Virus record (IMG/VR): IMGVR_UViG_3300042402_002641 | Span: 216,020-280,019 of that record | Strand: one strand, 5' to 3' | DNA: 64,000 nt | From: a virus | Shown here: positions 1-64,000 of the stretch, in pieces | Layout of the letters: every line of letters begins with the position of its first letter | Numbering within the stretch: the stretch's first letter is position 1 | Notes under the pieces: generated by a model | Told to the model about the DNA's origin: nothing | The model's input: the letters and a program-made list of their open reading frames with translations, nothing else | Databases searched by the model: none | Made by a program: the position numbers and the translations under genes

Positions 1-2
1 CC

Positions 3-3000
3 GGGGGTTGGGCGATATTTGAAAAAATCAACAACGCAGGTACAACTTTTTCAGATAGGTTTAAATTAGTGGCTAGACAGGACGGAACTTTGCAATTAAA
101 ATCTTCTCTATATGATACCACGGTGGCAGGTATAGGATTTGATAACGCACAGAGTTTTGACAACACTACCTATGATATTTCAAATTCAATAGAATTAAGA
201 AATATTTTACAGGCTGTAAAAAAAGATATTTTTGTTGCAGATTATGCTATAGAATGGAATAAATTATTTTTCTCTAGCATAAGATATACTTTGTCAGAAC
301 AACAATATGTTGATTGGGTTTTTAAAACTAGTTTCTTAAACGCTACACACTCTGTAGGCAGTTTTGAACAAAAGCTAAATTATAAAAATGATAATCTTGA
401 AAGTTATCAACAATATATAGATGAAGTTAAACCTTTTAGAACTACAGTAAGAGAGTATGTGAGTCGTTACAATACTCCCGAGCCCTATCAATCAGCTATT
501 GCAGATTTTGACCTTGCTCCGAATTATTCAGTTATAGATGGTAAAGTAGTTCCTATAACCTTTGATCGTGCAGAATTAACACAGTACCCTTGGAAATGGT
601 GGACAGACAATAACGGTTACTCAGTTACGGAAATTTTATTATATGAGTACGGCACCCTATATACCACTGTGCCTAGGGTGGTCATAGAAGGTAACGGTTC
701 AGGAGCTACAGCGCAGGCCTATATATCTAACGGTCGTGTATCTGGTATTAAAATGTTGACCACAGGCAGCGGCTATACACAAACGCCCACAGTAACCTTA
801 GTAGGGGGAAATTCCAACGACGGAACACAGGCTAAGGCTACAGCGGTGTTAGGCAATACTAAGATTAGAACTTTTAATCTCACAGTGAAATTTGATCGTG
901 TTAGCAAAACAGGTGATTATCAATCATATACACAAAATCAAATATTTGTAGCTACAGGCAGCACAGCGGTATTTGAACTAGGGTACGCTCCTACTAGAGA
1001 CAAAACTAAAATATCAATATTTAAAAATAATCAATTAGTCTTAACCAGCGAATATACTATCAGCTTATATTATTTGGACACTGATAATTATTCTTTGTTG
1101 AGAGGAAAAATTATATTTAATATAGCTCCAGTTAACGGCGATGTGATCACTGTAAACTATGAAAAAAATATCGAATTATTATCTGCTATAAACAGAATAG
1201 ATCGATTCTACACTCCCGTTTCCGGTATGGTAGGCAAAGAACTTAACCAACTTATGACCGGAATAGATTTTGGAGGTGTACAGATACAAGGTACTACTTT
1301 TGAAGTTACTGGAGGATGGGATGCGCTGCCATGGTTTACAGACAACTGGGACAGCGTAGAAGCCGCCAGCGACTATTACGTAGTTCATGATGGTAGCACT
1401 AATACAGTAACTCTTCCGTACATTCCAGCGGCCGGACAAGAAATTAACATTTATATCAAGCGAGCAGGAGAAACACAGACTCGAAGAATAGACGATCCGG
1501 CATATAATGATCAGATAGATTCATCTACAAGTGCAAATCCTAATGCAGAAATGCCTACTTTTATAGGCGATGGCGTTAACAATATTGTAGAAATTGGAGA
1601 TTATCTATCAACACAAAGTGGGGATACATTAATTTTCCGTCCTTCAGAAAGCGATGGATCAGTAACAATCACCGATGATAATTTGCTAGATACCAAACTC
1701 AGCGGAGGCACATTATCGGCCATAGATAATATATATGTCACCGCCAGAGGGACCACAGCAGAAGAAATAGCTATAACCGGTGGTAAGTTTATTGAACCTG
1801 ATCACGTGCCTGCTCCGGAAGAAAATATTCCTGGACAGGTTATGGACAGTGTGTCTATTAAAGTGTTTCAATCGACCCCGACAGGGTCAGCGGCCCTGCA
1901 ATCTAAAATTGTCAAAGGTAACGGAATCGATACCGACTTTGATATTGGACAACCTATTGTTGAAAACAACTCAGTAATTGTGTATGTAAATAAAGTTAAA
2001 AAATACTTAGGTATAGACTATACTTTGGATCTAGTACAGAATAGAGTAGAATTTAATACAGCACCTATTAATAATTCAGTAATAGAACTTATCTCTATAG
2101 GTGTAGGCGGAATAGGTATATTATCTTCAGATATATTCGTTGCCGATGGAGCCACTAACCTATTCCTAACAGATGCTAACTACAACGACACAGCATTAAT
2201 ATTTGTTAGTGTAAATGGTGAGCCCGTAGATACTGGGTTTATAGACAGCACAGAAGTCACAGATATTCCGGGTAAAACTTTAGTAGAATTCGGAATAATT
2301 CCGTCGGCGGATGCAGTGATAAAAATAATAAGTCTTCAAGCCAGTGCCGATGTAGATAGTTCAGGAGTGTCTGTGGTGCAGGTCAATACTCAAACGGTGT
2401 ATTTTGAAGGTAGTACGAGAAGTTTTGATCTTGAAGGGTTTGTAGAGATATCGAGGGGGTCGGCACCTAATTCAATGTTGGTAGAAGTAGATGGCCAATA
2501 TCTCAGAGGTGCAGATACAATCTATGTTGAATATGACGGAACTAACAACACGTTTATTCTAGGTCAAGATCCGTTAGAAGTATCTGGATCTATTCTACCC
2601 AGCAATATTAGAGTATATGTTAATAATCGATTGAAAACTTTTATCACGGAATATACCTATAACGCTGCTACGAAGGAATTAGTAATTATCCCGGCTGTTC
2701 TCAATAACGGAGATCGAATAAAAATTGAAAATAATCGTAGGGCAGAATATTCTATAGTTGATTCTAATCTTGTAATAGATTCTGGTGTTTCTATGATTAC
2801 TACCAACGAAACAGATAATGTAGAAATAAATGTTACATGGTTTAGCGAATATGCTTCATTGGATATGATATCGGATGAAATTGTAGGCGGCAAGGTACAG
2901 TATCAATTACCCCGTGCTCCTATATCTGCTAGTTATGTTTGGGTGTATAAGAACGGAACCCGCCTTACTCAGGATCAAGATTACTATGTCAATATACCCA

Positions 3001-3857
3001 GAAATGTAGTTTATCTGGTTGCAGATTCAACCGTGAATGATCAGATCAAGATAGTGTTATTTTCATCAGACGTTTATCGATCACCTAGTGCTTTTGAAAT
3101 TCATAAAGATATGTTGAATGTATATCATTATAATAGATTTTCTAGAGGCGAAGTAACACTGGCCTCAACACTTAACTATTATGATACTACTATTACGGTT
3201 ACTGACGGTTCAAAACTAACCGAACCAATTACTTCAAGGAACATTCCGGGAATTATAAATGTAGAGGGAGAAAGAATAGAATATATGAGTAAAGTTGGGA
3301 ATGTTCTATCACAGCTAAGAAGAGGTTCTCAAGGCACAGCTATCGCAGAAATTTACTCTGCGGGAACCGCGGTTATTGATGTAGGATACGAAGAAGTGTT
3401 GCCTTACAATGAAACACAGCAAAGAACAGATTTCTATAGTGACGGTAGTTCACTATTAGTTGGGCCTTTAGATTTTGTGCCTATACAAGGTGTTAGAACT
3501 TCGTGGTACAGAGACACTGTGCCTAGTTCTTACAGTGCCTGTGATCAAATTGAAGTGTTTGCGGGAGGCCGTAGATTGCGCAAAGATCCTGTCGCAGTAT
3601 GGGTGGAAGACAACGGAGCCTACAGCCCCGAAGCCGATGAAAGACTAGAAGCAGAATTTGCGGTGGACGGTATCACTGCTTATATTAGGCTCACAGCGCC
3701 ATTGGCTGCAGGTACAAGGGTAACTGTAATTAAAAGAACAGGCAGAATCTGGTACGATAGAGGAGAAACCGCAGCGTCTAGTGGCCAAACATTGCTGGAT
3801 AATTCAACGGCTGTAGCAAGATTCATAGCGGAGAAGACTACGGTTTTACCTCGATAA
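3..3857 (+). CDS. Giant modular tail/baseplate-type protein (5' end outside window)
   Basis: The frame is open from the left edge (residues before the internal GTG at 69 read GWAIFEKINN), so the gene is truncated and its true start lies upstream. About 1,284 residues are visible. They are beta-rich and contain repeated units of the form V-Y-x-N-x-x...DY...hydrophobic...P-x-N-x-D-x-I-x-I near visible residues 338-390, 660-705, 870-915 and 980-1025. A Gly-rich stretch near residue 215-265 carries GSGATAQAYI and GSGYTQTPTV, seen in structural proteins of marine T4-like phages. No enzyme motif or signal peptide is visible. It sits directly upstream of fibre genes, with a late promoter at its 3' end. 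A structural tail, neck or baseplate role is inferred; the exact part is not known. Confidence 0.75.
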   Translation, partial: GGWAIFEKINNAGTTFSDRFKLVARQDGTLQLKSSLYDTTVAGIGFDNAQSFDNTTYDISNSIELRNILQAVKKDIFVADYAIEWNKLFFSSIRYTLSEQQYVDWVFKTSFLNATHSVGSFEQKLNYKNDNLESYQQYIDEVKPFRTTVREYVSRYNTPEPYQSAIADFDLAPNYSVIDGKVVPITFDRAELTQYPWKWWTDNNGYSVTEILLYEYGTLYTTVPRVVIEGNGSGATAQAYISNGRVSGIKMLTTGSGYTQTPTVTLVGGNSNDGTQAKATAVLGNTKIRTFNLTVKFDRVSKTGDYQSYTQNQIFVATGSTAVFELGYAPTRDKTKISIFKNNQLVLTSEYTISLYYLDTDNYSLLRGKIIFNIAPVNGDVITVNYEKNIELLSAINRIDRFYTPVSGMVGKELNQLMTGIDFGGVQIQGTTFEVTGGWDALPWFTDNWDSVEAASDYYVVHDGSTNTVTLPYIPAAGQEINIYIKRAGETQTRRIDDPAYNDQIDSSTSANPNAEMPTFIGDGVNNIVEIGDYLSTQSGDTLIFRPSESDGSVTITDDNLLDTKLSGGTLSAIDNIYVTARGTTAEEIAITGGKFIEPDHVPAPEENIPGQVMDSVSIKVFQSTPTGSAALQSKIVKGNGIDTDFDIGQPIVENNSVIVYVNKVKKYLGIDYTLDLVQNRVEFNTAPINNSVIELISIGVGGIGILSSDIFVADGATNLFLTDANYNDTALIFVSVNGEPVDTGFIDSTEVTDIPGKTLVEFGIIPSADAVIKIISLQASADVDSSGVSVVQVNTQTVYFEGSTRSFDLEGFVEISRGSAPNSMLVEVDGQYLRGADTIYVEYDGTNNTFILGQDPLEVSGSILPSNIRVYVNNRLKTFITEYTYNAATKELVIIPAVLNNGDRIKIENNRRAEYSIVDSNLVIDSGVSMITTNETDNVEINVTWFSEYASLDMISDEIVGGKVQYQLPRAPISASYVWVYKNGTRLTQDQDYYVNIPRNVVYLVADSTVNDQIKIVLFSSDVYRSPSAFEIHKDMLNVYHYNRFSRGEVTLASTLNYYDTTITVTDGSKLTEPITSRNIPGIINVEGERIEYMSKVGNVLSQLRRGSQGTAIAEIYSAGTAVIDVGYEEVLPYNETQQRTDFYSDGSSLLVGPLDFVPIQGVRTSWYRDTVPSSYSACDQIEVFAGGRRLRKDPVAVWVEDNGAYSPEADERLEAEFAVDGITAYIRLTAPLAAGTRVTVIKRTGRIWYDRGETAASSGQTLLDNSTAVARFIAEKTTVLPR

Positions 3858-3860
3858 ATA
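3853..3860 (+). promoter_or_regulatory. T4-type late promoter, GATAAATA
   Basis: GATAAATAC overlaps the stop codon of the giant tail gene and precedes the next gene. It matches the T4 late promoter core TATAAATA at 7 of 8 positions, and the same octamer lies ahead of four genes on the other strand in this window. By T4 geometry transcription would start near 3866. Confidence 0.5.
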
Positions 3861-3861
3861 C

Positions 3862-4533
3862 ATGATGAATTCAACAGAGAACAAAATGTCAGAAAATCAA
3901 TCAAAAATCTCCGAGATCCCCCAGGCCCGACCAAATGAAACGGGCGGTTTCCATTTTGAAGGACACATTAAGATCTTTGATCCTAACACCAAAGAAGTGT
4001 TCATTGATAAACGTAACGCTATCCATTATGAAAATATGAGTGTGGCCATGGTGCAGAGTCTTAGCAATCAAGGTCAGGGAACAATTTATCAAATGGCGTT
4101 TGGTTCTGGAGGCACAATCGTTGATCCAACTGGCCTGATAACATATCTAACACCTAATACTATAGGAGTTAACTCTAGTTTATACAACCAAACCTATGTA
4201 AAAGTTGTAGATCAAAACGCTATTGAAAATACAGACCCTGCTAGAAATCTCATGCAGGTAAGACATATCAGTGGCGCTACTTACAGTGATATTCTAATCA
4301 GTTGTTTACTAGACTATGGAGAACCTCTAGAACAACAGGCCTTTGATAACTCAGTCGACATGAATGGAAATTTCGTTTTTGATGAATTAGGATTAATTAG
4401 CTACAATCCTAATGGCGCAGGAAAACTGCTGACGCATGTGATATTTCATCCGGTGCAAAAAAGTTTAAACAGACTGTTACAGATCGATTATACAATCCGT
4501 GTACAGAGCTTAACCGGTTTCACAGAGGTATAA
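3862..4533 (+). CDS. Virion structural protein, tail-associated (unknown)
   Basis: This 223-residue protein lacks a recognised enzyme motif. It is soluble and beta-rich, and it contains GGFHFEGHIKIFD near residue 30 and a Gly-rich loop AFGSGGTIVDP. It lies between the giant tail protein and the fibre array, 3 bases before the next gene, which implies a tail or baseplate role. Start choice is uncertain. The ATG at 3862 immediately follows the late promoter and could lie upstream of the predicted transcript start near 3866. The in-frame ATG at 3886, preceded by a weak AGAG element, may be the one used on late mRNA. Annotation as structural is by position and general sequence character. Confidence 0.65.
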   Translation: MMNSTENKMSENQSKISEIPQARPNETGGFHFEGHIKIFDPNTKEVFIDKRNAIHYENMSVAMVQSLSNQGQGTIYQMAFGSGGTIVDPTGLITYLTPNTIGVNSSLYNQTYVKVVDQNAIENTDPARNLMQVRHISGATYSDILISCLLDYGEPLEQQAFDNSVDMNGNFVFDELGLISYNPNGAGKLLTHVIFHPVQKSLNRLLQIDYTIRVQSLTGFTEV

Positions 4534-4536
4534 TAG

Positions 4537-6648
4537 ATGCCATATTCAGTTAATTTTACAGATAAAGAAAACAAAACACCAATAACGGTGTTTGATAATA
4601 CTTCCAGCACAGACACCAGTCTAAAATTTCCAGGCAGAAATGTAACAGGATACGGACAGATTATCGCAGAAAACTTTTTGGCTCTGTTAGAAAATTTCTC
4701 TTCTGCCGACGAACCAATTAATCCTATAGAAGGACAGTTGTGGTATAATAGCACAGACGGGGTTCTTCAGATTTGGGATAACACTGCATGGAAAGCAGCT
4801 TCCGGCATACAAAAAGGTGTAAGTGAACCCTCAGTACAAACTAGTAAAGTTGGTGAACTATGGGTCGACACTACAAATCAACAGCTACGCATTTTCACAG
4901 GTACACGCTGGATTTTAGTAGGACCAACAGAAAGCTCTGTCGACGGACTACGATATGGACCTGTAGTAGAAAGGATCGCCGACTCTGATAACATTGACAG
5001 ATTTGTTCTTACGTTTTACATTGCAGACATACCAGTAATTATTTTTAGTAAAGATAGTTTTACTCCCAAGACCATAATACCCGGATTTAATATTATTCGT
5101 TCCGGTATGAATATATCTGATCCCGGTACCGCACCTGAGATAGCAGCATTCGTTGGAGGTTTTGAGCCGATAATGTTTGGCACAGCTACTCGAGCTAACG
5201 CATTAAATGTCGGAGGTATTGAAATTGATTCAGGCAAGTTTTTGAGATCGGATACAATTAATACTACAGATTTTGCATTCAACGTTAGAAATAACAACGG
5301 AATTACTGTTGGCATTGATGGAACATTTAACATTGGTACTTCTGCTACCGCAGCAAAAATATATAACAGTGCTGCCGGTAGTTCGATTGACATACAAACC
5401 AGTCGCGACGGAATTCCATCTACGATTTTAAAAGTTGTAGATAACAGAGTGGGCATTAATCAGGCTACCCCTAGTCAGGCATTAGACATTGATGGTAGTC
5501 TTACACTTACAGGTTCTGTTATTGTAACAAACAATACTGCTAGCACCAATTTTAATAATGGAAGTTTAAGAACAGCAGGTGGTGCCGCAATCACAAAAAA
5601 TCTCATAGTAGGAGACGGTGTTGACATCACTGGCACTACACAGCTCAACAACCTGCAACCTAAAACGACTGATTTGTATGACTTAGGCACCGGCCTCAAA
5701 CGTTGGAAAACCGTCAGAGCCAAAACAGTTATAGCAGATACTATAGAAGGCGTATTATCCGGAAATATCAGCGGTAACGCTAATACCGCTTCTAGTCTCA
5801 CGAATGTAACTAGTTTTCAACTAACAGGCGATGTGTCAAGCCCCCCTGTGCAGTTTGATGGGCAGGTTGGCAGTTTCACCAAAATATTTAATACCACCTT
5901 AACTGCTAATATCATTGTAGACAAAAATCAACCTTTTCCAAATATATCTAAATCCACAGACTTTGTGCTAGTTTATAGAGCAAGTGATGCAGCCCTAGCA
6001 TCATCGGGATTATTAAAACAAACTAGAGACACCTTTGTAGGAGATTTAGGTATTCCTATTGGTGGCATAATTCCTTACGCCGGAGCAACTGCTCCTTATG
6101 GATTTTTATTCTGTGACGGTTCCGAGATTGAAAGACCAAAATTTTCTGTATTATATGACATTATAGGCAGTACATATAATGGAGCGACCCCATTGGTCGG
6201 TGTAAACACTTTTAGATTACCAGACTTACGAGGCAGATTTCCATTGGGTAGAGACAACATGGATAATGCAGGAACAGTTCCTATAAGTACGGGTGGATTT
6301 GTAGATTCGGGTGGCGGCACTGCGGGTAGGGTATCTGACATACAGGCTACCACCACAGGCGGTGCTGCAGGTTCAAGTTCGACTACGCTTACATTGGCAA
6401 ACTTACCAGAACACAGCCATACACTAAGTTCCGGAGCACAAGATTACTCAGCTATAGCAGTGACTACAACTATCGATCCAGCTGCAACTACAGGACTTGG
6501 ACCAACTGCACCTGGTCAAGCACAATATCTCAAAGATTCAGGAGGAATTAAAAAACCGGCTCTGACTACACTGAGTACTCCGGTAGGCATCATGAATCCA
6601 TTTCTAACAATAAATTATATTATTAGATCTGGACCACCGTTATTTTAA
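4537..6648 (+). CDS. Tail fibre with shared N-terminal anchor and C-terminal tail-collar domain
   Basis: This 703-residue protein has three parts. Residues 1-~135 are a domain shared with the three fibre genes downstream (marks: GYGQIIAENFLALLENF, GQLWYN, GELWVD, a terminal IL/LIGP). A long beta-helix-like middle is rich in Asn, Gly and Thr. From ~508 a phage tail collar domain begins (GGIIPYAGATAPYGFLFCDG, then LPDLRGRFPLG), as in short tail fibres. The C-terminal His/Gly-rich stretch (LPEHSHTLSSG) is also typical of collar fibres. It probably binds the host surface. The common N-terminus presumably docks the fibre to the baseplate; that role is inferred from its conservation across four tandem genes. 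Confidence 0.85.
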   Translation: MPYSVNFTDKENKTPITVFDNTSSTDTSLKFPGRNVTGYGQIIAENFLALLENFSSADEPINPIEGQLWYNSTDGVLQIWDNTAWKAASGIQKGVSEPSVQTSKVGELWVDTTNQQLRIFTGTRWILVGPTESSVDGLRYGPVVERIADSDNIDRFVLTFYIADIPVIIFSKDSFTPKTIIPGFNIIRSGMNISDPGTAPEIAAFVGGFEPIMFGTATRANALNVGGIEIDSGKFLRSDTINTTDFAFNVRNNNGITVGIDGTFNIGTSATAAKIYNSAAGSSIDIQTSRDGIPSTILKVVDNRVGINQATPSQALDIDGSLTLTGSVIVTNNTASTNFNNGSLRTAGGAAITKNLIVGDGVDITGTTQLNNLQPKTTDLYDLGTGLKRWKTVRAKTVIADTIEGVLSGNISGNANTASSLTNVTSFQLTGDVSSPPVQFDGQVGSFTKIFNTTLTANIIVDKNQPFPNISKSTDFVLVYRASDAALASSGLLKQTRDTFVGDLGIPIGGIIPYAGATAPYGFLFCDGSEIERPKFSVLYDIIGSTYNGATPLVGVNTFRLPDLRGRFPLGRDNMDNAGTVPISTGGFVDSGGGTAGRVSDIQATTTGGAAGSSSTTLTLANLPEHSHTLSSGAQDYSAIAVTTTIDPAATTGLGPTAPGQAQYLKDSGGIKKPALTTLSTPVGIMNPFLTINYIIRSGPPLF

Positions 6649-6661
6649 TTAGAGAACAAGA

Positions 6662-8512
6662 ATGGCATACCAAATAAACAAAACTGACGGAACTATTATA
6701 GCCACAGTGGCTGATGGGCAGATAGATACCCTATCCACAGACATCACACTGATAGGTAAAAATTACAGTGGGTTTGGAGAAGCATTTAATGAAAATCTAG
6801 TAAAAATGCTAGAAAATTTTGCCAGCACCACAGCACCTCTACATCCATTAAAAGGCCAGGTTTGGTTTGATAATGCAGAAAATAAGTTAAAAGTTTATAA
6901 TGGCTCAACATTTATTCCTGTGAGTTCCGCCACCATTTCTAGCACACAACCCGATACCTTATCTATAGGTGATTTATGGTTTGATGATGTAGGAGCTCAG
7001 TTGTATTTCTTCGACGGGAATCAACCTATATTAATCGGACCAGCATATTCAACAGCACAAGGTAAAAGCGGATTAGAGGTCGACAGCATATTAGATACTC
7101 TGAATCAAACCAAAGTAATAACATATCTTTATAACAATGGTATATTACTAGGAATTTTTTCTAAAGACAGTTTCACACCTAAAATTTCTATTATTGGATT
7201 TAGCGGTAGCATAGAGCCTGGATTTAACGCAGGTACATTGGCTAATATAAAGTTTCGAGTAACCTGTACTAATTCAGAACAATTAGGAGGTGCAGTAGCT
7301 ACCACATATGCTAGAAGAGATTCAGCTAACACGTTGAACGGACAATTAAGTATAAACGTAGATGCAGGTCTAGTGATAGGCTCGGGTAATCAGATGAATC
7401 TCTTGGTAAGCTCGGGAGATATAGAAGTATCCAATTTTGCCAGCGACAAAGATCTATTTCTTAAAGTTAGAAAAGGTATTGATCAAGAAACTGCGGTATC
7501 TATAGATTCAAGCACACGAACAGTTGGAATATATTCAGGATTTCCAACCAGTATGGTTAATATCGGGGGCAGTTTAATAGTAGCAGGTGACCTTACTGTT
7601 GAAGGAACCACTACTACTATTAATACCGCTAATGTAACTATCGAAGACAAAACACTGACATTGGCCAACGTAGCAGCGCCAACGGAAACCACTGCTACTG
7701 GTGCTGGTATAATAATTAGATCTACTGGTTCAGATTCATCTGCCTACGATAAAGAAATAGTTTATAGATCTACCAGCGAAGGACCTCCGCCTACCGGAGT
7801 ATTTGACGTTAGTGAAGATCTAAATCTAGCAGCAGGCAAACAGTTACAGATAGGCGGGGTTAAAGTCATTGACGGTAACAGTCTTGGAAGTTCAATTACC
7901 AGTATTCCGGGAGTTACAGCTTTTGGTACACAGAATGTTCTAAACATTGGTCCTGGAGTACCGCCAGTAACACAGATGCGTTTAGAAAACCATAGGATCA
8001 GCACAGTGTCAACTAATTTTGACATCGAACTTGAACCAGACGGCTCGGGAAATGTTGCGTTAATAGGCTTGCCGAGAATCACAGGAATGCAGAATCCTGT
8101 GGGTCAACAAGATGCAGCCACCAAAGAATATGTAGATAGCACAGTAGAGTCAAGATCATTGGTATTCAGCACGGATTTATCTGATGGAAAATCTAACACA
8201 TATATTATTGCTAACATTTTAAATAATTTAGCTCCGGTAGCTGAATTTAGAAATGGTACTTATGCAAGAATATTGTGTACACTAATCAATCCTTCCAGCA
8301 CCAGTTTAGCTATCAATACATTGCCTCCTGGTATCGGTACTAATCCTTTCTTGACCGATCTATCAGGAAGCAGTTCTTTAGCCATTACTAGTATTTCATT
8401 CCCCACAGCTACAATTCCTGCAGCGTCTATTTCAACAACTAGAATTATTAAAACGTTTCAAATTGTAGCTAACGTTTGGACATGGCAGTCAGATTTGAGT
8501 TTACCACCATAA
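6662..8512 (+). CDS. Tail fibre paralogue 2 (shared N-terminal anchor)
   Basis: The 616-residue product starts with the same ~135-residue anchor as its neighbours (NYSGFGEAFNENLVKMLENF, GQVWFDN, GDLWFDD, ILIGP). The middle contains Gly/Thr/Asn-rich repeats, and near residue 485 the motif PVGQQDAATKEYVDS occurs, a signature common in phage fibres just before the C-terminal module. The C-terminal ~110 residues are Ser/Ile-rich and differ from the other three fibres. There is no collar domain. It lies 13 bases after the previous fibre gene in the same late cluster. A receptor-binding or structural fibre role is inferred. Confidence 0.8.
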   Translation: MAYQINKTDGTIIATVADGQIDTLSTDITLIGKNYSGFGEAFNENLVKMLENFASTTAPLHPLKGQVWFDNAENKLKVYNGSTFIPVSSATISSTQPDTLSIGDLWFDDVGAQLYFFDGNQPILIGPAYSTAQGKSGLEVDSILDTLNQTKVITYLYNNGILLGIFSKDSFTPKISIIGFSGSIEPGFNAGTLANIKFRVTCTNSEQLGGAVATTYARRDSANTLNGQLSINVDAGLVIGSGNQMNLLVSSGDIEVSNFASDKDLFLKVRKGIDQETAVSIDSSTRTVGIYSGFPTSMVNIGGSLIVAGDLTVEGTTTTINTANVTIEDKTLTLANVAAPTETTATGAGIIIRSTGSDSSAYDKEIVYRSTSEGPPPTGVFDVSEDLNLAAGKQLQIGGVKVIDGNSLGSSITSIPGVTAFGTQNVLNIGPGVPPVTQMRLENHRISTVSTNFDIELEPDGSGNVALIGLPRITGMQNPVGQQDAATKEYVDSTVESRSLVFSTDLSDGKSNTYIIANILNNLAPVAEFRNGTYARILCTLINPSSTSLAINTLPPGIGTNPFLTDLSGSSSLAITSISFPTATIPAASISTTRIIKTFQIVANVWTWQSDLSLPP

Positions 8513-8532
8513 TGAATACAGGAGCGCAATAA

Positions 8533-10803
8533 ATGGCTTACATAGTCAATAAATTTAGCGGAGCACAGTTAATAGTTCTTGAAGATGGAACTATTGATAC
8601 CTCCACCAGTCTGGGCCTAGTTGGTAGAAACTATGTAGGCTACGGTGAAACACAGAACGAAAATTTTGTGTTTTTATTGGAAAATTTTGCTAACGAGTCT
8701 CCACCATCGAGACCCCTACAAGGACAAATTTGGTTCAACACCACTACCAACTTAACCTATGCCTACGACGGTGCAACTTGGAGCCCTATAGGTGCTGCTG
8801 TATTAAGTGCAACAGCTCCCGCCGATTCTAATGCAGGAGCTCTTTGGCTAGACATCACTGCTAATCAACTGAAAATTTACACAGGGTCTACTTGGACTTT
8901 AATTGGTCCGGAAGTGGTAGCTGGATTCGGATCGACTAGAGCCAGGGCTACTTCCCTAGATGATTCTGTGGGTAATCCTAGACCTGTAGTAATTTTAGAA
9001 ACTGACGGTGTCGCTTTCGCTATATGCACAGCACAGGCATTTACTATAAATTCCTCTAATTCAGTTGTCGGGTTTGAAAATAATTTGATAGCAGGTATCA
9101 ATCTTTCAGCAACTGCAAAAGTCAAAGGAGATTTAATAGGCAATGCCGGTAGCGCAGATAGACTCAGCACCGCTAGGACTATTAACGGTGTGCCTTTTGA
9201 TGGTCAACAAAATGTTACTATACAATCTTCTACCACAAGCAAACTGGTCAAGGGCACATATATTCAAGGATCAGACTTTGATGGCAGCACAGAGATCACA
9301 TGGAGTGTAGATGCTACATCTTCAAATACTATAGGTAAGATAGTAGCTAGAAATTCAGAAGGCGGATTTTCAGCTGGTACTATTTCGGCAAACCTCATAG
9401 GAAATGTCATAGGTAATGTAACTGCTGAATCCGGAACTAGCACATTTAATGTTATACAGGCCAACACATTTATCGGTGCAACACTAACTGGTAATGCTAA
9501 TTCTGCTACGCAGTTAGCTACTTCAAGACAGATCAATGGTATAAATTTTAATGGTACTAGTGACATCACTGTAACAGCAGCAGCTGATACACTAACCGGC
9601 AATACTTTAAACTCTACGATAATTCAAAGTAGTTTGCAACAATTAGGAACATTAGTTAATTTAAATGTTACTGATAGCGGAGTTAATATAGGTAGTTCTG
9701 GTCAGTTAAAAATGTTTGTAGATGCAAGTAGACCAACTATAAGATCCAGCACAGGAATACTTAATTTTGATATGGGAGTTAGTGGTCCTGATATTTCTTT
9801 CGTAGACTCTGCGACCGCACTATCATTAGGCGGTCCTAATGCACCTGCTGTGCTAGGAGATAATACCACAAACCTAGGTATCACAGGATATAAATTTAAT
9901 AACATCTATGCTAACAATTTCTTAGGTAATGCTACTACATCTACTCTAGCCACAACTGCAACTAACATATCAGGCGGTGGCGCAGGAGCTATACCTTTTC
10001 AAACTGCCGCCGGTATTACTTCAATGTTGGGCCTTGGCTTGCCGGGTACAGTTCTAACAGCACAGGTCGGTGGTCTGGCTTGGCAGCCAAATTCACAAGA
10101 ATCTCTGACCAAAGGTAGTTATTTGAATATGATAAACACCACCACTAGTGGCAGTTTAAGTGTATTCAACGGTAATCTTCCTGCGACAATTTCAGTAGAT
10201 GCTACAACAACTAACACCGCTAGCAAAGTTGTAGCACGTGATGCTAGCGGTAATTTTGCAGCAGGAACTATCACAGCTAATCTTGTGGGGGCAATCACAG
10301 GTAATGCTGCTACTGCAACACAGTTACAAACTGCAAGAACTATCAACGGTGTATCATTTAACGGTACACAAGATATAACAATCACAGCCACTGATACTAC
10401 CAAAGTAGCATTAGCAGGCAGCACTATGACAGGATATCTAACATTAGTAGGAGCTCCTGTTAATGCAGATCACGCTACTACCAAAAACTATGTAGACAGT
10501 AGATTACCTCAGTACACTATTATCTCTGGAGTCAGTTACAGCATAGCAGGATTTACCAACCAGGTAGGATCATTTAACGATGGTGCCAACTACTTTGATG
10601 TGTATCCGCCTGCAGGTAAATCTATGGGGAACCTAGTAGCGTTTATACCAAGTATACATGTGGTTCACTATGCTGGAGGAGTAGATGGCAATGACAGTAT
10701 CAGATGTACCTATTCGTATTTGGGTGATAGAATTAGGGTCTATGTGCAAAACACAGAACAGCGTTCTACTCCTGCAGCTAACTATTTGGTAATTTGGAGT
10801 TAA
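8533..10803 (+). CDS. Tail fibre paralogue 3, with internal duplication
   Basis: This 756-residue fibre carries the shared N-terminal anchor (NYVGYGETQNENFVFLLENF, GQIWFN, GALWLD, LIGP). The shaft holds at least two copies of a ~90-residue unit with the order KG(T/S)Y..., VDAT, K(I/V)VAR, AGTI(S/T)ANL, then a TARTING(V/I).F(D/N)G element, near residues 240-330 and 535-625; a third TSRQINGINFNG element occurs near 335. ATTKNYVDS near residue 650 precedes a distinct C-terminal module of ~95 residues. The internal duplication suggests shaft-length variation by recombination. It is followed 2 bases later by a tail-fibre-assembly-like gene, a common arrangement. Confidence 0.8.
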   Translation: MAYIVNKFSGAQLIVLEDGTIDTSTSLGLVGRNYVGYGETQNENFVFLLENFANESPPSRPLQGQIWFNTTTNLTYAYDGATWSPIGAAVLSATAPADSNAGALWLDITANQLKIYTGSTWTLIGPEVVAGFGSTRARATSLDDSVGNPRPVVILETDGVAFAICTAQAFTINSSNSVVGFENNLIAGINLSATAKVKGDLIGNAGSADRLSTARTINGVPFDGQQNVTIQSSTTSKLVKGTYIQGSDFDGSTEITWSVDATSSNTIGKIVARNSEGGFSAGTISANLIGNVIGNVTAESGTSTFNVIQANTFIGATLTGNANSATQLATSRQINGINFNGTSDITVTAAADTLTGNTLNSTIIQSSLQQLGTLVNLNVTDSGVNIGSSGQLKMFVDASRPTIRSSTGILNFDMGVSGPDISFVDSATALSLGGPNAPAVLGDNTTNLGITGYKFNNIYANNFLGNATTSTLATTATNISGGGAGAIPFQTAAGITSMLGLGLPGTVLTAQVGGLAWQPNSQESLTKGSYLNMINTTTSGSLSVFNGNLPATISVDATTTNTASKVVARDASGNFAAGTITANLVGAITGNAATATQLQTARTINGVSFNGTQDITITATDTTKVALAGSTMTGYLTLVGAPVNADHATTKNYVDSRLPQYTIISGVSYSIAGFTNQVGSFNDGANYFDVYPPAGKSMGNLVAFIPSIHVVHYAGGVDGNDSIRCTYSYLGDRIRVYVQNTEQRSTPAANYLVIWS

Positions 10804-10805
10804 TC

Positions 10806-11162
10806 ATGTACTATGTATGTATAGAAAATAATCAGATCACAGGCATACAGAGTTATGAACCTGCGGTGCCTAACACAGTGTCTGTGGTTACTATCACAGA
10901 TACTCAACACGCACAGATCATGGCGCAGACACACCGATTCGATGTGGCTTCTAGAACTATAGTTGCTGTAGATCAAGCTATTATTAGTCAAAGAGAACAG
11001 GACAGGTTAAACGGTATAGAACGTGAATTTTTAAATTCAACTGATTGGAAAGTTATGCGCCATATTAGGCAAAAAGCTCTGGGAATTGCTACTAGCCTTA
11101 CTGATGCAGAGTACACAGAATTAGAGCAGCAGCGGCAGACCGCGGCAGCTCGCATAGTTTGA
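10806..11162 (+). CDS. Tail fibre assembly-like protein
   Basis: The ATG at 10806 follows the upstream stop codon by 2 bases and gives 118 residues beginning MYYVCIENNQITG. A longer in-frame start inside the fibre gene is less likely. The C-terminal third has the pattern FLNSTDWKVMRH, then a short linker, SLTDAEY and a Gln/Arg-rich helix. This resembles the small chaperone-like proteins encoded after phage tail fibres (tail fibre assembly/DUF4376-type). Its place directly behind fibre 3 supports that role, but the match is by eye and a specific family is not proven. Confidence 0.55.
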   Translation: MYYVCIENNQITGIQSYEPAVPNTVSVVTITDTQHAQIMAQTHRFDVASRTIVAVDQAIISQREQDRLNGIEREFLNSTDWKVMRHIRQKALGIATSLTDAEYTELEQQRQTAAARIV

Positions 11163-11194
11163 TAAGTAATAATAATGACTAGCGGAGTATATCA

Positions 11195-13003
11195 ATGGCA
11201 TATCAAGTAGATAAATTTAACGGTGCTTTTTTTGTATCCGTAGAAGACGGTACGATCGATACCACCTCGGATCTTAGATTTGTAGGTAAAAACTATGCGG
11301 GATACGGCGAAGTACAAAATGAAAACTTTCTACATCTTTTAGAAAATTTCTCAAACACCACTGCTCCGCCCAAAGTGATCACTGGACAGATTTGGTTCGA
11401 TAGTGCCAATAAAAAGTTAAAATTCTATGATGGTTCAAGATTTAAACTGGCAGGTGGAGCAGAAGTCAGTACTACTGCGCCTAGCGGGCTGAGTACCGGA
11501 GATTTTTGGTGGGATTCTGCAGCCAAACAATTATATGCATGGACAGGCACTGAATTTGCACTCATTGGTCCAGAAGCCAGTCCAGATCTCGGATCGTCAA
11601 TCATTAGTGCTGCCGTAGTTAAAGGCACTATAAGCACCGCGGTAGGACCGCATACTATACTTAAAGTCATAGCTGATGATAAAACTATAGGCATTTTCAG
11701 TAAGACTGCATTCACTTTAGACAATGCACAGAATGCTATAGATGATTTCACGGTTATTAAGAAAGGTTTCACGCTAGCTAAGTCTCAATCCGGAATCAGC
11801 TCCGATGACTACATTCTATGGGGTACTGCAAATAACGCAAATCGTCTAGGCGGGTTTGCCGCAGATCAATATTTAAAATTAGGAGATAACTCATTTACTG
11901 GCGAAGTTAAATTCTTTGATCCAGGTTTAACAGTAGGTGACGGTAATGATTTTAGACTGCGTGTAGAAAACGGTGATGAAGTAATTGTTGAAAATCGTTT
12001 GGGAAATCCTATAACATTTAGAATCACAGTAGTTGATACCACAGATGAACGAGATGTTGCTGTAATAACTAGTACAGGAGTAGTACCCGGTGATGACGCT
12101 GCTTATGCACTAGGCTCCGCCGGATCGCGCTGGAGCAATGTGTATGCTGCTATCCATACCGGAAACTTAATAGGTAACGTTACAGGAAATTCCACCGGAG
12201 TCCATACAGGCAATGTATTAGCCTCAGACAACACGGTGATGATCAATGCCGCAACTAAACAGATTGGATTTGCAGGAGCTAACATAATTGGCACCCTAAC
12301 TGGTTCAGTAACAGGAACAGCTAGTTCAGCCACCAATGCTAGTAAACTAAATGATTTAGATCCTAGTGCAACAGTACCGGGATCTGCTGTTGCTACTATT
12401 GCTGTAAGAAATGCATCTGGAAACATTTTAGCAAATCAATTCGTTGGTACATCGGATAAGTCAGATAGACTGTTTCTCGACGATAGCATAAGTGCTGGAG
12501 TATCGGATCCGGCATGGGACCCTGCAACTACCAGCACAAAATATAGAACTGCAAAAGTAACAGCTACCGCTTACAGCATAGCAGCTAGAGATGCCAGCGG
12601 TAATATTGCAGCTAATATTTTCTCGGGTACTGCAACTGCTGCTAGATATGCAGACTTAGCAGAAAAATATTTGCCCGATACAGAATACCTACCAGGTACA
12701 GTTGTTATGATCGGCGGAGAAAAGGAAATTACTGCAAGTGTATTCGGCAAACGTGCTATAGGAGTTATCAGTGCAAATCCTGCATTTATGATGAATAAAG
12801 ATCTAGAAGGTGGTGTGTATGTTGCTTTGAAAGGTCGAGTACCTGTTATGGTAATTGGACCTATTATAAAAGGTCAAGAGCTAGTTCCAGCAGAAAATGG
12901 CCATGCTGTATATAACGGTGATAATCCGACTAGAGCATTTGCGGTTGCATTAGAATCTAATAACAGTATAGAAGTTAAATTAATAGAGGCATTGGTGCTG
13001 TAA
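11195..13003 (+). CDS. Tail fibre paralogue 4 with distinct C-terminal processing-like domain
   Basis: The protein has 602 residues. The N-terminal ~135 residues match the other fibres (NYAGYGEVQNENFLHLLENF, GQIWFD, GDFWWD, ALIGP). The middle has repeated NLIGNVTG and TGNV elements typical of a beta-helical shaft. The last ~118 residues start with YADLAEKYLPD and include GTVVMIGGEKEI, KRAIGVISANPAF and VALKGRVPVMV. This C-terminal pattern resembles the DLAE-type fibre end domains related to G2-like intramolecular chaperone/autoprocessing modules, but no cleavage residue can be assigned with certainty. It overlaps nothing and is followed 1 base later by the next virion-type gene. Confidence 0.78.
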   Translation: MAYQVDKFNGAFFVSVEDGTIDTTSDLRFVGKNYAGYGEVQNENFLHLLENFSNTTAPPKVITGQIWFDSANKKLKFYDGSRFKLAGGAEVSTTAPSGLSTGDFWWDSAAKQLYAWTGTEFALIGPEASPDLGSSIISAAVVKGTISTAVGPHTILKVIADDKTIGIFSKTAFTLDNAQNAIDDFTVIKKGFTLAKSQSGISSDDYILWGTANNANRLGGFAADQYLKLGDNSFTGEVKFFDPGLTVGDGNDFRLRVENGDEVIVENRLGNPITFRITVVDTTDERDVAVITSTGVVPGDDAAYALGSAGSRWSNVYAAIHTGNLIGNVTGNSTGVHTGNVLASDNTVMINAATKQIGFAGANIIGTLTGSVTGTASSATNASKLNDLDPSATVPGSAVATIAVRNASGNILANQFVGTSDKSDRLFLDDSISAGVSDPAWDPATTSTKYRTAKVTATAYSIAARDASGNIAANIFSGTATAARYADLAEKYLPDTEYLPGTVVMIGGEKEITASVFGKRAIGVISANPAFMMNKDLEGGVYVALKGRVPVMVIGPIIKGQELVPAENGHAVYNGDNPTRAFAVALESNNSIEVKLIEALVL

Positions 13004-13004
13004 T

Positions 13005-13901
13005 ATGTCTTTGAACTCAGATATCACAGCCGCTGGATTTGTAACAATACAGAACAAAGCTGAGGGATTGTTAGGTACCGGTGCCGCCACTAGAGGATAC
13101 AATCAAACAGTATTATCGTCGGATGTGTTTTCTGGAAATCAAATTACTAGAGCACAGTGGGATCTATTAAAAACTGACATTGTTAACATATTGTATCATC
13201 AAAATGGAGAGCTGCCAAATATTGTATCTGTTAATGCCGGCGATGTAATTGGATTCGGTGCCAGTCATCCGAATACCAACTATGATACTCTGTTAACAAC
13301 AGCAGATCAAAATAGATTTCAGATAGCAGCTACTCAGTCTGCGGTTAGTTCTAAAGGTTCAGCAACCTACACCAGTGCTTGGAGTTCATCTGTAGAATTT
13401 ACACTAACTGTAACATTTGCGTCTGCAGACCAGGGACGATATTTTTTTAACAGCGGCGGAAAAGTTAGAATTAACACAACTATTACCGGCGGCACAAACA
13501 CTGCTCAGTATAACGCCTGGCTTAATGTTTTAAATGCAGTAGGAATCCGATCATTTGGCGCAGACACCGACCCATTAGTGAACTATTATACTCTTACTAG
13601 TTCTTTCCAAATATATTATCAAAATTCTCTTTCAACACCATATTCTGCTAATAATTATCGATTAGAAGCCAAAACTGATGTGGCTAACAATTCTACAGGC
13701 ACGGCAACTATTTTAACTTTAAGAGTAACGTTAACTGATGCATATGTTGACCCAGGACCAGCAGTTCCGCCAGGAGACTCGGTCGACGGAACGCTGACTA
13801 TATCAGTAGAAGAATTAAAAGCGTCAGGCTCACTTATACCGTCAGGAACTTTTACAATTGTTAGCCCTTCATACTCGCTCTCTGTGATCAGTGGCAGTTA
13901 A
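13005..13901 (+). CDS. Virion/fibre protein, paralogue A of a tandem pair
   Basis: This 298-residue protein is related along its length to the next gene. Shared marks are an N-terminal NKxxGxLGTG motif, a Tyr-x-Thr-Leu element near residue 90, RYFFNSGG near residue 145, and a C-terminal DPG...PPGDSVDGT segment before a short beta tail. It has no signal peptide and no catalytic motif. Position at the end of the fibre cluster and beta-rich composition suggest a tail fibre tip or other virion surface protein. It starts 1 base after the preceding stop. Confidence 0.65.
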   Translation: MSLNSDITAAGFVTIQNKAEGLLGTGAATRGYNQTVLSSDVFSGNQITRAQWDLLKTDIVNILYHQNGELPNIVSVNAGDVIGFGASHPNTNYDTLLTTADQNRFQIAATQSAVSSKGSATYTSAWSSSVEFTLTVTFASADQGRYFFNSGGKVRINTTITGGTNTAQYNAWLNVLNAVGIRSFGADTDPLVNYYTLTSSFQIYYQNSLSTPYSANNYRLEAKTDVANNSTGTATILTLRVTLTDAYVDPGPAVPPGDSVDGTLTISVEELKASGSLIPSGTFTIVSPSYSLSVISGS

Positions 13902-13904
13902 TCG

Positions 13905-13912
13905 ATTAAATA
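13905..13912 (+). promoter_or_regulatory. Late-promoter-like element, ATTAAATA
   Basis: ATTAAATATAAG lies in the 35-base gap between the two paralogous virion genes. It shares TAAATA with the other late elements in this window and would start transcription near 13918, leaving a ~19-base leader. It is weaker than the GATAAATA copies and could be chance in AT-rich DNA. Confidence 0.3.
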
Positions 13913-13936
13913 TAAGACTTAATCAAAGACAAACGC

Positions 13937-14881
13937 ATGCCAGTAAATGACATTATCACCCAAGCAGAATACAACAATATCAGAAACAAAGTACTCGGAG
14001 TGCTCGGCACAGGATCGGGGAATTCTGGCTATGGACAACCCTTTGTCAGCACCGCGGTAGCAGAAGGAAATTCTATTACCATTAATGAGTATGCTAATCT
14101 AAGATACGATATTTTCAGTGCTTATGTACATCAGGTAGGATCTAATCCTTCTACAGTTACCGTAGTAGAAGGTAACACGGTAAGATTTAGTGCTATAGAT
14201 GCGCCAGTTACTACATACGATACACTAGCTAATACACTCATATCAAATAGATTTAATGTAGGAGCTGGACAATCAGCTATAAACATTCCCACCGCACCTT
14301 CAAGTACTACCTGGCCTGGAATATATGGTGCAGATTGGTCTAGCCTTATACAGTGTACAGTGACTGCTACATGGCCTGATAGTAATCAAGCTAGATATTT
14401 TTGGAACAGTGGTGGTCAGATTCGATTTACAGCATCTCGTACCGGCACTACTCCTACTACTCAGAACACACAATGGACGTCTATTCTCAGCACTGCTGGT
14501 ACACAGACCTATGGCGGTAATAATCCTGGCACTGGTACTAGTCCCAATGATGGCCAAAACTGGTACAGATGCACCAACACTCGACAGTTGTGGTACAGTC
14601 AAAGCGGATCTAGTCCTTACGGATCTAATACCTATAAAATATATGCTAGAACTTTAGATGCAAGCAATAACTCTACAGGCACCGCTCGCCAAGGTGAATG
14701 GCACATAGAGTTTGTTGATAACTATACAGATCCAGGTGGCCCTGCTCCAGGAGATTCAGTAGACGGAACATTCACAGTATCAGTTAGTTTACAATATGCT
14801 ACAGGTATTTTGGTACCGCCAAGTCAGGGTAGTTTTACAGTAACATTGCCTACAGTTACTATTTCAGCTATAACACCTTAA
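13937..14881 (+). CDS. Virion/fibre protein, paralogue B of a tandem pair
   Basis: The 314-residue product is a diverged duplicate of the preceding gene: NKVLGVLGTGSGNSGYGQP at the N-terminus, TTYDTLAN near residue 95, RYFWNSGGQIRF near 155, and DPGGPAPGDSVDGTF near the end. Paralogue B has extra Gly/Ser/Asn-rich loops around residues 175-215. No enzyme motif is present. Two adjacent diverged copies suggest alternative or heteromeric surface proteins; that is inference. It has its own possible late promoter upstream. Confidence 0.65.
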   Translation: MPVNDIITQAEYNNIRNKVLGVLGTGSGNSGYGQPFVSTAVAEGNSITINEYANLRYDIFSAYVHQVGSNPSTVTVVEGNTVRFSAIDAPVTTYDTLANTLISNRFNVGAGQSAINIPTAPSSTTWPGIYGADWSSLIQCTVTATWPDSNQARYFWNSGGQIRFTASRTGTTPTTQNTQWTSILSTAGTQTYGGNNPGTGTSPNDGQNWYRCTNTRQLWYSQSGSSPYGSNTYKIYARTLDASNNSTGTARQGEWHIEFVDNYTDPGGPAPGDSVDGTFTVSVSLQYATGILVPPSQGSFTVTLPTVTISAITP

Positions 14882-14882
14882 T

Positions 14883-14935
14883 TTTTCCTTGAATCTCTAA
14901 GCCGCTAAATAAAGTGCGCAGATAATCAAGGAAAA
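14883..14935 (+). promoter_or_regulatory. 10-bp inverted repeat that can hide a ribosome-binding site
   Basis: TTTTCCTTGA at 14883-14892 is a perfect complement of TCAAGGAAAA at 14926-14935. The right arm contains the AAGGA Shine-Dalgarno for the gene at 14939 (6-base spacing). The 33-base loop holds a late-promoter-like GCTAAATA. Read-through mRNA could fold and block translation, while mRNA started in the loop would lack the left arm. Confidence 0.55.
14904..14911 (+). promoter_or_regulatory. Late-promoter-like element, GCTAAATA, inside a hairpin loop
   Basis: GCTAAATAAAG lies between the arms of the inverted repeat. By T4 geometry it would start transcription near 14917, giving a ~22-base leader that keeps the AAGGA ribosome-binding site but loses the left arm of the repeat. 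Confidence 0.4.
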
Positions 14936-14938
14936 TAC

Positions 14939-15289
14939 ATGAAGGATCAACTCAAAAAAGCTTTGGAGTTTGCTAATTACAGGCAGACGTTTTCAATTCA
15001 ACGTAAGATTCTAAAAGAAAAAATCGCAGCCAAGTTAACACTAGGTTATAATGGTGGACTATTTCAAATTGACAGAACGCTTCTGACTTTTATAGAAATG
15101 TTGCTAGTCAAAGGAAGAAGCAGCGGAGTTGTATTATTAGATACAAACGAAACCCCTATAATGATCGAGGATTTAGTTGCGTTTCGAGATGAATGCTTTG
15201 ATAGGTATTTCGAAGCCACTAGTGAGTATTTTGAACAAGACCAAAATCTCAAAAAAAGTAGATCAGTAGAAAAATTGCTAGAACAATGA
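14939..15289 (+). CDS. Conserved small helical protein, virion-region hypothetical
   Basis: This 116-residue, mostly helical charged protein begins MKDQLKKALEFANYRQTFSIQ. It contains a short hydrophobic segment around residues 45-70 (LLTFIEMLLVKG) and an acidic C-terminal helix. There is a strong AAGGA ribosome-binding site inside an inverted repeat. I do not recognise a function. Its stop overlaps the ATG of the first glycosyltransferase-like gene, so it may be the first gene of the downstream operon as well as the last of the structural cluster. Confidence 0.6.
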   Translation: MKDQLKKALEFANYRQTFSIQRKILKEKIAAKLTLGYNGGLFQIDRTLLTFIEMLLVKGRSSGVVLLDTNETPIMIEDLVAFRDECFDRYFEATSEYFEQDQNLKKSRSVEKLLEQ

Positions 15290-16146
15290 ACAAAGGTATA
15301 TTGATCTACGCTCATAATAATCGCACTGTGGACTATGCATTAATGGCGATTATTTCTGGAGGATTAGCTAAAAAATATCTTGGACAGCCTGCGTCGTTGG
15401 TTACTGACCAAGCCACGTTAGATTGGATGATAGAATCTAAGATATACACTCGTGCTCAAACAATTTTTGAAAATATTTTTATAGTTTCTAGACCCGAGTC
15501 AACTAATTCTAGAGGGTTGTATGATGGCACAGAACGCAGTACAGTTCAATTTATGAACGGTAACAGAAATTCCGCCTACGACATTACTCCATATCAACGA
15601 ACACTTTTGATTGACGCAGACTTTCTGATATTTTCCAATAGACTGGCAGAATATTGGGACATAGATGATGATTTTATGATTGGCGAATCTATTAATGATA
15701 TCTATGACAATCAACGACTAGGATATCATGATAACTATGTTTCGGACGTAGGTATTAAATTGTATTGGGCTACTACTGTGATGTTCACAAAAAATGATAA
15801 TTCAAAAATGTTTTTTGATCTTGTGCGCCATGTTAAGGATAACTATCAATACTATGCCGACACATACAGATTTGATTCAAAACAATACAGAAATGATATT
15901 GCATTTAGCGTGGCCAAACACGTATTAGCAGGATTTGAACAGTCACCATTGGGATGTTTACCGCCTGTGTTAACATCATTAGACAGAGATATACTACACT
16001 CTGTAGATGCCGATAAATTAACGTTTCTGATATCCCCGAAATTAGATGAGAATTATTGTGCGGCTTCGATACAGAATATTGACATTCATATAATGAATAA
16101 ACAGAGTATAGTAAGACATAGCGATAAATTACTGGAGCTGATATGA
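15286..16146 (+). CDS. GT-A-type glycosyltransferase-like protein 1
   Basis: The 286-residue protein starts with MNKGILIYAHNNRTVDYALMA and carries a D110-A-D112 motif (RTLLIDADFLIFS) in the position expected for the metal- and nucleotide-sugar-binding DxD of GT-A glycosyltransferases. A tyrosine- and aspartate-rich region follows (residues 120-200). It has no signal peptide, so it would act in the cytoplasm, probably on a nucleotide-sugar donor. The acceptor is unknown. Its ATG overlaps the upstream stop and its own stop overlaps the next ATG, so translation is coupled with the second glycosyltransferase. Activity has not been shown by anything in the sequence beyond the motif. Confidence 0.6.
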   Translation: MNKGILIYAHNNRTVDYALMAIISGGLAKKYLGQPASLVTDQATLDWMIESKIYTRAQTIFENIFIVSRPESTNSRGLYDGTERSTVQFMNGNRNSAYDITPYQRTLLIDADFLIFSNRLAEYWDIDDDFMIGESINDIYDNQRLGYHDNYVSDVGIKLYWATTVMFTKNDNSKMFFDLVRHVKDNYQYYADTYRFDSKQYRNDIAFSVAKHVLAGFEQSPLGCLPPVLTSLDRDILHSVDADKLTFLISPKLDENYCAASIQNIDIHIMNKQSIVRHSDKLLELI

Positions 16147-16982
16147 AATTCGGATATCTGTTAATAGTAGCAGAGAATGAATTTGTGGACTATCTACAGT
16201 TAGCCTATGCCTTGGCTATCAGTATTAAAAATACACAAAAACCTGGGTTTGATCAAGTGGCACTAGTGATCAATGACAAGCAAAAACTTAAAGATTTAAA
16301 CAGCAGTTGGGTCTTTGATCATGTTATAGAATGGAATCAAGAAACATTCTGGGATGGTCGTAGCTGGATGGATCAGTTGACACCTTTTGACCACACAGTA
16401 TGCTTAGATGTTGACATGCTGTTTATGCGTGACTACAGTCATTGGGTCGAATACTTTATTGAAAACAGCGAATTATATGTTGCTAACAAAAGCTACACCT
16501 ATCGAGGAGAGATAGCTGTTGATCATCATTATCGAAAGACATTTATAAAAAACGATCTCCCTAATCTTTACAGCATGTATACCTTTTTTAAAAAAGATAG
16601 CGAAGCGGTTAAAGAATTTTTTGATCTAGGAAGATATATTATAAAAAATCCTATAGAATTTTCAAATATTTTTTTATCGGATCATAAACCTCGAGTTGTA
16701 GGTACAGATGAATCCTTTGCCTTGGCAGCTAAAATATTAGATATTACCGATGATATTGCATATCCTTTAGAGTTTCCCCGAGTTGTACATATGAAACCTA
16801 TGATACAGAATTGGCCATGGCCTGCTGATTGCTGGAGTGATCATGTAGGATTTTATCTAAATCAAAAAGGAAAACTAAAGATAGGAAATTATCAACAACA
16901 TGATATTGTTCATTATGTGGAAAAAGATAAAATTAACAAGGAAATGATCAATATTCTCGAGGAAGTTTTATGGAAGAAATAA
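16143..16982 (+). CDS. GT-A-type glycosyltransferase-like protein 2
   Basis: This protein has 279 residues. The N-terminus (MKFGYLLIVAENEFVDYLQLAYALA) has the arrangement seen in GT8-like and related nucleotide-sugar transferases. D89-V-D91 in VCLDVDMLFMRDY is a clear DxD. Later marks are GTDESFALAAKILD near residue 195 and VVHMKP near residue 220. It is similar in layout to protein 1 but too diverged to call a recent duplicate. Four-base overlap with the upstream gene and 13-base overlap with the next gene place it in the same operon. The substrate is unknown; virion or host surface glycan is an inference. Confidence 0.62.
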   Translation: MKFGYLLIVAENEFVDYLQLAYALAISIKNTQKPGFDQVALVINDKQKLKDLNSSWVFDHVIEWNQETFWDGRSWMDQLTPFDHTVCLDVDMLFMRDYSHWVEYFIENSELYVANKSYTYRGEIAVDHHYRKTFIKNDLPNLYSMYTFFKKDSEAVKEFFDLGRYIIKNPIEFSNIFLSDHKPRVVGTDESFALAAKILDITDDIAYPLEFPRVVHMKPMIQNWPWPADCWSDHVGFYLNQKGKLKIGNYQQHDIVHYVEKDKINKEMINILEEVLWKK

Positions 16983-17587
16983 TTGATTTTGATAATTGGC
17001 TTGCAAATTTCAAATTACCTCCTGTAAAATTTGTTGCGGTTTTTAATCCCGACACCGGCGCAGTAGTTAGTGTAGGACCTAGTCATGCCTTTAAAGATCA
17101 AAAACACAAAATATCTATAGATAAAGAATTGGCAGAATCTATAATTAATGCAGAAATTAAAATTAACAACTGCATAGTTGATATAAATTCAAATACTTTA
17201 GAAGTAGCAGAAATAAAAAATACCTATAAGATAGACGATGTGCTGCATAGAATTATTTCTAAGAAAGATTCTGAAATAAAAAACCCAGATATCTATATTA
17301 AATATGATTCAAAACTTAATACTTTTAAAATAGAAATGTCTTCAGAATTTGGGGGAACACGTAAGGCTAGGGCTGGGATAAAGAAAAGAAATATTGTATG
17401 GGATGGTGACACTGAAATGCAATTTTTTATTACAGAATACAACGACCCAAACTTGCTTTTTGAAACAGTAAGTGTTACAATTAACGATCTTACTGGAAAC
17501 CATAAATTGATTACAGGTTTTAACTATCCTAAATTTAGTGTGTACACTAGACGCTTGTTTAAAAACTATATGATAGAATATAAATGA
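16970..17587 (+). CDS. Unknown operon protein between glycosyltransferase genes
   Basis: This 205-residue protein is Lys/Ile/Asn-rich and beta/alpha mixed, with no signal peptide, membrane segment or metal motif. It begins MEEIIDFDNWLANF and holds VAVFNPDTGAVVSVGP near residue 25, a segment that looks like a small beta-sheet. I do not recognise it. Overlaps of 13 bases upstream and 4 bases downstream bind it tightly to the glycosyltransferase operon, so it probably works with those enzymes, for example as a structural or acceptor protein. That is inference only. Confidence 0.6.
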   Translation: MEEIIDFDNWLANFKLPPVKFVAVFNPDTGAVVSVGPSHAFKDQKHKISIDKELAESIINAEIKINNCIVDINSNTLEVAEIKNTYKIDDVLHRIISKKDSEIKNPDIYIKYDSKLNTFKIEMSSEFGGTRKARAGIKKRNIVWDGDTEMQFFITEYNDPNLLFETVSVTINDLTGNHKLITGFNYPKFSVYTRRLFKNYMIEYK

Positions 17588-18501
17588 AAATTATTGAATT
17601 TGATGTTGTATTTTTAAGCTACGATGAACCTAATGCAGATCTACATTATGCAGATTTATGCAACAAAGTTCCTTGGGCTAAACGTGTACACGGTGTCAAG
17701 GGATCTGATCATGCTCATAAAGCCGCAGCAGAAGCTAGCGAAACAGATTGGTTTATCACTGTTGATGCTGACAACATTGTAGATCCTAAGTTTTTTAATA
17801 TTGACCTAGATATGAGTGATCCTAAGATTCAAGTCTACGGATGGTGCGGTCGAAATGTTATCAACGGCCTTCGATACGGCAATGGCGGTCTAAAAATTTG
17901 GAAAAAAGACTTTGTGCTTAATATGAAAACGCATGAAAACTCAGACAGCGATCGTGGACAGGTAGATTTCTGTTGGGAAGATGGATATCGAAATTTTCCT
18001 TTGAGTTTTAGCGATAGTGTTATTACTGGAAGTCCTTTTCAGGCCTGGAGAGCAGGGTTCCGTGAAGGTGTTAAAATGACCTTACTCGACGGAGTTAGGG
18101 TTCCAGCCCAAGAAATACAACAGAGAATATGGTGGCATAATATTCATAGGTTACGTATGTGGTCCACAGTTGGTAGCCATGAAGAAAACGGAATCTTTGC
18201 AGTTTATGGTGCAAGATTGGGAACCTGGATGGCTAATTGCACCAACTGGAATTATGTTGACGTTAGAGATTTTGAAATACTTAGAGGTATATGGAATCAA
18301 TACGGAAGACCATATGAAGAAGTTAATGGCGAAGGTCTCGTAGACGCAATAAAAGATCTTGGAGACAAAATAAAAATTAATTTAGGATTAGATTGGCCTT
18401 GGTTAGATGAAAGTCAAAGTAAGTATACTTTAGATCTCTACAATGAAACTATGAATTTAAACGATACATATTTTAAAATGCCGGTACCTGCCAATGTATG
18501 A
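17584..18501 (+). CDS. Glycosyltransferase-like protein 3 (DAD motif)
   Basis: The 305-residue product has a GT-A-like start (FDVVFLSYDEPNAD), a conserved RVHGVKG segment near residue 34, and D61-A-D63 in FITVDADNIVD, the DxD position. Downstream NGLRYGNGGLKIW and a region with FQAWRAGFREG resemble acceptor-side loops shared with the next gene, which carries the same domain. It lacks a signal peptide. A nucleotide-sugar transferase function is likely but unproven. Overlap of 4 bases upstream and 8 bases downstream shows translational coupling. Confidence 0.62.
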   Translation: MKIIEFDVVFLSYDEPNADLHYADLCNKVPWAKRVHGVKGSDHAHKAAAEASETDWFITVDADNIVDPKFFNIDLDMSDPKIQVYGWCGRNVINGLRYGNGGLKIWKKDFVLNMKTHENSDSDRGQVDFCWEDGYRNFPLSFSDSVITGSPFQAWRAGFREGVKMTLLDGVRVPAQEIQQRIWWHNIHRLRMWSTVGSHEENGIFAVYGARLGTWMANCTNWNYVDVRDFEILRGIWNQYGRPYEEVNGEGLVDAIKDLGDKIKINLGLDWPWLDESQSKYTLDLYNETMNLNDTYFKMPVPANV

Positions 18502-20161
18502 TATTTTTTATGTTTCTAAAACTGCAGGTAATGACAGTGACTGGGAATATATCAAGTCTAAATATCCCCTTGCGCATCGGTTAACCAACATAAGATCTTT
18601 TGACGACATTAAAATTAATTCTTTCACTAAGATGTTTTGGGTCATCTGGGATGATATACATCTAATAGACACATTTGATCTAACAGAATATAAAGCCACT
18701 AAGTGGGACGACATGTATGTTCACGTTTTTAAAAACGGAGAACATCACGATGGAGTATGTTTATTTCCTAAAGTATTGAACATCTCGCAACGAGAGTTTT
18801 ATCATAGATTTTTTACAGAAAAAAAAGAAATAGATATTTTAGCGAGCGTTCCTAAGAAATACAATGTATACTCACCTTCAAATTATGACGAGTATTTGTC
18901 TATTGATGATGAAATGTTTTGGTTAGTTTGGCCAGAAGTTGAAATTATAGACGAATCAGTTTTTAAATTGTATTTTAGTCATCATAATACCTACGATCGT
19001 AGAGAAAATCATATTTTTAAAAACACATGTAATAACGATGAATCGTATATGAGTGGAGTTATTCTCTGTAGTAAGTATAAACAAATTTCATCTCGAGAGT
19101 TTGAAAAACAATATGTGATCGATAAAAAAGAACATGATATAATTGCGAGTAGATTTCGATATCCGACGTATGTTATTCACAGCTATGAACAATATCTAGA
19201 AATTCTTAAAAATTTAAAAAATAAAATGTTTTGGGGTATATGGCCCGAAGTTGAAATAATTGACACAGAAATCTTTGATTTTTACTTCGATCCCAACAAT
19301 GGAACATACGACCATGATAGAAAAGAAAATCATACATTTAAACATCTGTTTAACAACACCGAAATTTATATTAACGGTGTAGTATTATTTTCTAAAGAAA
19401 AACAAATTAGTCAAAGAGAGTTTATTCATAGATTTTTGATTAATAAAAAAGAACACGATAGAATAGTATCAAAACATCGACTATATGATGTTGTGTTTAT
19501 ATCTTACAACGAATCTAATGCAGATGAAAATTACAATAAGTTACTTAATAAGTGTCCTAGAGCAAAAAGAATACACGGGGTTGAAGGTATACATCAAGCA
19601 CACATTGAAGCAGCATCTATTTGTAATACAGATATGATTTGGATAGTTGACGGAGATGCAATTATTGAAGATAGTTTTGATTTTGATATAGTTATGTCTA
19701 GTTATGATATTAATTGTGTACATGTGTGGCGTAGTCGTAATCCTATTAATGATTTAGAATATGGCAATGGCGGTGTTAAGTTATTGCCTAGAAAGTTAAC
19801 ATTAGATATGGACAAAACTACTCCGGATATGACAACAAGCATATCTAAAAAGTTTAAAGTCATGAATACTGTGTCAAATATTAATTCTTTTAATACTGAC
19901 GAATTTACTACGTGGAGATCGGCATTTAGAGAATGCTGCAAATTAGCCAGTAGAGTAATTAAACGGCAATATGAAGACGAAACACAACAGCGATTAGATA
20001 TTTGGTGCAGTGTAGGGAAAGATAAACAATACGGCGATTTTGCAATAATGGGTGCTAAAATGGGTAGACAATACGGATTAGATAATAAAAATAATCCTGA
20101 AGCGTTGCAAAAGATTAATGATTTTAAATGGCTAAGGAATATATTTAATAATGCTTACTGA
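18494..20161 (+). CDS. Three-repeat protein fused to a glycosyltransferase-like domain (protein 4)
   Basis: The 555-residue protein has three tandem repeats of ~75-85 residues starting near 47, 141 and 245. Each repeat opens with MFW-x-x-W and a following V/I-E-I-I-D (I-H-L-I-D in repeat 1), then has xHxFK near the middle and ends with IS-x-REF...KKE-x-D. From residue ~331 a domain homologous to protein 3 follows (YDVVFISYNESNADE, RIHGVEGIHQAH, IWIVDGDAIIED, NDLEYGNGGVKL). In this copy the DxD region reads VDGDA. The repeats are not a family I can name. A plausible reading is a glycan- or protein-binding array delivering the catalytic domain to its target. Confidence 0.62.
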   Translation: MYDIFYVSKTAGNDSDWEYIKSKYPLAHRLTNIRSFDDIKINSFTKMFWVIWDDIHLIDTFDLTEYKATKWDDMYVHVFKNGEHHDGVCLFPKVLNISQREFYHRFFTEKKEIDILASVPKKYNVYSPSNYDEYLSIDDEMFWLVWPEVEIIDESVFKLYFSHHNTYDRRENHIFKNTCNNDESYMSGVILCSKYKQISSREFEKQYVIDKKEHDIIASRFRYPTYVIHSYEQYLEILKNLKNKMFWGIWPEVEIIDTEIFDFYFDPNNGTYDHDRKENHTFKHLFNNTEIYINGVVLFSKEKQISQREFIHRFLINKKEHDRIVSKHRLYDVVFISYNESNADENYNKLLNKCPRAKRIHGVEGIHQAHIEAASICNTDMIWIVDGDAIIEDSFDFDIVMSSYDINCVHVWRSRNPINDLEYGNGGVKLLPRKLTLDMDKTTPDMTTSISKKFKVMNTVSNINSFNTDEFTTWRSAFRECCKLASRVIKRQYEDETQQRLDIWCSVGKDKQYGDFAIMGAKMGRQYGLDNKNNPEALQKINDFKWLRNIFNNAY

Positions 20162-21512
20162 AGAAAAAAAATACAAAAAAGTTATTGAAATTTTAGATTC
20201 TGTTAGTCCGAGTTTTTGTCTAGCAAAATGGCATCAATTAACATTGTATCTACAAAATGGATTTAATCATAGCTGTCACCATCCTAGTCCTCATCAGGTG
20301 CCGTTGGAGGAACTAGCTGTAAATCATAAAGCGTTGCATAACACACAATTTAAAAAAAAGCAGATGCAAAAAATGTTAGATGGCGAGCGTCCTAGTGAAT
20401 GTGATTATTGCTGGAAAGCAGAAGATGCAGGCAGAATAAGTGATCGTGTTTATAAGAGTGCATCGTCATGGGCAAAAATTAATTTTGATTCTGTAATAGA
20501 AAATAAAACAGCAGATGTTAATCCCGCTTATCTAGAAATTAGTTTTAGCAATGTTTGCAATTTTAAATGTGCTTATTGTAGTCCAGATTTAAGCAGCCAA
20601 TGGTTTGAAGAAATTAAAACTCACGGCCCGTATCCAACATCATACAAATACAATAATTTTGATTGGTTTGAAAAAACAGGAAAAATGCCTATTAAACATA
20701 GTGACTATAATCCTTATGTTGAAGCTTTTTGGAAATGGTGGCCTGAGTTATATAGAGATCTACATACCTTAAGATTGACCGGAGGTGAACCATTATTAAG
20801 CAAAGATGCTTGGAAAATGATAGATTATATTGAGGACAATCCTAATAAAAATTTAGTGTTTGCTATCAATACTAACTTATGTGTACCTGATGAGTTAGTT
20901 GATAAAATAATATCGAAGATACAAAATATTTCTATAGATACTAAAGAATTTCAGTTTTTTACCAGTGGTGAAGCACTAGGAGCTCCTGCTGAATATATCA
21001 GATATGGTCTTGATTACAACAAATGGTCTGCTAATCTAGAAAAAGTTTTAGATAACACAAATGTTATTGTTGCAATTATGACTACAGTTAACTTAACCAG
21101 TGTAACTACCTATGCCGACTTTTTGAGATACATTTTAGATCTCAGAGGAAAATATAATAAAAACGCCGATTTTAATAAAGTTCAGTTCATGACAAACTTT
21201 TTAAGATACCCTGAATTTTTATCTTTGACACTACTAGATCGAGAAACTAAAGCAACATTTACTCAAGATATCGAAACTCTAATAGCAGAGAGAGGTGTCT
21301 GGGACGGCTTTGCTACATTAACTTTTTCTGAAGTCGATCAACTACGGCGCATGCTAGATTATATGAATTCTTCAATAGATGATGACAAATTAACATTATT
21401 AAGAACGGATTTTAAATCGTTTGTTGACGAATATGACCGTAGACGAAATACTAATTTTAATCAAGTATTTCCTGAATTAACTAACTTTTACAACCTATGC
21501 AACAAGACATAA
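20151..21512 (+). CDS. Radical SAM protein A1 (N-terminal auxiliary Cys domain)
   Basis: This 453-residue protein has a canonical radical SAM motif C136-x3-C140-x2-C143 (VCNFKCAYC), followed by an RLTGGEPLLS segment near residue 205, the GGEP motif that contacts S-adenosylmethionine. The ~100 residues before it hold C23, C42, C84 and C87 with an SCHH element, a SPASM/twitch-like set of ligands that here precedes the core. The substrate is unknown. It is paired with the next gene, which has cysteines at exactly the same core positions. It overlaps both neighbours in the operon by 11 and 16 bases. Such enzymes often modify peptides or sugars. Confidence 0.82.
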   Translation: MLTEEKKYKKVIEILDSVSPSFCLAKWHQLTLYLQNGFNHSCHHPSPHQVPLEELAVNHKALHNTQFKKKQMQKMLDGERPSECDYCWKAEDAGRISDRVYKSASSWAKINFDSVIENKTADVNPAYLEISFSNVCNFKCAYCSPDLSSQWFEEIKTHGPYPTSYKYNNFDWFEKTGKMPIKHSDYNPYVEAFWKWWPELYRDLHTLRLTGGEPLLSKDAWKMIDYIEDNPNKNLVFAINTNLCVPDELVDKIISKIQNISIDTKEFQFFTSGEALGAPAEYIRYGLDYNKWSANLEKVLDNTNVIVAIMTTVNLTSVTTYADFLRYILDLRGKYNKNADFNKVQFMTNFLRYPEFLSLTLLDRETKATFTQDIETLIAERGVWDGFATLTFSEVDQLRRMLDYMNSSIDDDKLTLLRTDFKSFVDEYDRRRNTNFNQVFPELTNFYNLCNKT

Positions 21513-22825
21513 GAAAAACAATAGAGCTCATCAACGATATCAGTCCTAGTTTTTGTGCGGCCAAATGGTATAATGCCACTATCTGGTTAGGGAATGGTCG
21601 CACCGCCAGTTGCCATTTGCCTCCGGCGCACAGTATTCCCTTAGAAGAAATTAAAAATAATCCAAGTGCTTTACATAATACGACATTTAAAAAACATCGA
21701 AGACTAGAAATGATTCAAGGCAAAAGATGCAAAGAATGTGCATACTGCTGGACTGTAGAAGATAATGCTTCTCCTGATGTATACAGTGATCGTGTCTATA
21801 AGACCAGGATTTATCAAGAAAACGAAATATTGCAATTAGCCAGACTTGATCCTCAAGCAGATATTGATCCTAAAACATTAGAAATTAGTTTTGATAATTT
21901 ATGTAATTTAAGTTGCAGTTATTGTAATTCAGAATTCAGCACAACCTGGGCCAGCGATATTAAACTTAATGGCCCGTATACTGAATTAAAGACTCAGGGC
22001 GGTGGTGCATTTCAAAATTCAGGTGAACATGCATTGCCCTATGGCATTAAGAATGAAAATAATCCCTATATAGAAGCTTTTTTTAAATGGTTTCATGCTA
22101 GCCTTAAAAACAATTTACAAGAGCTTAGAATTACCGGAGGGGAACCTACACGAAGTCCTTGGTTTTGGAAATTATTAGACGAATGCAAAGATACAAAATT
22201 TGATTTTGCAGTTAACAGTAATCTTATAATGGACCAAAATAAACTTGCACAACTCATTGATGCTAGTAAAAAATTTAAAAAGTTTGATTTATACACCAGC
22301 GGAGAGGGCTATGGCGCTCACGGTGAGTTTATTAGATGGGGATTAGATTATAGTTTATGGAGAAAAAATTTAATTCAGTTTGCTCAAGAAGGCAAATACA
22401 GTATGATCCATGTAATGATGACTATTAGTGCTTTGAGCATTTGGTCAATAACTGAATTCATGACAGATATGCTAGAATTAAGAAAACAATTTGGTGGTCA
22501 TCAATTCCACATGAGTCTTAATTTAGTGAGATTTCCTAGCTTTCAAAATTTGAATGTGTTGCCGATAGATCTAAAACAAATCCAGGTAAATAAAATCGAA
22601 ACGTGGCTCAGTGATGCTGTTGGGTTAAGTTCATCCGAACAAAATCAAATAGAAAGAATCGTTGAGTATCTTAAAAATGTTGATCGCAGTCAAGAAGACA
22701 CAGATAGCCAAGAAAATAAACAGCATGATTTAAAAAAATTTACACAACAATATGCTGATAGAAAAAATGTTGATCTCTCAACAGTATTTCCAAAAGAATT
22801 CACACAATGGTTTAACACAATATGA
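21497..22825 (+). CDS. Radical SAM protein A2 (paralogue of A1)
   Basis: The 442-residue product has C136-x3-C140-x2-C143 (LCNLSCSYC) and RITGGEPTRS near residue 210. N-terminal cysteines C20, C39, C78, C81 and C84 (KECAYCW) form an auxiliary cluster region before the core. Similarity to A1 covers the whole length, including the PSFC-AKW start and the block SDRVYK, so this is a tandem duplication that has diverged. Its stop overlaps the ATG of B1. Which substrate each copy handles cannot be read from sequence. Confidence 0.82.
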   Translation: MQQDIRKTIELINDISPSFCAAKWYNATIWLGNGRTASCHLPPAHSIPLEEIKNNPSALHNTTFKKHRRLEMIQGKRCKECAYCWTVEDNASPDVYSDRVYKTRIYQENEILQLARLDPQADIDPKTLEISFDNLCNLSCSYCNSEFSTTWASDIKLNGPYTELKTQGGGAFQNSGEHALPYGIKNENNPYIEAFFKWFHASLKNNLQELRITGGEPTRSPWFWKLLDECKDTKFDFAVNSNLIMDQNKLAQLIDASKKFKKFDLYTSGEGYGAHGEFIRWGLDYSLWRKNLIQFAQEGKYSMIHVMMTISALSIWSITEFMTDMLELRKQFGGHQFHMSLNLVRFPSFQNLNVLPIDLKQIQVNKIETWLSDAVGLSSSEQNQIERIVEYLKNVDRSQEDTDSQENKQHDLKKFTQQYADRKNVDLSTVFPKEFTQWFNTI

Positions 22826-24036
22826 ACGAAGATAAATTCTGTATAATACCTTGGATACACCTTAACACAGAACCCAATGGGCGTGTTAAACCGTGTTGTG
22901 CATATTTTGGAGAAGAGTCGGGAAATTTAAAAAATACTACACTAGAAGAAATATGGAATAACGAACATACTAAATCTATGCGTAGAAGCTTTTTAGAAAA
23001 TAAAATCCCAGAAGGATGTCTAACCTGTACTAAAAAAGAAAGCAGTGGCGGAGTAAGCTACCGGATGGCAGTCACTGAAAGATTCAGTCATCATATCGAA
23101 AAAGCTAAAAGTAATACATTGCCCGATGGTACCTATGAAACATTTGAAATAATTTTTTGGGATTTTAGATTTAGTAATATCTGTAACTTTAAATGCCGTA
23201 TGTGTGGCCCCGGCGCAAGCAGTTCTTGGTACGACGATTTTAGTCCGGAAGAAAAGAAAACTAACATAAAATTCTTAGACAGTTCTTACTATGGAACTGA
23301 TTTAATGAAATATGTTGACCAGTTTATCGATAGTGTTGAAGAAATTTATTTTGCAGGCGGTGAACCGTTGCTTATGGCTGAACATTATCAAATATTAGAT
23401 AAGTTAATTTCTAAAGAACGCTATGATGTATTTTTAAGATACAACACCAACATGAGTACTATTAAGTATAAAGACTATGACTTAATCAACATATGGAAAA
23501 GATTTAAGAGCGTGAAAATATTTGCCAGTATTGACGGTATAGAAGAAAACGCAGAATACAGCAGATCAGGCACGGACTGGCCAAAGGTAGAAGAAAATTT
23601 AAAAAAACTGGTAAACTCTAAAGTTGACTACGTTGTATCTAGTACTATAAACATCTTTAATGTTTTTAATTTTACACACTTAGTAGACAGACTAATAGAA
23701 TTAAAAATGTCAACTAGAAAGATGTTAGTAAGTCATGTTAACTGGCCTCATTACTACATGACTTCAATTCTGCCGGAAGATATAAAGGATAAAATAAGAT
23801 TACAGTTAGACGAACACCTAGAAAAAATAACCCCAACAATTACAGAAGAAGAAAGTAGGTGGCTTGGTAACTTATACAACGAGATTAAATTTTATCTAAT
23901 ACCTACAACTTCACCAGAAGAAACTGTTAAATTGCGGAAAAAATTTAAGTATGATACTGTTAAATTAGATAGTATCAGAAAAGAAGATATTAGAATCGCT
24001 GCGCCCGAATTAGCTGAATGGTTTGATACATTATGA
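22822..24036 (+). CDS. Radical SAM protein B1 (SPASM-like region before the core)
   Basis: This 404-residue protein begins with a SPASM-like signature: C7 with PWIHL, C25-C26 (KPCCAYFG), GNLKNTTLEEIWN, and C66-x2-C69. That domain normally follows the radical SAM core but here precedes it. The core motif is C121-x3-C125-x2-C128 (ICNFKCRMC), followed by YFAGGEPLL near residue 175. Radical SAM/SPASM proteins often modify ribosomal peptides or carry out complex sugar chemistry, but the substrate here is unknown. Four-base overlaps join it to both neighbours. Confidence 0.83.
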   Translation: MNEDKFCIIPWIHLNTEPNGRVKPCCAYFGEESGNLKNTTLEEIWNNEHTKSMRRSFLENKIPEGCLTCTKKESSGGVSYRMAVTERFSHHIEKAKSNTLPDGTYETFEIIFWDFRFSNICNFKCRMCGPGASSSWYDDFSPEEKKTNIKFLDSSYYGTDLMKYVDQFIDSVEEIYFAGGEPLLMAEHYQILDKLISKERYDVFLRYNTNMSTIKYKDYDLINIWKRFKSVKIFASIDGIEENAEYSRSGTDWPKVEENLKKLVNSKVDYVVSSTINIFNVFNFTHLVDRLIELKMSTRKMLVSHVNWPHYYMTSILPEDIKDKIRLQLDEHLEKITPTITEEESRWLGNLYNEIKFYLIPTTSPEETVKLRKKFKYDTVKLDSIRKEDIRIAAPELAEWFDTL

Positions 24037-25241
24037 ACGATAAATTTATTTGCGACTTTCCCTGGGTGCATCTAAGTGTGTTTCCACAAGGTAATTGTAC
24101 AATTTGTTGTGTAGCCAAACATTCCGGAAAAGGTAACGGGCATTCATGGAATCGTATTAGCGAAGATAAAACTAAAACTGTTACAGTAATGAATAGCACA
24201 GTTTCAGAAATCATTAACTGTGATAATTACAGGGCAATTAGATTAGATATGCTTGCTGGAAAAGTTCCGACAGCATGCGAAGGATGTCACCAGGTAGAGC
24301 AAGCAGGCGGCAGAAGTAAGCGACAATTAGAAACTAATCGAAATTTAGATCATGCGGCATTAACTGCCGATGATGGAGCTATCAAATCAGACTTACGACA
24401 CATAGAACTACGCCTAGGCAACTTTTGTAATCTGAAATGTCGAAGCTGCAATGCAGATTCTAGCACAAGTTGGATTCAAGACTATTATAAACTTAAAGAT
24501 ACAGTAAAGTTAGCCAGCGGTTATCATTGGATTAAAAGCAATCCCGAATTTAGCTTTGACTGGGTCGATGATGAATCGTTTTACGACCAGTTAACAGAGC
24601 TAGCACCTAATCTTGAACAAATACATATCAGTGGCGGCGAACCATTTTTAGTGCCTACGCATTTTAAATTGTTAGAAAAACTTGTTCGCGAAGGCAAGAC
24701 TGATATTGCTATACACTATCATACCAATTTGAATTACAAGTGGGAGAAAATTACTCCGGCATTAGACCTGCTTACACAATTCAAAGAAGTACATATTAAT
24801 TTTAGTATCGACGATGTAGAAGAACGAAATACTTATATTAGAAGTTTAAGTGATTGGAATTTAACTATAAGTAATTTAAAATTATTTCTAACACACTACA
24901 ATTTCATTTTTGCTGTTACTCAAACTGTAAGTGTATATAACTTTATGTATGTAGAAGAATTAACACAATATCTTAAAGAAAACAATATTTACATTAAAGT
25001 GCGTTTGAATCATGTGCAGAGTCCGGATTACTTAGATGCTAATGTATTGCCTAAGCAAGTACGCCAAGATAAGATTAATTCGTTACAAGGAATTGTCATT
25101 CCCCGTATATGGGAAGATTTATACGGTCATTATTACAATCCGGAAGCTAACGGCCAGTGGGATTATTTTAAATACTTTACTGAAAAAATCGACGCAGTAC
25201 GTAACGAAAACTTAAATGATATTTTTCCAAAACTTGCATGA
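24033..25241 (+). CDS. Radical SAM protein B2 (paralogue of B1)
   Basis: The 402-residue protein shows the same layout as B1: C7 with PWVHL, C22, C25-C26 (TICCVAKH), C82-x2-C85 (ACEGC), then the core C132-x3-C136-x2-C139 (FCNLKCRSC) and ISGGEPFLV near residue 205. B1 and B2 form a second duplicated pair distinct in length and spacing from A1/A2. The gene overlaps B1 by 4 bases and the next unknown gene by 4 bases. Function is unknown beyond radical S-adenosylmethionine chemistry. Confidence 0.83.
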   Translation: MNDKFICDFPWVHLSVFPQGNCTICCVAKHSGKGNGHSWNRISEDKTKTVTVMNSTVSEIINCDNYRAIRLDMLAGKVPTACEGCHQVEQAGGRSKRQLETNRNLDHAALTADDGAIKSDLRHIELRLGNFCNLKCRSCNADSSTSWIQDYYKLKDTVKLASGYHWIKSNPEFSFDWVDDESFYDQLTELAPNLEQIHISGGEPFLVPTHFKLLEKLVREGKTDIAIHYHTNLNYKWEKITPALDLLTQFKEVHINFSIDDVEERNTYIRSLSDWNLTISNLKLFLTHYNFIFAVTQTVSVYNFMYVEELTQYLKENNIYIKVRLNHVQSPDYLDANVLPKQVRQDKINSLQGIVIPRIWEDLYGHYYNPEANGQWDYFKYFTEKIDAVRNENLNDIFPKLA

Positions 25242-26038
25242 AATTTATTTTTTTAAAAACTGGTGATTATTTAGACCTAGAGCCTAATAATACTCCTATT
25301 GCGTCTGCGTGGTTTGATTATATTTTTTCTAAGCAGATGAATATGAGTTATTTTGCTAGAGATGCATTGTTTGTAACTCGAACTAATGACACTATTAAAG
25401 ATCTAAATTCCGCAATCGATATTGTACATCAATTTGCTATAGAAAAGAACTTGCCCCAACTTATTTTTAATAAAATTATTGACCTTGACCAATCATGGCT
25501 TAATGCTTCTCATAAAAAGTGGGTAAAATACACACACGAATTAAAAAACATTGTTAACGGCGACGATACAAAACAACACTATCCTGCCGTTGTAAAATCT
25601 TGGCAAAACATTAATCTGTTTATCCATTCGTTAGAAAACTATTACTCGGCTTATTTTACTAATACTAAAGGCGCATATCTAGAAGACGTCAAAGTCAATA
25701 TAAGACCAGAAGATTGCGAGTACGCACAACATGACTTAATTCTAAGATTTGACGATTTAGGTAAACACCAATACGATCAATGGTTGACAGGCAGTAGTGT
25801 TGACTGGGAAACTAGTAACTACAAGACAATATCGGCGAGATTTGAATACGCATATAATCCGCAAACAATTAAAGGATTACAGCCAAATCAAGATTATATT
25901 AACTGGTGTTCTAAAAACAACTTACAAGCAATGCCGCCGTTTATTATTTTAGGAAATTTTAAAAAGAATAGATGGGACGTTAAACAACTTATGCATCAAA
26001 ATCTATCGAAAGGATTAGAAGTAGGATTTGAGTTATGA
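25238..26038 (+). CDS. Unknown protein downstream of radical SAM genes
   Basis: This 266-residue soluble protein is aromatic-rich (MKFIFLKTGDYLDLEP at the start, DYINWCSKNNLQAMPPFIILG near the end). It contains a single cysteine pair far apart and no Cys-rich cluster motif, signal peptide or membrane segment. I do not recognise it. It is locked into the operon by 4-base overlaps on both sides, between radical SAM B2 and the first SGNH-like gene. A substrate-carrier or accessory role for the radical SAM enzymes is possible but not shown. Confidence 0.6.
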   Translation: MKFIFLKTGDYLDLEPNNTPIASAWFDYIFSKQMNMSYFARDALFVTRTNDTIKDLNSAIDIVHQFAIEKNLPQLIFNKIIDLDQSWLNASHKKWVKYTHELKNIVNGDDTKQHYPAVVKSWQNINLFIHSLENYYSAYFTNTKGAYLEDVKVNIRPEDCEYAQHDLILRFDDLGKHQYDQWLTGSSVDWETSNYKTISARFEYAYNPQTIKGLQPNQDYINWCSKNNLQAMPPFIILGNFKKNRWDVKQLMHQNLSKGLEVGFEL

Positions 26039-26880
26039 AGATATATGTAAACGGTGATAGTTTCACCGACGGTGACGGTCTAGCTGATGCAGAAACATTC
26101 CCGGGCATGTACCCGGGACATCATCATGCAGATGGAAATCTAATTGTAGATCGCCGGTGGTCAAATGCTCGGCACGATATACTGTCAAATGACTTGTCAT
26201 TATGGGACACATATCGTAATAATAATCGGAAATATGTTTGGGCAACAATATTAGGAGAGCTTGTTGGTGCTAGTGTGGTTAATAATGCCGTTGGTGGTTC
26301 TTGTATGATGGGAATTGCAACTAGGACTATTGCAGATCTTAGCTCAATACACCTACGTGCAAATTTGCCAGACTACGTCTTTATAGGATTAACAATGTCT
26401 GATCGTCTAGGATGGTACGATAAAGAACATACAGAAAACAATCATACAGGAAGTTGGGTTAAAACAGCTATACCCGCATTCAGCGAAAGAATGTTACCCG
26501 AACACTATAAAAAGATGTTCATGGCTACATGGGCAACACTGTCTGACGAAGAATTGCTTATAAATTATCTAAAAGAATGTTTACAAATTAAAAATTATGT
26601 TAAGCGAAGAATTGGCCGAGATCCTATTTTTTTAAATACCTCATACCAATTTTGGGAGTATAAAAATATAGTTCAATCATCTAAAAATCAATGGCTTAGA
26701 ATGCTTTGGTTCGAGTTATTAGAATTTGATAAGATTAACCCCCAATGGTTTAATTCTGGATCGTTTGACATTGTAACAGCTTGTGGACATGCTATTCCGG
26801 AAGTTCATTCTCAATTTGCAAGAGATATAGCTAGAGAACACTTTGGTTGGGGCAAAAGTCCGGTTGACAAAGATGCCTAG
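26035..26880 (+). CDS. SGNH-hydrolase-like protein 1
   Basis: The 281-residue product starts MKIYVNGDSFTDGDG, with G7-D8-S9-F10 matching the block I GDS motif whose serine is the nucleophile in SGNH/GDSL esterases. Block II/III-like elements follow (VVNNAVGGS near residue 83; FIGLTMSDR near residue 118). CGHAIPEVHSQFA near residue 252 fits block V with its catalytic histidine. No signal peptide is seen, so it would act inside the cell or in the virion. Likely activity is deacylation or acyl transfer, for example on a glycan, by family analogy. The C-terminus reads KSPVDKDA, a sequence repeated beyond the next gene. Confidence 0.65.
   Translation: MKIYVNGDSFTDGDGLADAETFPGMYPGHHHADGNLIVDRRWSNARHDILSNDLSLWDTYRNNNRKYVWATILGELVGASVVNNAVGGSCMMGIATRTIADLSSIHLRANLPDYVFIGLTMSDRLGWYDKEHTENNHTGSWVKTAIPAFSERMLPEHYKKMFMATWATLSDEELLINYLKECLQIKNYVKRRIGRDPIFLNTSYQFWEYKNIVQSSKNQWLRMLWFELLEFDKINPQWFNSGSFDIVTACGHAIPEVHSQFARDIAREHFGWGKSPVDKDA
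26854..26876 (+). repeat. Direct repeat copy 1 (encodes KSPVDKD)
   Basis: This 23-base segment at the end of the first SGNH gene recurs at 27756-27778 with 20 of 23 bases identical. The differences are all at third codon positions in the KSPVDKDA frame and all synonymous. The two copies flank the second SGNH gene. Confidence 0.7.
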
Positions 26881-27769
26881 AATTTTTCTTCCAACAGTTA
26901 ACGAATATCGAGAAATAAATCGCATTGTAGCATTTGGGTGTAGCCAAACCGCAGGCTCAGAACTTCTTGATTCAAAAAGATATCCAAACATTCCTGATGT
27001 AGAATTAAAAAAACACAGCCTAGGAATAGAAGGATGGCACAAATATTCAGAGAATGAATCAAATCTGCCGTTACATTTTAAAATACAAGACGAAGAACGT
27101 ATGTTAGCGTGGCCTGCACAACTAGCAAAACTTTATAACATTCCTATTCATAACTATGCCGAGCCAGCAACTGGCAATGAGCAACAGATGGCACAATTCT
27201 TAAAAGCAAAATCTGAAGGTGTTATTAGTAACGACACACTAGTGCTCTGGGGATTTACTAGTATGAATCGAGGCTTTTGGATTGACCAAGAACAAGGATG
27301 TTCATATTATCTGCTCGGTAATAACAAGATCTTTAAACAACCCGTTGACATAAACATGTTTAATGAAAAACTGTGGTATAACGGTATAAATTCAGATTAT
27401 ATGTTAGCATGGAGATATTATCAAAGTTTATCTACTATCTTCCATTGGGCTAACGAAATATGTAACGAACAGTTTTTATTCATTCAGGCATTACATTATT
27501 CACCAAGTTACGAACAATGGTCTGCTAAAATAGAAGGTCCAGTAAATCCAACGGTCGAGCTGTTAATGCAAAGATTTTGGGATACTATAAAATACAATTA
27601 CGAAATAAAATACCCAATTTTTAAAGATTTTGAGCAGACAAATCTGTTCACTTGGAGTAAAAGTATTGGCGGTCGACTAGGGTGCGGGCATCCAACATTA
27701 GATGCACATGAAAAATATGCACTTTTAATTAAAAATGAGCTTGACCGGTTAGAACAAGAGTCCAGTTGA
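26873..27769 (+). CDS. SGNH-hydrolase-like protein 2
   Basis: The ATG at 26873 (MPRIFLPTVNEYREI) overlaps the upstream stop by 8 bases and gives 298 residues; an upstream GTG is inside the previous gene and less likely. G22-C-S24-Q-T26 in IVAFGCSQTAGSE matches the nucleophile block of SGNH hydrolases. YAEPATGNEQQM near residue 95 carries a block III-like Asn, and CGHPTLDAHEKYA near residue 277 supplies the block V Asp/His. It is only distantly like SGNH protein 1. It is the last intact gene of the operon and is flanked by a short direct repeat, which suggests it arrived or moved as a cassette. Confidence 0.63.
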   Translation: MPRIFLPTVNEYREINRIVAFGCSQTAGSELLDSKRYPNIPDVELKKHSLGIEGWHKYSENESNLPLHFKIQDEERMLAWPAQLAKLYNIPIHNYAEPATGNEQQMAQFLKAKSEGVISNDTLVLWGFTSMNRGFWIDQEQGCSYYLLGNNKIFKQPVDINMFNEKLWYNGINSDYMLAWRYYQSLSTIFHWANEICNEQFLFIQALHYSPSYEQWSAKIEGPVNPTVELLMQRFWDTIKYNYEIKYPIFKDFEQTNLFTWSKSIGGRLGCGHPTLDAHEKYALLIKNELDRLEQESS

Positions 27770-27778
27770 CAAAGACGC
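27756..27778 (+). repeat. Direct repeat copy 2, relic of a gene end
   Basis: AAGAGTCCAGTTGACAAAGA... repeats the end of SGNH gene 1. Read in the KSPVDKDA frame it continues to GAA TGA at 27783-27785, but this frame is closed by TAG at 27750, and the bases are now used partly in another frame by SGNH gene 2. It looks like the leftover 3' end of a second homologue. Confidence 0.6.
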
Positions 27779-27781
27779 AGA

Positions 27782-27847
27782 ATGATTACAAATGCGTATC
27801 ATTTTCCGTTGGATGAAGTCAATTACTTACATGAGACTGAATTTTAA
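27782..27847 (+). pseudogene. 21-codon remnant or micro-ORF after the operon
   Basis: An ATG at 27782 overlaps the relic TGA (ATGA), the same junction style as intact genes in this operon, and encodes MITNAYHFPLDEVNYLHETEF-like 21 residues before TAA at 27845. There is no further coding sequence on this strand. The simplest reading is a truncated former downstream gene; a functional micropeptide cannot be excluded. Confidence 0.4.
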
Positions 27848-27858
27848 TTGCAAATACG

Positions 27859-28164
27859 TTAGAAAATATTCTTAGAGGAATCAGTAATATCCTTCTTTAA
27901 TCTTTCTACATCGACTTTAAAATCTATTTTTGTAATTTCGTTTTTGTATTCTTGAAGAGTGTTAAGTAGGATATCGGCAATATCCTCCGGTCTTTGTTTT
28001 TCTAATTCGGTATGAACATCTATTTCCCATACCCTGCCATCTTTGAATTCTAGATGTACTAGATCCAAATAGGCCACAGGCATGGTATTCATATAGAGAT
28101 CTTCAAAAACTTCCGGCCACTCTTTGACAAGATGTCGAGGTGGCCTAAACAACGGATTAGGCAT
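27859..28164 (-). CDS. Conserved hypothetical, last gene of the minus-strand block
   Basis: This 101-residue protein begins MPNPLFRPPRHLVKEWPEVF and has an acidic middle with a LVHLEFKDGRVWEIDV beta segment, then an amphipathic helical C-terminus. It has no known motif. It is soluble and small. Its ATG lies 8 bases inside the end of the preceding gene, so it is translated with it. The gene converges on the + strand operon; about 89 bases separate them and no clear terminator hairpin is visible there. Its function is unknown. Confidence 0.6.
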   Translation of the reverse strand: MPNPLFRPPRHLVKEWPEVFEDLYMNTMPVAYLDLVHLEFKDGRVWEIDVHTELEKQRPEDIADILLNTLQEYKNEITKIDFKVDVERLKKDITDSSKNIF

Positions 28165-28792
28165 CTACTGTATCTTTTGCCTTTGTGGTTTTCTTCACTG
28201 TGGGATCTAGTTCTTCAGCTTCTTTACGCAATCTTGCTGCTTCTTTGTACATGGCGTCTGCTTGACTGCGATAGCTCTTAGCGATATCCTTGTCTGTGAG
28301 TACAGCATCGGTAGCAGCCTGCGCCCTAACTGGTGCAGGAACATCTGTGTCTATCGCAGGCGCTAGATCTTTAACTTCCGCCTTGACTTTAGGAGCACCT
28401 TTGACAAATGTGTAAAGATCGTCCACTGCGCAGTTTTTCTGTTCTGCAATCAGCGTGTTTAGACTACTTAACAGCACAGTATCATTGGTGGTAGGAGTCA
28501 TAGTTACAGCATCGGTGGCCACTTTCTGCAATCTACCATCAGCCTGCATGGCCTGTAACATGGGCCTGCCGTCTGGGAATGTGCGGATAAACATCATTTC
28601 GCCTAGTTCATAGGCTTCCTGACATTGATCAGTTTCAACCATGGTCATGATTGAATCGTGATAGGAATCGCTTAATTGTGTTACTGGTAATACCAGCGCC
28701 ATGTTTGATTCGCCTGGCAGAGTTCTAAACACCACAAGAACCTTAACTCCTGTGTTGTTGATCCTGCCGATGTGTTTTAGTGGTCGTGCCAT
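28157..28792 (-). CDS. Conserved T4-like phage protein of unknown function
   Basis: The 211-residue product has a globular N-terminal region (MARPLKHIGRINNTGVKVLVVFRTLPGE) and a C-terminal charged helix rich in Ala, Lys and Glu from about residue 165 that looks like a coiled coil. There are no membrane segments or catalytic motifs. It is separated from the upstream gene by 1 base. The layout resembles uncharacterised proteins common in marine T4-like phages. A regulatory or assembly role cannot be distinguished from sequence. Confidence 0.62.
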   Translation of the reverse strand: MARPLKHIGRINNTGVKVLVVFRTLPGESNMALVLPVTQLSDSYHDSIMTMVETDQCQEAYELGEMMFIRTFPDGRPMLQAMQADGRLQKVATDAVTMTPTTNDTVLLSSLNTLIAEQKNCAVDDLYTFVKGAPKVKAEVKDLAPAIDTDVPAPVRAQAATDAVLTDKDIAKSYRSQADAMYKEAARLRKEAEELDPTVKKTTKAKDTVDA

Positions 28793-28793
28793 T

Positions 28794-29021
28794 TTAGGCC
28801 TCCTTTTTAGCCACAGCTTCTAAGAAGGTGTTTAGCTTGTTGAAAGCTTTGCCCACGGCTTCTAGTTCTGCTGCTTTGAACGCTCCTCGTTGTGTAGCAA
28901 CTTCGATGATGCTTCTCAGCGCAGCAAGATCGCTGACATTGAGATCTGGACCCTGTGCAGGGGCCGTTTCTGGTACTTGTGCCACAGCTTCGGGTGCTTG
29001 GTCTTTGACTTCTTCTGACAT
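28794..29021 (-). CDS. Small acidic/alanine-rich helical protein
   Basis: This 75-residue protein begins MSEEVKDQAPEAVAQVPE. Its first 25 residues are Pro/Ala/Glu-rich and probably disordered; the rest (SDLAALRSIIEVATQRGAF onward) forms one or two amphipathic helices. The start codon overlaps the stop of the previous gene by 1 base. No family is recognised. Confidence 0.6.
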   Translation of the reverse strand: MSEEVKDQAPEAVAQVPETAPAQGPDLNVSDLAALRSIIEVATQRGAFKAAELEAVGKAFNKLNTFLEAVAKKEA

Positions 29022-29290
29022 TAGGTTCTCCTTAAATGGTTACATGCAAGCATGAAATACGTTAATTCTTTTTGATCTTCAAATCCTAGATAATGAGTAG
29101 AACGCAGATTTCCAGATTTATCAATACCTGGTTGTTTGGCCAAGCAGTAGCGGCCTTTCAATTTGGTCTTGACCCATTCTTCTACGCCTTCAAAAATTTC
29201 GTTATCTGAGATAGCAATTTTGCTGAAGTGGGGAGGAATGGTCTTAAGCCTGCGCTGTTTTAGTACATCAATAGGATTTAAATCAAACAT
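29021..29290 (-). CDS. Small conserved hypothetical protein
   Basis: The 89-residue product (MFDLNPIDVLKQRRLKTIPPHF at the start) is basic and mixed alpha/beta, with single cysteines near residues 49 and 83. It has no recognisable motif. A TATAAATA sequence 8 bases upstream suggests it begins a late transcription unit that includes the three genes after it. Function is unknown. Confidence 0.6.
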   Translation of the reverse strand: MFDLNPIDVLKQRRLKTIPPHFSKIAISDNEIFEGVEEWVKTKLKGRYCLAKQPGIDKSGNLRSTHYLGFEDQKELTYFMLACNHLRRT

Positions 29291-29298
29291 CGTGAAAA

Positions 29299-29306
29299 TA
29301 TTTATA
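29299..29306 (-). promoter_or_regulatory. T4 late promoter consensus TATAAATA
   Basis: Read on the minus strand this is the exact T4 late consensus TATAAATA. The distance to the ATG at 29290 is only 8 bases, so the leader would be very short. Chance in AT-rich DNA is possible. Confidence 0.35.
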
Positions 29307-29308
29307 AG

Positions 29309-29716
29309 TCAATTAGATTCGAGGGTGGATTCTTGGCTTAGTCTTTTAGACATAGCCTTGGTGTGACCCAGCTTGGCAACATCACCAGAAAAAAGGTACA
29401 GTTCAAAAGCGGATTTTTCTTTCATAACTATGATATGTTTTTTATTGATGTAAAAAGGAGAATCAATAAAATGATCTAACCAAACTAAAACCTGCGGAGT
29501 GAACGCAAATTCTTTTGGAAAATCTATTTTATAAGTTTTGATTTTAGCATATTCTTCAATGAACTGCAAGGCCTGTTCTGTCAATCTAAGCCCACCTTGA
29601 GACTTTTCTCTGAAACTCCACCACCATACAGATCTATACTGTTTTACTGTGTCAGCATCTATAGGTAGTCCTGCTACCTGCAAGAACACCCTAGTATAGG
29701 CATCCTTAGAGTCCAT
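29309..29716 (-). CDS. Conserved hypothetical protein
   Basis: I place the start at the ATG at 29716 (MDSKDAYTRVFLQVAGLP), which overlaps the upstream stop (TAATG-type junction), giving 135 residues; a longer form would run into the previous gene. It contains an aromatic-rich stretch YRSVWWWSFREK near residue 28, which is unusual, and a C-terminal Ser/Lys/Thr tail. No known domain is recognised. It is probably a phage-specific regulatory or structural protein of the T4-like type. Confidence 0.58.
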   Translation of the reverse strand: MDSKDAYTRVFLQVAGLPIDADTVKQYRSVWWWSFREKSQGGLRLTEQALQFIEEYAKIKTYKIDFPKEFAFTPQVLVWLDHFIDSPFYINKKHIIVMKEKSAFELYLFSGDVAKLGHTKAMSKRLSQESTLESN

Positions 29717-29717
29717 G

Positions 29718-30002
29718 TTATGCAACCTCTTCGCCGGCAGTGAGTTTAACCACAGCAAAGTCTGTGGTTTTAAAAAGTTTGTTTAATTTTTTAGCCAGAT
29801 TGTGTGCATGGCCAGGATTTGAGAATGATACTTTCTTATATTTAGGACCAGGATAGCTGGCTACTAGGCTACCACTCTTTAGATTAAACGGTTGGTGTCG
29901 ATAGAAAACAGCCCAAATGGCTTCCGAGTCCAGTATCTGCTCGACTTTGAAAGTTTCTTTGTTGGCATATTCTAAAAGTATCTTTGGTTTTGGTCTCGAC
30001 AT
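29718..30002 (-). CDS. Small basic hypothetical protein
   Basis: This 94-residue basic protein starts MSRPKPKILLEYANKETFKVEQ and ends with a helical AKKLNKLFKTTDFAVVKL segment. A late promoter lies 30 bases upstream and an AGGAAC ribosome-binding site lies ~13 bases before the ATG. The composition would fit nucleic-acid binding but no motif proves it. Confidence 0.6.
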   Translation of the reverse strand: MSRPKPKILLEYANKETFKVEQILDSEAIWAVFYRHQPFNLKSGSLVASYPGPKYKKVSFSNPGHAHNLAKKLNKLFKTTDFAVVKLTAGEEVA

Positions 30003-30032
30003 TTTATACGGGTTCCTAATTAACCACGTATA

Positions 30033-30040
30033 TATTTATC
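30033..30040 (-). promoter_or_regulatory. Late promoter, GATAAATA
   Basis: GATAAATATA on the minus strand precedes the gene starting at 30002. Predicted transcription start is near 30027, leaving a ~25-base leader that includes TAGGAAC. The motif is shared with other late elements in the window. Confidence 0.5.
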
Positions 30041-30043
30041 TTT

Positions 30044-30292
30044 TTAGAATGAGCCGCCGTCGAACTTAACGTCTATACTTTGACTGGATTCTTTGATCTG
30101 AGCCAGCATTGCATGTATCTGCTGCACAGTGCTACCGAGTTTTGCGGAAAAAATAGCCAGCTCGGCGGTGAGATCTCTGGCTTCCTGTATAGTGATCCTT
30201 ATTTCTTTCTGCTGACTTTTTTCTGCCATTGTTATTCGTTGAAGTAGTTTCTCAACTGTAGGCAACACAGCAGGCATGTTATTTTGAGACAT
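30044..30292 (-). CDS. Small helical protein, likely coiled coil
   Basis: The 82-residue product (MSQNNMPAVLPTVEKLLQRI) is almost fully helical with heptad-like hydrophobic spacing between residues 12 and 70 and a Ser/Gln-rich end. The start overlaps the upstream gene by 14 bases. It may be a small oligomeric adaptor; no family is recognised. Confidence 0.58.
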   Translation of the reverse strand: MSQNNMPAVLPTVEKLLQRITMAEKSQQKEIRITIQEARDLTAELAIFSAKLGSTVQQIHAMLAQIKESSQSIDVKFDGGSF

Positions 30293-30755
30293 TAGCTAAC
30301 ACCTGTTTCATTTCCATTTCTGTTTTAAACGGACCACGGTAGGGATATCTTTCTAAGGTGATCTTTTTAGGACAGAAACTCTTGACCCAACCTTTTTCAA
30401 ATTTAATAGTGTAGTAACCTGCACAATACAAACTTTTTGAATCTAGACTTTTGGTAAACAGTGGAAGTTTTTTGCGTATGTCGAACATGGCATTGTGAGG
30501 TGCTGTGCTGGTTGGATAACCGTGAACCTCATTAGGTAAGGCGTTTTCACTTTCTTTTACAATCTTAACAGTAAAGAATTTTTTACCGAATGTTCTGGTA
30601 ACGTGTTCTTTGGTTTCGTAGATTTTTATTCCATCTTGATTACTCATTACAAATCTATTGTCTTCGTTTTTTCTTAGAGTAGCAATCTTCTCGCCATTCT
30701 CTTCAACGATCCAAAACTTGTTATCTATTATAGGTTTGGCGTGTAAATCAGTCAT
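30279..30755 (-). CDS. Conserved T4-like phage hypothetical protein
   Basis: The ATG at 30755 (MTDLHAKPIIDNKFWIVEENG) has a good GGAG ribosome-binding site 6 bases before it; a TTG further upstream would lie within the exonuclease gene. The 158-residue protein has an N-terminal beta-rich half and a segment with WVKSFCPKKITLERYPYRGP near the end. It overlaps the exonuclease gene by 8 bases, so the two may be made together. Function is unknown. Confidence 0.62.
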   Translation of the reverse strand: MTDLHAKPIIDNKFWIVEENGEKIATLRKNEDNRFVMSNQDGIKIYETKEHVTRTFGKKFFTVKIVKESENALPNEVHGYPTSTAPHNAMFDIRKKLPLFTKSLDSKSLYCAGYYTIKFEKGWVKSFCPKKITLERYPYRGPFKTEMEMKQVLANVSK

Positions 30756-31749
30756 TTCGTTCTCCAATTAGATACCTCGCATTCAATGGCTCCGAATAAC
30801 TTGCAGCTTGATCAGATATCTTCTTGAGATCATACAGTCCGCAGAATTTCATTAATCTAAGACCAACCTGACTGATATTTTTATCTGCACTGGTAGCCTT
30901 GGCAATGGTCTCTGAAATTATGGCCTTGATGTCATCGGGCTGATGACTGAGGTCAATCAATCTACGATTGCGTTCATAATCTTCTAGGACTCTGTGTTCT
31001 TTGCCTTCGTGATCAGTCCATCTCTGTAGCATGAGATTGTTCCACGCATATCCTTTGCTGCCACGATCTTCGAACGCTTCACTGAGACCCACTTTTTTGC
31101 TTGTGCCTTTAGTACGCACACCTGGATACGCTGAGAAGACATTATCACTGGTATCACCACGCATACATTTTTCGAATAAGAGCCATTCTGGATTCGGTGC
31201 TGGCTTGGGCTCTTGTGTTTTCTTGTCAATGATTCTTTTGCCTTTGTCATCGAAGATTCCTTCATGTGTGATTACATGTTCCATAACGCCGTTGTACTGT
31301 GTGACATTGGGTGCGATCAATTGTACAAAATCTGTGTCAGTACTGATAATCACATGTTTATCATTTGGATGACTCTGTATCCAGCCTGCGATTAAATCAT
31401 CTGCTTCTAGCTGTGGGTTCTGCATAACCGTGCAGTTTGTTTTGTCTGTGATAAACTCTTTGAACGTGTCAAAGGCTTCCCAAAACACACGATCTTCTTC
31501 TGCTTCTTTTTCTGTGTGAGCTGCACGAGCATCTGAACGATTACGCTTGTAGGGTGCATAATAATCTTTGCGCCATGATCTACCTTCTAAACAGAAAATG
31601 ACATGACTGCCGTTGAACTGCTGCCATGCTTTGCGAATTGAATTAAGGGTGATATGAAAGGCCATGCCTAGTTTGATATCAGCATCACCGTTGATCACGT
31701 GACGAGCACGGAAAAATGTATTTGCTGTATCAACTAAAATATAGGTCAT
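30748..31749 (-). CDS. rnh: 5'-3' exonuclease / RNase H, T4 Rnh-like
   Basis: The 333-residue protein begins MTYILVDTANTFFRARH, the conserved first metal-binding strand of FEN-like nucleases. Further acidic metal ligands are seen in LEADDLIAG near residue 119, STDTDFVQLI near 140 and MRGDTSDNV near 198. It corresponds to T4 Rnh, which removes RNA primers and flaps from lagging-strand fragments. Length is close to T4 Rnh (305). It sits with DNA metabolism genes; the ATG overlaps the preceding stop as ATGA. Confidence 0.88.
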   Translation of the reverse strand: MTYILVDTANTFFRARHVINGDADIKLGMAFHITLNSIRKAWQQFNGSHVIFCLEGRSWRKDYYAPYKRNRSDARAAHTEKEAEEDRVFWEAFDTFKEFITDKTNCTVMQNPQLEADDLIAGWIQSHPNDKHVIISTDTDFVQLIAPNVTQYNGVMEHVITHEGIFDDKGKRIIDKKTQEPKPAPNPEWLLFEKCMRGDTSDNVFSAYPGVRTKGTSKKVGLSEAFEDRGSKGYAWNNLMLQRWTDHEGKEHRVLEDYERNRRLIDLSHQPDDIKAIISETIAKATSADKNISQVGLRLMKFCGLYDLKKISDQAASYSEPLNARYLIGERND

Positions 31750-32183
31750 TGATTTGTCTTCTTCACTGTTTTAATGTCTATAACACCTGTGTTTACAGGG
31801 CCGCCAAAATCACCATCTACCACAACATTTGCACAAAGTTCACGGAACCAACGATCTACAATTTCTTCTTCTTTGTCACCATCTTCACCGTATCCCTCTT
31901 GCTTTAATTGTAGCACAAATTGGTCATTCCAGTCAAGCTCAAAAAAGCCATTTCGTATGTTATCTTTATTGACATGGGTGTTTATCACACCAACCCATGC
32001 TTCTTTGCGTCTAGTAGCACGTTCTTTCGGCGAGAGTTTAGCAGTTTCTTCTGCTTGTTCGGCAGTTTTAGATGCAGCCTCAGCCGCAGCCAACCTGTTG
32101 TTGGCTTCTGCCAAATCCAGTTCAGCTTTTTGGATAGAAGCTTCTAGTTTATCCAGCCCAAATAGTTTTTTAATTATTTTCAT
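31746..32183 (-). CDS. Conserved hypothetical with N-terminal coiled coil
   Basis: Start at the ATG at 32183 (MKIIKKLFGLDKLEASIQKAE), which overlaps the queE stop; 145 residues. Residues 10-60 form an Ala/Glu/Lys coiled coil, and the second half has WVGVINTHVNKDNIRNGFFEL and an acidic EDGDKEEEIVDRWF. There is no enzyme motif. It follows queE and precedes the exonuclease with ATGA coupling. A structural helper role is possible but unproven. Confidence 0.6.
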   Translation of the reverse strand: MKIIKKLFGLDKLEASIQKAELDLAEANNRLAAAEAASKTAEQAEETAKLSPKERATRRKEAWVGVINTHVNKDNIRNGFFELDWNDQFVLQLKQEGYGEDGDKEEEIVDRWFRELCANVVVDGDFGGPVNTGVIDIKTVKKTNQ

Positions 32184-33037
32184 TAAGTACCCCATTCATT
32201 CTTAAACAGTGGCACCTGTAATCTGTCTGAATATCTCAGTCCATGTTTCATTGCCAGTTCTGCTACTCTGCGGTTATTCAGTGTGTATACACTTTCAACT
32301 CCGCCCACAGGCATGAGATAAACATTACCGGTGAAACCTTCTGCACGATAGATATCCACAGCTTCTAGAGCTTCTTCTGCATCATCCTCAGTGGCCACTA
32401 CTAGTTTGAGATATACATGACCAGCTTCTTGATATTCACAGACTATGTCTGGGCGTATGGCTTCACTGGGTTGTTCTCCTGAACAACTGAGTTTGGCACT
32501 GACTGAGAATGTGATTTCTCTACTGGCAAAAGGAGGGTTCTGTGACCATTCTTGCAGATATTTTTTAAACTCCGGAGTTAGATTTTGAGTGCCGTTGGTC
32601 TCAAAAGTAATTTCTTTAAGACCTGTCATACTCGGATGATTCAACAGATCCGGATAAGCACGTTGCCAACCTAACAACGGTTCGCCACCAGTGATTACAA
32701 GATGTTCATCTTCCCATTTATTATATGGCAAGATCTCACATATTCTTTCTGCGATGGCGTCTGATGTAAGCATTGGTGAAAGGTCTTTAAAACGTGGATC
32801 CCAACTAGCATAACTGTCGCAGCCAGTAGAAACCAATGGTAATTCTTCGTAAGTTTTAAAAGAATGTATCTGAGCCGCAATCGTTTCAACCTCATTGCTA
32901 GATTCACCTTTGGGCATACCAAACCCTGCACATTTGAAATTACAGCCAAATGTACGAAGGAATACACTGGGCACACCCATATATCTGCCTTCACCTTGTA
33001 TGCTGTAAAAAAGTTCTGCTATTTTTAATTTACTCAT
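32183..33037 (-). CDS. queE: 7-carboxy-7-deazaguanine synthase QueE with a split Cys motif
   Basis: This 284-residue radical SAM protein opens with KIAELFYSIQGEGRYMGVPSVF, the QueE signature, then FLRTFGC32NFKC36. The usual third cluster cysteine two residues later is absent (AGF follows); instead C73-D-S-Y-A-S-W lies after a 36-residue insertion and fits the CD(T/S) part of the normal motif. TGGEPLLGW near residue 115 is the S-adenosylmethionine site. QueE makes 7-carboxy-7-deazaguanine from 6-carboxytetrahydropterin. A consensus sigma-70 promoter ends 5 bases from the ATG and no Shine-Dalgarno is present, suggesting a leaderless mRNA. It is part of a dispersed FolE/QueD/QueE/DpdA set. Confidence 0.85.
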   Translation of the reverse strand: MSKLKIAELFYSIQGEGRYMGVPSVFLRTFGCNFKCAGFGMPKGESSNEVETIAAQIHSFKTYEELPLVSTGCDSYASWDPRFKDLSPMLTSDAIAERICEILPYNKWEDEHLVITGGEPLLGWQRAYPDLLNHPSMTGLKEITFETNGTQNLTPEFKKYLQEWSQNPPFASREITFSVSAKLSCSGEQPSEAIRPDIVCEYQEAGHVYLKLVVATEDDAEEALEAVDIYRAEGFTGNVYLMPVGGVESVYTLNNRRVAELAMKHGLRYSDRLQVPLFKNEWGT

Positions 33038-33215
33038 CGTTTATTATACCACTTTTTATAAATGTTGTCAAGTCTTCCTTGACCAATTGCCAAGATCCAT
33101 CGTGTCGATCAATCCAATGTAGGCAATCACCTTCTCGCCATCCTGCAGCATCTAAAAGATCCTGCGGCAACGATATTATACCGCCTTCTTCCACTGTTAG
33201 TGTCCATGTTTGCAT
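33030..33215 (-). CDS. Small AbrB/SpoVT-like DNA-binding protein (tentative)
   Basis: The 61-residue product has WTLTVEEGGIISLPQDLL followed by AAGWREGDCLHW, the swapped-hairpin pattern seen in AbrB/MazE-type transcription factors (beta strand, loop with P-x-x-L/(A/G)W-x-x-GD). It overlaps the queE start by 8 bases, and the queE promoter lies inside it. It may be a phage transcription regulator; the match is by eye over a short length. Confidence 0.5.
   Translation of the reverse strand: MQTWTLTVEEGGIISLPQDLLDAAGWREGDCLHWIDRHDGSWQLVKEDLTTFIKSGIINDE
33043..33071 (-). promoter_or_regulatory. Consensus sigma-70 promoter of queE
   Basis: TTGACA (33071-33066), 17-base spacer, TATAAT (33048-33043), both boxes perfect. 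It lies within the last codons of the AbrB-like gene. Only 5 bases separate the -10 box from the queE ATG, so the first transcribed base would be at or next to the AUG. Confidence 0.8.
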
Positions 33216-33216
33216 T

Positions 33217-33423
33217 TTATATATACCTATCTTTGGATTCTGTTTCTTGATTCAATCTACGCCATTCTTCTATTCTTAGTCTAGCACATTCTTGTTTGAC
33301 TTCTATGGGATAGTCTGGATGCCAATGCGCATCTCTGCAGTCGTAGACTCTGCCTTCGGGTCGATATCGCACCAGCACTACAATCAACACAATCATGATA
33401 CAGATATAGACAAAATGTTTCAT
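33217..33423 (-). CDS. Small membrane-anchored protein
   Basis: This 68-residue protein has a single hydrophobic segment at residues 4-19 (FVYICIMIVLIVVLVR) and a charged soluble tail with cysteines at about 29 and 46. The topology suggests an inner-membrane anchored protein with a short exposed domain. Its start overlaps the upstream gene by 4 bases. No family is recognised. Confidence 0.58.
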   Translation of the reverse strand: MKHFVYICIMIVLIVVLVRYRPEGRVYDCRDAHWHPDYPIEVKQECARLRIEEWRRLNQETESKDRYI

Positions 33424-33614
33424 ATTTTATCGCTGATCATTATTTTACACATCAATGCATCTCGATCATCAGTGAAATCAAAATGCATGTGATCCGCAGT
33501 GATCTCAGTGACATACTTATCCCCTGGCAGACCGAAATGCTCTAAAATATTCGCACAGGTTTCATTCCACCATGTGTTGGATTGATTTTTCCAAGGCACA
33601 GTGATCCTAGTCAT
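33420..33614 (-). CDS. Small hypothetical protein
   Basis: The 64-residue product (MTRITVPWKNQSNTWWNETC) is soluble with an aromatic-rich N-terminus and a HMHFDFTDDRDALMC strand near the end. Overlaps of 4 bases on both sides place it in the HIT-protein operon. Function is unknown. Confidence 0.58.
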   Translation of the reverse strand: MTRITVPWKNQSNTWWNETCANILEHFGLPGDKYVTEITADHMHFDFTDDRDALMCKIMISDKI

Positions 33615-34003
33615 TTGCGATAGTTGCCCTTTTCCGGTATCACATGTCGCACACCGCCTGTAGGATCTGGCATGTCGCCCTTGCGTCTAGGGATCAAATG
33701 CACATGTGGCCAGCTACAGGTCTGTCCAGCGGCTTCACCTACATTCATTCCAAGATTAAACCCATCCCATTCGTGATCGAGTAGTTTTCTTTCTCCGTGT
33801 CTGATAGCACTGGCCACAGCATCATTCATCACAGCAATGGTATTATATTTAGGCACGAATAATAAATGTCCTTCAGTCACGGGATACATATCACGAAATA
33901 TTTTAACATGATAATCTTCGTCGACAAGTTCAGTCCAAGGAGCACCTTTTGAATCTTCGATACAGTCAGTTTCCCAAGGTATCATTTTTGCTAGGTCGTT
34001 CAC
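33611..34003 (-). CDS. HIT-family nucleotide hydrolase-like protein
   Basis: The 130-residue protein has the HIT fold pattern: EGHLLFVPKYN near residue 44, FNLGMNVGEAAGQTCSWPHVHLIPRRKGD near the end. The catalytic signature is normally H-x-H-x-H; here it reads W98-P-H100-V-H102, so the first His is Trp while the middle (nucleophile) and last His remain. HIT proteins hydrolyse or transfer nucleoside monophosphate groups. The role in phage infection is unknown. It sits between small genes with ATGA overlaps. Confidence 0.75.
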   Translation of the reverse strand: MNDLAKMIPWETDCIEDSKGAPWTELVDEDYHVKIFRDMYPVTEGHLLFVPKYNTIAVMNDAVASAIRHGERKLLDHEWDGFNLGMNVGEAAGQTCSWPHVHLIPRRKGDMPDPTGGVRHVIPEKGNYRK

Positions 34004-34227
34004 CTTTTAAACTCCTTGCGTTCTTGAGGTAAATCATCTTCTTTGATAACAAATTCTCTACCGCCTATACTACCAGCAAATGCTCGTGTTCGTTCTAAGT
34101 ACGACAATCTAATTTTCACTGTCTGAAAAGCCACTTCTAAAAACGCCTTGGGTTTATACCCTATTACATGCATGTCAAAACTCTTACCTGCGTCTGTGCA
34201 GTGTACTTTCACCAGCGCATCAATCAT
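34000..34227 (-). CDS. Small hypothetical protein
   Basis: The ATG at 34227 overlaps the phosphoribosyltransferase stop as ATGA and gives 75 residues (MIDALVKVHCTDAGKSFDMHV at the start); an upstream GTG/ATG start is inside the previous gene. It is soluble, mixed alpha/beta, and ends with a charged tail. No family is recognised. Confidence 0.58.
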   Translation of the reverse strand: MIDALVKVHCTDAGKSFDMHVIGYKPKAFLEVAFQTVKIRLSYLERTRAFAGSIGGREFVIKEDDLPQERKEFKR

Positions 34228-34811
34228 TTCGTCCACCAATCTTCCCAGGGAAAGTCCACCCAAACAGGATCTTCGGCCTTGTTTATTTCCATCCCTACGT
34301 AATCCATTTTGACGTCACAGGCACTGGCTAAGTTATCTACTAGCACAGCAAATCGAACATTGTTGTTCCAGACTTCGTCCCAGCTAGGATCGTCCGGAAA
34401 ACACCCACTCTTCCAATCGTTCATGATCCAATTTAATGTTGTGCCTTGGTCATTGATATCGTCAACTATAAGTATATTCTTATACGTACCACCGTTTTCT
34501 AGTAGATCACTAGCAGCTGATAGTATTCCTGCTATATCATTTTCATCATTGACAAATCTATTTCTAGAATTAGGACCTAGAGCATCCTCGGCCATCCAAA
34601 GATTACTTTCTCCACTTTCACTATCACGTAGGCTTACGTTAAGAGTATGCATGGGCACATTGAGATAATGACTGAGATACAGTGCTGGTACTAGTCCTCC
34701 TCTCACTATGCCCACTATGTAATCAGGTTTCCAACCGCTGATAAAGATAGTGCGGCCAATATTAGCTATTAGTGACTGAATTTCATGCTGACTGATTTTG
34801 AGTTTTTTCAT
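34224..34811 (-). CDS. Phosphoribosyltransferase-like protein
   Basis: I use the ATG at 34811 because a GGAG ribosome-binding site lies 5-6 bases upstream; it gives 195 residues. The core has VGIVRGGLVPALYL near residue 35 and the PRPP-binding motif ILIVDDINDQGTTL near residue 114, diagnostic of type I phosphoribosyltransferases such as purine salvage enzymes. The hood region lacks features that would fix the base. It may salvage purine bases during infection, or support the deazapurine pathway encoded nearby; the latter is speculation. Confidence 0.8.
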   Translation of the reverse strand: MKKLKISQHEIQSLIANIGRTIFISGWKPDYIVGIVRGGLVPALYLSHYLNVPMHTLNVSLRDSESGESNLWMAEDALGPNSRNRFVNDENDIAGILSAASDLLENGGTYKNILIVDDINDQGTTLNWIMNDWKSGCFPDDPSWDEVWNNNVRFAVLVDNLASACDVKMDYVGMEINKAEDPVWVDFPWEDWWTK

Positions 34812-35253
34812 ATCTCTCCTTGAGGTACTGCTCATGTTGTATCCATTGATCGTTGACTAGAAATCCCCATTCACGACGATGAGGACCAGGCATAAACAGA
34901 GTCCAGGCCGTAACGCCTGGTTTTAATTCAATCCGGTGATAACTATTAGAACCACAAATACGAAAATGACCTGGACCTCGCCACTTCTGTATCTCGCCAA
35001 GCATTTTACCGTCTTTACCAAATTCCGGAACCCATTCATAATATCCGCCCTTCAAAATCAATGTGGCATAGGACCAAGGATGATCATGCACATCATCCGG
35101 ATCACCTTTGAGAAATTTGTGTAAAAATATATTAAAAGGAAAATGCTCACGTTCTTTCAAAAAGAGATAATACCTTACAAGGTAAGGTTCGTTGTGAACA
35201 CGATCATAAATGATGCGTTTACGACCTAATCTCTCAAGCAGTTTCAAAAACAT
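34783..35253 (-). CDS. Cupin-fold metal-binding protein
   Basis: This 156-residue protein carries the cupin pattern: H56-D-H58-P-W with Y-x-T-L-I-L-K-G-G-Y-Y-E73 forming motif 1, and H106-R-I-E-L forming motif 2. These residues typically bind Fe(II) or another metal in small dioxygenases or isomerases. The substrate is unknown. It overlaps the glycosylase gene upstream by 20 bases and the phosphoribosyltransferase gene downstream by 29 bases. Confidence 0.65.
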   Translation of the reverse strand: MFLKLLERLGRKRIIYDRVHNEPYLVRYYLFLKEREHFPFNIFLHKFLKGDPDDVHDHPWSYATLILKGGYYEWVPEFGKDGKMLGEIQKWRGPGHFRICGSNSYHRIELKPGVTAWTLFMPGPHRREWGFLVNDQWIQHEQYLKERYEKTQNQSA

Positions 35254-35680
35254 CTCTTACCTCTTGGTCTAAATAACGGATTAATTCTTTATCAGTGGGT
35301 TCTACTGTGTAATTATGTTTAAAAAAGATCTCATAACTATCTGAACCATACTTACCAATGCCATATAACATTGTAGCATCATTTCCGTCCCAAGTCAAGT
35401 AGTCTTGACTCATTCCAATTAGTCTCTTGTAACGGACATTAACCATGCCTAGGGGCTGTATGATGCTTTTAACAAATTCTTCGTCGGCATTCAACAATGC
35501 ATGAGCATCAGGAAACCAATATAGAAATTCTGGCAGGCAGGTCTTTACAGGTTTTCGACTGGTTTGGTTAAGCATTATGACACCTACAAAGTGTTCCCAT
35601 GAATTTGAGATCTGTTGTTGCACCATTAGGTCATCACGCAAAGCTTTGAACCACATCATCGTTTCCTTATTAGGATCCAT
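35234..35680 (-). CDS. MBD4-like G:T/G:U mismatch DNA glycosylase (HhH-GPD)
   Basis: The 148-residue protein resembles the catalytic domain of MBD4. WEHFVGVIMLNQTSRKPV near residue 28 matches its LIATIFLNRTSGK helix. G107-I-G-K-Y-G-S-D114-S-Y-E-I-F aligns with GIGKYGNDSYRIF. P128-T-D130-K-E-L aligns with PEDHKL, placing D130 on the MBD4 catalytic aspartate. No Fe-S cluster cysteines are present, unlike endonuclease III. Predicted role: removal of thymine or uracil opposite guanine, for example after cytosine deamination. At 148 residues it is a minimal domain without a methyl-CpG-binding part. Confidence 0.75.
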   Translation of the reverse strand: MDPNKETMMWFKALRDDLMVQQQISNSWEHFVGVIMLNQTSRKPVKTCLPEFLYWFPDAHALLNADEEFVKSIIQPLGMVNVRYKRLIGMSQDYLTWDGNDATMLYGIGKYGSDSYEIFFKHNYTVEPTDKELIRYLDQEVRDVFETA

Positions 35681-35730
35681 AAGACTATGCCGATACCTAT
35701 GCCAACTATCATGCCTAGAGCAAATAACAT
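35656..35730 (-). CDS. 24-residue single-TM micropeptide
   Basis: The ATG at 35730 overlaps the upstream stop as TAATG. The product is a hydrophobic Gly/Ile/Leu helix (MLFALGMIVGIGIG at the start) ending in IRKR, an ideal one-pass membrane segment with a basic cytoplasmic tail. Its last 25 bases overlap the glycosylase gene start. The coupling and clean TM composition argue that it is translated; conservation should be tested. Confidence 0.5.
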   Translation of the reverse strand: MLFALGMIVGIGIGIVLWILIRKR

Positions 35731-35948
35731 TATTCTACCGCCTCACCGAACCAATCGTCGACCTGACGTTCAGCTTCTTGTTGTGTCATAGCATGTACAA
35801 ATATTCTTGCAGGCTTACCTACAGTGTGTTGAATGTTGAATTTGATGATACCTGCAGGAATAAGATTCCAATCTCGTTCTACAACAAACTCTTGTAGATG
35901 TTTCATTCTATGTATGAGGTTGTCAGATATATCTTTGGCTGTGTTCAT
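35730..35948 (-). CDS. Small hypothetical protein
   Basis: The start at 35948 forms an ATGA overlap with the CDGSH-like gene and gives 72 residues (MNTAKDISDNLIHRMKH at the start). The C-terminus, EAERQVDDWFGEA, is acidic. A segment IKFNIQHTVGKPARIFVHA suggests a small alpha/beta fold. No family is recognised. Confidence 0.58.
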   Translation of the reverse strand: MNTAKDISDNLIHRMKHLQEFVVERDWNLIPAGIIKFNIQHTVGKPARIFVHAMTQQEAERQVDDWFGEAVE

Positions 35949-36244
35949 TTTGACCTCTCGCTGGTGCACGAATCGTTCCATAGTGACTGTGCCTGTTTTT
36001 TATATTCGGATAATTCCCATTCATTTTTTTTAATTAAATAGTCATCTTCACTGAGTCCGTGCCATCCAATACATTTTCCGGTAGGCGATCGACCACAGCC
36101 GCATGTGCCAAATTCTGTTGGATCTTCTTTAACTCTTATCTGCATGTCTTTATCCTTTTTAAAAATTAAGTTCCACCGGTTATCAAATTCGTCCTGACTA
36201 ACACTGAATGGTCTTGCTTTAGATCCTTTTCCGCCGTCTCCCAT
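35945..36244 (-). CDS. CDGSH-like Cys/His protein (tentative)
   Basis: This 99-residue protein has C48-G-C50-G-R-S-P-T-G-K-C58-I-G-W-H62. The three cysteines and one histidine match the ligand set of CDGSH iron-sulfur domains (C-x-C ... C-x-x-x-H), with one residue fewer between S53 and C58 and I-G-W in place of D-G-S. A [2Fe-2S] cluster is therefore possible but a zinc site is equally open. It lies 2 bases after folE, so it may support redox steps in the same nucleotide region. Confidence 0.45.
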   Translation of the reverse strand: MGDGGKGSKARPFSVSQDEFDNRWNLIFKKDKDMQIRVKEDPTEFGTCGCGRSPTGKCIGWHGLSEDDYLIKKNEWELSEYKKQAQSLWNDSCTSERSK

Positions 36245-36246
36245 AA

Positions 36247-36996
36247 TTACCTCGGCGAAAACTCTTGTTGCATCTTAATGTTGTCAAAGAATTCTTTCTT
36301 TGTGCTTTGGTCGTTTTTAAACGCACCTTTCAATACTGTAGTCTGTGTTAGACTAGAGTGTGCCATAATGCCACGATTTTCACAGCACCCGTGGGTGGCT
36401 TGAATATACACGCCTAGGTCTTTGGCTCCTGTGGCTTTTTCGATTTCTCTAGCAATGTCATTGCAAAGTTCCTCCTGGAGAGTACCTCGTCTTGCACACC
36501 ACTGGGCGATGCGTGTGTATTTGCTAAGTCCGATAAGTTTCTCAGCGGCAATAAGACCAATATAAGCAACGCCAGTAACGGGTTGGTGATGATGGCTACA
36601 CATACTGCGAAGCTCACTGCGAACAACCAGCATACCTTCGTAACGGTCCTCCGTATCATTTGGAAACGCTGTACAATCTGGTGCTGGTTCATATCTTCCC
36701 GCCATTATTTCATTAAAGTACATCTTAGCAAGCCTGCGGGCTGTGCCTTTGCTGTTAGGATCGTTTTCTCTATCAATCAACAGGGTGTCTAGCACTTGTT
36801 CAAATGCCTCTGTTGCTTCGTCGATTAGTTTTTCTATATCACCTTCGTGTAAATAGTCGCTGATATTATCACCTGCCCAGAAACGCTTGCCTTCACGTTT
36901 CATTTTAAAGCGAATGTGATCACCCAAGTAAGCTTCTTGATACCCACCATCGCCTGCCATTGCGTCTAGTGCTGTTTCTTGTTTTTTTAATTTCAA
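36247..36996 (-). CDS. folE: GTP cyclohydrolase I
   Basis: The 249-residue protein has the FolE zinc and catalytic motifs MCSHHHQPVTG near residue 132 and THGCCENRG near 205, with ARRLAKMYFNEI and EKLIGLSKYTRIAQW between. FolE converts GTP to dihydroneopterin triphosphate, the entry step for both folate and 7-deazaguanine synthesis. The start is a TTG at 36996 supported by CGGAG about 8 bases upstream; an internal ATG at residue 13 lacks one. In this phage the second role is favoured because QueE, a QueD-fold protein and DpdA lie in the same block. Confidence 0.92.
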   Translation of the reverse strand: MKLKKQETALDAMAGDGGYQEAYLGDHIRFKMKREGKRFWAGDNISDYLHEGDIEKLIDEATEAFEQVLDTLLIDRENDPNSKGTARRLAKMYFNEIMAGRYEPAPDCTAFPNDTEDRYEGMLVVRSELRSMCSHHHQPVTGVAYIGLIAAEKLIGLSKYTRIAQWCARRGTLQEELCNDIAREIEKATGAKDLGVYIQATHGCCENRGIMAHSSLTQTTVLKGAFKNDQSTKKEFFDNIKMQQEFSPR

Positions 36997-37034
36997 TTAT
37001 ATTCTCCGAGTTAATGTCGTGGATGACATATGTA

Positions 37035-38111
37035 TTATTTTAACTTCTCTAGCAGGTTATTGCAACTAAAAAAGTTTCCTGTTAATGTATCTACTTGTTT
37101 ATTTAGGCTAGGTAGTCGAGTTCTGTAATTTTCCATATGTTCTATAATTGTTTTACAGATGTTCGGGCGATACACAGTATAAGCCTCAAATGATTCAGTC
37201 CACTCACTAGGGTACTTAAAGGTATCAAAAGCCATCTCACTGTAGCTTAAACGATCTGGCACCATAGGAATAGCATCTACTAATGCACCTTCGTACCAAC
37301 TGATGCCAAGTGTTTCTTGTAGGTTGGCACTGAACACCATCTTTGCTTCGCCTAATAAGTTGTGATATTCATTCTTTGTGAGTTGTTGATCTTGACAAAC
37401 AACAAATTCATATTGTGGCAAATGATGTTTTAAATCTCTAAAAATTTCAACCTGCTTCTCAGGAGCGATACGATGCGGAAAAAGAATAAGATCACGCTTG
37501 GACATATTCTTGTACATTGCTAGAGTATCAGGCATATACTCCATTGGCCAGCCTGAGCGTACTATTTTGCCTTTATTAATATATGAAAGTTTTGCTGTTT
37601 CATAATCTATACTTAACAAATTGTGAACAAACATATCAATATGAAAGTCTGTAGCAAAGTAGTTGTGATCAAATGCGTGAAAGAATGACTTCTCGGCATT
37701 TCTAACCCAGGGCTTATCACCTACAAGACGTCCTAGAAAGTCTTGTGGATCATATGAACCGGCATGCCAAAGTCCATGTGTGACTACTGGAATGCCCAGC
37801 AACTCACTCATGTACTTTAAGTTTATAATGCCCGGATGCCAAGCGTCAGTAAAAATAAAGTGGTCGCCAGGATGAACGGACCCGTTACAAAACAGTCGAC
37901 CTAGTTGTTCTACTTGACTGGCTTTGTATATGTTAGTGCCACCGAAGTTAAGAAAAGCGCCAGGAGTAGTGGCTGTAGGAATATCCGTAGGACCAGAAAT
38001 AACATGAACGTCATGTCCTGCCTTTCGTAAGAGACTAGGTACATGAGCCTTCCACTGGCCCGTGTACCTTGTTTCTACAGCTTCTAGATCAACGAGAAAA
38101 ACGCGGCTCAT
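37035..38111 (-). CDS. GT-B glycosyltransferase (GT4-like)
   Basis: The 358-residue protein has a C-terminal Rossmann half typical of retaining GT4 enzymes: LFPHRIAPEKQVEIF near residue 210, CQDQQLTKNEYHNLL near 240, and SANLQETLGISWYEGAL near 260 with the E-x7-E pattern. The N-terminal half includes WHPGIINLKYMSELLGIPVV. It would use a nucleotide-sugar donor. Because it sits among DNA modification genes rather than with the fibre operon, sugar transfer to a modified base in DNA is a possible role; protein or glycan targets cannot be excluded. Confidence 0.72.
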   Translation of the reverse strand: MSRVFLVDLEAVETRYTGQWKAHVPSLLRKAGHDVHVISGPTDIPTATTPGAFLNFGGTNIYKASQVEQLGRLFCNGSVHPGDHFIFTDAWHPGIINLKYMSELLGIPVVTHGLWHAGSYDPQDFLGRLVGDKPWVRNAEKSFFHAFDHNYFATDFHIDMFVHNLLSIDYETAKLSYINKGKIVRSGWPMEYMPDTLAMYKNMSKRDLILFPHRIAPEKQVEIFRDLKHHLPQYEFVVCQDQQLTKNEYHNLLGEAKMVFSANLQETLGISWYEGALVDAIPMVPDRLSYSEMAFDTFKYPSEWTESFEAYTVYRPNICKTIIEHMENYRTRLPSLNKQVDTLTGNFFSCNNLLEKLK

Positions 38112-38346
38112 TGTTGTGTCTAGGCCTGTTGTTATCCCACCGAGGTTTATTGCCTTGATATGGTTTTCTAGGACGCTTGCTGGCTAAGAAAGCACCGTAG
38201 TTTACAGAATCTTTGCGATAAAGATCTGCTGGATTAAAATCACACAGCTCTAGTCTGCACCAATCGTGGTAGGCTTCAAGATCCTCCCACACCTTTACGA
38301 CATCAGGACGACTTTCGAAGTACTTATAGTCCTTGTAGTTTTTCAT
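38089..38346 (-). CDS. Small basic conserved hypothetical
   Basis: Start at the ATG at 38346 (MKNYKDYKYFESRPDVVKVW), preceded by AAGGAAC; 85 residues. The N-terminal part is helical, and the last 30 residues are Arg/Asn/Pro-rich (KPRWDNNRPRHNNEPRF) and likely disordered, suited to nucleic-acid contact. Overlaps the glycosyltransferase gene by 23 bases. Function unknown. Confidence 0.6.
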   Translation of the reverse strand: MKNYKDYKYFESRPDVVKVWEDLEAYHDWCRLELCDFNPADLYRKDSVNYGAFLASKRPRKPYQGNKPRWDNNRPRHNNEPRFSR

Positions 38347-38356
38347 CTTTGTTCCT

Positions 38357-38752
38357 TTAATATTTGATGAACGACCCGTTTTCTCCGTCTTCGGAGACCT
38401 CAATCCAGATCTCACGACCTGGATACTTCAGTGCGATGATGTTGTGTAATTCATCAGACATCATCTCACAGCTCTTATGATCAAGACTCAAAACTGAACC
38501 TTGACCCATATACAACGCTTCAAGCCATCGCTTGAATTGGATGAATTCAATGTCCCTGTCATTGTGGAGCACAGAGATCCACACCCTGAAATGAAAGATG
38601 TGACGATGAGGATTGGCCAAAAACGAAACATCATATTCATCTCCTGTGGCTAGATTAGGGTCTGTGGCAGCTGCTGGGTAGCAGTGAATGCCTTCTTTAC
38701 GGAATGTGACCCAGATCATTTTATTAGGTCGTTGGTCTTGACGGATAATCAT
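38357..38752 (-). CDS. QueD/PTPS-fold protein lacking the canonical catalytic Cys
   Basis: The ATG at 38752 overlaps the upstream stop as ATGA; a TTG seven codons earlier lies in the previous gene. The 131-residue protein lines up by eye with 6-carboxytetrahydropterin synthase. GIHCYPAA carries the first zinc His, PHRHIFHFRVWI the H-x-H pair, DIEFIQFKRWL matches the QueD IIDFAELK helix, SLDHKS holds the D-H pair, and VSEDGENGSFIKY aligns with the KET-containing end. The position four residues before H-x-H, normally Cys, is not Cys. It is either a diverged QueD or a relative with altered chemistry. It fits the pathway with FolE and QueE. Confidence 0.62.
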   Translation of the reverse strand: MIIRQDQRPNKMIWVTFRKEGIHCYPAAATDPNLATGDEYDVSFLANPHRHIFHFRVWISVLHNDRDIEFIQFKRWLEALYMGQGSVLSLDHKSCEMMSDELHNIIALKYPGREIWIEVSEDGENGSFIKY

Positions 38753-38976
38753 ATTGACATTAATCCTTGGCAAAGAGTTTTGATTTCATCTCTAGTCATA
38801 TGAAAATTATATGAACTGGAGTCTGTGACAGAGCCTTTGTCATCGAGACATTCTTGAATTATATCTACTGCCAACAGTCCTTTAGGACTCACTGATTCCC
38901 AGGATTCTACACGAACTTTGAAAGCCGGAGTTTGTTTCACAGTGATATGTTTTACATTTAAACTGGAGTGTTTCAT
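38749..38976 (-). CDS. Small hypothetical protein
   Basis: This 75-residue protein (MKHSSLNVKHITVKQTPAFKV at the start) has two beta strands then a helical end (TRDEIKTLCQGLMSI). ATGA overlaps join it to the genes on both sides. No family is recognised; it may be a small partner of the QueD-fold protein. Confidence 0.58.
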   Translation of the reverse strand: MKHSSLNVKHITVKQTPAFKVRVESWESVSPKGLLAVDIIQECLDDKGSVTDSSSYNFHMTRDEIKTLCQGLMSI

Positions 38977-39350
38977 CTTAGTTGTTCCATTGTTATAATT
39001 TTTGCTAATTCTTCACCTAGATCTTTGTCTTCAGTAACTACATGAAGACTGTGTCGATTCTCATCGCTCTTACGATCGTACTTGGTGGTTTCTACAATAG
39101 TACCGCCGCTGGCACTAAAAACTTGTAAGCGGAAACCTCGGGAATGGAGGTCAACACTTTCACTGTCCTCAGCGTATGCTAGCTCGCAGTCGTCATTGTC
39201 TTTCATTAGCCAGTTTCGAATTCGTTCTTTAATTGATAATTTCATAGTTGTTGTCTGAATTGGCCTTGCACGTTTAATTTGATTTGCACCGGTAATTCTA
39301 GGAAGTCGTCTTTGACTAGCTGTCGATGCTACTGCGTATCCACCACTCAT
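38973..39350 (-). CDS. Conserved hypothetical protein
   Basis: The 125-residue product begins MSGGYAVASTASQRRLPRITG, a basic and probably flexible N-terminus, then IKERIRNWLMKDNDD and a beta-rich C-terminal domain with acidic stretches. Overlap of 4 bases at both ends puts it in the deazaguanine-region operon. No enzyme motif is visible. Confidence 0.58.
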   Translation of the reverse strand: MSGGYAVASTASQRRLPRITGANQIKRARPIQTTTMKLSIKERIRNWLMKDNDDCELAYAEDSESVDLHSRGFRLQVFSASGGTIVETTKYDRKSDENRHSLHVVTEDKDLGEELAKIITMEQLR

Positions 39351-39880
39351 TTTATAATCTCATCTTTGCCATATTGATCCCAATTAGTGAAGCGATCTCT
39401 TCCTAATAGGTCCTGCAGGTTATGGCACCACACCCCGGGATTAGTTGCTTTAAAATCTTTGTCATCTATCTTTAGTGTAGCGTTATAACCTAATTGATTT
39501 AGATAAGGTAATTTTACACTAATTTGCGGAATAAATCTACGCTTTTCGGTAAGACCGCTTTCAAGCAATCCTTCCGTTTCACTAACATCAAAGTCTAGAG
39601 TACACCAGAATCCATCTTCAGCATCAAGGCATACATAAATCATATTCTCCCATGGACGCCAGGTTTCTGTATCGTTGATGCCCTTAGTTTTGAAACTTTG
39701 ATTAGCTCCAAAATAGATATGTTCGCATTTATGATTTCGAGCCAGTTCCATGATTACATAGGGATCATGCTCTCCGACCACAAATAGAGTTCGCATTCCG
39801 TATGCAGGTGTGCGTTCGATTTCTACGCCTACAAAGAATGTAATGGTATCAGCGACACCAGATTCGTAATTTCTTTTCAT
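39347..39880 (-). CDS. Conserved protein in the deazaguanine cluster, unknown function
   Basis: Start at the ATG at 39880 (MKRNYESGVADTITFFVG), which overlaps the 48-residue upstream gene as ATGA; an ATG four codons earlier is possible. The 177-residue protein has alternating strands and helices (TLFVVGEHDPYVIMELA, CEHIYFGANQSF, CTLDFDVSE, QISVKLPYLNQLGYNATLKI) that look like part of a TIM-barrel-type fold. I do not recognise it. Its operon with the QueD-fold gene makes a role in base modification worth testing. Confidence 0.6.
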   Translation of the reverse strand: MKRNYESGVADTITFFVGVEIERTPAYGMRTLFVVGEHDPYVIMELARNHKCEHIYFGANQSFKTKGINDTETWRPWENMIYVCLDAEDGFWCTLDFDVSETEGLLESGLTEKRRFIPQISVKLPYLNQLGYNATLKIDDKDFKATNPGVWCHNLQDLLGRDRFTNWDQYGKDEIIK

Positions 39881-40023
39881 CGTTGGAACCATTTCTTGAT
39901 AGTATTGAGCAAGTTGAGATATCTATAATGATAATCAGTTAACATCGAGGGATGATGAGGACAGCGGCCTTGATGATAGTCACACTGCGGACTGTACTCT
40001 CGATGGCACAATTCACACTTCAT
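39877..40023 (-). CDS. 48-residue Cys/His-rich mini-protein
   Basis: A short gene runs exactly between its neighbours with ATGA overlaps at both ends. The product starts MKCELCHREYSPQCDYHQGR and has C3-x2-C6, C14, H17, C21, H23 and H24, a ligand set compatible with one small zinc site, followed by a basic helical tail ending KKWFQR. It may be a nucleic-acid or protein-binding zinc knuckle. Confidence 0.65.
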   Translation of the reverse strand: MKCELCHREYSPQCDYHQGRCPHHPSMLTDYHYRYLNLLNTIKKWFQR

Positions 40024-40472
40024 TGTTCGAATCCTTGTTTAATTAATTGTCGTTCTTCACGAGCAGTTCTGTGAGTTTCGCACAATGTCACTAGCCATCC
40101 TTGTCCACCTGTTGTGCCAGAGTTACCACACTCTTCACAAGTGACTCCGCTCATGCTTTCTGCCATACGTACCATACCGTCAATAACATCATCTCCACCT
40201 GTGTAGTAGAAACGCAGTGTGCCAAACTTTTCTTTGACTTGATCCAGCGTTACTTGCGGTACTTGTTTGTACTGTGTATAACCTTTTTCAAAGTTCTTAT
40301 TGTTCCAATCAATGTGATGCTGAATATTACCCATGAGCTGATCTAGTACATTGAACCAGCCATCACCACATTCAAATCCCCAGCACATACAAGTTTCCTG
40401 CATGCTTTTGTTGCGATTAATCATCATCTTGGGATATTTTTCGCACAACAACTTATCTAGTTCTTGTTTCAT
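40020..40472 (-). CDS. Conserved phage protein with C-terminal Cys motif
   Basis: The 150-residue protein begins MKQELDKLLCEKYPKMM and contains MCWGFECGDGWFNVLDQL near residue 29, VKEKFGTLRFYYTGGDD near 80 and SGVTCEECGNSG near 108. The same pattern is common in unnamed proteins of many tailed phages. C111-x2-C114 with a later Cys/His (LCETH) could hold zinc. Function is unknown. It begins with a fair AGGAAA ribosome-binding site. Confidence 0.65.
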   Translation of the reverse strand: MKQELDKLLCEKYPKMMINRNKSMQETCMCWGFECGDGWFNVLDQLMGNIQHHIDWNNKNFEKGYTQYKQVPQVTLDQVKEKFGTLRFYYTGGDDVIDGMVRMAESMSGVTCEECGNSGTTGGQGWLVTLCETHRTAREERQLIKQGFEQ

Positions 40473-40480
40473 ATATTTTC

Positions 40481-40648
40481 CTAATGAACTGCTTCTTTAG
40501 AGTCGCACTCACATTCGACGACCCAGTTGTTAAACTGAGTAAATTTATCAACCTCTACACCTAGACCAACTGCTTCATTTACAAAGTGCTGAAGCAATGA
40601 ATTATACAGTTCATCCGGCATAGTGTGTTTGTCAAATTTGATTTTCAT
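40481..40648 (-). CDS. 55-residue acidic mini-protein
   Basis: The ATG at 40648 overlaps the upstream stop as TAATG. The product (MKIKFDKHTMPDELYNSLLQ at the start) is acidic with a short C-terminal C-E-C motif near residue 47. The reading frame fills the gap between two genes, which supports it as a real gene. No family is recognised. Confidence 0.6.
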   Translation of the reverse strand: MKIKFDKHTMPDELYNSLLQHFVNEAVGLGVEVDKFTQFNNWVVECECDSKEAVH

Positions 40649-40857
40649 TACCAAGTGCTCACATCAGTGATGTCGATGGTGGTATCTTCATCCTTGTCAT
40701 GATCACCGAAAAGATTAAACTTCACGGAAACTGTAGGACCGATACCACTTGAGCTGTTTGATTCTAGGGTGAACCATTCTACTTCTTTGAAGTGATCTGC
40801 CATCTTAGCGAGTTTTTCAACCTGTGTGCGATTGAGACTAAAAGTATGCGCTGCCAT
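40648..40857 (-). CDS. Small conserved hypothetical protein
   Basis: This 69-residue protein (MAAHTFSLNRTQVEKLAKMAD at the start) has one helix followed by a beta hairpin with WFTLESNSSSGIGPTVSVKF. No motif is recognised. It is 2 bases downstream of a DUF465-like gene and overlaps the next gene by 1 base. Confidence 0.58.
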   Translation of the reverse strand: MAAHTFSLNRTQVEKLAKMADHFKEVEWFTLESNSSSGIGPTVSVKFNLFGDHDKDEDTTIDITDVSTW

Positions 40858-40859
40858 CG

Positions 40860-41045
40860 TTATGCCTGTGTGTGAAGTTGTTGTTTATGTTTAAGTATAG
40901 CAATATTGTCTTTGAGATGCAACCTCTGTTTCTTCATTTCTTCCAGTTTTAGGTCCTGAAACACTCCTGTTTTTTCCAAAGTGTCAATCTGTTTGTCCAA
41001 AGCACGGTGAGCTTCTTCCAAATGTTTAATACGCTGTTCGTACAT
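40860..41045 (-). CDS. Short coiled-coil protein, DUF465/YdcH-like
   Basis: The 61-residue product MYEQRIKHLEEAHRALDKQID... is a helical hairpin with heptad repeats: a first helix to residue 25, a short turn, then LEEMKKQRLHLKDNI. This matches the layout of YdcH/DUF465 proteins. A strong AAGGAG ribosome-binding site precedes the ATG. Function of the family is not established. Confidence 0.6.
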   Translation of the reverse strand: MYEQRIKHLEEAHRALDKQIDTLEKTGVFQDLKLEEMKKQRLHLKDNIAILKHKQQLHTQA

Positions 41046-41054
41046 ACGGTCTCC

Positions 41055-42593
41055 TTATACAATTACACTTTCTTCCAAAGCACGTAGTTCATCATCATCG
41101 GGATTTGAGAAATCTATCTCATCAGTTTTCTTACCATCTTCAAATGTCAAGATGTTTGGTACAGCATAGGCCACTGGGCCACCCTGCAGTCGGGCACCTT
41201 CTAGACTGGTCAAGAATCTCGAAGCAGTTTCGATCATGTCAAACGCTTCTTGTTTGGTAGACTTAGAGAACAGTTCTTTTACAAAGTTACTGAAGTATAG
41301 TATCTTGTTAGGCACCCATTCGCTGTAGTCTTTTTCTTTCTTGCCTTCAATACCCCACATACGCCAATCTGGATCAAACTTAGCACACTCAATATCCATT
41401 AAGTTGTTGGCACGTTGCACAGCACGAATATGACATTCAACATTATGACCCATCATCAATGCATAGGCAAATGAATCCCATGATGTCTTGCCTTCTTTCT
41501 TGATCTTGTTCAACATGCCTGGTGCGTAATGGCATATATCTGCGATCGTAAGTCTTCGACCAAAATCGCTTTCGAAAGGAAAAGGTATATCGTGCCGTCC
41601 GGAAAGATTCTTAGTGTCCGGGGCTTTATCCATGATAACACTGAATCGTTTATTGGAATGTTGGGCATTAGTATATACCAATCCGTGAGCTGTTGCGATG
41701 AAAGGTGATGCGCAGTCAAAGGAAATAGTGAAGTTTTCATTTATTTTTTTGATCTCCCGTTGGATCAGTGTGAGATAACAGGCCCAGTCTAGTTGAGCTG
41801 TACCTAAGAAGTGCATCCAGTCCTTGCCTTCTAACATACCTTCAAACTTTAATGTGATCAGTCTGCGTAAGGTAATAGGCATCTTGCACATGTTAGCGCC
41901 ACCCATAGCCCAGCCTTCTGCTTCCTTACCAGCATACTTGCCTTTGGGATCTGAAAACTCTTTGACACCTTCGTACCAACGTTCAGCTGTGTCCCAGTCG
42001 CTGCCTTGTAGTACGTTTAACCACTTGGTCTGACCTAGACGATTCTGTAAAAAGTAGTCGTTGTTAAATTTGGTCTTTTCTAGGCAGTCTTCAAACGTCT
42101 TTAGACCAGTCTTAGGTGAATGAATATGATCACAGGCCCATGTAGGAACGTCAAGCATCATGGACCAATCTGCAGTAACTTCTAGCCATTCCAGTATCTT
42201 TTGACGAGTCTTGTTGGCTTCTGCACCTTCAAAATTTAACCAATCGAACTTGAGTACACCTTTACCAATCTGGTATCCACCAGAGTCGCCTAGGATCATA
42301 GTTTTCGATCGATCACGGTCCTGTATCATGGATTCCTGTACGAGACTCTTGTTGAGATCCAGTTGTGCGTGACCTGCTGAATATAGACCATACTTGTAAT
42401 AGAAATAGCCCTGTTCGGGATTTAGAAAGTTCATGCCTTCAATGCCGCGATCAAACTCTTTAGGAATTCGATCTTTAGGAATAAATTCTTCTACTCTCTG
42501 CTTGGCTATGTATGTGGAATAAAAACTGCTGATAGCAGGCAAATATACCGCATAGTCTTTTTGTAGGGGTGTTAGGTCAATTGGTTGTTTCAT
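41055..42593 (-). CDS. dpdA: DpdA-like DNA transglycosylase for 7-deazaguanine insertion
   Basis: The 512-residue protein has the tRNA-guanine transglycosylase signatures in phage DpdA form. D103-S-G-G-Y-Q is the base-binding Asp motif (ILGDSGGYQIG). NVLQGSDW near 193, WAMGGANMC near 228 and SFD293CASPF near 291 follow, with D293 at the position of the catalytic nucleophile. MMLDVPTWACD near 145 fits the barrel. DpdA exchanges guanine in DNA for a 7-deazaguanine derivative and helps phage DNA resist restriction. The supply genes FolE, a QueD-fold protein and QueE lie nearby. QueC is not seen in this window, so the base inserted may be the carboxy form unless QueC is elsewhere. Confidence 0.82.
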   Translation of the reverse strand: MKQPIDLTPLQKDYAVYLPAISSFYSTYIAKQRVEEFIPKDRIPKEFDRGIEGMNFLNPEQGYFYYKYGLYSAGHAQLDLNKSLVQESMIQDRDRSKTMILGDSGGYQIGKGVLKFDWLNFEGAEANKTRQKILEWLEVTADWSMMLDVPTWACDHIHSPKTGLKTFEDCLEKTKFNNDYFLQNRLGQTKWLNVLQGSDWDTAERWYEGVKEFSDPKGKYAGKEAEGWAMGGANMCKMPITLRRLITLKFEGMLEGKDWMHFLGTAQLDWACYLTLIQREIKKINENFTISFDCASPFIATAHGLVYTNAQHSNKRFSVIMDKAPDTKNLSGRHDIPFPFESDFGRRLTIADICHYAPGMLNKIKKEGKTSWDSFAYALMMGHNVECHIRAVQRANNLMDIECAKFDPDWRMWGIEGKKEKDYSEWVPNKILYFSNFVKELFSKSTKQEAFDMIETASRFLTSLEGARLQGGPVAYAVPNILTFEDGKKTDEIDFSNPDDDELRALEESVIV

Positions 42594-42942
42594 ATTCTCT
42601 CGATAGGTGTGCTATTATTGTTAGTTGGTCTTGTGCCTCTTTTACATTTTCTAGCGCAATGCGAACTGCTTCATTTTTCATAGCTTTTTCTAAAATCTCA
42701 ATCTCTTGGCGTTGTTTACTTTTTGCCCAAGACAATAAATTTTGTGTTTCTTGATCTAGTCCTACAGTGGCATAACTGGTAGTTAGGTTCATCCACGTAC
42801 TACCATCAAATACCTGCATGTCTGATCCCCATACACGGACCATACCTTGCATTGGATTGGTAATATTCATATTAATATATGGCACACTGGTGTTACCACC
42901 AGATACTGTTAGTCCGCTAACACCCTGTAGACCTTTAATCAT
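42577..42942 (-). CDS. T4-like conserved virion-type protein
   Basis: This 121-residue protein begins MIKGLQGVSGLTVSGGNTSVPY, then GMVRVWGSDMQVFDGSTW, a beta-hairpin pattern also seen at the start of phage structural proteins, and ends with a long charged helix. It overlaps the dpdA start by 17 bases and lies just after the clamp gene. Similar proteins sit near gp43/gp45 in marine T4-like phages. Function is unknown. Confidence 0.55.
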   Translation of the reverse strand: MIKGLQGVSGLTVSGGNTSVPYINMNITNPMQGMVRVWGSDMQVFDGSTWMNLTTSYATVGLDQETQNLLSWAKSKQRQEIEILEKAMKNEAVRIALENVKEAQDQLTIIAHLSREYETTN

Positions 42943-42944
42943 AT

Positions 42945-43682
42945 TTAGGCAGCTTGTGCAGGAACAATATATTTGTAAGTGGCTAATCCACTGTCGAGTG
43001 TGATCTGAATAGCACCTTCATTGCTCAGAGACATCTTGGTGTTATTAACATCAGCGATCTTAAGGATACTTAAGATTGGAAGCACTGGCCAAGTCCAACC
43101 ACGATCCAGTTTACCTGCTACGTTCTGTGCAAAAATAAACTCACCACCGTGTGTGCTTGCATCACCAAAGATAAACTTGAGATTACCGCCGTCTGTCTTG
43201 GCCAAGAATGTTGGATGCTCGTTGTTAGCACCTGCCTGGAAGTTGAAACGCTGTACCGCGGCCACGCTAGGTTCCAGTTCCACATCCCACTTGACACCAC
43301 GGAACTTGACAGTTTTCATCTTTTCGTTGATGATTTCTGCATTCATAAAACGATAATCGTTTTTAAAATCGCTGTCTTTGTTTTCAAAGTGAATGCCTAC
43401 AGGAATAACGTCACCGTTGCGTTCTGCAGTAGTGATTGAAATCTTTGCATCATCCTTGTATTCTGCCCCGTCTAACAGATACTTTAGTTTGTTGAGCTGC
43501 GGCATACCAAACACACCCAACATGTCTGGATAAGGGTTAACAGTTTCTGCTTCCATGATCACTGAACGGTCATCAGCCATTGAGTTGATTGTGGTTTTTT
43601 CTTCTGTGCCTGTGACCTTGACCGTGGTCAAGAAGCCTAGGTTCTGTGTGTGGCTTACGATGTCTTGTAGTATATCTTTCAT
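42945..43682 (-). CDS. 45: Sliding clamp (gp45-like DNA polymerase processivity factor)
   Basis: The 245-residue protein has length (T4 gp45 is 228) and position (next to gp43) expected for the clamp. It contains two related beta-rich halves; the C-terminal half has EFIFAQNVAGKL, WTWPVLPILSILK and a last strand LATYKYIVPAQ, a PCNA-like ending. A sigma-70 promoter and a GGAG ribosome-binding site precede it. The clamp encircles DNA and tethers the polymerase; T4 gp45 also activates late transcription, which would connect it to the late promoters seen here. Sequence identity to gp45 is low, so the call relies partly on context. Confidence 0.7.
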   Translation of the reverse strand: MKDILQDIVSHTQNLGFLTTVKVTGTEEKTTINSMADDRSVIMEAETVNPYPDMLGVFGMPQLNKLKYLLDGAEYKDDAKISITTAERNGDVIPVGIHFENKDSDFKNDYRFMNAEIINEKMKTVKFRGVKWDVELEPSVAAVQRFNFQAGANNEHPTFLAKTDGGNLKFIFGDASTHGGEFIFAQNVAGKLDRGWTWPVLPILSILKIADVNNTKMSLSNEGAIQITLDSGLATYKYIVPAQAA

Positions 43683-43707
43683 TTAGAGATTCTCCATGTA
43701 TATTAAG

Positions 43708-43736
43708 ATTATATTTAGATCTTGAGAAAAAATCAA
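43708..43736 (-). promoter_or_regulatory. Sigma-70 promoter of the clamp gene
   Basis: TTGATT, 17-base spacer, TATAAT on the minus strand. The leader to the ATG at 43682 is about 20 bases and contains GGAG, so this gene would be translated conventionally. Confidence 0.7.
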
Positions 43737-43744
43737 CCTAGAAA

Positions 43745-46408
43745 TCACTCAAAATCAAACAGTTTGCTGAATGTGTTATCCGACCTTGTTGAACTGATGT
43801 CCCATTCCAAAACACCAATAAGGTTTTCTAGCTTTTCGTCAATGACAGTGGTTTCCATTTCGCCATCGTCGAAAGGCAGATCTTTGAACCATTGCGGCAG
43901 TCTCAGTTCATCCACAGGATATGCCACTGAGGTATAGCCCATAGGATTGTCTTTGACCTTGCAGACAATGACTTTAGCACCATCTACGATGTTCATAGAA
44001 TATTTGTCATCCATCATTCGCTTAAGAGTGTTCCAGTTTAGACTAGCTCGAACATGACCGGGCATGTTGGTTTTGCCGGCTTTCTTTTCTTTGTCACGAT
44101 AGTCAGTGATGTTATTGGCACGTTTAGGTGAACCTTTTTCCCAGCCTGGCCGTGTCTTGAATTCTGTGCGAAAGTTAGTGATGTATTCCAACACTGATTC
44201 CTTAGTCTCGCCGTTTAGCACTCGGGTCAGTACCGCACTCAAGAAGTCTTGGATAACAACCGGGGTATCTGACCGCTTGAGGTCAAGCCCCATGGCTTTG
44301 ATTTTGCCTGGACCGTCGACATCAGCACGTTTGCCTTCTTTGTCGTAGTAGAGAACTGCGTATCGTTTTTTGGTGATAAACAGTCCTTTGCTTGCAACAA
44401 TCTCGCGACCTGCTTTGATGACGTCCCCTCGAGTCTTTGGACAGTGGAAGGCGTCCTGCATGAATTTGACAAATGTTCCATTGACTGTTTCTCCTATGGT
44501 ATCGTAAAGTTCAACCACTGATTCTCTGTTCCAGGGAATCAGTCCTTTCTCAATGTCTTTCTTCAGCGTAGAATACGCAGAGAAATAACAAGAGTCTGTG
44601 TCACCGTAGATAATAGCACGACCAACATGATCTGCTTCTCCGGTAATGATTTCATTGACTTTTGACGCCATATGGCGAGCAATAGCTCTGCCAGTGAGTG
44701 TAGTCGATTGACCGATTCTGTTATCAAAGAATCTGCAGCCTGGATTTAAGATAGCACCATACAGGCTGTTCAAGTTAATCTTCTTAACCAGCTGTCGCTT
44801 GTCCCAGTATTCTTCTTCGATCTTGTTGCCAGCGGCAATACATTCTTTGAGTTTGGCCTGCATTTCTTTGCGTTCTGCATACCAACGTTTCAGCAGTCCG
44901 GGAATGATACCTTCTTTCTCATAGGTAAAGATAGTGCCGTTGGCGCTCAGCATCCAAGGTTGATTTGATTCAAAAATTAAATCGTAGATCTGTGCTGCGC
45001 TTAAAGTATCAGATCCACCATCTTCCCAGTCAATGGTGATTTCACGCCCTACCTTTCTTTCAAGTACGTCAGTGTATTCGATACTGCCAAACATTCCTTC
45101 CCAGGCTGAGGCAAAGGATTTATTTTTAGCCATTTGACCGTCGATATATTCCTTGGTGCCATCTTGGCGCAGTTGTCCCACGATGGTTTCCGGTCCCATG
45201 TTCAGCGCACGAATCGCACTAGGATACAGTGAATTAATATCTAGTGAGCCAATCCATTCGTGTATGCCCTTCTTGGGATAGGCCACATAAGCACCTGCAG
45301 CCTGTGTATCTATGCCATCACGATTCACACGATTAGGAACGATCATACCACGCTTGTGTGCTTCGTTGATGATGGCCTGTTCTGTAACCGCCACGGCACC
45401 CATAGTGGTAGCCAACAGCACTGTGCATTCGTGCGCCAGTGTGTTAGCCAGAGCCAAGAATTTTAATTTCTTGTCTAACTTGTCCAGTAGAGCAGTGTCT
45501 TGCCTGTTGTATTCTATGAATCTACGGAAGTCATTGTTGTACAATTGGTCTAAGGTGCCTTCATAGACAGTCTTGTTTTCCCCAATTTCCATTTCACCAA
45601 TGGCATCCAGTCGATAGGTATGTCGTTCTTCATAGGTATATTTGCGATACAGTTCAAGACTGTCGAGGTGTACACGACCGATGAAGTCATAGGTCACGGC
45701 AGTTTTGCCATACTTTTCGTATTCTCGCTTTTTAGGAAACTGATTCCACAGACAGAAACGGCGTGTGTCCTCTTTGCTTAGGACCTTGGTCACACGATTC
45801 ACTGTATAGGGAATATCAAAACCTTCTGAGTTCCAACCGCTGAGAACATCAACATCTTGTATGATATCTAAAAATGTGTCCAGCATTTCTGATTCAGTTT
45901 CGAACAGCATAGTATTGGGGATGTCTTCGATCTGACGCTTGGCTTCGGCCATGCTGAGTGTTTTAGGAGGGATGGCCAAACATATCATGGTCTCCATCCA
46001 TTGTAGATACACAGCAATAGCGGTGATAGGCATGAATGCATCTTCTGGTGATGCATAACCGCGTTCTGGATCAAAGTCTACTTCGATGTCGAAGAATGCT
46101 ACATTAAGTTTAGGAGCGTCGGTGTTAAGATAATGATCTTCGAGGCAACGATATATGGGATTGATATCGCTTTCGTAGAGTTTTTTGTTGCTGTGTATGG
46201 CTAGTTCTTTGCGATGTTCTTTGACATTTTTTGAACTAACACGGCTTAATGGTTCGCCTTTGATTGATTGGAACTTGCCGCGGGGATCGATGTAATAAAA
46301 AACATGCCTAGCTGGATATTCTTTGAAATGTCTCTGACCTTTGTCATCGCGTTCAACCACACGGATGATATCATTGTCGCGATCATAGAAAGCGTCTACG
46401 TAACTCAT
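43745..46408 (-). CDS. 43: Family B DNA polymerase (T4 gp43-like)
   Basis: The 887-residue protein has all hallmarks of a replicative family B polymerase. Exonuclease motif I is F106-D107-I-E109, exonuclease motif II lies near VLSGWNSEGFD (188-198), and exonuclease III is near YNRQDTALLD (300-309). Polymerase motif A is SLD390-I-N-S-L-Y-P-S, motif B is KINLNSLYGA near 545, and motif C is YGDTDSCYF near 608. It copies the phage genome with proofreading. Length matches gp43 (898). It starts at the ATG at 46408 with TAGGAG about 7 bases before. Confidence 0.95.
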   Translation of the reverse strand: MSYVDAFYDRDNDIIRVVERDDKGQRHFKEYPARHVFYYIDPRGKFQSIKGEPLSRVSSKNVKEHRKELAIHSNKKLYESDINPIYRCLEDHYLNTDAPKLNVAFFDIEVDFDPERGYASPEDAFMPITAIAVYLQWMETMICLAIPPKTLSMAEAKRQIEDIPNTMLFETESEMLDTFLDIIQDVDVLSGWNSEGFDIPYTVNRVTKVLSKEDTRRFCLWNQFPKKREYEKYGKTAVTYDFIGRVHLDSLELYRKYTYEERHTYRLDAIGEMEIGENKTVYEGTLDQLYNNDFRRFIEYNRQDTALLDKLDKKLKFLALANTLAHECTVLLATTMGAVAVTEQAIINEAHKRGMIVPNRVNRDGIDTQAAGAYVAYPKKGIHEWIGSLDINSLYPSAIRALNMGPETIVGQLRQDGTKEYIDGQMAKNKSFASAWEGMFGSIEYTDVLERKVGREITIDWEDGGSDTLSAAQIYDLIFESNQPWMLSANGTIFTYEKEGIIPGLLKRWYAERKEMQAKLKECIAAGNKIEEEYWDKRQLVKKINLNSLYGAILNPGCRFFDNRIGQSTTLTGRAIARHMASKVNEIITGEADHVGRAIIYGDTDSCYFSAYSTLKKDIEKGLIPWNRESVVELYDTIGETVNGTFVKFMQDAFHCPKTRGDVIKAGREIVASKGLFITKKRYAVLYYDKEGKRADVDGPGKIKAMGLDLKRSDTPVVIQDFLSAVLTRVLNGETKESVLEYITNFRTEFKTRPGWEKGSPKRANNITDYRDKEKKAGKTNMPGHVRASLNWNTLKRMMDDKYSMNIVDGAKVIVCKVKDNPMGYTSVAYPVDELRLPQWFKDLPFDDGEMETTVIDEKLENLIGVLEWDISSTRSDNTFSKLFDFE

Positions 46409-46483
46409 TTATTCTCCTATGCAATTTTTAGGCTTGCAAATACCAATGTGCGGTTTATGGCCACGCCTACCATCTACTTTTAT

Positions 46484-46774
46484 TTAACTACTTAGCATCC
46501 TTACTAGGCCAACGCTGTCAATACTGACTAGCAAGAGGTAGTTAGCCAACATGCCAAACGATTTCCTAGTATAAGCAGCCCAAGCATACATGGCACAACC
46601 AGAAATCCATATAGGATAAAGAGCCAGTAAAGGCGGAGTGGGGACGGTGACTGCCATAGTGATCGCACAGCCAATACTAATAGCCCAAGCAAGCAGCTCA
46701 ACACCAAAGCGAAACTTATTAGACTTCCAATCATCATGTATCCAATCGAATGTAGGTTTTAATAAATCATTCAT
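46484..46774 (-). CDS. Small three-to-four-segment membrane protein
   Basis: This 96-residue protein has a charged N-terminus (MNDLLKPTFDWIHDDWKSNKF) and hydrophobic segments near residues 25-42, 46-62 and 72-92. It is likely an inner-membrane protein. A perfect consensus sigma-70 promoter ends 6 bases before its ATG and there is no ribosome-binding site, so the transcript may be leaderless. Its role is unknown; similar small membrane proteins occur beside gp43 in marine T4-like phages. Confidence 0.65.
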   Translation of the reverse strand: MNDLLKPTFDWIHDDWKSNKFRFGVELLAWAISIGCAITMAVTVPTPPLLALYPIWISGCAMYAWAAYTRKSFGMLANYLLLVSIDSVGLVRMLSS

Positions 46775-46780
46775 GCATTA

Positions 46781-46809
46781 ATTATACTATTATTGTTTGA
46801 CATTGTCAA
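46781..46809 (-). promoter_or_regulatory. Consensus sigma-70 promoter
   Basis: TTGACA, 17-base spacer, TATAAT, all consensus. The -35 box is inside a short palindrome TTTGACAATGTCAAA. The -10 box is 6 bases from the ATG at 46774. Confidence 0.8.
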
Positions 46810-46818
46810 ATTTTAATA

Positions 46819-47922
46819 TCATTTTATCAATCTAGATAGTTCTGGAAACACTTCGGCCCAGTTTAATCTACGTCTATAGTCTATGGCATCGAGTGCGTCA
46901 ATCCAGTTGAAGTTGTCACCATTTGTACTCGTTTGAATAAACCGTCTAAGACGTTCAAACTGAGGACCCATGGGTATAATTTCTAGCATGGCCGCTTTAA
47001 CATCGGCAGATACTGTGTCAAATGATAACTTCCCTATTGTTAGTTCTGGAGCTAGTATATAGGTAGTATTATCCTGTCTAAGCCCATTGAACCAATCAAC
47101 TAGCTTAGAAAACTCTAGGGCATTATGTACGCCGAGATTAGGGGCTATATTAATTACTAGCTGTTTATCAAATAGTTTGCCAAAGCTAGCTACATTGTTG
47201 GCTACTTCAGTCCAGTTTAATGGATAGCGTATGTATTCAAACTGTGGGCCTACAGCTTCTACACTACATATCAACATTATGCTCCTACATTCGTTCCAAA
47301 GAGCTACATCTTCCTTAGTAGGCATGATGCTACAATTGGTGTTGACCACCAGACTCAACTTATCTAACGAGCCCTGCTGCTCTTTAACTTTGGTTAGTAT
47401 CTTGTTAATATCTGTGCTTAGGAACGGCTCCCCCCCGTTGAAGTAAATCTGTGTTAACTTGCTAAAGTCCACGTTAAATTCCGGATCAGATTTACGTATT
47501 TGATTAAAACTGCGAAAGCCAACGCCTACAGTATTAAACTTTTCGTCCTCTGCGGCCCAAGCACTGCTCCAATTACTTCCACAGGTAATACATTTGGCAT
47601 TGCATAACGGAGCAACATTATAATGCATTGTTAATAACTCAACTTCATATGGATCTTCTGCCGGGTTAGCGATTCTTCTTTCTCTACTACTAGGCACACC
47701 TGCATCTTCTTTGCGCCAACAGAAGTTGCAGCTACTAGGTCTATTGCCTTTATTAAACTCTTCACGTTGGTTGGTTAGATATACATCTTTATGAAAATCA
47801 ATTACAGATATTGCTGGCCCTGTTTGGTTAACACAACAGGCGCTTATTTTAGCTTGATTATCAGGTTCGGCAGAAACATACAGTCCCTTATAAATTGCCG
47901 CACAATAGTTAGATTGAGTCAA
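46819..47922 (-). CDS. Radical SAM protein 5 (SPASM-like region before the core)
   Basis: The 367-residue protein has N-terminal C7, C29-C30, C65-x2-C68, then the core C107-x3-C111-x2-C114 (LCNAKCITC) and YFNGGEPFL near residue 165. It is the same architecture as B1/B2 in the fibre-side operon but on the other strand, 20 kb away. The start is a TTG at 47922 without a clear ribosome-binding site; no in-frame ATG exists upstream before a stop. The substrate is unknown. Its neighbours are a DUF3445-like demethylase and SpeD, which raises a link to amine or S-adenosylmethionine chemistry. Confidence 0.8.
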   Translation of the reverse strand: MTQSNYCAAIYKGLYVSAEPDNQAKISACCVNQTGPAISVIDFHKDVYLTNQREEFNKGNRPSSCNFCWRKEDAGVPSSRERRIANPAEDPYEVELLTMHYNVAPLCNAKCITCGSNWSSAWAAEDEKFNTVGVGFRSFNQIRKSDPEFNVDFSKLTQIYFNGGEPFLSTDINKILTKVKEQQGSLDKLSLVVNTNCSIMPTKEDVALWNECRSIMLICSVEAVGPQFEYIRYPLNWTEVANNVASFGKLFDKQLVINIAPNLGVHNALEFSKLVDWFNGLRQDNTTYILAPELTIGKLSFDTVSADVKAAMLEIIPMGPQFERLRRFIQTSTNGDNFNWIDALDAIDYRRRLNWAEVFPELSRLIK

Positions 47923-47936
47923 GATATGCTGAATAA

Positions 47937-48665
47937 TTAATTATTCTTTTTATTAGCTAACAAGTTTAACAGATTTTTAATTTTTGTCAAGTTTTTGTAT
48001 TCCAATATATTGTCAGTCATGCTATTAACGCTGTCTAATATTCGCTTATGGTACACGGATTTTAGAGGAACAACATCCATCTTAACAAAGAACAAACTGG
48101 TTTCGGAATCTATTTTGGCAGTGGTTTGTGTTTCAGATCTAAAATATAAATCTTCCAGGCCAACGGGGTCAATTTCTTTTTTGTTGTTAGGATGATTACT
48201 TAAATCAGGATTGGTAGTTATAGTCCAAACCCACCTGCGAAAACTCGCTTGTTCACACATTACTCTACTGATACCAGGACTGGCTTTTACCAACAGTTCA
48301 CTATCTGCTACCGGTCGATGAATATCTTCTAAAGTCATACCCAATCGTTGTGATGGGATAAAGCCGCTGGGAAAGCAAAAACAAATAGCTGTTAGTTTGC
48401 CTTGATGCATGACAGCAACATCTTCCTCCAGTCGTAGTGCTAGATCTTGGATTTGATTAGAGTATACACCGCAATATCTTGCAGCACGTTCTACGGTAGC
48501 TTCTGATCCTGCTATCTGACCAAATAAATCTGTGTTATACTTTGCTAATTCTTCTTTTTTCTTTTGTATTATGTCTAGATCAGGAGAAGAAATAAAAACA
48601 GGTCCGGTATTACGAATCATATTAGGACCTGTGGTATACGGTGTTTTTACAAAATCAATCTGCAT
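47937..48665 (-). CDS. DUF3445 / heme-dependent oxidative N-demethylase-like protein
   Basis: The 242-residue protein matches the DUF3445 pattern: ICFCFPSGFIPSQRLGMTLEDIHRPV near residue 95, CEQASFRRWVWTI near residue 137, and LYFRSETQTTAKI near 175, where the family has an R-x-E-(R/x)-Q-T-L element. The family includes subunits of heme-dependent oxidative N-demethylases that remove methyl groups from amines. A heme ligand cannot be pointed to with certainty. It lies between the radical SAM gene and speD; its start overlaps the speD end by 11 bases. Confidence 0.6.
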   Translation of the reverse strand: MQIDFVKTPYTTGPNMIRNTGPVFISSPDLDIIQKKKEELAKYNTDLFGQIAGSEATVERAARYCGVYSNQIQDLALRLEEDVAVMHQGKLTAICFCFPSGFIPSQRLGMTLEDIHRPVADSELLVKASPGISRVMCEQASFRRWVWTITTNPDLSNHPNNKKEIDPVGLEDLYFRSETQTTAKIDSETSLFFVKMDVVPLKSVYHKRILDSVNSMTDNILEYKNLTKIKNLLNLLANKKNN

Positions 48666-49014
48666 GCCTAGTCAAAAAGTTAACCCGCATTTTCTTAGGA
48701 TGAAAATATTCATTGACTACCTGTTTTGCAACTTCAAGATCAAATTCTTTACAACTGAAAATATCAAAGTAGGCTGTGCCATCTAATTCCATAAAATGAC
48801 CACTGATGTTACTAGTAGTAATTAATTGCATGAGACTATATCCCTGTTTGGGATCGCCTGGTAGAAGATATTCGATGATAGGTTCTCCGTGTGCAGTCAT
48901 ATCGATACGTGCCACTAACTCTTTTACGAACTTGTATATGTTATCACGATCTTTTACGGCAGCTATGTCACAGCCGCTGCAATCTAATAATAAATGATAT
49001 CCCCAGTAGCTCAT
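48655..49014 (-). CDS. speD: S-adenosylmethionine decarboxylase
   Basis: This 119-residue protein starts MSYWGYHLLLDCSGCD, a typical SpeD opening, and has T67-S68-N-I-S-G-H73 where family members carry (E/T)-S-H-x-S-x-H; S68 would become the pyruvoyl group after self-cleavage. C88 in DIFSCKEFD fits the catalytic Cys. SpeD makes decarboxylated S-adenosylmethionine for spermidine synthesis and is known from several marine phages. The pre-serine residue is Thr instead of the common Glu. Polyamines may help package phage DNA. It overlaps both neighbours. Confidence 0.82.
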   Translation of the reverse strand: MSYWGYHLLLDCSGCDIAAVKDRDNIYKFVKELVARIDMTAHGEPIIEYLLPGDPKQGYSLMQLITTSNISGHFMELDGTAYFDIFSCKEFDLEVAKQVVNEYFHPKKMRVNFLTRHAD

Positions 49015-49274
49015 TATTCAGGCAACCTTTTAGTGACACCCAGAATCATTTCAATCTCGTTCCATTCTTGTTCGTGGTCTTTCCAATTATCTTTGTGTGC
49101 TATGCGTATGGCCTTGTTGATGATTGAGGGTTTGATCTGTAGTTCTTCTGCGACAGCTTTAACAGTTTCTTTGAGACCTTCTTGCAGATCTTCAAGCTCA
49201 CGTAGTACATTTGAGCCTTCAGTGATTAATCTTTCTAGTTTGGCTTTTTCTTCGGGACCGTACATTTTTGTCAT
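49014..49274 (-). CDS. DsbA-like DNA-binding transcription regulator (tentative)
   Basis: The 86-residue helical protein begins MTKMYGPEEKAKLERLITEG and has AVAEELQIKPSIINKAIRIAHKDNW, a helix-turn-helix-like stretch resembling T4 DsbA, which binds DNA near late promoters. The ATG at 49274 has CTGGAG 11-15 bases upstream on a leader made from a sigma-70 promoter. It is the first gene of a short operon with speD, the DUF3445-like gene and radical SAM protein 5. Confidence 0.6.
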   Translation of the reverse strand: MTKMYGPEEKAKLERLITEGSNVLRELEDLQEGLKETVKAVAEELQIKPSIINKAIRIAHKDNWKDHEQEWNEIEMILGVTKRLPE

Positions 49275-49300
49275 GTATATTGACTCCAGTTTATGTATTA

Positions 49301-49329
49301 ATTATACAGGAATAAAAAAAGCCAGTCAA
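49301..49329 (-). promoter_or_regulatory. Sigma-70 promoter overlapping a terminator
   Basis: TTGACT, 17-base spacer, TATAAT on the minus strand. The -35 box lies in the second arm of the terminator hairpin at 49321-49341, and the U-tract of that terminator is part of the spacer. The leader to the dsbA-like ATG is ~20 bases. Confidence 0.75.
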
Positions 49330-49341
49330 TGAATGACTGGC
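49311..49341 (-). terminator. Intrinsic terminator after the virion gene block
   Basis: GCCAGTCA/TGACTGGC forms a perfect 8-bp stem with a 5-base loop, followed on the minus strand by seven Ts. It ends transcripts coming from the virion protein genes at 49364 and beyond. Confidence 0.85.
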
Positions 49342-49363
49342 TTAGGTTTACCAAACGGTTGAA

Positions 49364-50236
49364 TTATTTTTGAGCTTCACTGAGCACGTCGTACATTTCA
49401 AATACACCGCCGTTGCGCTCATAGATTAGACCAGCATAAAGTTCTGCTTTCATGCCTTCGCCCAGTTTGCTGGCAGCTACACGAGTAGCCCAGTTGAACA
49501 ATGACTTGTCTAGAGGATCGATCTGTTGTTGTCCGCCGCTTTCTTGAACCAGTTGTACCATCTGCTTGAAACTTAGTTTTTGTTCTATTGATTCTTTCAC
49601 CGGACGCTTTTTGCCTGTTGGCATCATCTTTGATTCATTCTTTTTGCCGAAGTATTTTGCTTGAGCAGCACTCATACCTTTCTTAGCGCCGTCTTTTTTA
49701 TCTTCGCCTTTCTCTCCAGCAGCTTTCTTCATTGGTTCTTTCTTGTCACCATCTTTGTCGATGTCTAGAAAGTCTGGCTTAGATCCTTCAGCCATCTTTT
49801 CTTTCTTGGCCATCTTCTTTTTCTTATCTGTTTCTTCTTTCTTGGCCTCAACCATCTTCATGAATTTGCTTTTGAATTCGGGTTCTACACTTTCTTTCTT
49901 AGCTTTCTTTTTGGACTTAGGAGCATCTTCATCATCATCTTCAGGTTCTGCCTTGCTGCCACCATAGTTCTTGCCAGCATGGTGTTTGACGCCTGTAGCA
50001 GTCTTTTCTATTGTGCCACCTGTAGAACTAGGTTTTTTATCGCCAGTTTTCATTTCTTCTTTGACATCTTCTTCTTTCTTTTTCTTGGCTTCAGCTACAT
50101 AGGTGCTTTGTCCTGCTAGCACACGCAGAGCAGCATCTTCGTTGAGCTGCACAGCTTTGTCTAGTACGGGAGCAGCTACCGTGGAGATCTGATCATCCAT
50201 TGAGCTGATTTTAGTGATAAGTGATTTAAAGTCCAT
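49364..50236 (-). CDS. Lys/Glu-rich virion-associated protein
   Basis: The 290-residue protein has an N-terminal helix (MDFKSLITKISSMDDQIS), a highly charged low-complexity middle (residues 50-215) made of Lys, Glu and Asp, and a folded C-terminal end (DKSLFNWATRVAASKLGEGM, then AELYAGLIYERNGGVFEMYDV). Such charged cores with a conserved C-terminus occur in head-associated proteins of marine T4-like phages. It starts behind a GATAAATAC late promoter with AAGGAAT as ribosome-binding site and ends before a strong terminator. Exact role unknown. Confidence 0.6.
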   Translation of the reverse strand: MDFKSLITKISSMDDQISTVAAPVLDKAVQLNEDAALRVLAGQSTYVAEAKKKKEEDVKEEMKTGDKKPSSTGGTIEKTATGVKHHAGKNYGGSKAEPEDDDEDAPKSKKKAKKESVEPEFKSKFMKMVEAKKEETDKKKKMAKKEKMAEGSKPDFLDIDKDGDKKEPMKKAAGEKGEDKKDGAKKGMSAAQAKYFGKKNESKMMPTGKKRPVKESIEQKLSFKQMVQLVQESGGQQQIDPLDKSLFNWATRVAASKLGEGMKAELYAGLIYERNGGVFEMYDVLSEAQK

Positions 50237-50268
50237 AATCGATTCCTTGTTCCTAACAGTTGGTAATG

Positions 50269-50276
50269 TATTTATC
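50269..50276 (-). promoter_or_regulatory. Late promoter, GATAAATA
   Basis: GATAAATAC on the minus strand gives a predicted start near 50263 and a ~27-base leader with AGGAAC and AAGGAA before the ATG at 50236. It overlaps the stop codon of the upstream gene. Confidence 0.55.
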
Positions 50277-50532
50277 TTTTTACTGCAGAGCCAGCACCAA
50301 ACAAACTAGTGCTTTGATCTAGGGCATTTTTGGCCGTGCCGTCCTTGTTTTTAGGCTGGTGAACCTTGGGTTGTGGGGGTGATTTAGTACCTCCAGGGCC
50401 CCCCGGCTTGCCTAAATAGCTGGTCTTTCCTCGAGCTTTTCCTGGGCTAATATGCGGATTTACCACAGTACCTATGCTAGCAGCTGAAGTAGCACCGGCA
50501 GTAGCTGATTCTATGATTTCTTGTATTTTCAT
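50272..50532 (-). CDS. Small basic protein with capsid-targeting-like leader
   Basis: The 86-residue protein opens MKIQEIIESATAGATS. The first eight residues match the T4 capsid-targeting leader style (MKTYQEFIAE), with I-I-E a possible (L/I)-x-E cleavage site for the prohead protease. The rest is Gly/Pro/Lys-rich, basic and probably disordered, as in T4 internal head proteins. It may be packaged with the DNA. The leader similarity is by eye. Confidence 0.55.
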   Translation of the reverse strand: MKIQEIIESATAGATSAASIGTVVNPHISPGKARGKTSYLGKPGGPGGTKSPPQPKVHQPKNKDGTAKNALDQSTSLFGAGSAVKR

Positions 50533-50536
50533 AGTA

Positions 50537-51580
50537 TTATTTATTTTTTTTGGCTCTACCGGCTTTCATGTTAGCTAGCCAGTGTGCCATACGTGCTTTT
50601 TCACCTGATGAATTTTTAGCTGTTTTTCTTAGGCTGCTAACGCTGGCTTTGGTATTAACACCACTGCGTTTGGCAAGACCTTTGCGTCCTGGCTTCTTTC
50701 CATCTGCGAAATTTTCGTTGGCTTGCCGGCTCTGTGGCATGTGATCTTTGCCGTAACTGATACGACTGCCTGTGATAGTTTCTATAGCAACGTGCAGTGC
50801 TGTTCCGGATAGATGTTTACGCAGCCATTTCTCCGCTAGATTGTTGATGATCTTTTCATTGGCATGCACACGGCCGCTACCTTTGGTACGATCATGTACA
50901 TAAGCGTGGCATGCTTCGTGTGCTGCAATGGCAACATCTTTAGCGGCCTTACTTTCTAAATTTGGAATATTGATACTGCCACCGGGCCCCGAATCTTCAG
51001 TGTCTGTAAACATAGGAGAAGCACTGCTCTGATATACATAGTACATACCTGGCTCGATTTCTTCTTCATCGTCCGTTACACGATTTTTGCCTAATATACT
51101 TTGGATAGTCTCGTATGCAGTCCACAGTGTAGGAGCAGGTGCACCACCCACTCTTGTAGTTGGCAACATGGGTTTATCTTCGGAATCAAAATCGCCATAA
51201 CGCTGACGCAACTCGTCGTCACTGGCTTCAGCTTCTTTAACATCGTCGAACTCTTGCCCCTGAAGTTTTACCCCTACTATATCCTGTACCAGTTTCCATG
51301 CCAATCCCTTCTTACCTCGTTCTAGCAGTTGTTTGAACAGAGTTTTTTGTTCTTCATCAGCCATGCTGAAGAACTTGGCCAACTCCATCATGCCTATGTT
51401 ACCGGGATAAGATGCTTCGTGCTTAATGCTTTCTCCGCCACCACCGTCACCACCTGATGACCCACCGTCTCCGCTGTAGCCGGTATAGTAGCCATAGCCC
51501 CCATAGGGACCTGGACCGTATGCAGCCCAACGTGGTCTGCGCTTACGTTTTCTTTCAACAACAAATTCATGAGATTTCAT
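50537..51580 (-). CDS. Virion-associated zinc metalloprotease-like protein
   Basis: This 347-residue protein has HEACH at 221-225 (AIAAHEACHAYVHD), the HExxH zinc site, with E242 in NEKIINNLAEKW as a possible third ligand of a gluzincin. The first nine residues MKSHEFVVE look like a head-targeting leader and are followed by a Lys/Arg cluster and a Gly/Tyr-rich linker (20-50). C-terminal ~80 residues are basic. A protease carried in the capsid could act on host proteins on entry or in capsid maturation; both are inference. Start overlaps a 23-residue ORF as ATGA. Confidence 0.62.
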   Translation of the reverse strand: MKSHEFVVERKRKRRPRWAAYGPGPYGGYGYYTGYSGDGGSSGGDGGGGESIKHEASYPGNIGMMELAKFFSMADEEQKTLFKQLLERGKKGLAWKLVQDIVGVKLQGQEFDDVKEAEASDDELRQRYGDFDSEDKPMLPTTRVGGAPAPTLWTAYETIQSILGKNRVTDDEEEIEPGMYYVYQSSASPMFTDTEDSGPGGSINIPNLESKAAKDVAIAAHEACHAYVHDRTKGSGRVHANEKIINNLAEKWLRKHLSGTALHVAIETITGSRISYGKDHMPQSRQANENFADGKKPGRKGLAKRSGVNTKASVSSLRKTAKNSSGEKARMAHWLANMKAGRAKKNK

Positions 51581-51648
51581 ACAGGTGAATAAGGATTGCG
51601 TGGACGATCTGTACCGTCATCTTCTGGGTATACTGGATAGGGGTTCAT
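51577..51648 (-). CDS. 23-residue Pro-rich micropeptide
   Basis: An ATG at 51648 overlaps the upstream stop as ATGA, and its own TGA overlaps the metalloprotease ATG as ATGA, so this short frame fills the space between two genes exactly. The peptide is Pro/Tyr/Asp-rich (MNPYPVYPEDDGTDRPRN at the start). The double coupling is the evidence; it may be a peptide or a translational bridge. Confidence 0.5.
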   Translation of the reverse strand: MNPYPVYPEDDGTDRPRNPYSPV

Positions 51649-51851
51649 ACAGGACGTTCTCCTGTGAGATACGGTAAACTGAACCATAATTGGAACCATT
51701 CTGGGGTACCTGGCTTTATGTTGTGTTTTTTCATAAGCTCACCTTTTTCATTGCCAGTAATTGAGATATTGCTCCCTTCGTAAGGTTGATAACCTTTGAA
51801 TTCTGTAATACCAGCTAACTTTTTGAGTTCGTTAATCTGCAGATCCGGCAT
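51645..51851 (-). CDS. Small hypothetical protein, virion block
   Basis: The 68-residue product starts MPDLQINELKKLAGITEFKGY, a short leader of the INELKKLAGI type that recurs in marine phage proteins, and continues with MKKHNIKPGTPEWFQLWFSLPYL. No domain is recognised. The start overlaps the upstream gene by 20 bases. Confidence 0.58.
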   Translation of the reverse strand: MPDLQINELKKLAGITEFKGYQPYEGSNISITGNEKGELMKKHNIKPGTPEWFQLWFSLPYLTGERPV

Positions 51852-52881
51852 AATATTTTCCGTCTTTTCCTAGAGTTACGGTAACTGCGCTTAACCCTCT
51901 AACACCAACTAGTGTTGCTGGTACTTTAATTTCTTTTCCGCCCTTTGGAGCTGCCTCAGTTCTTCCAGCAAATTTATAAGTTTCGCCTTCGTATTCTATA
52001 GTATATGCTGCTGGCCACTGTGCTCCTGAGGTATATCTACTGCTTAAAGGAACTGCATCTTGTTTTGGTATATCGGATTGAGACACCTGAGTTGCGATTG
52101 GTTTACCAGTTAACCGGTTAATACTAGGATCTCCATCACCCGACACTCTAGCCGCAGCATTCCCTGCGCCTAAAGCCATAGCGCCTGCTAAACCTGCTGC
52201 CGCTAATTTTTCTTTCCAACCCTCATCTATACTTTCAGTGGCTTTCTCACCAGTTTTATAAACTTCCCACTTCTTACCAGTCTGTTCTGATTTTCTGCGA
52301 GCCATGTCTTTGAGTCTATAGTATTCGCGTTCTTCTTCCGGACTGTCGGCATAGGCACCATATGGTCCAGGAAACACTTTCCATTTCTTACCATTGATAT
52401 AGATAGCGAAATTATTACCAGGCTCTGTGTTGCCTTCATCCCAATCTTCTGGATCGCGAATTCTTTCTGTAGTTTTTCTCATACTTGGTGATACAGCAAT
52501 AATAGAATCAGGATCGACTCTAGGTTCAACCGTTAAAAACTTCCAACCCGGATCAACTACGATTTCAATATCGCCTCCGCTGTTAGGGAACGGTTTATTA
52601 TTTGCGTTCTTAATTTTAACCGCATCTTCGTCAAAGTCAACAGCAGTGACTATAGAAGGAAACTTTTCTCCTCTGCCCGTAGTATAGACTACTCGTTGGC
52701 CTACACGGAAATCATTGCCGGTTGCCTCCGCCACACCTTGATCATAGGGCTTCTTATGCTTAACATCGCCCTGTTTCTCAGCTCGCTTCTTGTCTTTGTG
52801 GACCCCAGCACCAGCAGTCTTAGAATTCTTAGCCACAAAGTTACGTGGTTTTGATGCGGGTATAAAATCTTTTGCTCTCAT
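51832..52881 (-). CDS. Virion-associated protein, modular, unknown
   Basis: This 349-residue protein begins MRAKDFIPASKPRNFVAKNSK, a basic, likely disordered region with HKDKKRAEKQGDVKHKK near residue 30. A small beta-barrel-like domain follows (FRVGQRVVYTTGRGEKFPSIV near residue 58). A hydrophobic segment LAAAGLAGAMALGAGNAA near residue 228 may insert in a membrane or be a flexible linker. The end is beta-rich. It sits between other head-block genes with overlaps on both sides. A packaged or head-structural role is inferred. Confidence 0.58.
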   Translation of the reverse strand: MRAKDFIPASKPRNFVAKNSKTAGAGVHKDKKRAEKQGDVKHKKPYDQGVAEATGNDFRVGQRVVYTTGRGEKFPSIVTAVDFDEDAVKIKNANNKPFPNSGGDIEIVVDPGWKFLTVEPRVDPDSIIAVSPSMRKTTERIRDPEDWDEGNTEPGNNFAIYINGKKWKVFPGPYGAYADSPEEEREYYRLKDMARRKSEQTGKKWEVYKTGEKATESIDEGWKEKLAAAGLAGAMALGAGNAAARVSGDGDPSINRLTGKPIATQVSQSDIPKQDAVPLSSRYTSGAQWPAAYTIEYEGETYKFAGRTEAAPKGGKEIKVPATLVGVRGLSAVTVTLGKDGKYYAGSAD

Positions 52882-53924
52882 ACAGTGATTCCTCTAGACC
52901 GAGTTCCGCCTTTGCGTTTGATTCTACTGAGTTCATCTAAAGCATGGCGAATCTGTTCCATGTTCATTTTTAATTCTTCAAACTGACGAGCCATTATTTG
53001 CCACTCGCTAGGACTAGCGCCATCAGCACGACTAGCAAGATCCTTTAATTGGCCAGCAGCACGTAGCATGCGATATTTTAATTTTGCAGGATTGGCTTTG
53101 TCATGGCTGTGAATCATGGGATCCATGGGATCTGCGGGATCCATCTCAATAGGAGCTTCTTTAATTGTGCCTTCATTTTTTTTGTACAGTGGAGATATAG
53201 ACCTTACAACGTCTTTTTTCATTTGATATGATTTGAAGAATTCTTTTTCTTTTTGACTCAACGGTCTATCGGTTTTAATTTTAGTCAGAATAAATTTAAA
53301 ATAAGCATCGTCATCTGCCAATTCGTTGATTGTGCTTTCGTTGATGCCCATACCGTTACGTACCGCTGAAAACAAAGGTTTAGCAAGTTCTCCTGCACCT
53401 GTAGCTTCTTTGAATCCTTCAAAGTCGTTGTTGGCAGCAGCAGCTCTAGCACCGCTGGCACTGACACCCGCTACACCTTCAGCTCCATCTTCACGTTCCC
53501 CACTGCTGACGAAATCCAGCACTTCGAAATCGTAGAATCCGTGTGCCTTGCCTTCAACACCGTTGTACTGTGTGAGAAGACTTTTCATATCTTCTAATCT
53601 ATCACTGCCTGCCACAAAGGTAGCACTGTTATATCCCTGCTCATGTAGGTATGAAGCCACCTTGCCTATGGTGTTAATGCCAGCATTATCGACCACATCA
53701 CCGGCGTATTCAGGAAACATTTCTTTGATAAATTTGATTTTAGTGGCATAGTCTAGAGGATTTTTCTTTTTATCCTGAGTCTGGCTGACAAATATCCTCA
53801 TGTCGCCACCTTGCTGCTTCATGGTGTCCAGTACCTGTTTGTGTCCAATGGTAGGAGGATTCATCCTGCCGAAACAGAACGTCACATGTTTTGCACCAGC
53901 TTCAAATAATTCTAACAGCAGCAT
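52878..53924 (-). CDS. Nucleotidyltransferase (cytidylyltransferase-like) with short leader
   Basis: The 348-residue protein has an N-terminal adenylyl/cytidylyltransferase core: FCFGRMNPPTIGH28K (residues 17-29) holds the (H/T)-x-G-H nucleotide site, FVAGSDRLEDM near residue 118 and SASGARAAAANNDF near 150 match later motifs. The leader MLLLELFEAG resembles a head-targeting sequence with L-F-E. The C-terminal half is helical and charged. Phage proteins of this type are common in marine T4-like genomes. It may transfer a nucleotide to a small molecule or protein; substrate unknown. Confidence 0.72.
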   Translation of the reverse strand: MLLLELFEAGAKHVTFCFGRMNPPTIGHKQVLDTMKQQGGDMRIFVSQTQDKKKNPLDYATKIKFIKEMFPEYAGDVVDNAGINTIGKVASYLHEQGYNSATFVAGSDRLEDMKSLLTQYNGVEGKAHGFYDFEVLDFVSSGEREDGAEGVAGVSASGARAAAANNDFEGFKEATGAGELAKPLFSAVRNGMGINESTINELADDDAYFKFILTKIKTDRPLSQKEKEFFKSYQMKKDVVRSISPLYKKNEGTIKEAPIEMDPADPMDPMIHSHDKANPAKLKYRMLRAAGQLKDLASRADGASPSEWQIMARQFEELKMNMEQIRHALDELSRIKRKGGTRSRGITV

Positions 53925-54259
53925 TAGTCGTAGTCGCCTTTTTCAAGATATTTTTCCTGCTCATCAGCAATGCGTTTTGCTAGGTCTATGAGTTTTTCTT
54001 TGGGAAACTTTTTTTCTCTATCATCGATGTCGTATTTTTCGCAGTAATGATCCAAACAGGTTTCGATAGGTCGTATATAAACTTTGAATACTCGTGGATT
54101 ACCTTGATGTTCTTTGTGTCTTTTCACAGCAGGAAAGAAATATTGGTTCAACATAGCATCGTCGTTGTCTATGAAGAACTTGAGATCGTCTAACCAATCA
54201 ATTTCTTGTTGATCATCTTTAGGTGCACCAATAGCACTCCACATTTCTCTTAACAGCAT
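53924..54259 (-). CDS. Conserved head-block hypothetical protein
   Basis: The 111-residue product (MLLREMWSAIGAPKDDQQEIDW at the start) is helical and charged. It contains DLKFFIDNDDAMLNQYFFPAV and FKVYIRPIETCLDHYCEKY. Start and stop touch both neighbours (1-base overlaps). The same layout occurs in many marine T4-like phages next to the nucleotidyltransferase gene. Function is unknown. Confidence 0.65.
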   Translation of the reverse strand: MLLREMWSAIGAPKDDQQEIDWLDDLKFFIDNDDAMLNQYFFPAVKRHKEHQGNPRVFKVYIRPIETCLDHYCEKYDIDDREKKFPKEKLIDLAKRIADEQEKYLEKGDYD

Positions 54260-55503
54260 TACCAGCTCCTACATGACCAATAACGTGCTTTCCAACGTGG
54301 ACCTGGATTTTTGCAGTTATGACGAGCACGGAAACTTTTTCTACGTGCTGGATTACTTTTCTTAATACGCATTTTCTTATCGCCGAAGTTTACCTTGACA
54401 ATATTGCCGTTAGGCTTGCGTACATATACTTTGGATTTCTTAACATCGCCAGCCATTTTCTTGCCCAGCGGAACTTCACGTCCTTGATACTTGGCTTCAT
54501 CTACATCACCTTCTTCCACGCCTTGCGATCTATAAACTCCGTCTACATTCTGTTTTGGTGTGCCACCGGTGGCCTGTACAACAGCAGTTAATAAATCGTT
54601 GAATTTTAATTTAGGATTAATTAACGCATTAGGAACAATAGTTTGGTCGCCATGTACTAGATCAACATCATCAAAGTAAAGTGGAGCATTTTTTTCTAAT
54701 CCCGCTTCTTTACGTAGCCAGTTTGTGAGTTTCTTTTGGTCGCCATTTTTTTCGTACCATTTAGCAACATTATAACCGTGTGCCGAACCTTCCGTCACGC
54801 CTTCTTCGTACTTCTGTGCTTTCATGTAATCACGGGCTGTGTCGATGTAGTCTACGGCTTTGGTGATCTTGCTCTGTACCCATTCTGGAAGATTGTCATC
54901 TGCTTGTAGAATGCTGTACAATTCTTCAGCGGCACTGTCTATAGTACGTAGATCATCCTTGGCCATGTCGCCTTCACGATCATACTCTCCGTAGTTTACA
55001 GGATCTTTGGGATCTTCAGGACCGTGGTCCTCCATTTTAACGCAGTTGTCTACGGTCTTGCCGCCTTTCTGTTTGGTGCCCATGCGCTTGTAACCTTTCC
55101 AACAGGCTTTGCCATCGACACCTTTTTGTTTGTCTTCTACTAATTCGCCCTCTAAAAACTCTAAACCCTCATTGGTCAGCATATCTATGGCAGTGTCATC
55201 CAATTCGATTACAATACCATCTTCTAGAATGTCTACAATTTCTGTGGCGATTTCGTGATCTTCAGAAAAACTAATGCCAAATGCATCACCTATCTGAAAT
55301 GATTCTGAAAATCCTTTGGCTTTGGCTTCTTTTTCGAGATCAGCCTTGCGTTGTATAATTGCTTGGGAAATTTCTGGATCTTTGTTGGCTGTGGGATCTG
55401 ATTCTAGATCGTCTAGTGCCTGTCTTTTGGCTTTGAGATCGTCCTGATCTTTAAGAGCTGTTTCGTTGACGATAGCGTCTAGTTTGGATATAAGGTCTCT
55501 CAT
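54259..55503 (-). CDS. Head-block virion protein with basic C-terminal domain
   Basis: This 414-residue protein has a helical N-terminus (MRDLISKLDAIVNETALKD), a CWKGYKRMGTKQKGGKTVDNC element near residue 131, and a basic C-terminal domain with VNFGDKKMRIKKSNPARRKSF and RARHNCKNP, which resembles the small DUF5872-type ending of phage virion proteins. A GATAAATA late promoter lies 25-32 bases upstream. It probably enters or lines the capsid; this is inferred from context. Confidence 0.62.
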   Translation of the reverse strand: MRDLISKLDAIVNETALKDQDDLKAKRQALDDLESDPTANKDPEISQAIIQRKADLEKEAKAKGFSESFQIGDAFGISFSEDHEIATEIVDILEDGIVIELDDTAIDMLTNEGLEFLEGELVEDKQKGVDGKACWKGYKRMGTKQKGGKTVDNCVKMEDHGPEDPKDPVNYGEYDREGDMAKDDLRTIDSAAEELYSILQADDNLPEWVQSKITKAVDYIDTARDYMKAQKYEEGVTEGSAHGYNVAKWYEKNGDQKKLTNWLRKEAGLEKNAPLYFDDVDLVHGDQTIVPNALINPKLKFNDLLTAVVQATGGTPKQNVDGVYRSQGVEEGDVDEAKYQGREVPLGKKMAGDVKKSKVYVRKPNGNIVKVNFGDKKMRIKKSNPARRKSFRARHNCKNPGPRWKARYWSCRSW

Positions 55504-55527
55504 AGTATGTTCCGTAAGGTCATACTA

Positions 55528-55535
55528 TATTTATC
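55528..55535 (-). promoter_or_regulatory. Late promoter, GATAAATA
   Basis: GATAAATATAG on the minus strand precedes the head-block operon that starts at 55503. Predicted start near 55522, with ACGGAAC in the leader. Confidence 0.5.
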
Positions 55536-55547
55536 GAAACTCTATCT

Positions 55548-55913
55548 CTAATAACTATAACGGATTTCTGTGATCGTGCCTTCTTCCAGCTGGTAAGCAG
55601 CACGGATATACACGAATTTGCCTGTGAATGTACACGCAGCGTTATTTGTTAGGGGGGTACTATCAATAGCGGTCAATGTTACATCAGCACTATCATAGAC
55701 TATATCAAACCAATCCGCATCACCAGGATACAGTTCTAGAGTAGCCTGTATCTTGACGGATCCTTTGAAATTATCAAACTCAAATACCGCGGTATGGACT
55801 CCGTTGTTGTTTCGGTAGTAACCTGCAGCTGGACTTTTGGCAGAATATTGATAGTTGGGATACTGACTGTTATCAGCAGTAGCGGCCAGCAGTACACGAG
55901 TTTGATTGGACAT
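55548..55913 (-). CDS. Small beta-rich virion-type protein
   Basis: The 121-residue protein is beta-rich, with VHTAVFEFDNFKGSVKIQATLEL near residue 39 and a final strand EEGTITEIRYSY. There are no catalytic residues. The layout suggests a decoration or baseplate-type jelly roll but no specific family is recognised. It is followed closely by a late promoter for the next block. Confidence 0.58.
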   Translation of the reverse strand: MSNQTRVLLAATADNSQYPNYQYSAKSPAAGYYRNNNGVHTAVFEFDNFKGSVKIQATLELYPGDADWFDIVYDSADVTLTAIDSTPLTNNAACTFTGKFVYIRAAYQLEEGTITEIRYSY

Positions 55914-55916
55914 CAG

Positions 55917-56597
55917 TTATTTATCGGAGATAACAAAGTTGTAGATCTTGCCCACCACTTCGGCATTACGCAGCTTCATCATTAACAGGGTCTGATCATC
56001 TTCTACCAACACATATCTGCGATCCCAGTTCCAGTCTGTGGCCAAAAACCATTTTTCCACAGCAGGTGTGCAGGTCACATGTGGTATCTGTGTTTTTAAC
56101 CAGTCGATATAGCGTTTTTTGCCTGGACGATCGTTGGCCATTTTATGTGGTAATAGATATACCCTGTAGTTGAATCTATCTTTGGGTAGTTTTTTTACAG
56201 TAATAGAGTTTTTATTTTCGTTAAGTATGTCTATAGAATCTGTTGAAGGCTCGAAACAGTGTTTTAACTGAGATCCAAATTTAATAATTGCACCGTTATA
56301 AAAATCTACATCATTGGTGTACAGATCGATAGTGTTACGTTCTATTCTTGTGGCGTATTGTGTCTTATCATAAACTTCTAAAAACTCACATAGGACTAGA
56401 ATTTCCTCACGATTATTCCAATATTCTAGTTTGTATCGATATCGGTCAATTTCGGGTTCAGGACCTTTACAGAAATCTTTGATTGCATCAATGGTATGCA
56501 ATCTCAGCATTGTGCAACCTCTGAGATTTACAGTAACCTTGTACAGCCATTTGCCGTAGAATTTATGATTGGTGTATTTGATTTTCTGGTTCTGCAT
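55917..56597 (-). CDS. Conserved phage hypothetical protein
   Basis: This 226-residue protein begins KIKYTNHKFYGKWLYKVTVNL after MQNQ and has several aromatic-rich strands (RYKLEYWNNREEILVLCEF, NYRVYLLPHKM). Similar proteins occur in many marine phages. It has no membrane or signal segment. It overlaps the clpA end by 35 bases, so production may be linked with ClpA. Function is unknown. Confidence 0.62.
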   Translation of the reverse strand: MQNQKIKYTNHKFYGKWLYKVTVNLRGCTMLRLHTIDAIKDFCKGPEPEIDRYRYKLEYWNNREEILVLCEFLEVYDKTQYATRIERNTIDLYTNDVDFYNGAIIKFGSQLKHCFEPSTDSIDILNENKNSITVKKLPKDRFNYRVYLLPHKMANDRPGKKRYIDWLKTQIPHVTCTPAVEKWFLATDWNWDRRYVLVEDDQTLLMMKLRNAEVVGKIYNFVISDK

Positions 56598-58917
56598 TTT
56601 TTCCAGCCTCTTCTAGACTCTGTTGTGCTTTCAGCAATTTGCGTTCAGCTTTGGTCAAAGGTTTAGGCAATTCAGTTACAACAAAATCTAGTTTATCATC
56701 TACGATATCTACAGTAACACGACCACCGTTAACTAGATCTCCAAACAGCACTCTGCGACTCAGGGGTGATTTAACTTCATTGTCTATCAATCTTGCCAAC
56801 GGTCTAGCACCCATCTTGGAATCATAGCCACGCTCTGCTAGATATTTTGCTGCCTTGGCGGTCAACACTATCTCTATGCCTTTGTCTTTGAGTTGTGAAT
56901 TGAGATCTCCCACAAACTTCTTAACAATCTGTTCAACCACTTTGTGGTCTAGCTTACCAAATTTGATAACAGCATCTAGTCGATTGCGGAATTCAGGCGC
57001 AAAGAATTTCTTAATGGCTTTGTCATCTTCGTCGTCACGCTCTAGTGTACCAAAACCTATCGAGTTACGTTCGTTGTCTGCGGCTCCTAGGTTACTGGTC
57101 ATAATAAGGATGCAGTTGCGGCCATCTGCTTGCTTACCATTTGAACCTGTGACAAATCCATTGTCCATGAATGCCAACAAGATGTTCATGACATCCGGGT
57201 GTGCTTTTTCTACCTCATCTAATAATAGAATGCTGTTAGCATGCTCTTGCAGTTTGGTAATCAGCTGTCCGGCATTGTCTTCGTAGCCCACGTATCCCGG
57301 AGGAGCTCCGATCAACCGTGCTACAGAATGTTTCTCCTGATATTCACCCATATCAAATCGAATCAACTGCATGCCCATCTTGTCTGCTAGTTGTTTGGCA
57401 GTTTCTGTTTTACCTGTGCCTGTTGGACCAGAGAATAAAAAACTACCAATGGGTTTGTTAGGAGCTTTCATGCCTGCCTGACTAACAAAGATTTTATCCA
57501 GCAGTGTTTCTACTGCACGATCCTGTCCATAGACTACACCCTTCATCTGAGAATCTAAATCACTGAGATTCTTTGATTCTTTTTGTGCCACGGTTTCTAA
57601 AGGCATGTTAATCATTTTACTCAACTCGTAAGTGACCTGTTCAATGTCTACAATCTGTGGTACACCTTCCATACCTTCATCATCTTTTAGTTTATATCTG
57701 GCGCTGGCACAATCTATAATGTCAATAGCCTTATCTGGCAGTTTTTTATCTGCCATGTATTTGACACTGAGTTTAACTGCCTGTTCTATAGCAGCATCTG
57801 ATATTTTTACATTGTGATGACTTTCGTAGTATTTTTTAAGTCCTTTTAGAATCTTTATAGACATTTCTTCAGACGGTTCTTCGATAGTCACACGTTGGAA
57901 TCTACGCATCAGAGCACGATCACTTTCAAAGTGTTTGCGATATTCTTCCCAGGTAGTAGATGCTATCAGCTTAATTACACCCTTGGTCAGTATGGGTTTC
58001 AGCATGTTGCTCATGTCGTTGGAACTTTGATTAGCTGCTCCTGCTCCCTGCATCATATGTGCTTCATCTATGAATAGAATAATTTTGCCTTTCTTTTCCA
58101 ACGCTGCTAACACTGCCTTGACACGTTCTTCAAAATCACCTCTATACTTAGACCCTGCCAACATGGCAGAAATATCTAAGGTATAGACCTGATGATCTTG
58201 TATGAATTTAGGAACCTTCTTTTCATGTATCTTGCGAGCGATACCTTCGGCGATGGCAGTTTTACCTACTCCGGGATCTCCTACCATCAACACATTGGCT
58301 TTGTTTCTACGAGCCAACACCAATTGTATTTTTTCAATTTCTTCATCGCGGCCAATTACTGGATCGAGTTTGCGTTGTTTGGCTTTGAGGCTGAGATTGG
58401 TGCAGAATTGATTGAGAATCCTATCGATCTGATTACTAGACACCTGTTTGATTTCTCCTTCAACATCCACAGACTCTGGTTGTACTATGTTTTCTTGGAA
58501 AAATTTAACAAACTTTTCTTTAGTGACTCCGCCTTTTTGTAGAAAGTAAAAACCAAAACTGTTCTTCTCACTGAGCACACTGATAATCACGTCAGCCACT
58601 TCCATGCGTTGACGTCCACTAAACAACACCTGAGTAAAACAGCGATTCAGCACACGCTCTACTGAATTAGTTTTTTTAGGTTTATAGTTTTTTTCTGCGG
58701 TCTTAATGTCGTTGAGATTGTTTTTTAGATAATGATCGAGATTGGTTTTAACAAAGGCAGCGTCTGCCCCAAAACTTTCTAACAGAGTGTAGGTTTCTTG
58801 ATCACTGATCATAGCATATACAATATGTTCTATGGTAATGTACTCATGTCCAAGACCTTTAGCCAAATTGATAGAGTTTTCAAAAATGTCTTGTAGGTGT
58901 TTGCTGGGTTCTATCAC
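56563..58917 (-). CDS. clpA: ClpA-type AAA+ protease ATPase
   Basis: The 784-residue protein has a Clp N-domain (SKHLQDIFENSINLAKGLGHEYITIEHI pattern at the start, repeated region to residue 140), Walker A in GDPGVGKTAIAEG near 210 with LFIDEAHMM near 275, and the second ATPase module with GPTGTGKTETA near 498, LLLDEVEKAHPDV near 560 and MTSNLGA near 600. ClpA unfolds proteins for the host ClpP peptidase. Length matches bacterial ClpA (758). It starts with GTG 4 bases after dnaJ. No phage ClpP is visible, so it would need host ClpP. Confidence 0.92.
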   Translation of the reverse strand: MIEPSKHLQDIFENSINLAKGLGHEYITIEHIVYAMISDQETYTLLESFGADAAFVKTNLDHYLKNNLNDIKTAEKNYKPKKTNSVERVLNRCFTQVLFSGRQRMEVADVIISVLSEKNSFGFYFLQKGGVTKEKFVKFFQENIVQPESVDVEGEIKQVSSNQIDRILNQFCTNLSLKAKQRKLDPVIGRDEEIEKIQLVLARRNKANVLMVGDPGVGKTAIAEGIARKIHEKKVPKFIQDHQVYTLDISAMLAGSKYRGDFEERVKAVLAALEKKGKIILFIDEAHMMQGAGAANQSSNDMSNMLKPILTKGVIKLIASTTWEEYRKHFESDRALMRRFQRVTIEEPSEEMSIKILKGLKKYYESHHNVKISDAAIEQAVKLSVKYMADKKLPDKAIDIIDCASARYKLKDDEGMEGVPQIVDIEQVTYELSKMINMPLETVAQKESKNLSDLDSQMKGVVYGQDRAVETLLDKIFVSQAGMKAPNKPIGSFLFSGPTGTGKTETAKQLADKMGMQLIRFDMGEYQEKHSVARLIGAPPGYVGYEDNAGQLITKLQEHANSILLLDEVEKAHPDVMNILLAFMDNGFVTGSNGKQADGRNCILIMTSNLGAADNERNSIGFGTLERDDEDDKAIKKFFAPEFRNRLDAVIKFGKLDHKVVEQIVKKFVGDLNSQLKDKGIEIVLTAKAAKYLAERGYDSKMGARPLARLIDNEVKSPLSRRVLFGDLVNGGRVTVDIVDDKLDFVVTELPKPLTKAERKLLKAQQSLEEAGKNAEPENQIHQS

Positions 58918-58920
58918 TGT

Positions 58921-59766
58921 TTATATTCCCTGTTGTTGTAATTGTTTAATCTGTGCTCGTTGATTTTCGCTGAGATTCTGTGGCACATGCACTTTTAGTT
59001 TAACCAAAAGGTTTCCTCGCTGTCTATTTCTCATGTTAGGTAAACCTTCTCCTCTGCAACTCAATACCGTTTCTGGCTGTGTGCCAGCTGGCACAGTGAT
59101 GTTGAGTGTTTTATTGTCCAGAGTCTCTATAGTTAACGAGGTACCTAACATAGCATCCCAAACAGAAATCTGCTGTTCTAAGATCAAAGATGTATGATCT
59201 CTGTGAAATCGAGCATGCTGTTTGACTAACACATTTACTATGAGGTCTCCAGGTCTAAGACCCTGTATGGAATTATCTCCCATACCTTCGTAGCGTATCT
59301 GCTGACCATGTTCTATACCAGCGGGAATCACAATGTTGATCATCTTGTTCTTACCGCCAGGTATAGAAATCTCTGCATTGAGTTCCTTGCCCTGTAACAC
59401 ATCCTCTAACGTAATTTCTATAGTGATATTCAGTGTTTTATTTTTCCTTAGAGGTTCTCGACCAAATCCACCTCCGAAGCCAAAGTTTCCGAACAGATCA
59501 TTTAGATTGCCTGTGCCAAAGTGAAACTCAAATGGATTCTGTTGGCCTTGATGGTGAAAGCCCTGTTGATTGGGATCCATACCAGCATCAATCATTCTGC
59601 GTTTGTCCGGATCGCTGAGTGATTCATAAGCCGTAGAAATTTCTTTGAATTTGGCCTGATCACCTCCTCGATCGGGATGATGTTTCATAGCCATCGATCG
59701 ATAGGCTTTTTTGATTTCGGCGTCTGTGGCGCCTCTTTTTAATCCTAGGGTAGCGTAATAATCCAT
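58921..59766 (-). CDS. dnaJ: DnaJ-type co-chaperone (CbpA-like)
   Basis: Start at the ATG at 59766 (MDYYATLGLKRGATDAEIKKAY); upstream TTG is inside the promoter. The J-domain with H-P-D near residue 33 (KHHPDRGG) is followed by a Gly/Phe region and the two beta C-terminal domains (TLEDVLQGKELNAEISIPGG; KTLNITVPAGTQ). No zinc-finger cysteines, so it is the CbpA/DnaJ class without zinc domain, 281 residues. It would recruit host DnaK. A sigma-70 promoter ends 6 bases before the ATG with no ribosome-binding site. Confidence 0.92.
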   Translation of the reverse strand: MDYYATLGLKRGATDAEIKKAYRSMAMKHHPDRGGDQAKFKEISTAYESLSDPDKRRMIDAGMDPNQQGFHHQGQQNPFEFHFGTGNLNDLFGNFGFGGGFGREPLRKNKTLNITIEITLEDVLQGKELNAEISIPGGKNKMINIVIPAGIEHGQQIRYEGMGDNSIQGLRPGDLIVNVLVKQHARFHRDHTSLILEQQISVWDAMLGTSLTIETLDNKTLNITVPAGTQPETVLSCRGEGLPNMRNRQRGNLLVKLKVHVPQNLSENQRAQIKQLQQQGI

Positions 59767-59772
59767 GTTTAT

Positions 59773-59801
59773 AGTATACAATAAAAATAGGACTACGTCA
59801 A
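59773..59801 (-). promoter_or_regulatory. Sigma-70 promoter of dnaJ-clpA, fused to a terminator
   Basis: TTGACG, 17-base spacer, TATACT on the minus strand. The -35 box is in the loop of the terminator hairpin. Only 6 bases separate -10 and ATG, predicting a leaderless transcript. Confidence 0.75.
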
Positions 59802-59810
59802 GTAGTCCTA
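59781..59810 (-). terminator. Intrinsic terminator of the lysis operon
   Basis: TAGGACTAC/GTAGTCCTA forms a 9-bp perfect stem with a 5-base loop, followed by TTTTTAT on the minus strand. It would end the lysis transcript just before dnaJ. Confidence 0.82.
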
Positions 59811-59840
59811 AGTATTTACTACAGATTTACTGAACAAGAA

Positions 59841-60062
59841 TTATTTTTTTACTGGTACTGCTGTGCCTTCATGCTTTTTATGCACTTTGACTTCTTTGCA
59901 GTTCTGCTTGGGTTTTTTAGTTTTCGGATCTATCACCGGTTTTCCATCTTTGCCCTGTTGATCCACACAGACTTTTTTAGTTTCTGGTTTTGCATCTTCG
60001 GCACCATACACAGGCATAGCCACGGTAAGTGCGAGACCTAGTGCTAGAATAATATTTTTCAT
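59841..60062 (-). CDS. Small secreted/periplasmic protein
   Basis: The 73-residue product has a signal peptide (MKNIILALGLALTVAMPVYGA, cleavage likely after YGA) and a Lys-rich mature part with two cysteines that could pair. It lies at the end of the lysis operon, so it may act in the envelope during lysis or superinfection, but no motif shows how. Confidence 0.6.
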   Translation of the reverse strand: MKNIILALGLALTVAMPVYGAEDAKPETKKVCVDQQGKDGKPVIDPKTKKPKQNCKEVKVHKKHEGTAVPVKK

Positions 60063-60071
60063 ATGTGTTCC

Positions 60072-60575
60072 TTATAGTTCTGGTTGATCTGGTTGCATAG
60101 GCATCGGCTTACCTGTGCTACTTGTCATTGGCCTTGCTGGCGCAACTGGTGTTGTACCCCAACTCGGTGCTGGTGCAAAACTTGTGCTTGAGGCTGGTGC
60201 TGCAGAACCGAAGCCTCCTGGTGTTGCGCCAAATCCTGGCGACGGTGCACCAAATGTTGTAGTAACGCTTTGGGATACCGGTGCGAGCCCGCCATTGTTT
60301 GCTCCGTTTAATTTTTCTTGTGTACGGCCAAATGCTGCAATGCCTAATACAGCTCCCATGGCGATGTGGAACAATCCTGCACCTTGCAGTGTTAATGGAT
60401 TCCATTGTGTAAGACCTGTTCCTACAGTAGTTTGCAATAAACTCCACAATACTGGAAATACAACCATGTCCATGGTACAGACCAGCATGTACATCCACCC
60501 CATCATTGGACGCCATTTACTGTTCATCCAATCTTCTTTTTTCTTTTCTGATTCGCTTTTAACTTCCTCGCTCAT
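60072..60575 (-). CDS. 3-TM holin (GTA holin-like)
   Basis: This 167-residue protein has KWRPMMGWMYMLVCTMDM at residues 20-37 and a hydrophobic pair of segments to about residue 85 (LQGAGLFHIAMGAVLGIAAFG), the layout of the GTA-type three-TM holins. The long Gly/Pro/Ala tail after residue 95 is low complexity. It sits in the lysis operon. Its job would be to open the inner membrane for the endolysin. Confidence 0.75.
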   Translation of the reverse strand: MSEEVKSESEKKKEDWMNSKWRPMMGWMYMLVCTMDMVVFPVLWSLLQTTVGTGLTQWNPLTLQGAGLFHIAMGAVLGIAAFGRTQEKLNGANNGGLAPVSQSVTTTFGAPSPGFGATPGGFGSAAPASSTSFAPAPSWGTTPVAPARPMTSSTGKPMPMQPDQPEL

Positions 60576-60592
60576 ATCTTATTCCTTTTCCG

Positions 60593-60712
60593 TTATTGCT
60601 TTTTAGCCAGCATTGCTTGAATCTTTTCTTGCATGGCCTTAGCCCAAAACGGTTGTGGAAAGTTCCAACCTACAAATGCTCCAACCGCTATCCATAATAA
60701 AATATCTAACAT
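60593..60712 (-). CDS. 39-residue single-TM protein in the lysis operon
   Basis: The ATG at 60712 has GGAG 6-9 bases upstream. The product has one hydrophobic segment (LLWIAVGAFVGW) followed by NFPQPFWAKAMQEKIQ, a pattern shared with tiny membrane proteins of other T4-like phages. It may modulate holin action. It is too short for standard gene callers. Confidence 0.68.
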   Translation of the reverse strand: MLDILLWIAVGAFVGWNFPQPFWAKAMQEKIQAMLAKKQ

Positions 60713-60731
60713 AATCTGCTCCTAGTTGTTG

Positions 60732-61295
60732 TTAAAACCAAAGGTATAGGCCGTTCATACTCAGCACTATACCTAGTCCTGCTACGACAAAACTACCCCA
60801 GAACATTGACATACTAACTGCAAGAATACTTGCGGTCAACACAACAATGGCTAACTGATATGCTGTATTGGCATATGCAATCCAAGGACTAGATTTCTTA
60901 GCCACTTCTCGCTCTGCTTCCATGGCTCTTGCTTTGATAGCAATTTCTTTCTTGTCAGCATCCATGCGTTCTGCTTCTGCTTTGAATTCTTTCTTTAACA
61001 CAGGATCACTAGTTGTTTTACTGGCAATTTCAAAACTTACTAGACGATTGTTCTTGGCTTGATACTGTGCCCAGGCATTGTTGGCACCTAGAGTATTACT
61101 TAATACTGTGCTGGACAGTTTACCACCATACCAACTGTTGACTGCTAAGAATAGTGCAAATATAGAAATAACCATACCTGCCTTGTCTTTGATTTTGGCT
61201 TCTCTTTCACTGCGAGAACCCGGCGCTGGCTTTGGCGCATCGGGATCTTTAGCTTCTTTTGTGAATATTTTTAAAACTGAATCTGTTACACTCAT
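60732..61295 (-). CDS. DUF4337-like membrane protein
   Basis: The 187-residue protein has a TM segment near residue 42-58 (MVISIFALFLAVNSW), an Ala/Lys/Glu coiled region with NNAWAQYQAKNNRLVSFE, and two TM segments near the C-terminus (residues 135-185). This matches the DUF4337 plan. It lies within the lysis operon, so it may be a regulator or accessory holin; that is inferred from position. Confidence 0.65.
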   Translation of the reverse strand: MSVTDSVLKIFTKEAKDPDAPKPAPGSRSEREAKIKDKAGMVISIFALFLAVNSWYGGKLSSTVLSNTLGANNAWAQYQAKNNRLVSFEIASKTTSDPVLKKEFKAEAERMDADKKEIAIKARAMEAEREVAKKSSPWIAYANTAYQLAIVVLTASILAVSMSMFWGSFVVAGLGIVLSMNGLYLWF

Positions 61296-61320
61296 TACTG
61301 CGCTCCTGCTTCATATACTA

Positions 61321-61941
61321 TTATTTAACTGATTCGAAGATTTTCTTCTGGTCTCGGTACCATTCCTGCCAGGCCCTTAGTTTTTCTGCGTTTTCGTGGC
61401 AGGCTCCGTAGTTTTCGACGACGGTGTCGAGGAGCCTACTGGCTTCAACTCCACTGGGGGTTCCATCAGTTGCGGCGGCACGCTCGGGAATTTCATTACG
61501 ACTGGCGCTGTCGTGCAAGCTGACAGTAGACTTAGGCAAAGTACACTGAGCATCCAGTTGCTTACCCGCAACTTCTTTGATAATTTCTCTATTGACATAT
61601 ACATTTTCCTTGACGACTTTAATCTTTGTAACAACTCGTGTTTCTATCACTGTGTTAACCTGCTGACTTTTTTCTTCTGCGATTTTAACTTTTGCTTCTA
61701 GTTCTCTTACACGGTCGCGCCATAGCATTTCTGTGCCATAGCTGCCAAACATATATACTCCTACCATTAATACACCTACTCCGATCAGTTCTGATGGTAA
61801 CTTGTACTGCGACATCAAAGGAATCCATGCCACTAGTTTGCTGGCCACATACAGTCCTGCTCCTAGGATCATCAATACATAGGTGATCCATACGAAAAAA
61901 CTATCCGGGATAAGACTTAACATCCATCCTAGTTGAGCCAT
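61321..61941 (-). CDS. Inner-membrane spanin (i-spanin, Rz-like)
   Basis: I place the start at the ATG at 61941 (MAQLGWMLSLIPDSF), coupled to the endolysin stop as TAATG; a longer frame would overlap the endolysin by 150 bases. The 206-residue protein has two hydrophobic segments (residues 14-38 and 51-67), then a coiled coil (77-125) and a periplasmic end. A lipoprotein gene in another frame is nested within it. This is the typical embedded Rz/Rz1-type arrangement, though with two membrane segments instead of one. Confidence 0.65.
   Translation of the reverse strand: MAQLGWMLSLIPDSFFVWITYVLMILGAGLYVASKLVAWIPLMSQYKLPSELIGVGVLMVGVYMFGSYGTEMLWRDRVRELEAKVKIAEEKSQQVNTVIETRVVTKIKVVKENVYVNREIIKEVAGKQLDAQCTLPKSTVSLHDSASRNEIPERAAATDGTPSGVEASRLLDTVVENYGACHENAEKLRAWQEWYRDQKKIFESVK
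61377..61598 (-). CDS. Nested outer-membrane spanin lipoprotein (o-spanin)
   Basis: The ATG at 61598 (AAGGA 8 bases upstream) gives 73 residues in a different frame, wholly inside the i-spanin gene. The signal has a hydrophobic stretch and a lipobox L25-S-A-C28, so Cys28 would be lipidated. The mature part is Pro-rich (FPSVPPQLMEPPVELKP), as in Rz1 proteins. The pair would fuse inner and outer membranes at lysis. Confidence 0.75.
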   Translation of the reverse strand: MSIEKLSKKLRVSNWMLSVLCLSLLSACTTAPVVMKFPSVPPQLMEPPVELKPVGSSTPSSKTTEPATKTQKN

Positions 61942-62570
61942 TAGTGTGCTCCGAAGATATGCAGTGCGTGTTCGTAATGTTTGATGCGATCTTCTAGACC
62001 AATAGTACCACCGTTGATGCGTTTGGTCAGCGTGAGGATATCTCCTGAGTCTGCCCACTTGTTGAGATTGTTCTGTTCCCAAAAGAAACAAGCACTCTGT
62101 ACAGCACCTTCAAATGTCTGTAGGTATTCGGATGCTTCCTCTACAGGTACATCTATACTGGCTGCAAAGAATGTATAGTTGTCTTTGCCGGTAAGCTGGA
62201 TCAGCCCACGACCGCAGTAGCGCCAACCATCGCCGGAATCTTCCGGACCATTGCCCATCCTATTGGCATAGACTCTGTTGGCTATGCGTTCTGGTTTGTT
62301 GGCATATGCGGCTGCGGTGGCATCGTCTGGAAAGTATTTAGGAAACACCTTGCGCAGACTGGCGGCCTTGTAGTTGAGGTTCTCTTTGAGAAAAACAAAT
62401 CCACCGCTTTCATGAGCGCATTGCGCTAGGAAAGCTGCCACACGCTGAGGAGTGTTGATTTCATATTCTGGAAGAATGCTAGAGATAGCTTCATACCATT
62501 GTGACACATAGGAATTCCGTGGAATCATTTCTTTCAACTGTTCTTGAGTAAAGTTAAATGTAAAGCTCAT
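61941..62570 (-). CDS. GH19-type endolysin
   Basis: The 209-residue protein has the glycoside hydrolase 19 pattern: FLAQCAHE54SGGFVFLKENLNY with E54 as the catalytic acid, and CGRGLIQLTGKDNY near residue 118. Phage GH19 enzymes cut peptidoglycan. There is no signal peptide, so export needs the holin. It is the first gene of the lysis operon. Confidence 0.88.
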   Translation of the reverse strand: MSFTFNFTQEQLKEMIPRNSYVSQWYEAISSILPEYEINTPQRVAAFLAQCAHESGGFVFLKENLNYKAASLRKVFPKYFPDDATAAAYANKPERIANRVYANRMGNGPEDSGDGWRYCGRGLIQLTGKDNYTFFAASIDVPVEEASEYLQTFEGAVQSACFFWEQNNLNKWADSGDILTLTKRINGGTIGLEDRIKHYEHALHIFGAH

Positions 62571-63319
62571 TGTTCTGTCCTTTTTAATAGCATAGACCTT
62601 GCGCCGTTGTTGAAAACAAAATTTTCGCCAACTTTATTTATATGGTAGTCACCTAATACTTTAGTAAGCCAAAACATTTCACTGCTGGCTGCCTCGTCTA
62701 CGGTATAGCCATCGTCTATGCCTTCTAGTATAGATTCTGTGGCACCGTCTTTGACTATCTGTAACTTGATAGAACGATCAAATGGTTTGTGGATGGTAAT
62801 GATGTCACCATCTAGAGTGAGATCATCCATTAAAGTTTTTGTGAAAAAGTCACGCACACTTTCTGTGCGCATGCGATCCATTAGTCCTTGATAAGCAGAA
62901 GAATTGTCAGGAATCTTTTTCTTTAGATTTTCTTCAGTGGCTTCGTGTACTTGATTTTCTTTATAATATTTAAATTTTAGATCATCTAGTCCTGTGAGTT
63001 TTTTCACACCGTAGGTGAGTTCTTTGATCTGCTCAGACAGTTTAGCTGTGCGAGCTATTTCTACAAACACAGAGTACTCGCCGCGGTTGTCTTCGCCGCT
63101 GCTGACATCTGCGTCTAACACAAAAGCATATCCCTTCTCGATAAATTCCATTAGATCCTTGGCCGGTGAACGATCGTTGACCTTGAAACTGATCACACAT
63201 ACGTCTTGATCTTCACCCATCTTGGATCTAAATGAATCTACCTCAAAGGTTGGATGAACCATTTCTTTGAGATCGTCGGCTCTGAGACCTTCGTTAAGCT
63301 GCTGGTGCTGGTTGTGCAT
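62567..63319 (-). CDS. Conserved T4-like virion-type protein
   Basis: The ATG at 63319 (MHNQHQQLNEGLRADDLKEMV) has AGGA 9 bases upstream and gives 250 residues; an upstream start would lie fully within the previous gene. It has an N-terminal domain with EVDSFRSKMGEDQDVCVISF and a middle of charged helices. Similar proteins occur near head genes of marine T4-like phages. No enzyme motif. Function unknown. Confidence 0.65.
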   Translation of the reverse strand: MHNQHQQLNEGLRADDLKEMVHPTFEVDSFRSKMGEDQDVCVISFKVNDRSPAKDLMEFIEKGYAFVLDADVSSGEDNRGEYSVFVEIARTAKLSEQIKELTYGVKKLTGLDDLKFKYYKENQVHEATEENLKKKIPDNSSAYQGLMDRMRTESVRDFFTKTLMDDLTLDGDIITIHKPFDRSIKLQIVKDGATESILEGIDDGYTVDEAASSEMFWLTKVLGDYHINKVGENFVFNNGARSMLLKRTEQ

Positions 63320-63827
63320 TTGCCATTTCCTGTGCTTGTTGTTCTGCAGGATCAATCTGTGCATTAACTCCTGATGCACTGACTATGTCCTCTATTTTGT
63401 TCTTGTCTAGTTCTGTGTAGCCTCGATTGATATCGTTCATTAACTTCTTAGGCATAGTGATTTTGATCATCCACACAGGTTCCTGATCGATCTTACCTTT
63501 GCGTGTGCCCGGGCGAATGTCATCCGGAGTCTTGATCTTGCGCACTTTTGATATAGCGGTTTCAGCTACCTGTACCTTGCAGCCGTACTCCAACAGTCTT
63601 TTTCCGCCTGCAGGCTCCGGCATGTCTTTTTCGGGCCACATAAATGTACATTCCACGAAATATCTGGATTCTTTAGGACCAGACACCAGTTCTCCGTCTA
63701 GCCAGTTGTCGTAGACATAGACATCTAGTTCGTCGATCACACGTTCAAAATCCTTGAGTAAATTCAAGCTGTTATTAGAACCGTAAACCTGTTCTATGTT
63801 AGCTATCACGTCTTTAATATCTGCCAT
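63294..63827 (-). CDS. Conserved T4-like virion-type protein
   Basis: Start at the ATG at 63827 (MADIKDVIANIEQVYGSNNSL) with GGGAG 5 bases upstream and a late promoter; a GTG further upstream is inside the promoter. The 177-residue protein has a beta-rich core (YFVECTFMWPEKDMPEPAGG) and a Gln/Ala/Pro-rich C-terminal tail. It overlaps the next gene by 26 bases. A head or tail structural role is likely from late regulation and context. Confidence 0.65.
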   Translation of the reverse strand: MADIKDVIANIEQVYGSNNSLNLLKDFERVIDELDVYVYDNWLDGELVSGPKESRYFVECTFMWPEKDMPEPAGGKRLLEYGCKVQVAETAISKVRKIKTPDDIRPGTRKGKIDQEPVWMIKITMPKKLMNDINRGYTELDKNKIEDIVSASGVNAQIDPAEQQAQEMANAQPAPAA

Positions 63828-63841
63828 AGTATCTCCCTTTG

Positions 63842-63849
63842 TATTTATC
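63842..63849 (-). promoter_or_regulatory. Late promoter, GATAAATA
   Basis: GATAAATACAAAGGGAG on the minus strand combines the late motif with an immediately following ribosome-binding site. Predicted start near 63836, leader ~9 bases to the ATG at 63827. It faces away from the + strand element at 63890. Confidence 0.55.
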
Positions 63850-63889
63850 GCCAAAAATCAAACATAACACTTTACTTTTCCCACCATTG

Positions 63890-63897
63890 GTTAAATA
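63890..63897 (+). promoter_or_regulatory. Late-promoter-like element, GTTAAATA
   Basis: GTTAAATAC lies about 70 bases upstream of the + strand gene at the right edge and shares TAAATA with other late elements. Together with the minus-strand copy it would form a divergent promoter pair. Confidence 0.35.
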
Positions 63898-63923
63898 CAC
63901 ATGTGTTCGGCTACGGACACTAC

Positions 63924-63963
63924 GGTTAGAGGTCCGTGCCTAACACTTACAGGAGGGCTAACC
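63924..63963 (+). promoter_or_regulatory. Possible alternative RNA hairpins over a ribosome-binding site
   Basis: GGTTAG at 63924-63929 can pair with CTAACC at 63958-63963, which abuts the AGGAGGG ribosome-binding site at 63951-63957, or GTTAG can pair with CTAAC at 63940-63944. The two pairings exclude each other, so a switch controlling translation is possible. Confidence 0.3.
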
Positions 63964-63967
63964 TTAT

Positions 63968-64000
63968 ATGAAGCGAAAAAGAGCGCAAGTACAGCAAAAA
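63968..64000 (+). CDS. Start of a + strand gene running off the window (MKRKRAQVQQK)
   Basis: An ATG at 63968 follows AGGAGGG by 10 bases and opens a frame MKRKRAQVQQK to the window end. Only 11 codons are visible, all basic or polar, so no function can be given. A second open frame from the ATG at 63901 also reaches the edge but has no ribosome-binding site. It begins a + strand block divergent from the minus-strand genes. Confidence 0.5.
   Translation, partial: MKRKRAQVQQK

Follow-up and report, generated by a model that had tools for sequence, protein, structure and literature searches.

Gene content of the locus

We analysed a 64,000-nucleotide stretch (the window) that covers positions 216020–280019 of a 280,019-base virus record and derives from a freshwater jumbo phage. 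The record is possibly a fragment, and absences from it are thus weak evidence. On the minus strand between positions 46819 and 49274, all four predicted open reading frames were confirmed at their boundaries, and each was supported by family scans. The first gene in reading direction (49014–49274, minus strand) encodes a DsbA-like small DNA-binding protein of 86 aa, whose match to PF11126 (2.9e-5) lies just below the cut-off and which matches phrog_639 (transcriptional regulator) at 5.6e-12. It is followed by speDC (48655–49014, minus strand), which encodes a class 1b SpeD homologue of 119 aa that matches AdoMet_dc PF02675 at 7.5e-20, and by the gene for a 242-aa DUF3445 protein (47937–48665, minus strand), which is similar to the HODM alpha subunit, has a predicted heme-PAS fold and matches PF11927 (HODM_asu-like, the present name of DUF3445) at 7.7e-22 (78.4 bits versus a gathering cut-off of 25). 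The stop of speDC and the start of the DUF3445 gene overlap by 11 nt (48655–48665, minus strand). The last gene (46819–47922, minus strand; TTG start) encodes a twitch-domain radical SAM protein of 367 aa that passes the NCBIfam twitch model NF033640 (7.7e-54, 183.3 versus 170 bits); its match to Pfam Radical_SAM (2.2e-5) is below the cut-off.

A sigma-70-like promoter, TTGACT-17-TATAAT (49329–49301, minus strand; 11 of 12 consensus positions), precedes the first gene and is overlapped by a terminator-like hairpin of the preceding gene (49343–49319, minus strand), both being pattern matches only. Another promoter of this type, TTGACA-17-TATAAT (46781–46809, minus strand; 12 of 12 consensus positions, likewise a pattern match only), precedes the genes for a small probable membrane protein (46484–46774, minus strand; 96 aa; cluster c3, 40 members in relatives) and an 887-aa DNA polymerase (43745–46408, minus strand). 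The polymerase, which provides genomic context, matches DNA polymerases of named phages, with the best match (50% identity) in Sinorhizobium phage Phosso. It is plausible from these signals that the four genes form one transcription unit, set apart from the downstream genes by the 12/12 promoter. No structured RNA was found in positions 46000–50500. At another locus of the same virus record (L015, 7073–7523, minus strand), ARAGORN gave a starred tmRNA-like match with an odd tag peptide, which is possibly false.

Insertion of the radical SAM gene

The proteins of four consecutive fibre-side radical SAM genes (20151–25241, plus strand) also pass NF033640, and the enzyme encoded at 46819–47922 is thus of the same type as those in the fibre-side operon, as the original prediction had it. 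The four fibre-side proteins share 21–35% mutual identity. The prediction further had the enzyme act with its neighbours in amine metabolism, or in a modification consuming both. However, the gene is missing at this place in L008 and L010, which are about 95% identical to the window in the preceding genes, and in L113; in the near-identical relatives, the DUF3445 stop is directly followed by the membrane protein gene. We treat the radical SAM gene as having entered recently, and in this genotype only, between DUF3445 and the polymerase block, insertion being likelier than loss in the relatives because all other contigs with this gene order are without it. Missing from near-identical relatives, it was rejected as a functional member of the set, and the modification consuming both found no support. 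A defence function was also rejected, with weak viperin-like radical SAM matches as the only sign of one.

Conservation of the speDC–DUF3445 pair across viruses

A scan of IMG/VR with the SpeD protein alone yielded 158 relatives, 80 of which were kept; their loci were searched with a DUF3445 profile and their genes clustered, and SpeD was counted after clustering at 97% identity. The predicted co-occurrence of the two genes was recovered: DUF3445 adjoins speD in 17 of the 55 testable SpeD clusters, and speD adjoins DUF3445 in 17 of the 49 viral DUF3445 clusters, with no speD within the flank (up to 5 kb; less in short contigs) in 32 of the 49. Many T4-type genomes have the fixed order DsbA-like gene, speD, small membrane protein gene, DNA polymerase gene, in which DUF3445 is an optional gene directly after speD. 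The conserved core is the pair of speDC and DUF3445, not a four-gene module: the DsbA-like gene (cluster c8, present in 28 loci) is T4-type syntenic context within the same putative transcription unit, and the membrane protein gene is a conserved neighbour outside the pair. Both members of the pair are under purifying selection, with dN/dS values of the window against L010 of about 0.03 for SpeD and about 0.12 for DUF3445.

Most DUF3445 clusters are without speD and most SpeD clusters are without DUF3445, so neither gene needs the other. The two could be passengers, adjacent by chance or through shared transfer and with no joint function, and the radical SAM gene shows that the spot accepts insertions. 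We consider this improbable, as the pair was found in at least six different gene neighbourhoods with a constant overlap of same-strand pairs (11 nt in 24 of 26, 8 nt in 2 of 26), and L035 and L050 have a divergent DUF3445 homologue (28–30% identity) in convergent arrangement with speD. On the DUF3445 tree, moreover, the coupled state must have changed at least three times to fit the well-supported branches, gains and losses being counted alike. For illustration, a binomial calculation that sets the chance of adjacency at 1% arrives at about 5e-21, a value that is not a proper probability because the sequences are related.

Among individual loci, L013/L036 (a 278 kb contig) has the pair behind a CHASE2 nucleotide cyclase and the curli genes csgG and csgA-like. 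A TerC-family membrane protein gene comes after the pair in L041, L043, L059 and L068, other radical SAM genes adjoin it in L048, a UV-endonuclease UvdE gene adjoins or lies close to it in L035, L042 and L050, and an amidinotransferase gene is near it in L040 and L042.

At least 133 IMG/VR contigs (relatives passing one scan) encode DUF3445; most of these copies are without speD, and the marine ones are surrounded by T4-type genes (RNase H-like and DUF6433). Carriers are well represented in IMG/VR, yet four diverse queries gave no match among the 50,697 records of the named phage collection, and to this extent a DUF3445 gene is indeed unusual for a phage. A structure search of BFVD gave no match, no second DUF3445 copy was found, and we found no relevant literature on DUF3445 in phages. 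None of 80 loci with cellular SpeDC genes has DUF3445 near them; one of 14 cellular SpeDC genomes carries DUF3445, at another place.

SpeD as a probable ornithine decarboxylase

The window SpeD has the self-processing residues S68 (pyruvoyl site), H73 and C88, which are invariant across the phage set and have the same spacing (His +5, Cys +20) as S63, H68 and C83 of the Thermotoga maritima AdoMetDC. Its structure model (pLDDT 93) has a TM score of 0.84–0.85 versus the T. maritima enzyme. According to PMC9992855, the polyamine enzymes of phages include SpeD homologues that work as ornithine or arginine decarboxylases, class 1b SpeD homologues of phages are often not AdoMet decarboxylases, and the proven ornithine decarboxylases (ODCs) of freshwater phages have 117–122 aa, a size like that of the window SpeD. 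Gln, Thr, Phe and Tyr are diagnostic residues of SpeDC ODCs (PMC10407285), and we inferred their positions from cellular relatives in SpeDC taxa (GTDB scan) versus tandem AdoMetDC-motif paralogues from the same loci. The two cellular groups have Q, T, F (rarely L) and Y versus V or I, E, T or S, and A at these positions; the window SpeD and its phage family carry all four SpeDC-diagnostic residues (Q63, T67, F74, Y82). The nearest cellular relatives in the GTDB scan belong to Methanomicrobia including Methanospirillum hungatei, Spirochaetes and candidate phyla, which are the taxa described for SpeDC ODCs in PMC10407285. The enzyme of M. hungatei strain JF-1 is a proven ODC in the same source, and the relative from M. 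hungatei isolate M59 is probably the same gene.

In a quick tree, the window SpeD is placed within the SpeDC clade (support of 91 for the node of SpeDC and phage proteins and of 97 for the phage clade) and apart from the AdoMetDC-motif proteins. It fails the NCBI AdoMetDC equivalog TIGR03330 with 41.3 bits versus a cut-off of 75.65. Because of the clade, the diagnostic residues and the failed AdoMetDC cut-off, we infer with good confidence that the protein decarboxylates L-ornithine rather than AdoMet: it is probably a pyruvoyl-dependent L-ornithine decarboxylase (SpeDC) that makes putrescine and consumes no SAM. The amine and polyamine theme of the original prediction is thus retained, but its link to SAM through S-adenosylmethionine decarboxylation is not. 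A bona fide AdoMet decarboxylase feeding a host spermidine synthase would be compatible with the PF02675 match and with the nearest named-phage SpeD, that of Sinorhizobium phage phiN3 (37.5% identity), which is a proven AdoMetDC lying by the ODC clade (PMC9992855). This published status agrees with the basal position of phiN3 outside the SpeDC clade in our quick tree. For the window protein such an activity appears quite unlikely in view of its placement within that clade, its score against TIGR03330 and all four diagnostic residues, including the Thr that phiN3 is without; moreover, the 280 kb record yielded no spermidine synthase (SpeE), and a complete phage spermidine route was rejected on the same ground.

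In six viral contigs (L040, L042, L045, L047, L050 and L098), a gene for an amidinotransferase homologue (PDB 1bwd, GATM family, 1.5e-61) lies no more than about 5 kb from speD. This type of reaction releases ornithine, and a nearby amidinotransferase would thus release the predicted SpeDC substrate. The amidinotransferase model PF02274 had no match in the window's 280-kb record; it also missed the homologues on the six contigs. The named Microcystis phage MaAM05 (L027) has an annotated polyamine cluster with two speH, speE and speB in a row. Hypermodified thymidine made from putrescine was rejected, as the record has no domain of the thymidylate synthase/hydroxymethylase type (PF00303).

Fold and conserved residues of the DUF3445 protein

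A profile of 18 phage DUF3445 sequences matches PDB 5LTE at 1.4e-8. The AlphaFold2 model of the window protein (pLDDT 83, pTM 0.80; N-terminal 14 residues poor) retrieved HODM 5LTH in Foldseek at 8.3e-10 with a probability of 1.00, and 5LTH and 5LTE were the only matches below E 0.001. Structure prediction thus agrees with the DUF3445 family match. Of the oxidative N-demethylase initially proposed, the family and the HODM fold stand, whereas N-demethylation comes with the family name and stays a prediction. D82, H116, R144, R176, E178 and F192 are invariant across 92 phage and cellular DUF3445 sequences, W147 and Y223-K224 are nearly invariant, and some of the phage sequences have E instead of Q180. 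His116, the sole invariant His among the tested residues, is a candidate heme ligand. We predict with moderate confidence that the protein binds heme and oxidises an amine, the latter activity being extrapolated across a long branch from Dmm/HODM-type proteins.

With its PAS fold, its small size, no visible redox partner and PAS sensors as the secondary Foldseek matches (next best E 0.02), the protein might instead be no enzyme but a regulator of SpeDC or of infection that senses gas or redox state as a heme-PAS protein. We regard this as unlikely, given that the six invariant residues are common to the whole HODM lineage (phage, cellular and HODM) and that the protein has no output domain. 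No reductase or ferredoxin partner domain, PF00175 (NAD_binding_1) or PF00111 (Fer2), was found in the possibly incomplete 280 kb record, and a HODM reductase of the phage's own was dismissed as none was found there. The same result bears on a Dmm-like catabolism, in which the phage would demethylate dimethylamine so that a methylotrophic host gains nitrogen or C1 units. DmmABC activity is known in bacteria (PMC5520151) and the phage protein is kin to HODM, but that study used dmmABC, three structural genes, together, and the phage clade lies apart from the Dmm/HODM-type proteins; such a role is very improbable.

Cellular relatives of the phage DUF3445 proteins

In the DUF3445 tree, all phage proteins group with eight sequences that we class as betaproteobacterial from earP/efp and the gene make-up of their genomes. 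The 28 other cellular sequences, with the Dmm/HODM-type proteins, are split off by a starred branch of support 100 that carries a long-branch warning. In four of the eight betaproteobacterial relatives (L329–L332, about 3900–6800), DUF3445 lies between DNA_pol_B_exo2 (PolB-type exonuclease) and rsmA/ksgA, and in L306 (2837–7501) between earP-efp and mnmC. RsmA is the enzyme for 16S rRNA N6,N6-dimethyladenosine and MnmC makes 5-methylaminomethyluridine, both of which are N-methylated nucleosides. We found no description of the function of rsmA- or mnmC-linked DUF3445 proteins; their gene neighbourhood suggests RNA or translation substrates. As the efp-mnmC neighbourhood was seen in one genome only, it was rejected as a general rule.

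These neighbourhoods in five genomes, the HODM alpha subunit crystallised with dimethylamine, and the T4-type surroundings of the marine viral copies (RNase H-like and DUF6433 genes) would all fit an oxidative N-demethylase or N-dealkylase that acts on RNA or a translation factor as an eraser or editor of N-methyl groups, with SpeDC adjoining since both would tune translation. This is a doubtful though conceivable reading: its evidence is that of neighbourhoods, and the rsmA region may be a conserved block; the cellular relatives L333–L335 are without rsmA- or mnmC-type neighbours, and no RNA-binding feature was identified.

Putative role of the pair

The explanation that we favour, by a little over an even chance, is that speDC and DUF3445 form a translationally coupled two-gene cassette, borne by many uncultivated jumbo and T4-like phages, that would adjust host amine chemistry. 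SpeDC would cut itself at Ser68 to form the pyruvoyl cofactor and convert L-ornithine to putrescine, as its clade and diagnostic residues suggest; self-processing and ornithine decarboxylation have been shown elsewhere for SpeDC homologues. The DUF3445 product, with its likeness to the heme-PAS domain of HODM alpha, would most likely bind heme and carry out an O2-dependent oxidation of an amine C-N bond with electrons donated by a host reductase. Its substrate might most readily be an amine of the putrescine pool or amine-bearing translation components on which polyamines act, and the pair would in this way tune the amine chemistry of the infected host. In this account, the DsbA-like gene is T4-type context and the radical SAM gene a separate, recent arrival. 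A broader idea, which we put forward tentatively as unlikely, is a widespread and hitherto overlooked viral subfamily of heme-PAS oxidases that takes off or alters N-alkyl groups of polyamines, RNA or translation factors in the infected cell; in a subset of phages it would be translationally coupled to a pyruvoyl ODC, as an amine-editing cassette.

Studies of the use that phages make of polyamines gain a concrete target in these two genes, which also point to an undescribed cellular DUF3445 subfamily beside rsmA and mnmC. A phage "speD" annotation should not be read as SAM consumption.

Comparison with known systems

Within the NF033640 twitch radical SAM group, the copy at 46819 is an isolated insertion, unlike the four consecutive genes at 20151–25241. 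In the tree, the betaproteobacterial DUF3445 proteins (L329–L332 and L306) share a side with the phage proteins; their genes, unlike the phage ones, are chromosomal, and the loci read show no speD close to them.

Within the DUF3445 family, HODM was the one enzyme with a solved structure found here, and its alpha subunit (5LTE/5LTH) resembles the phage protein in fold (TM 0.72 by query length) and in the conserved D, H, R, W, R, E, Q, F and Y-K positions. The phage protein differs from HODM in its low identity (about 17%) and its shorter, diverged N-terminus, with the Pfam match starting at profile position 94. The phage DUF3445 proteins form a tree subfamily separate from HODM/Dmm, and the partner subunits were not found in the phage record.

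The phiN3 protein differs from the window SpeD on both sides of the cleavage Ser, with Asp replacing the preceding Thr and a His following, and its gene has a different neighbourhood with no annotated DUF3445 close by. The SpeDC ODCs (PMC9992855, PMC10407285) resemble the window SpeD in size, fold, Ser/His/Cys and Gln/Thr/Phe/Tyr residues, clade and freshwater phage carriers. The available parts of both papers do not mention a DUF3445 partner, and the ODC activity of the window protein is predicted. To the phage polyamine enzymes reported in PMC9992855, the pair described here adds a coupled oxidase candidate.
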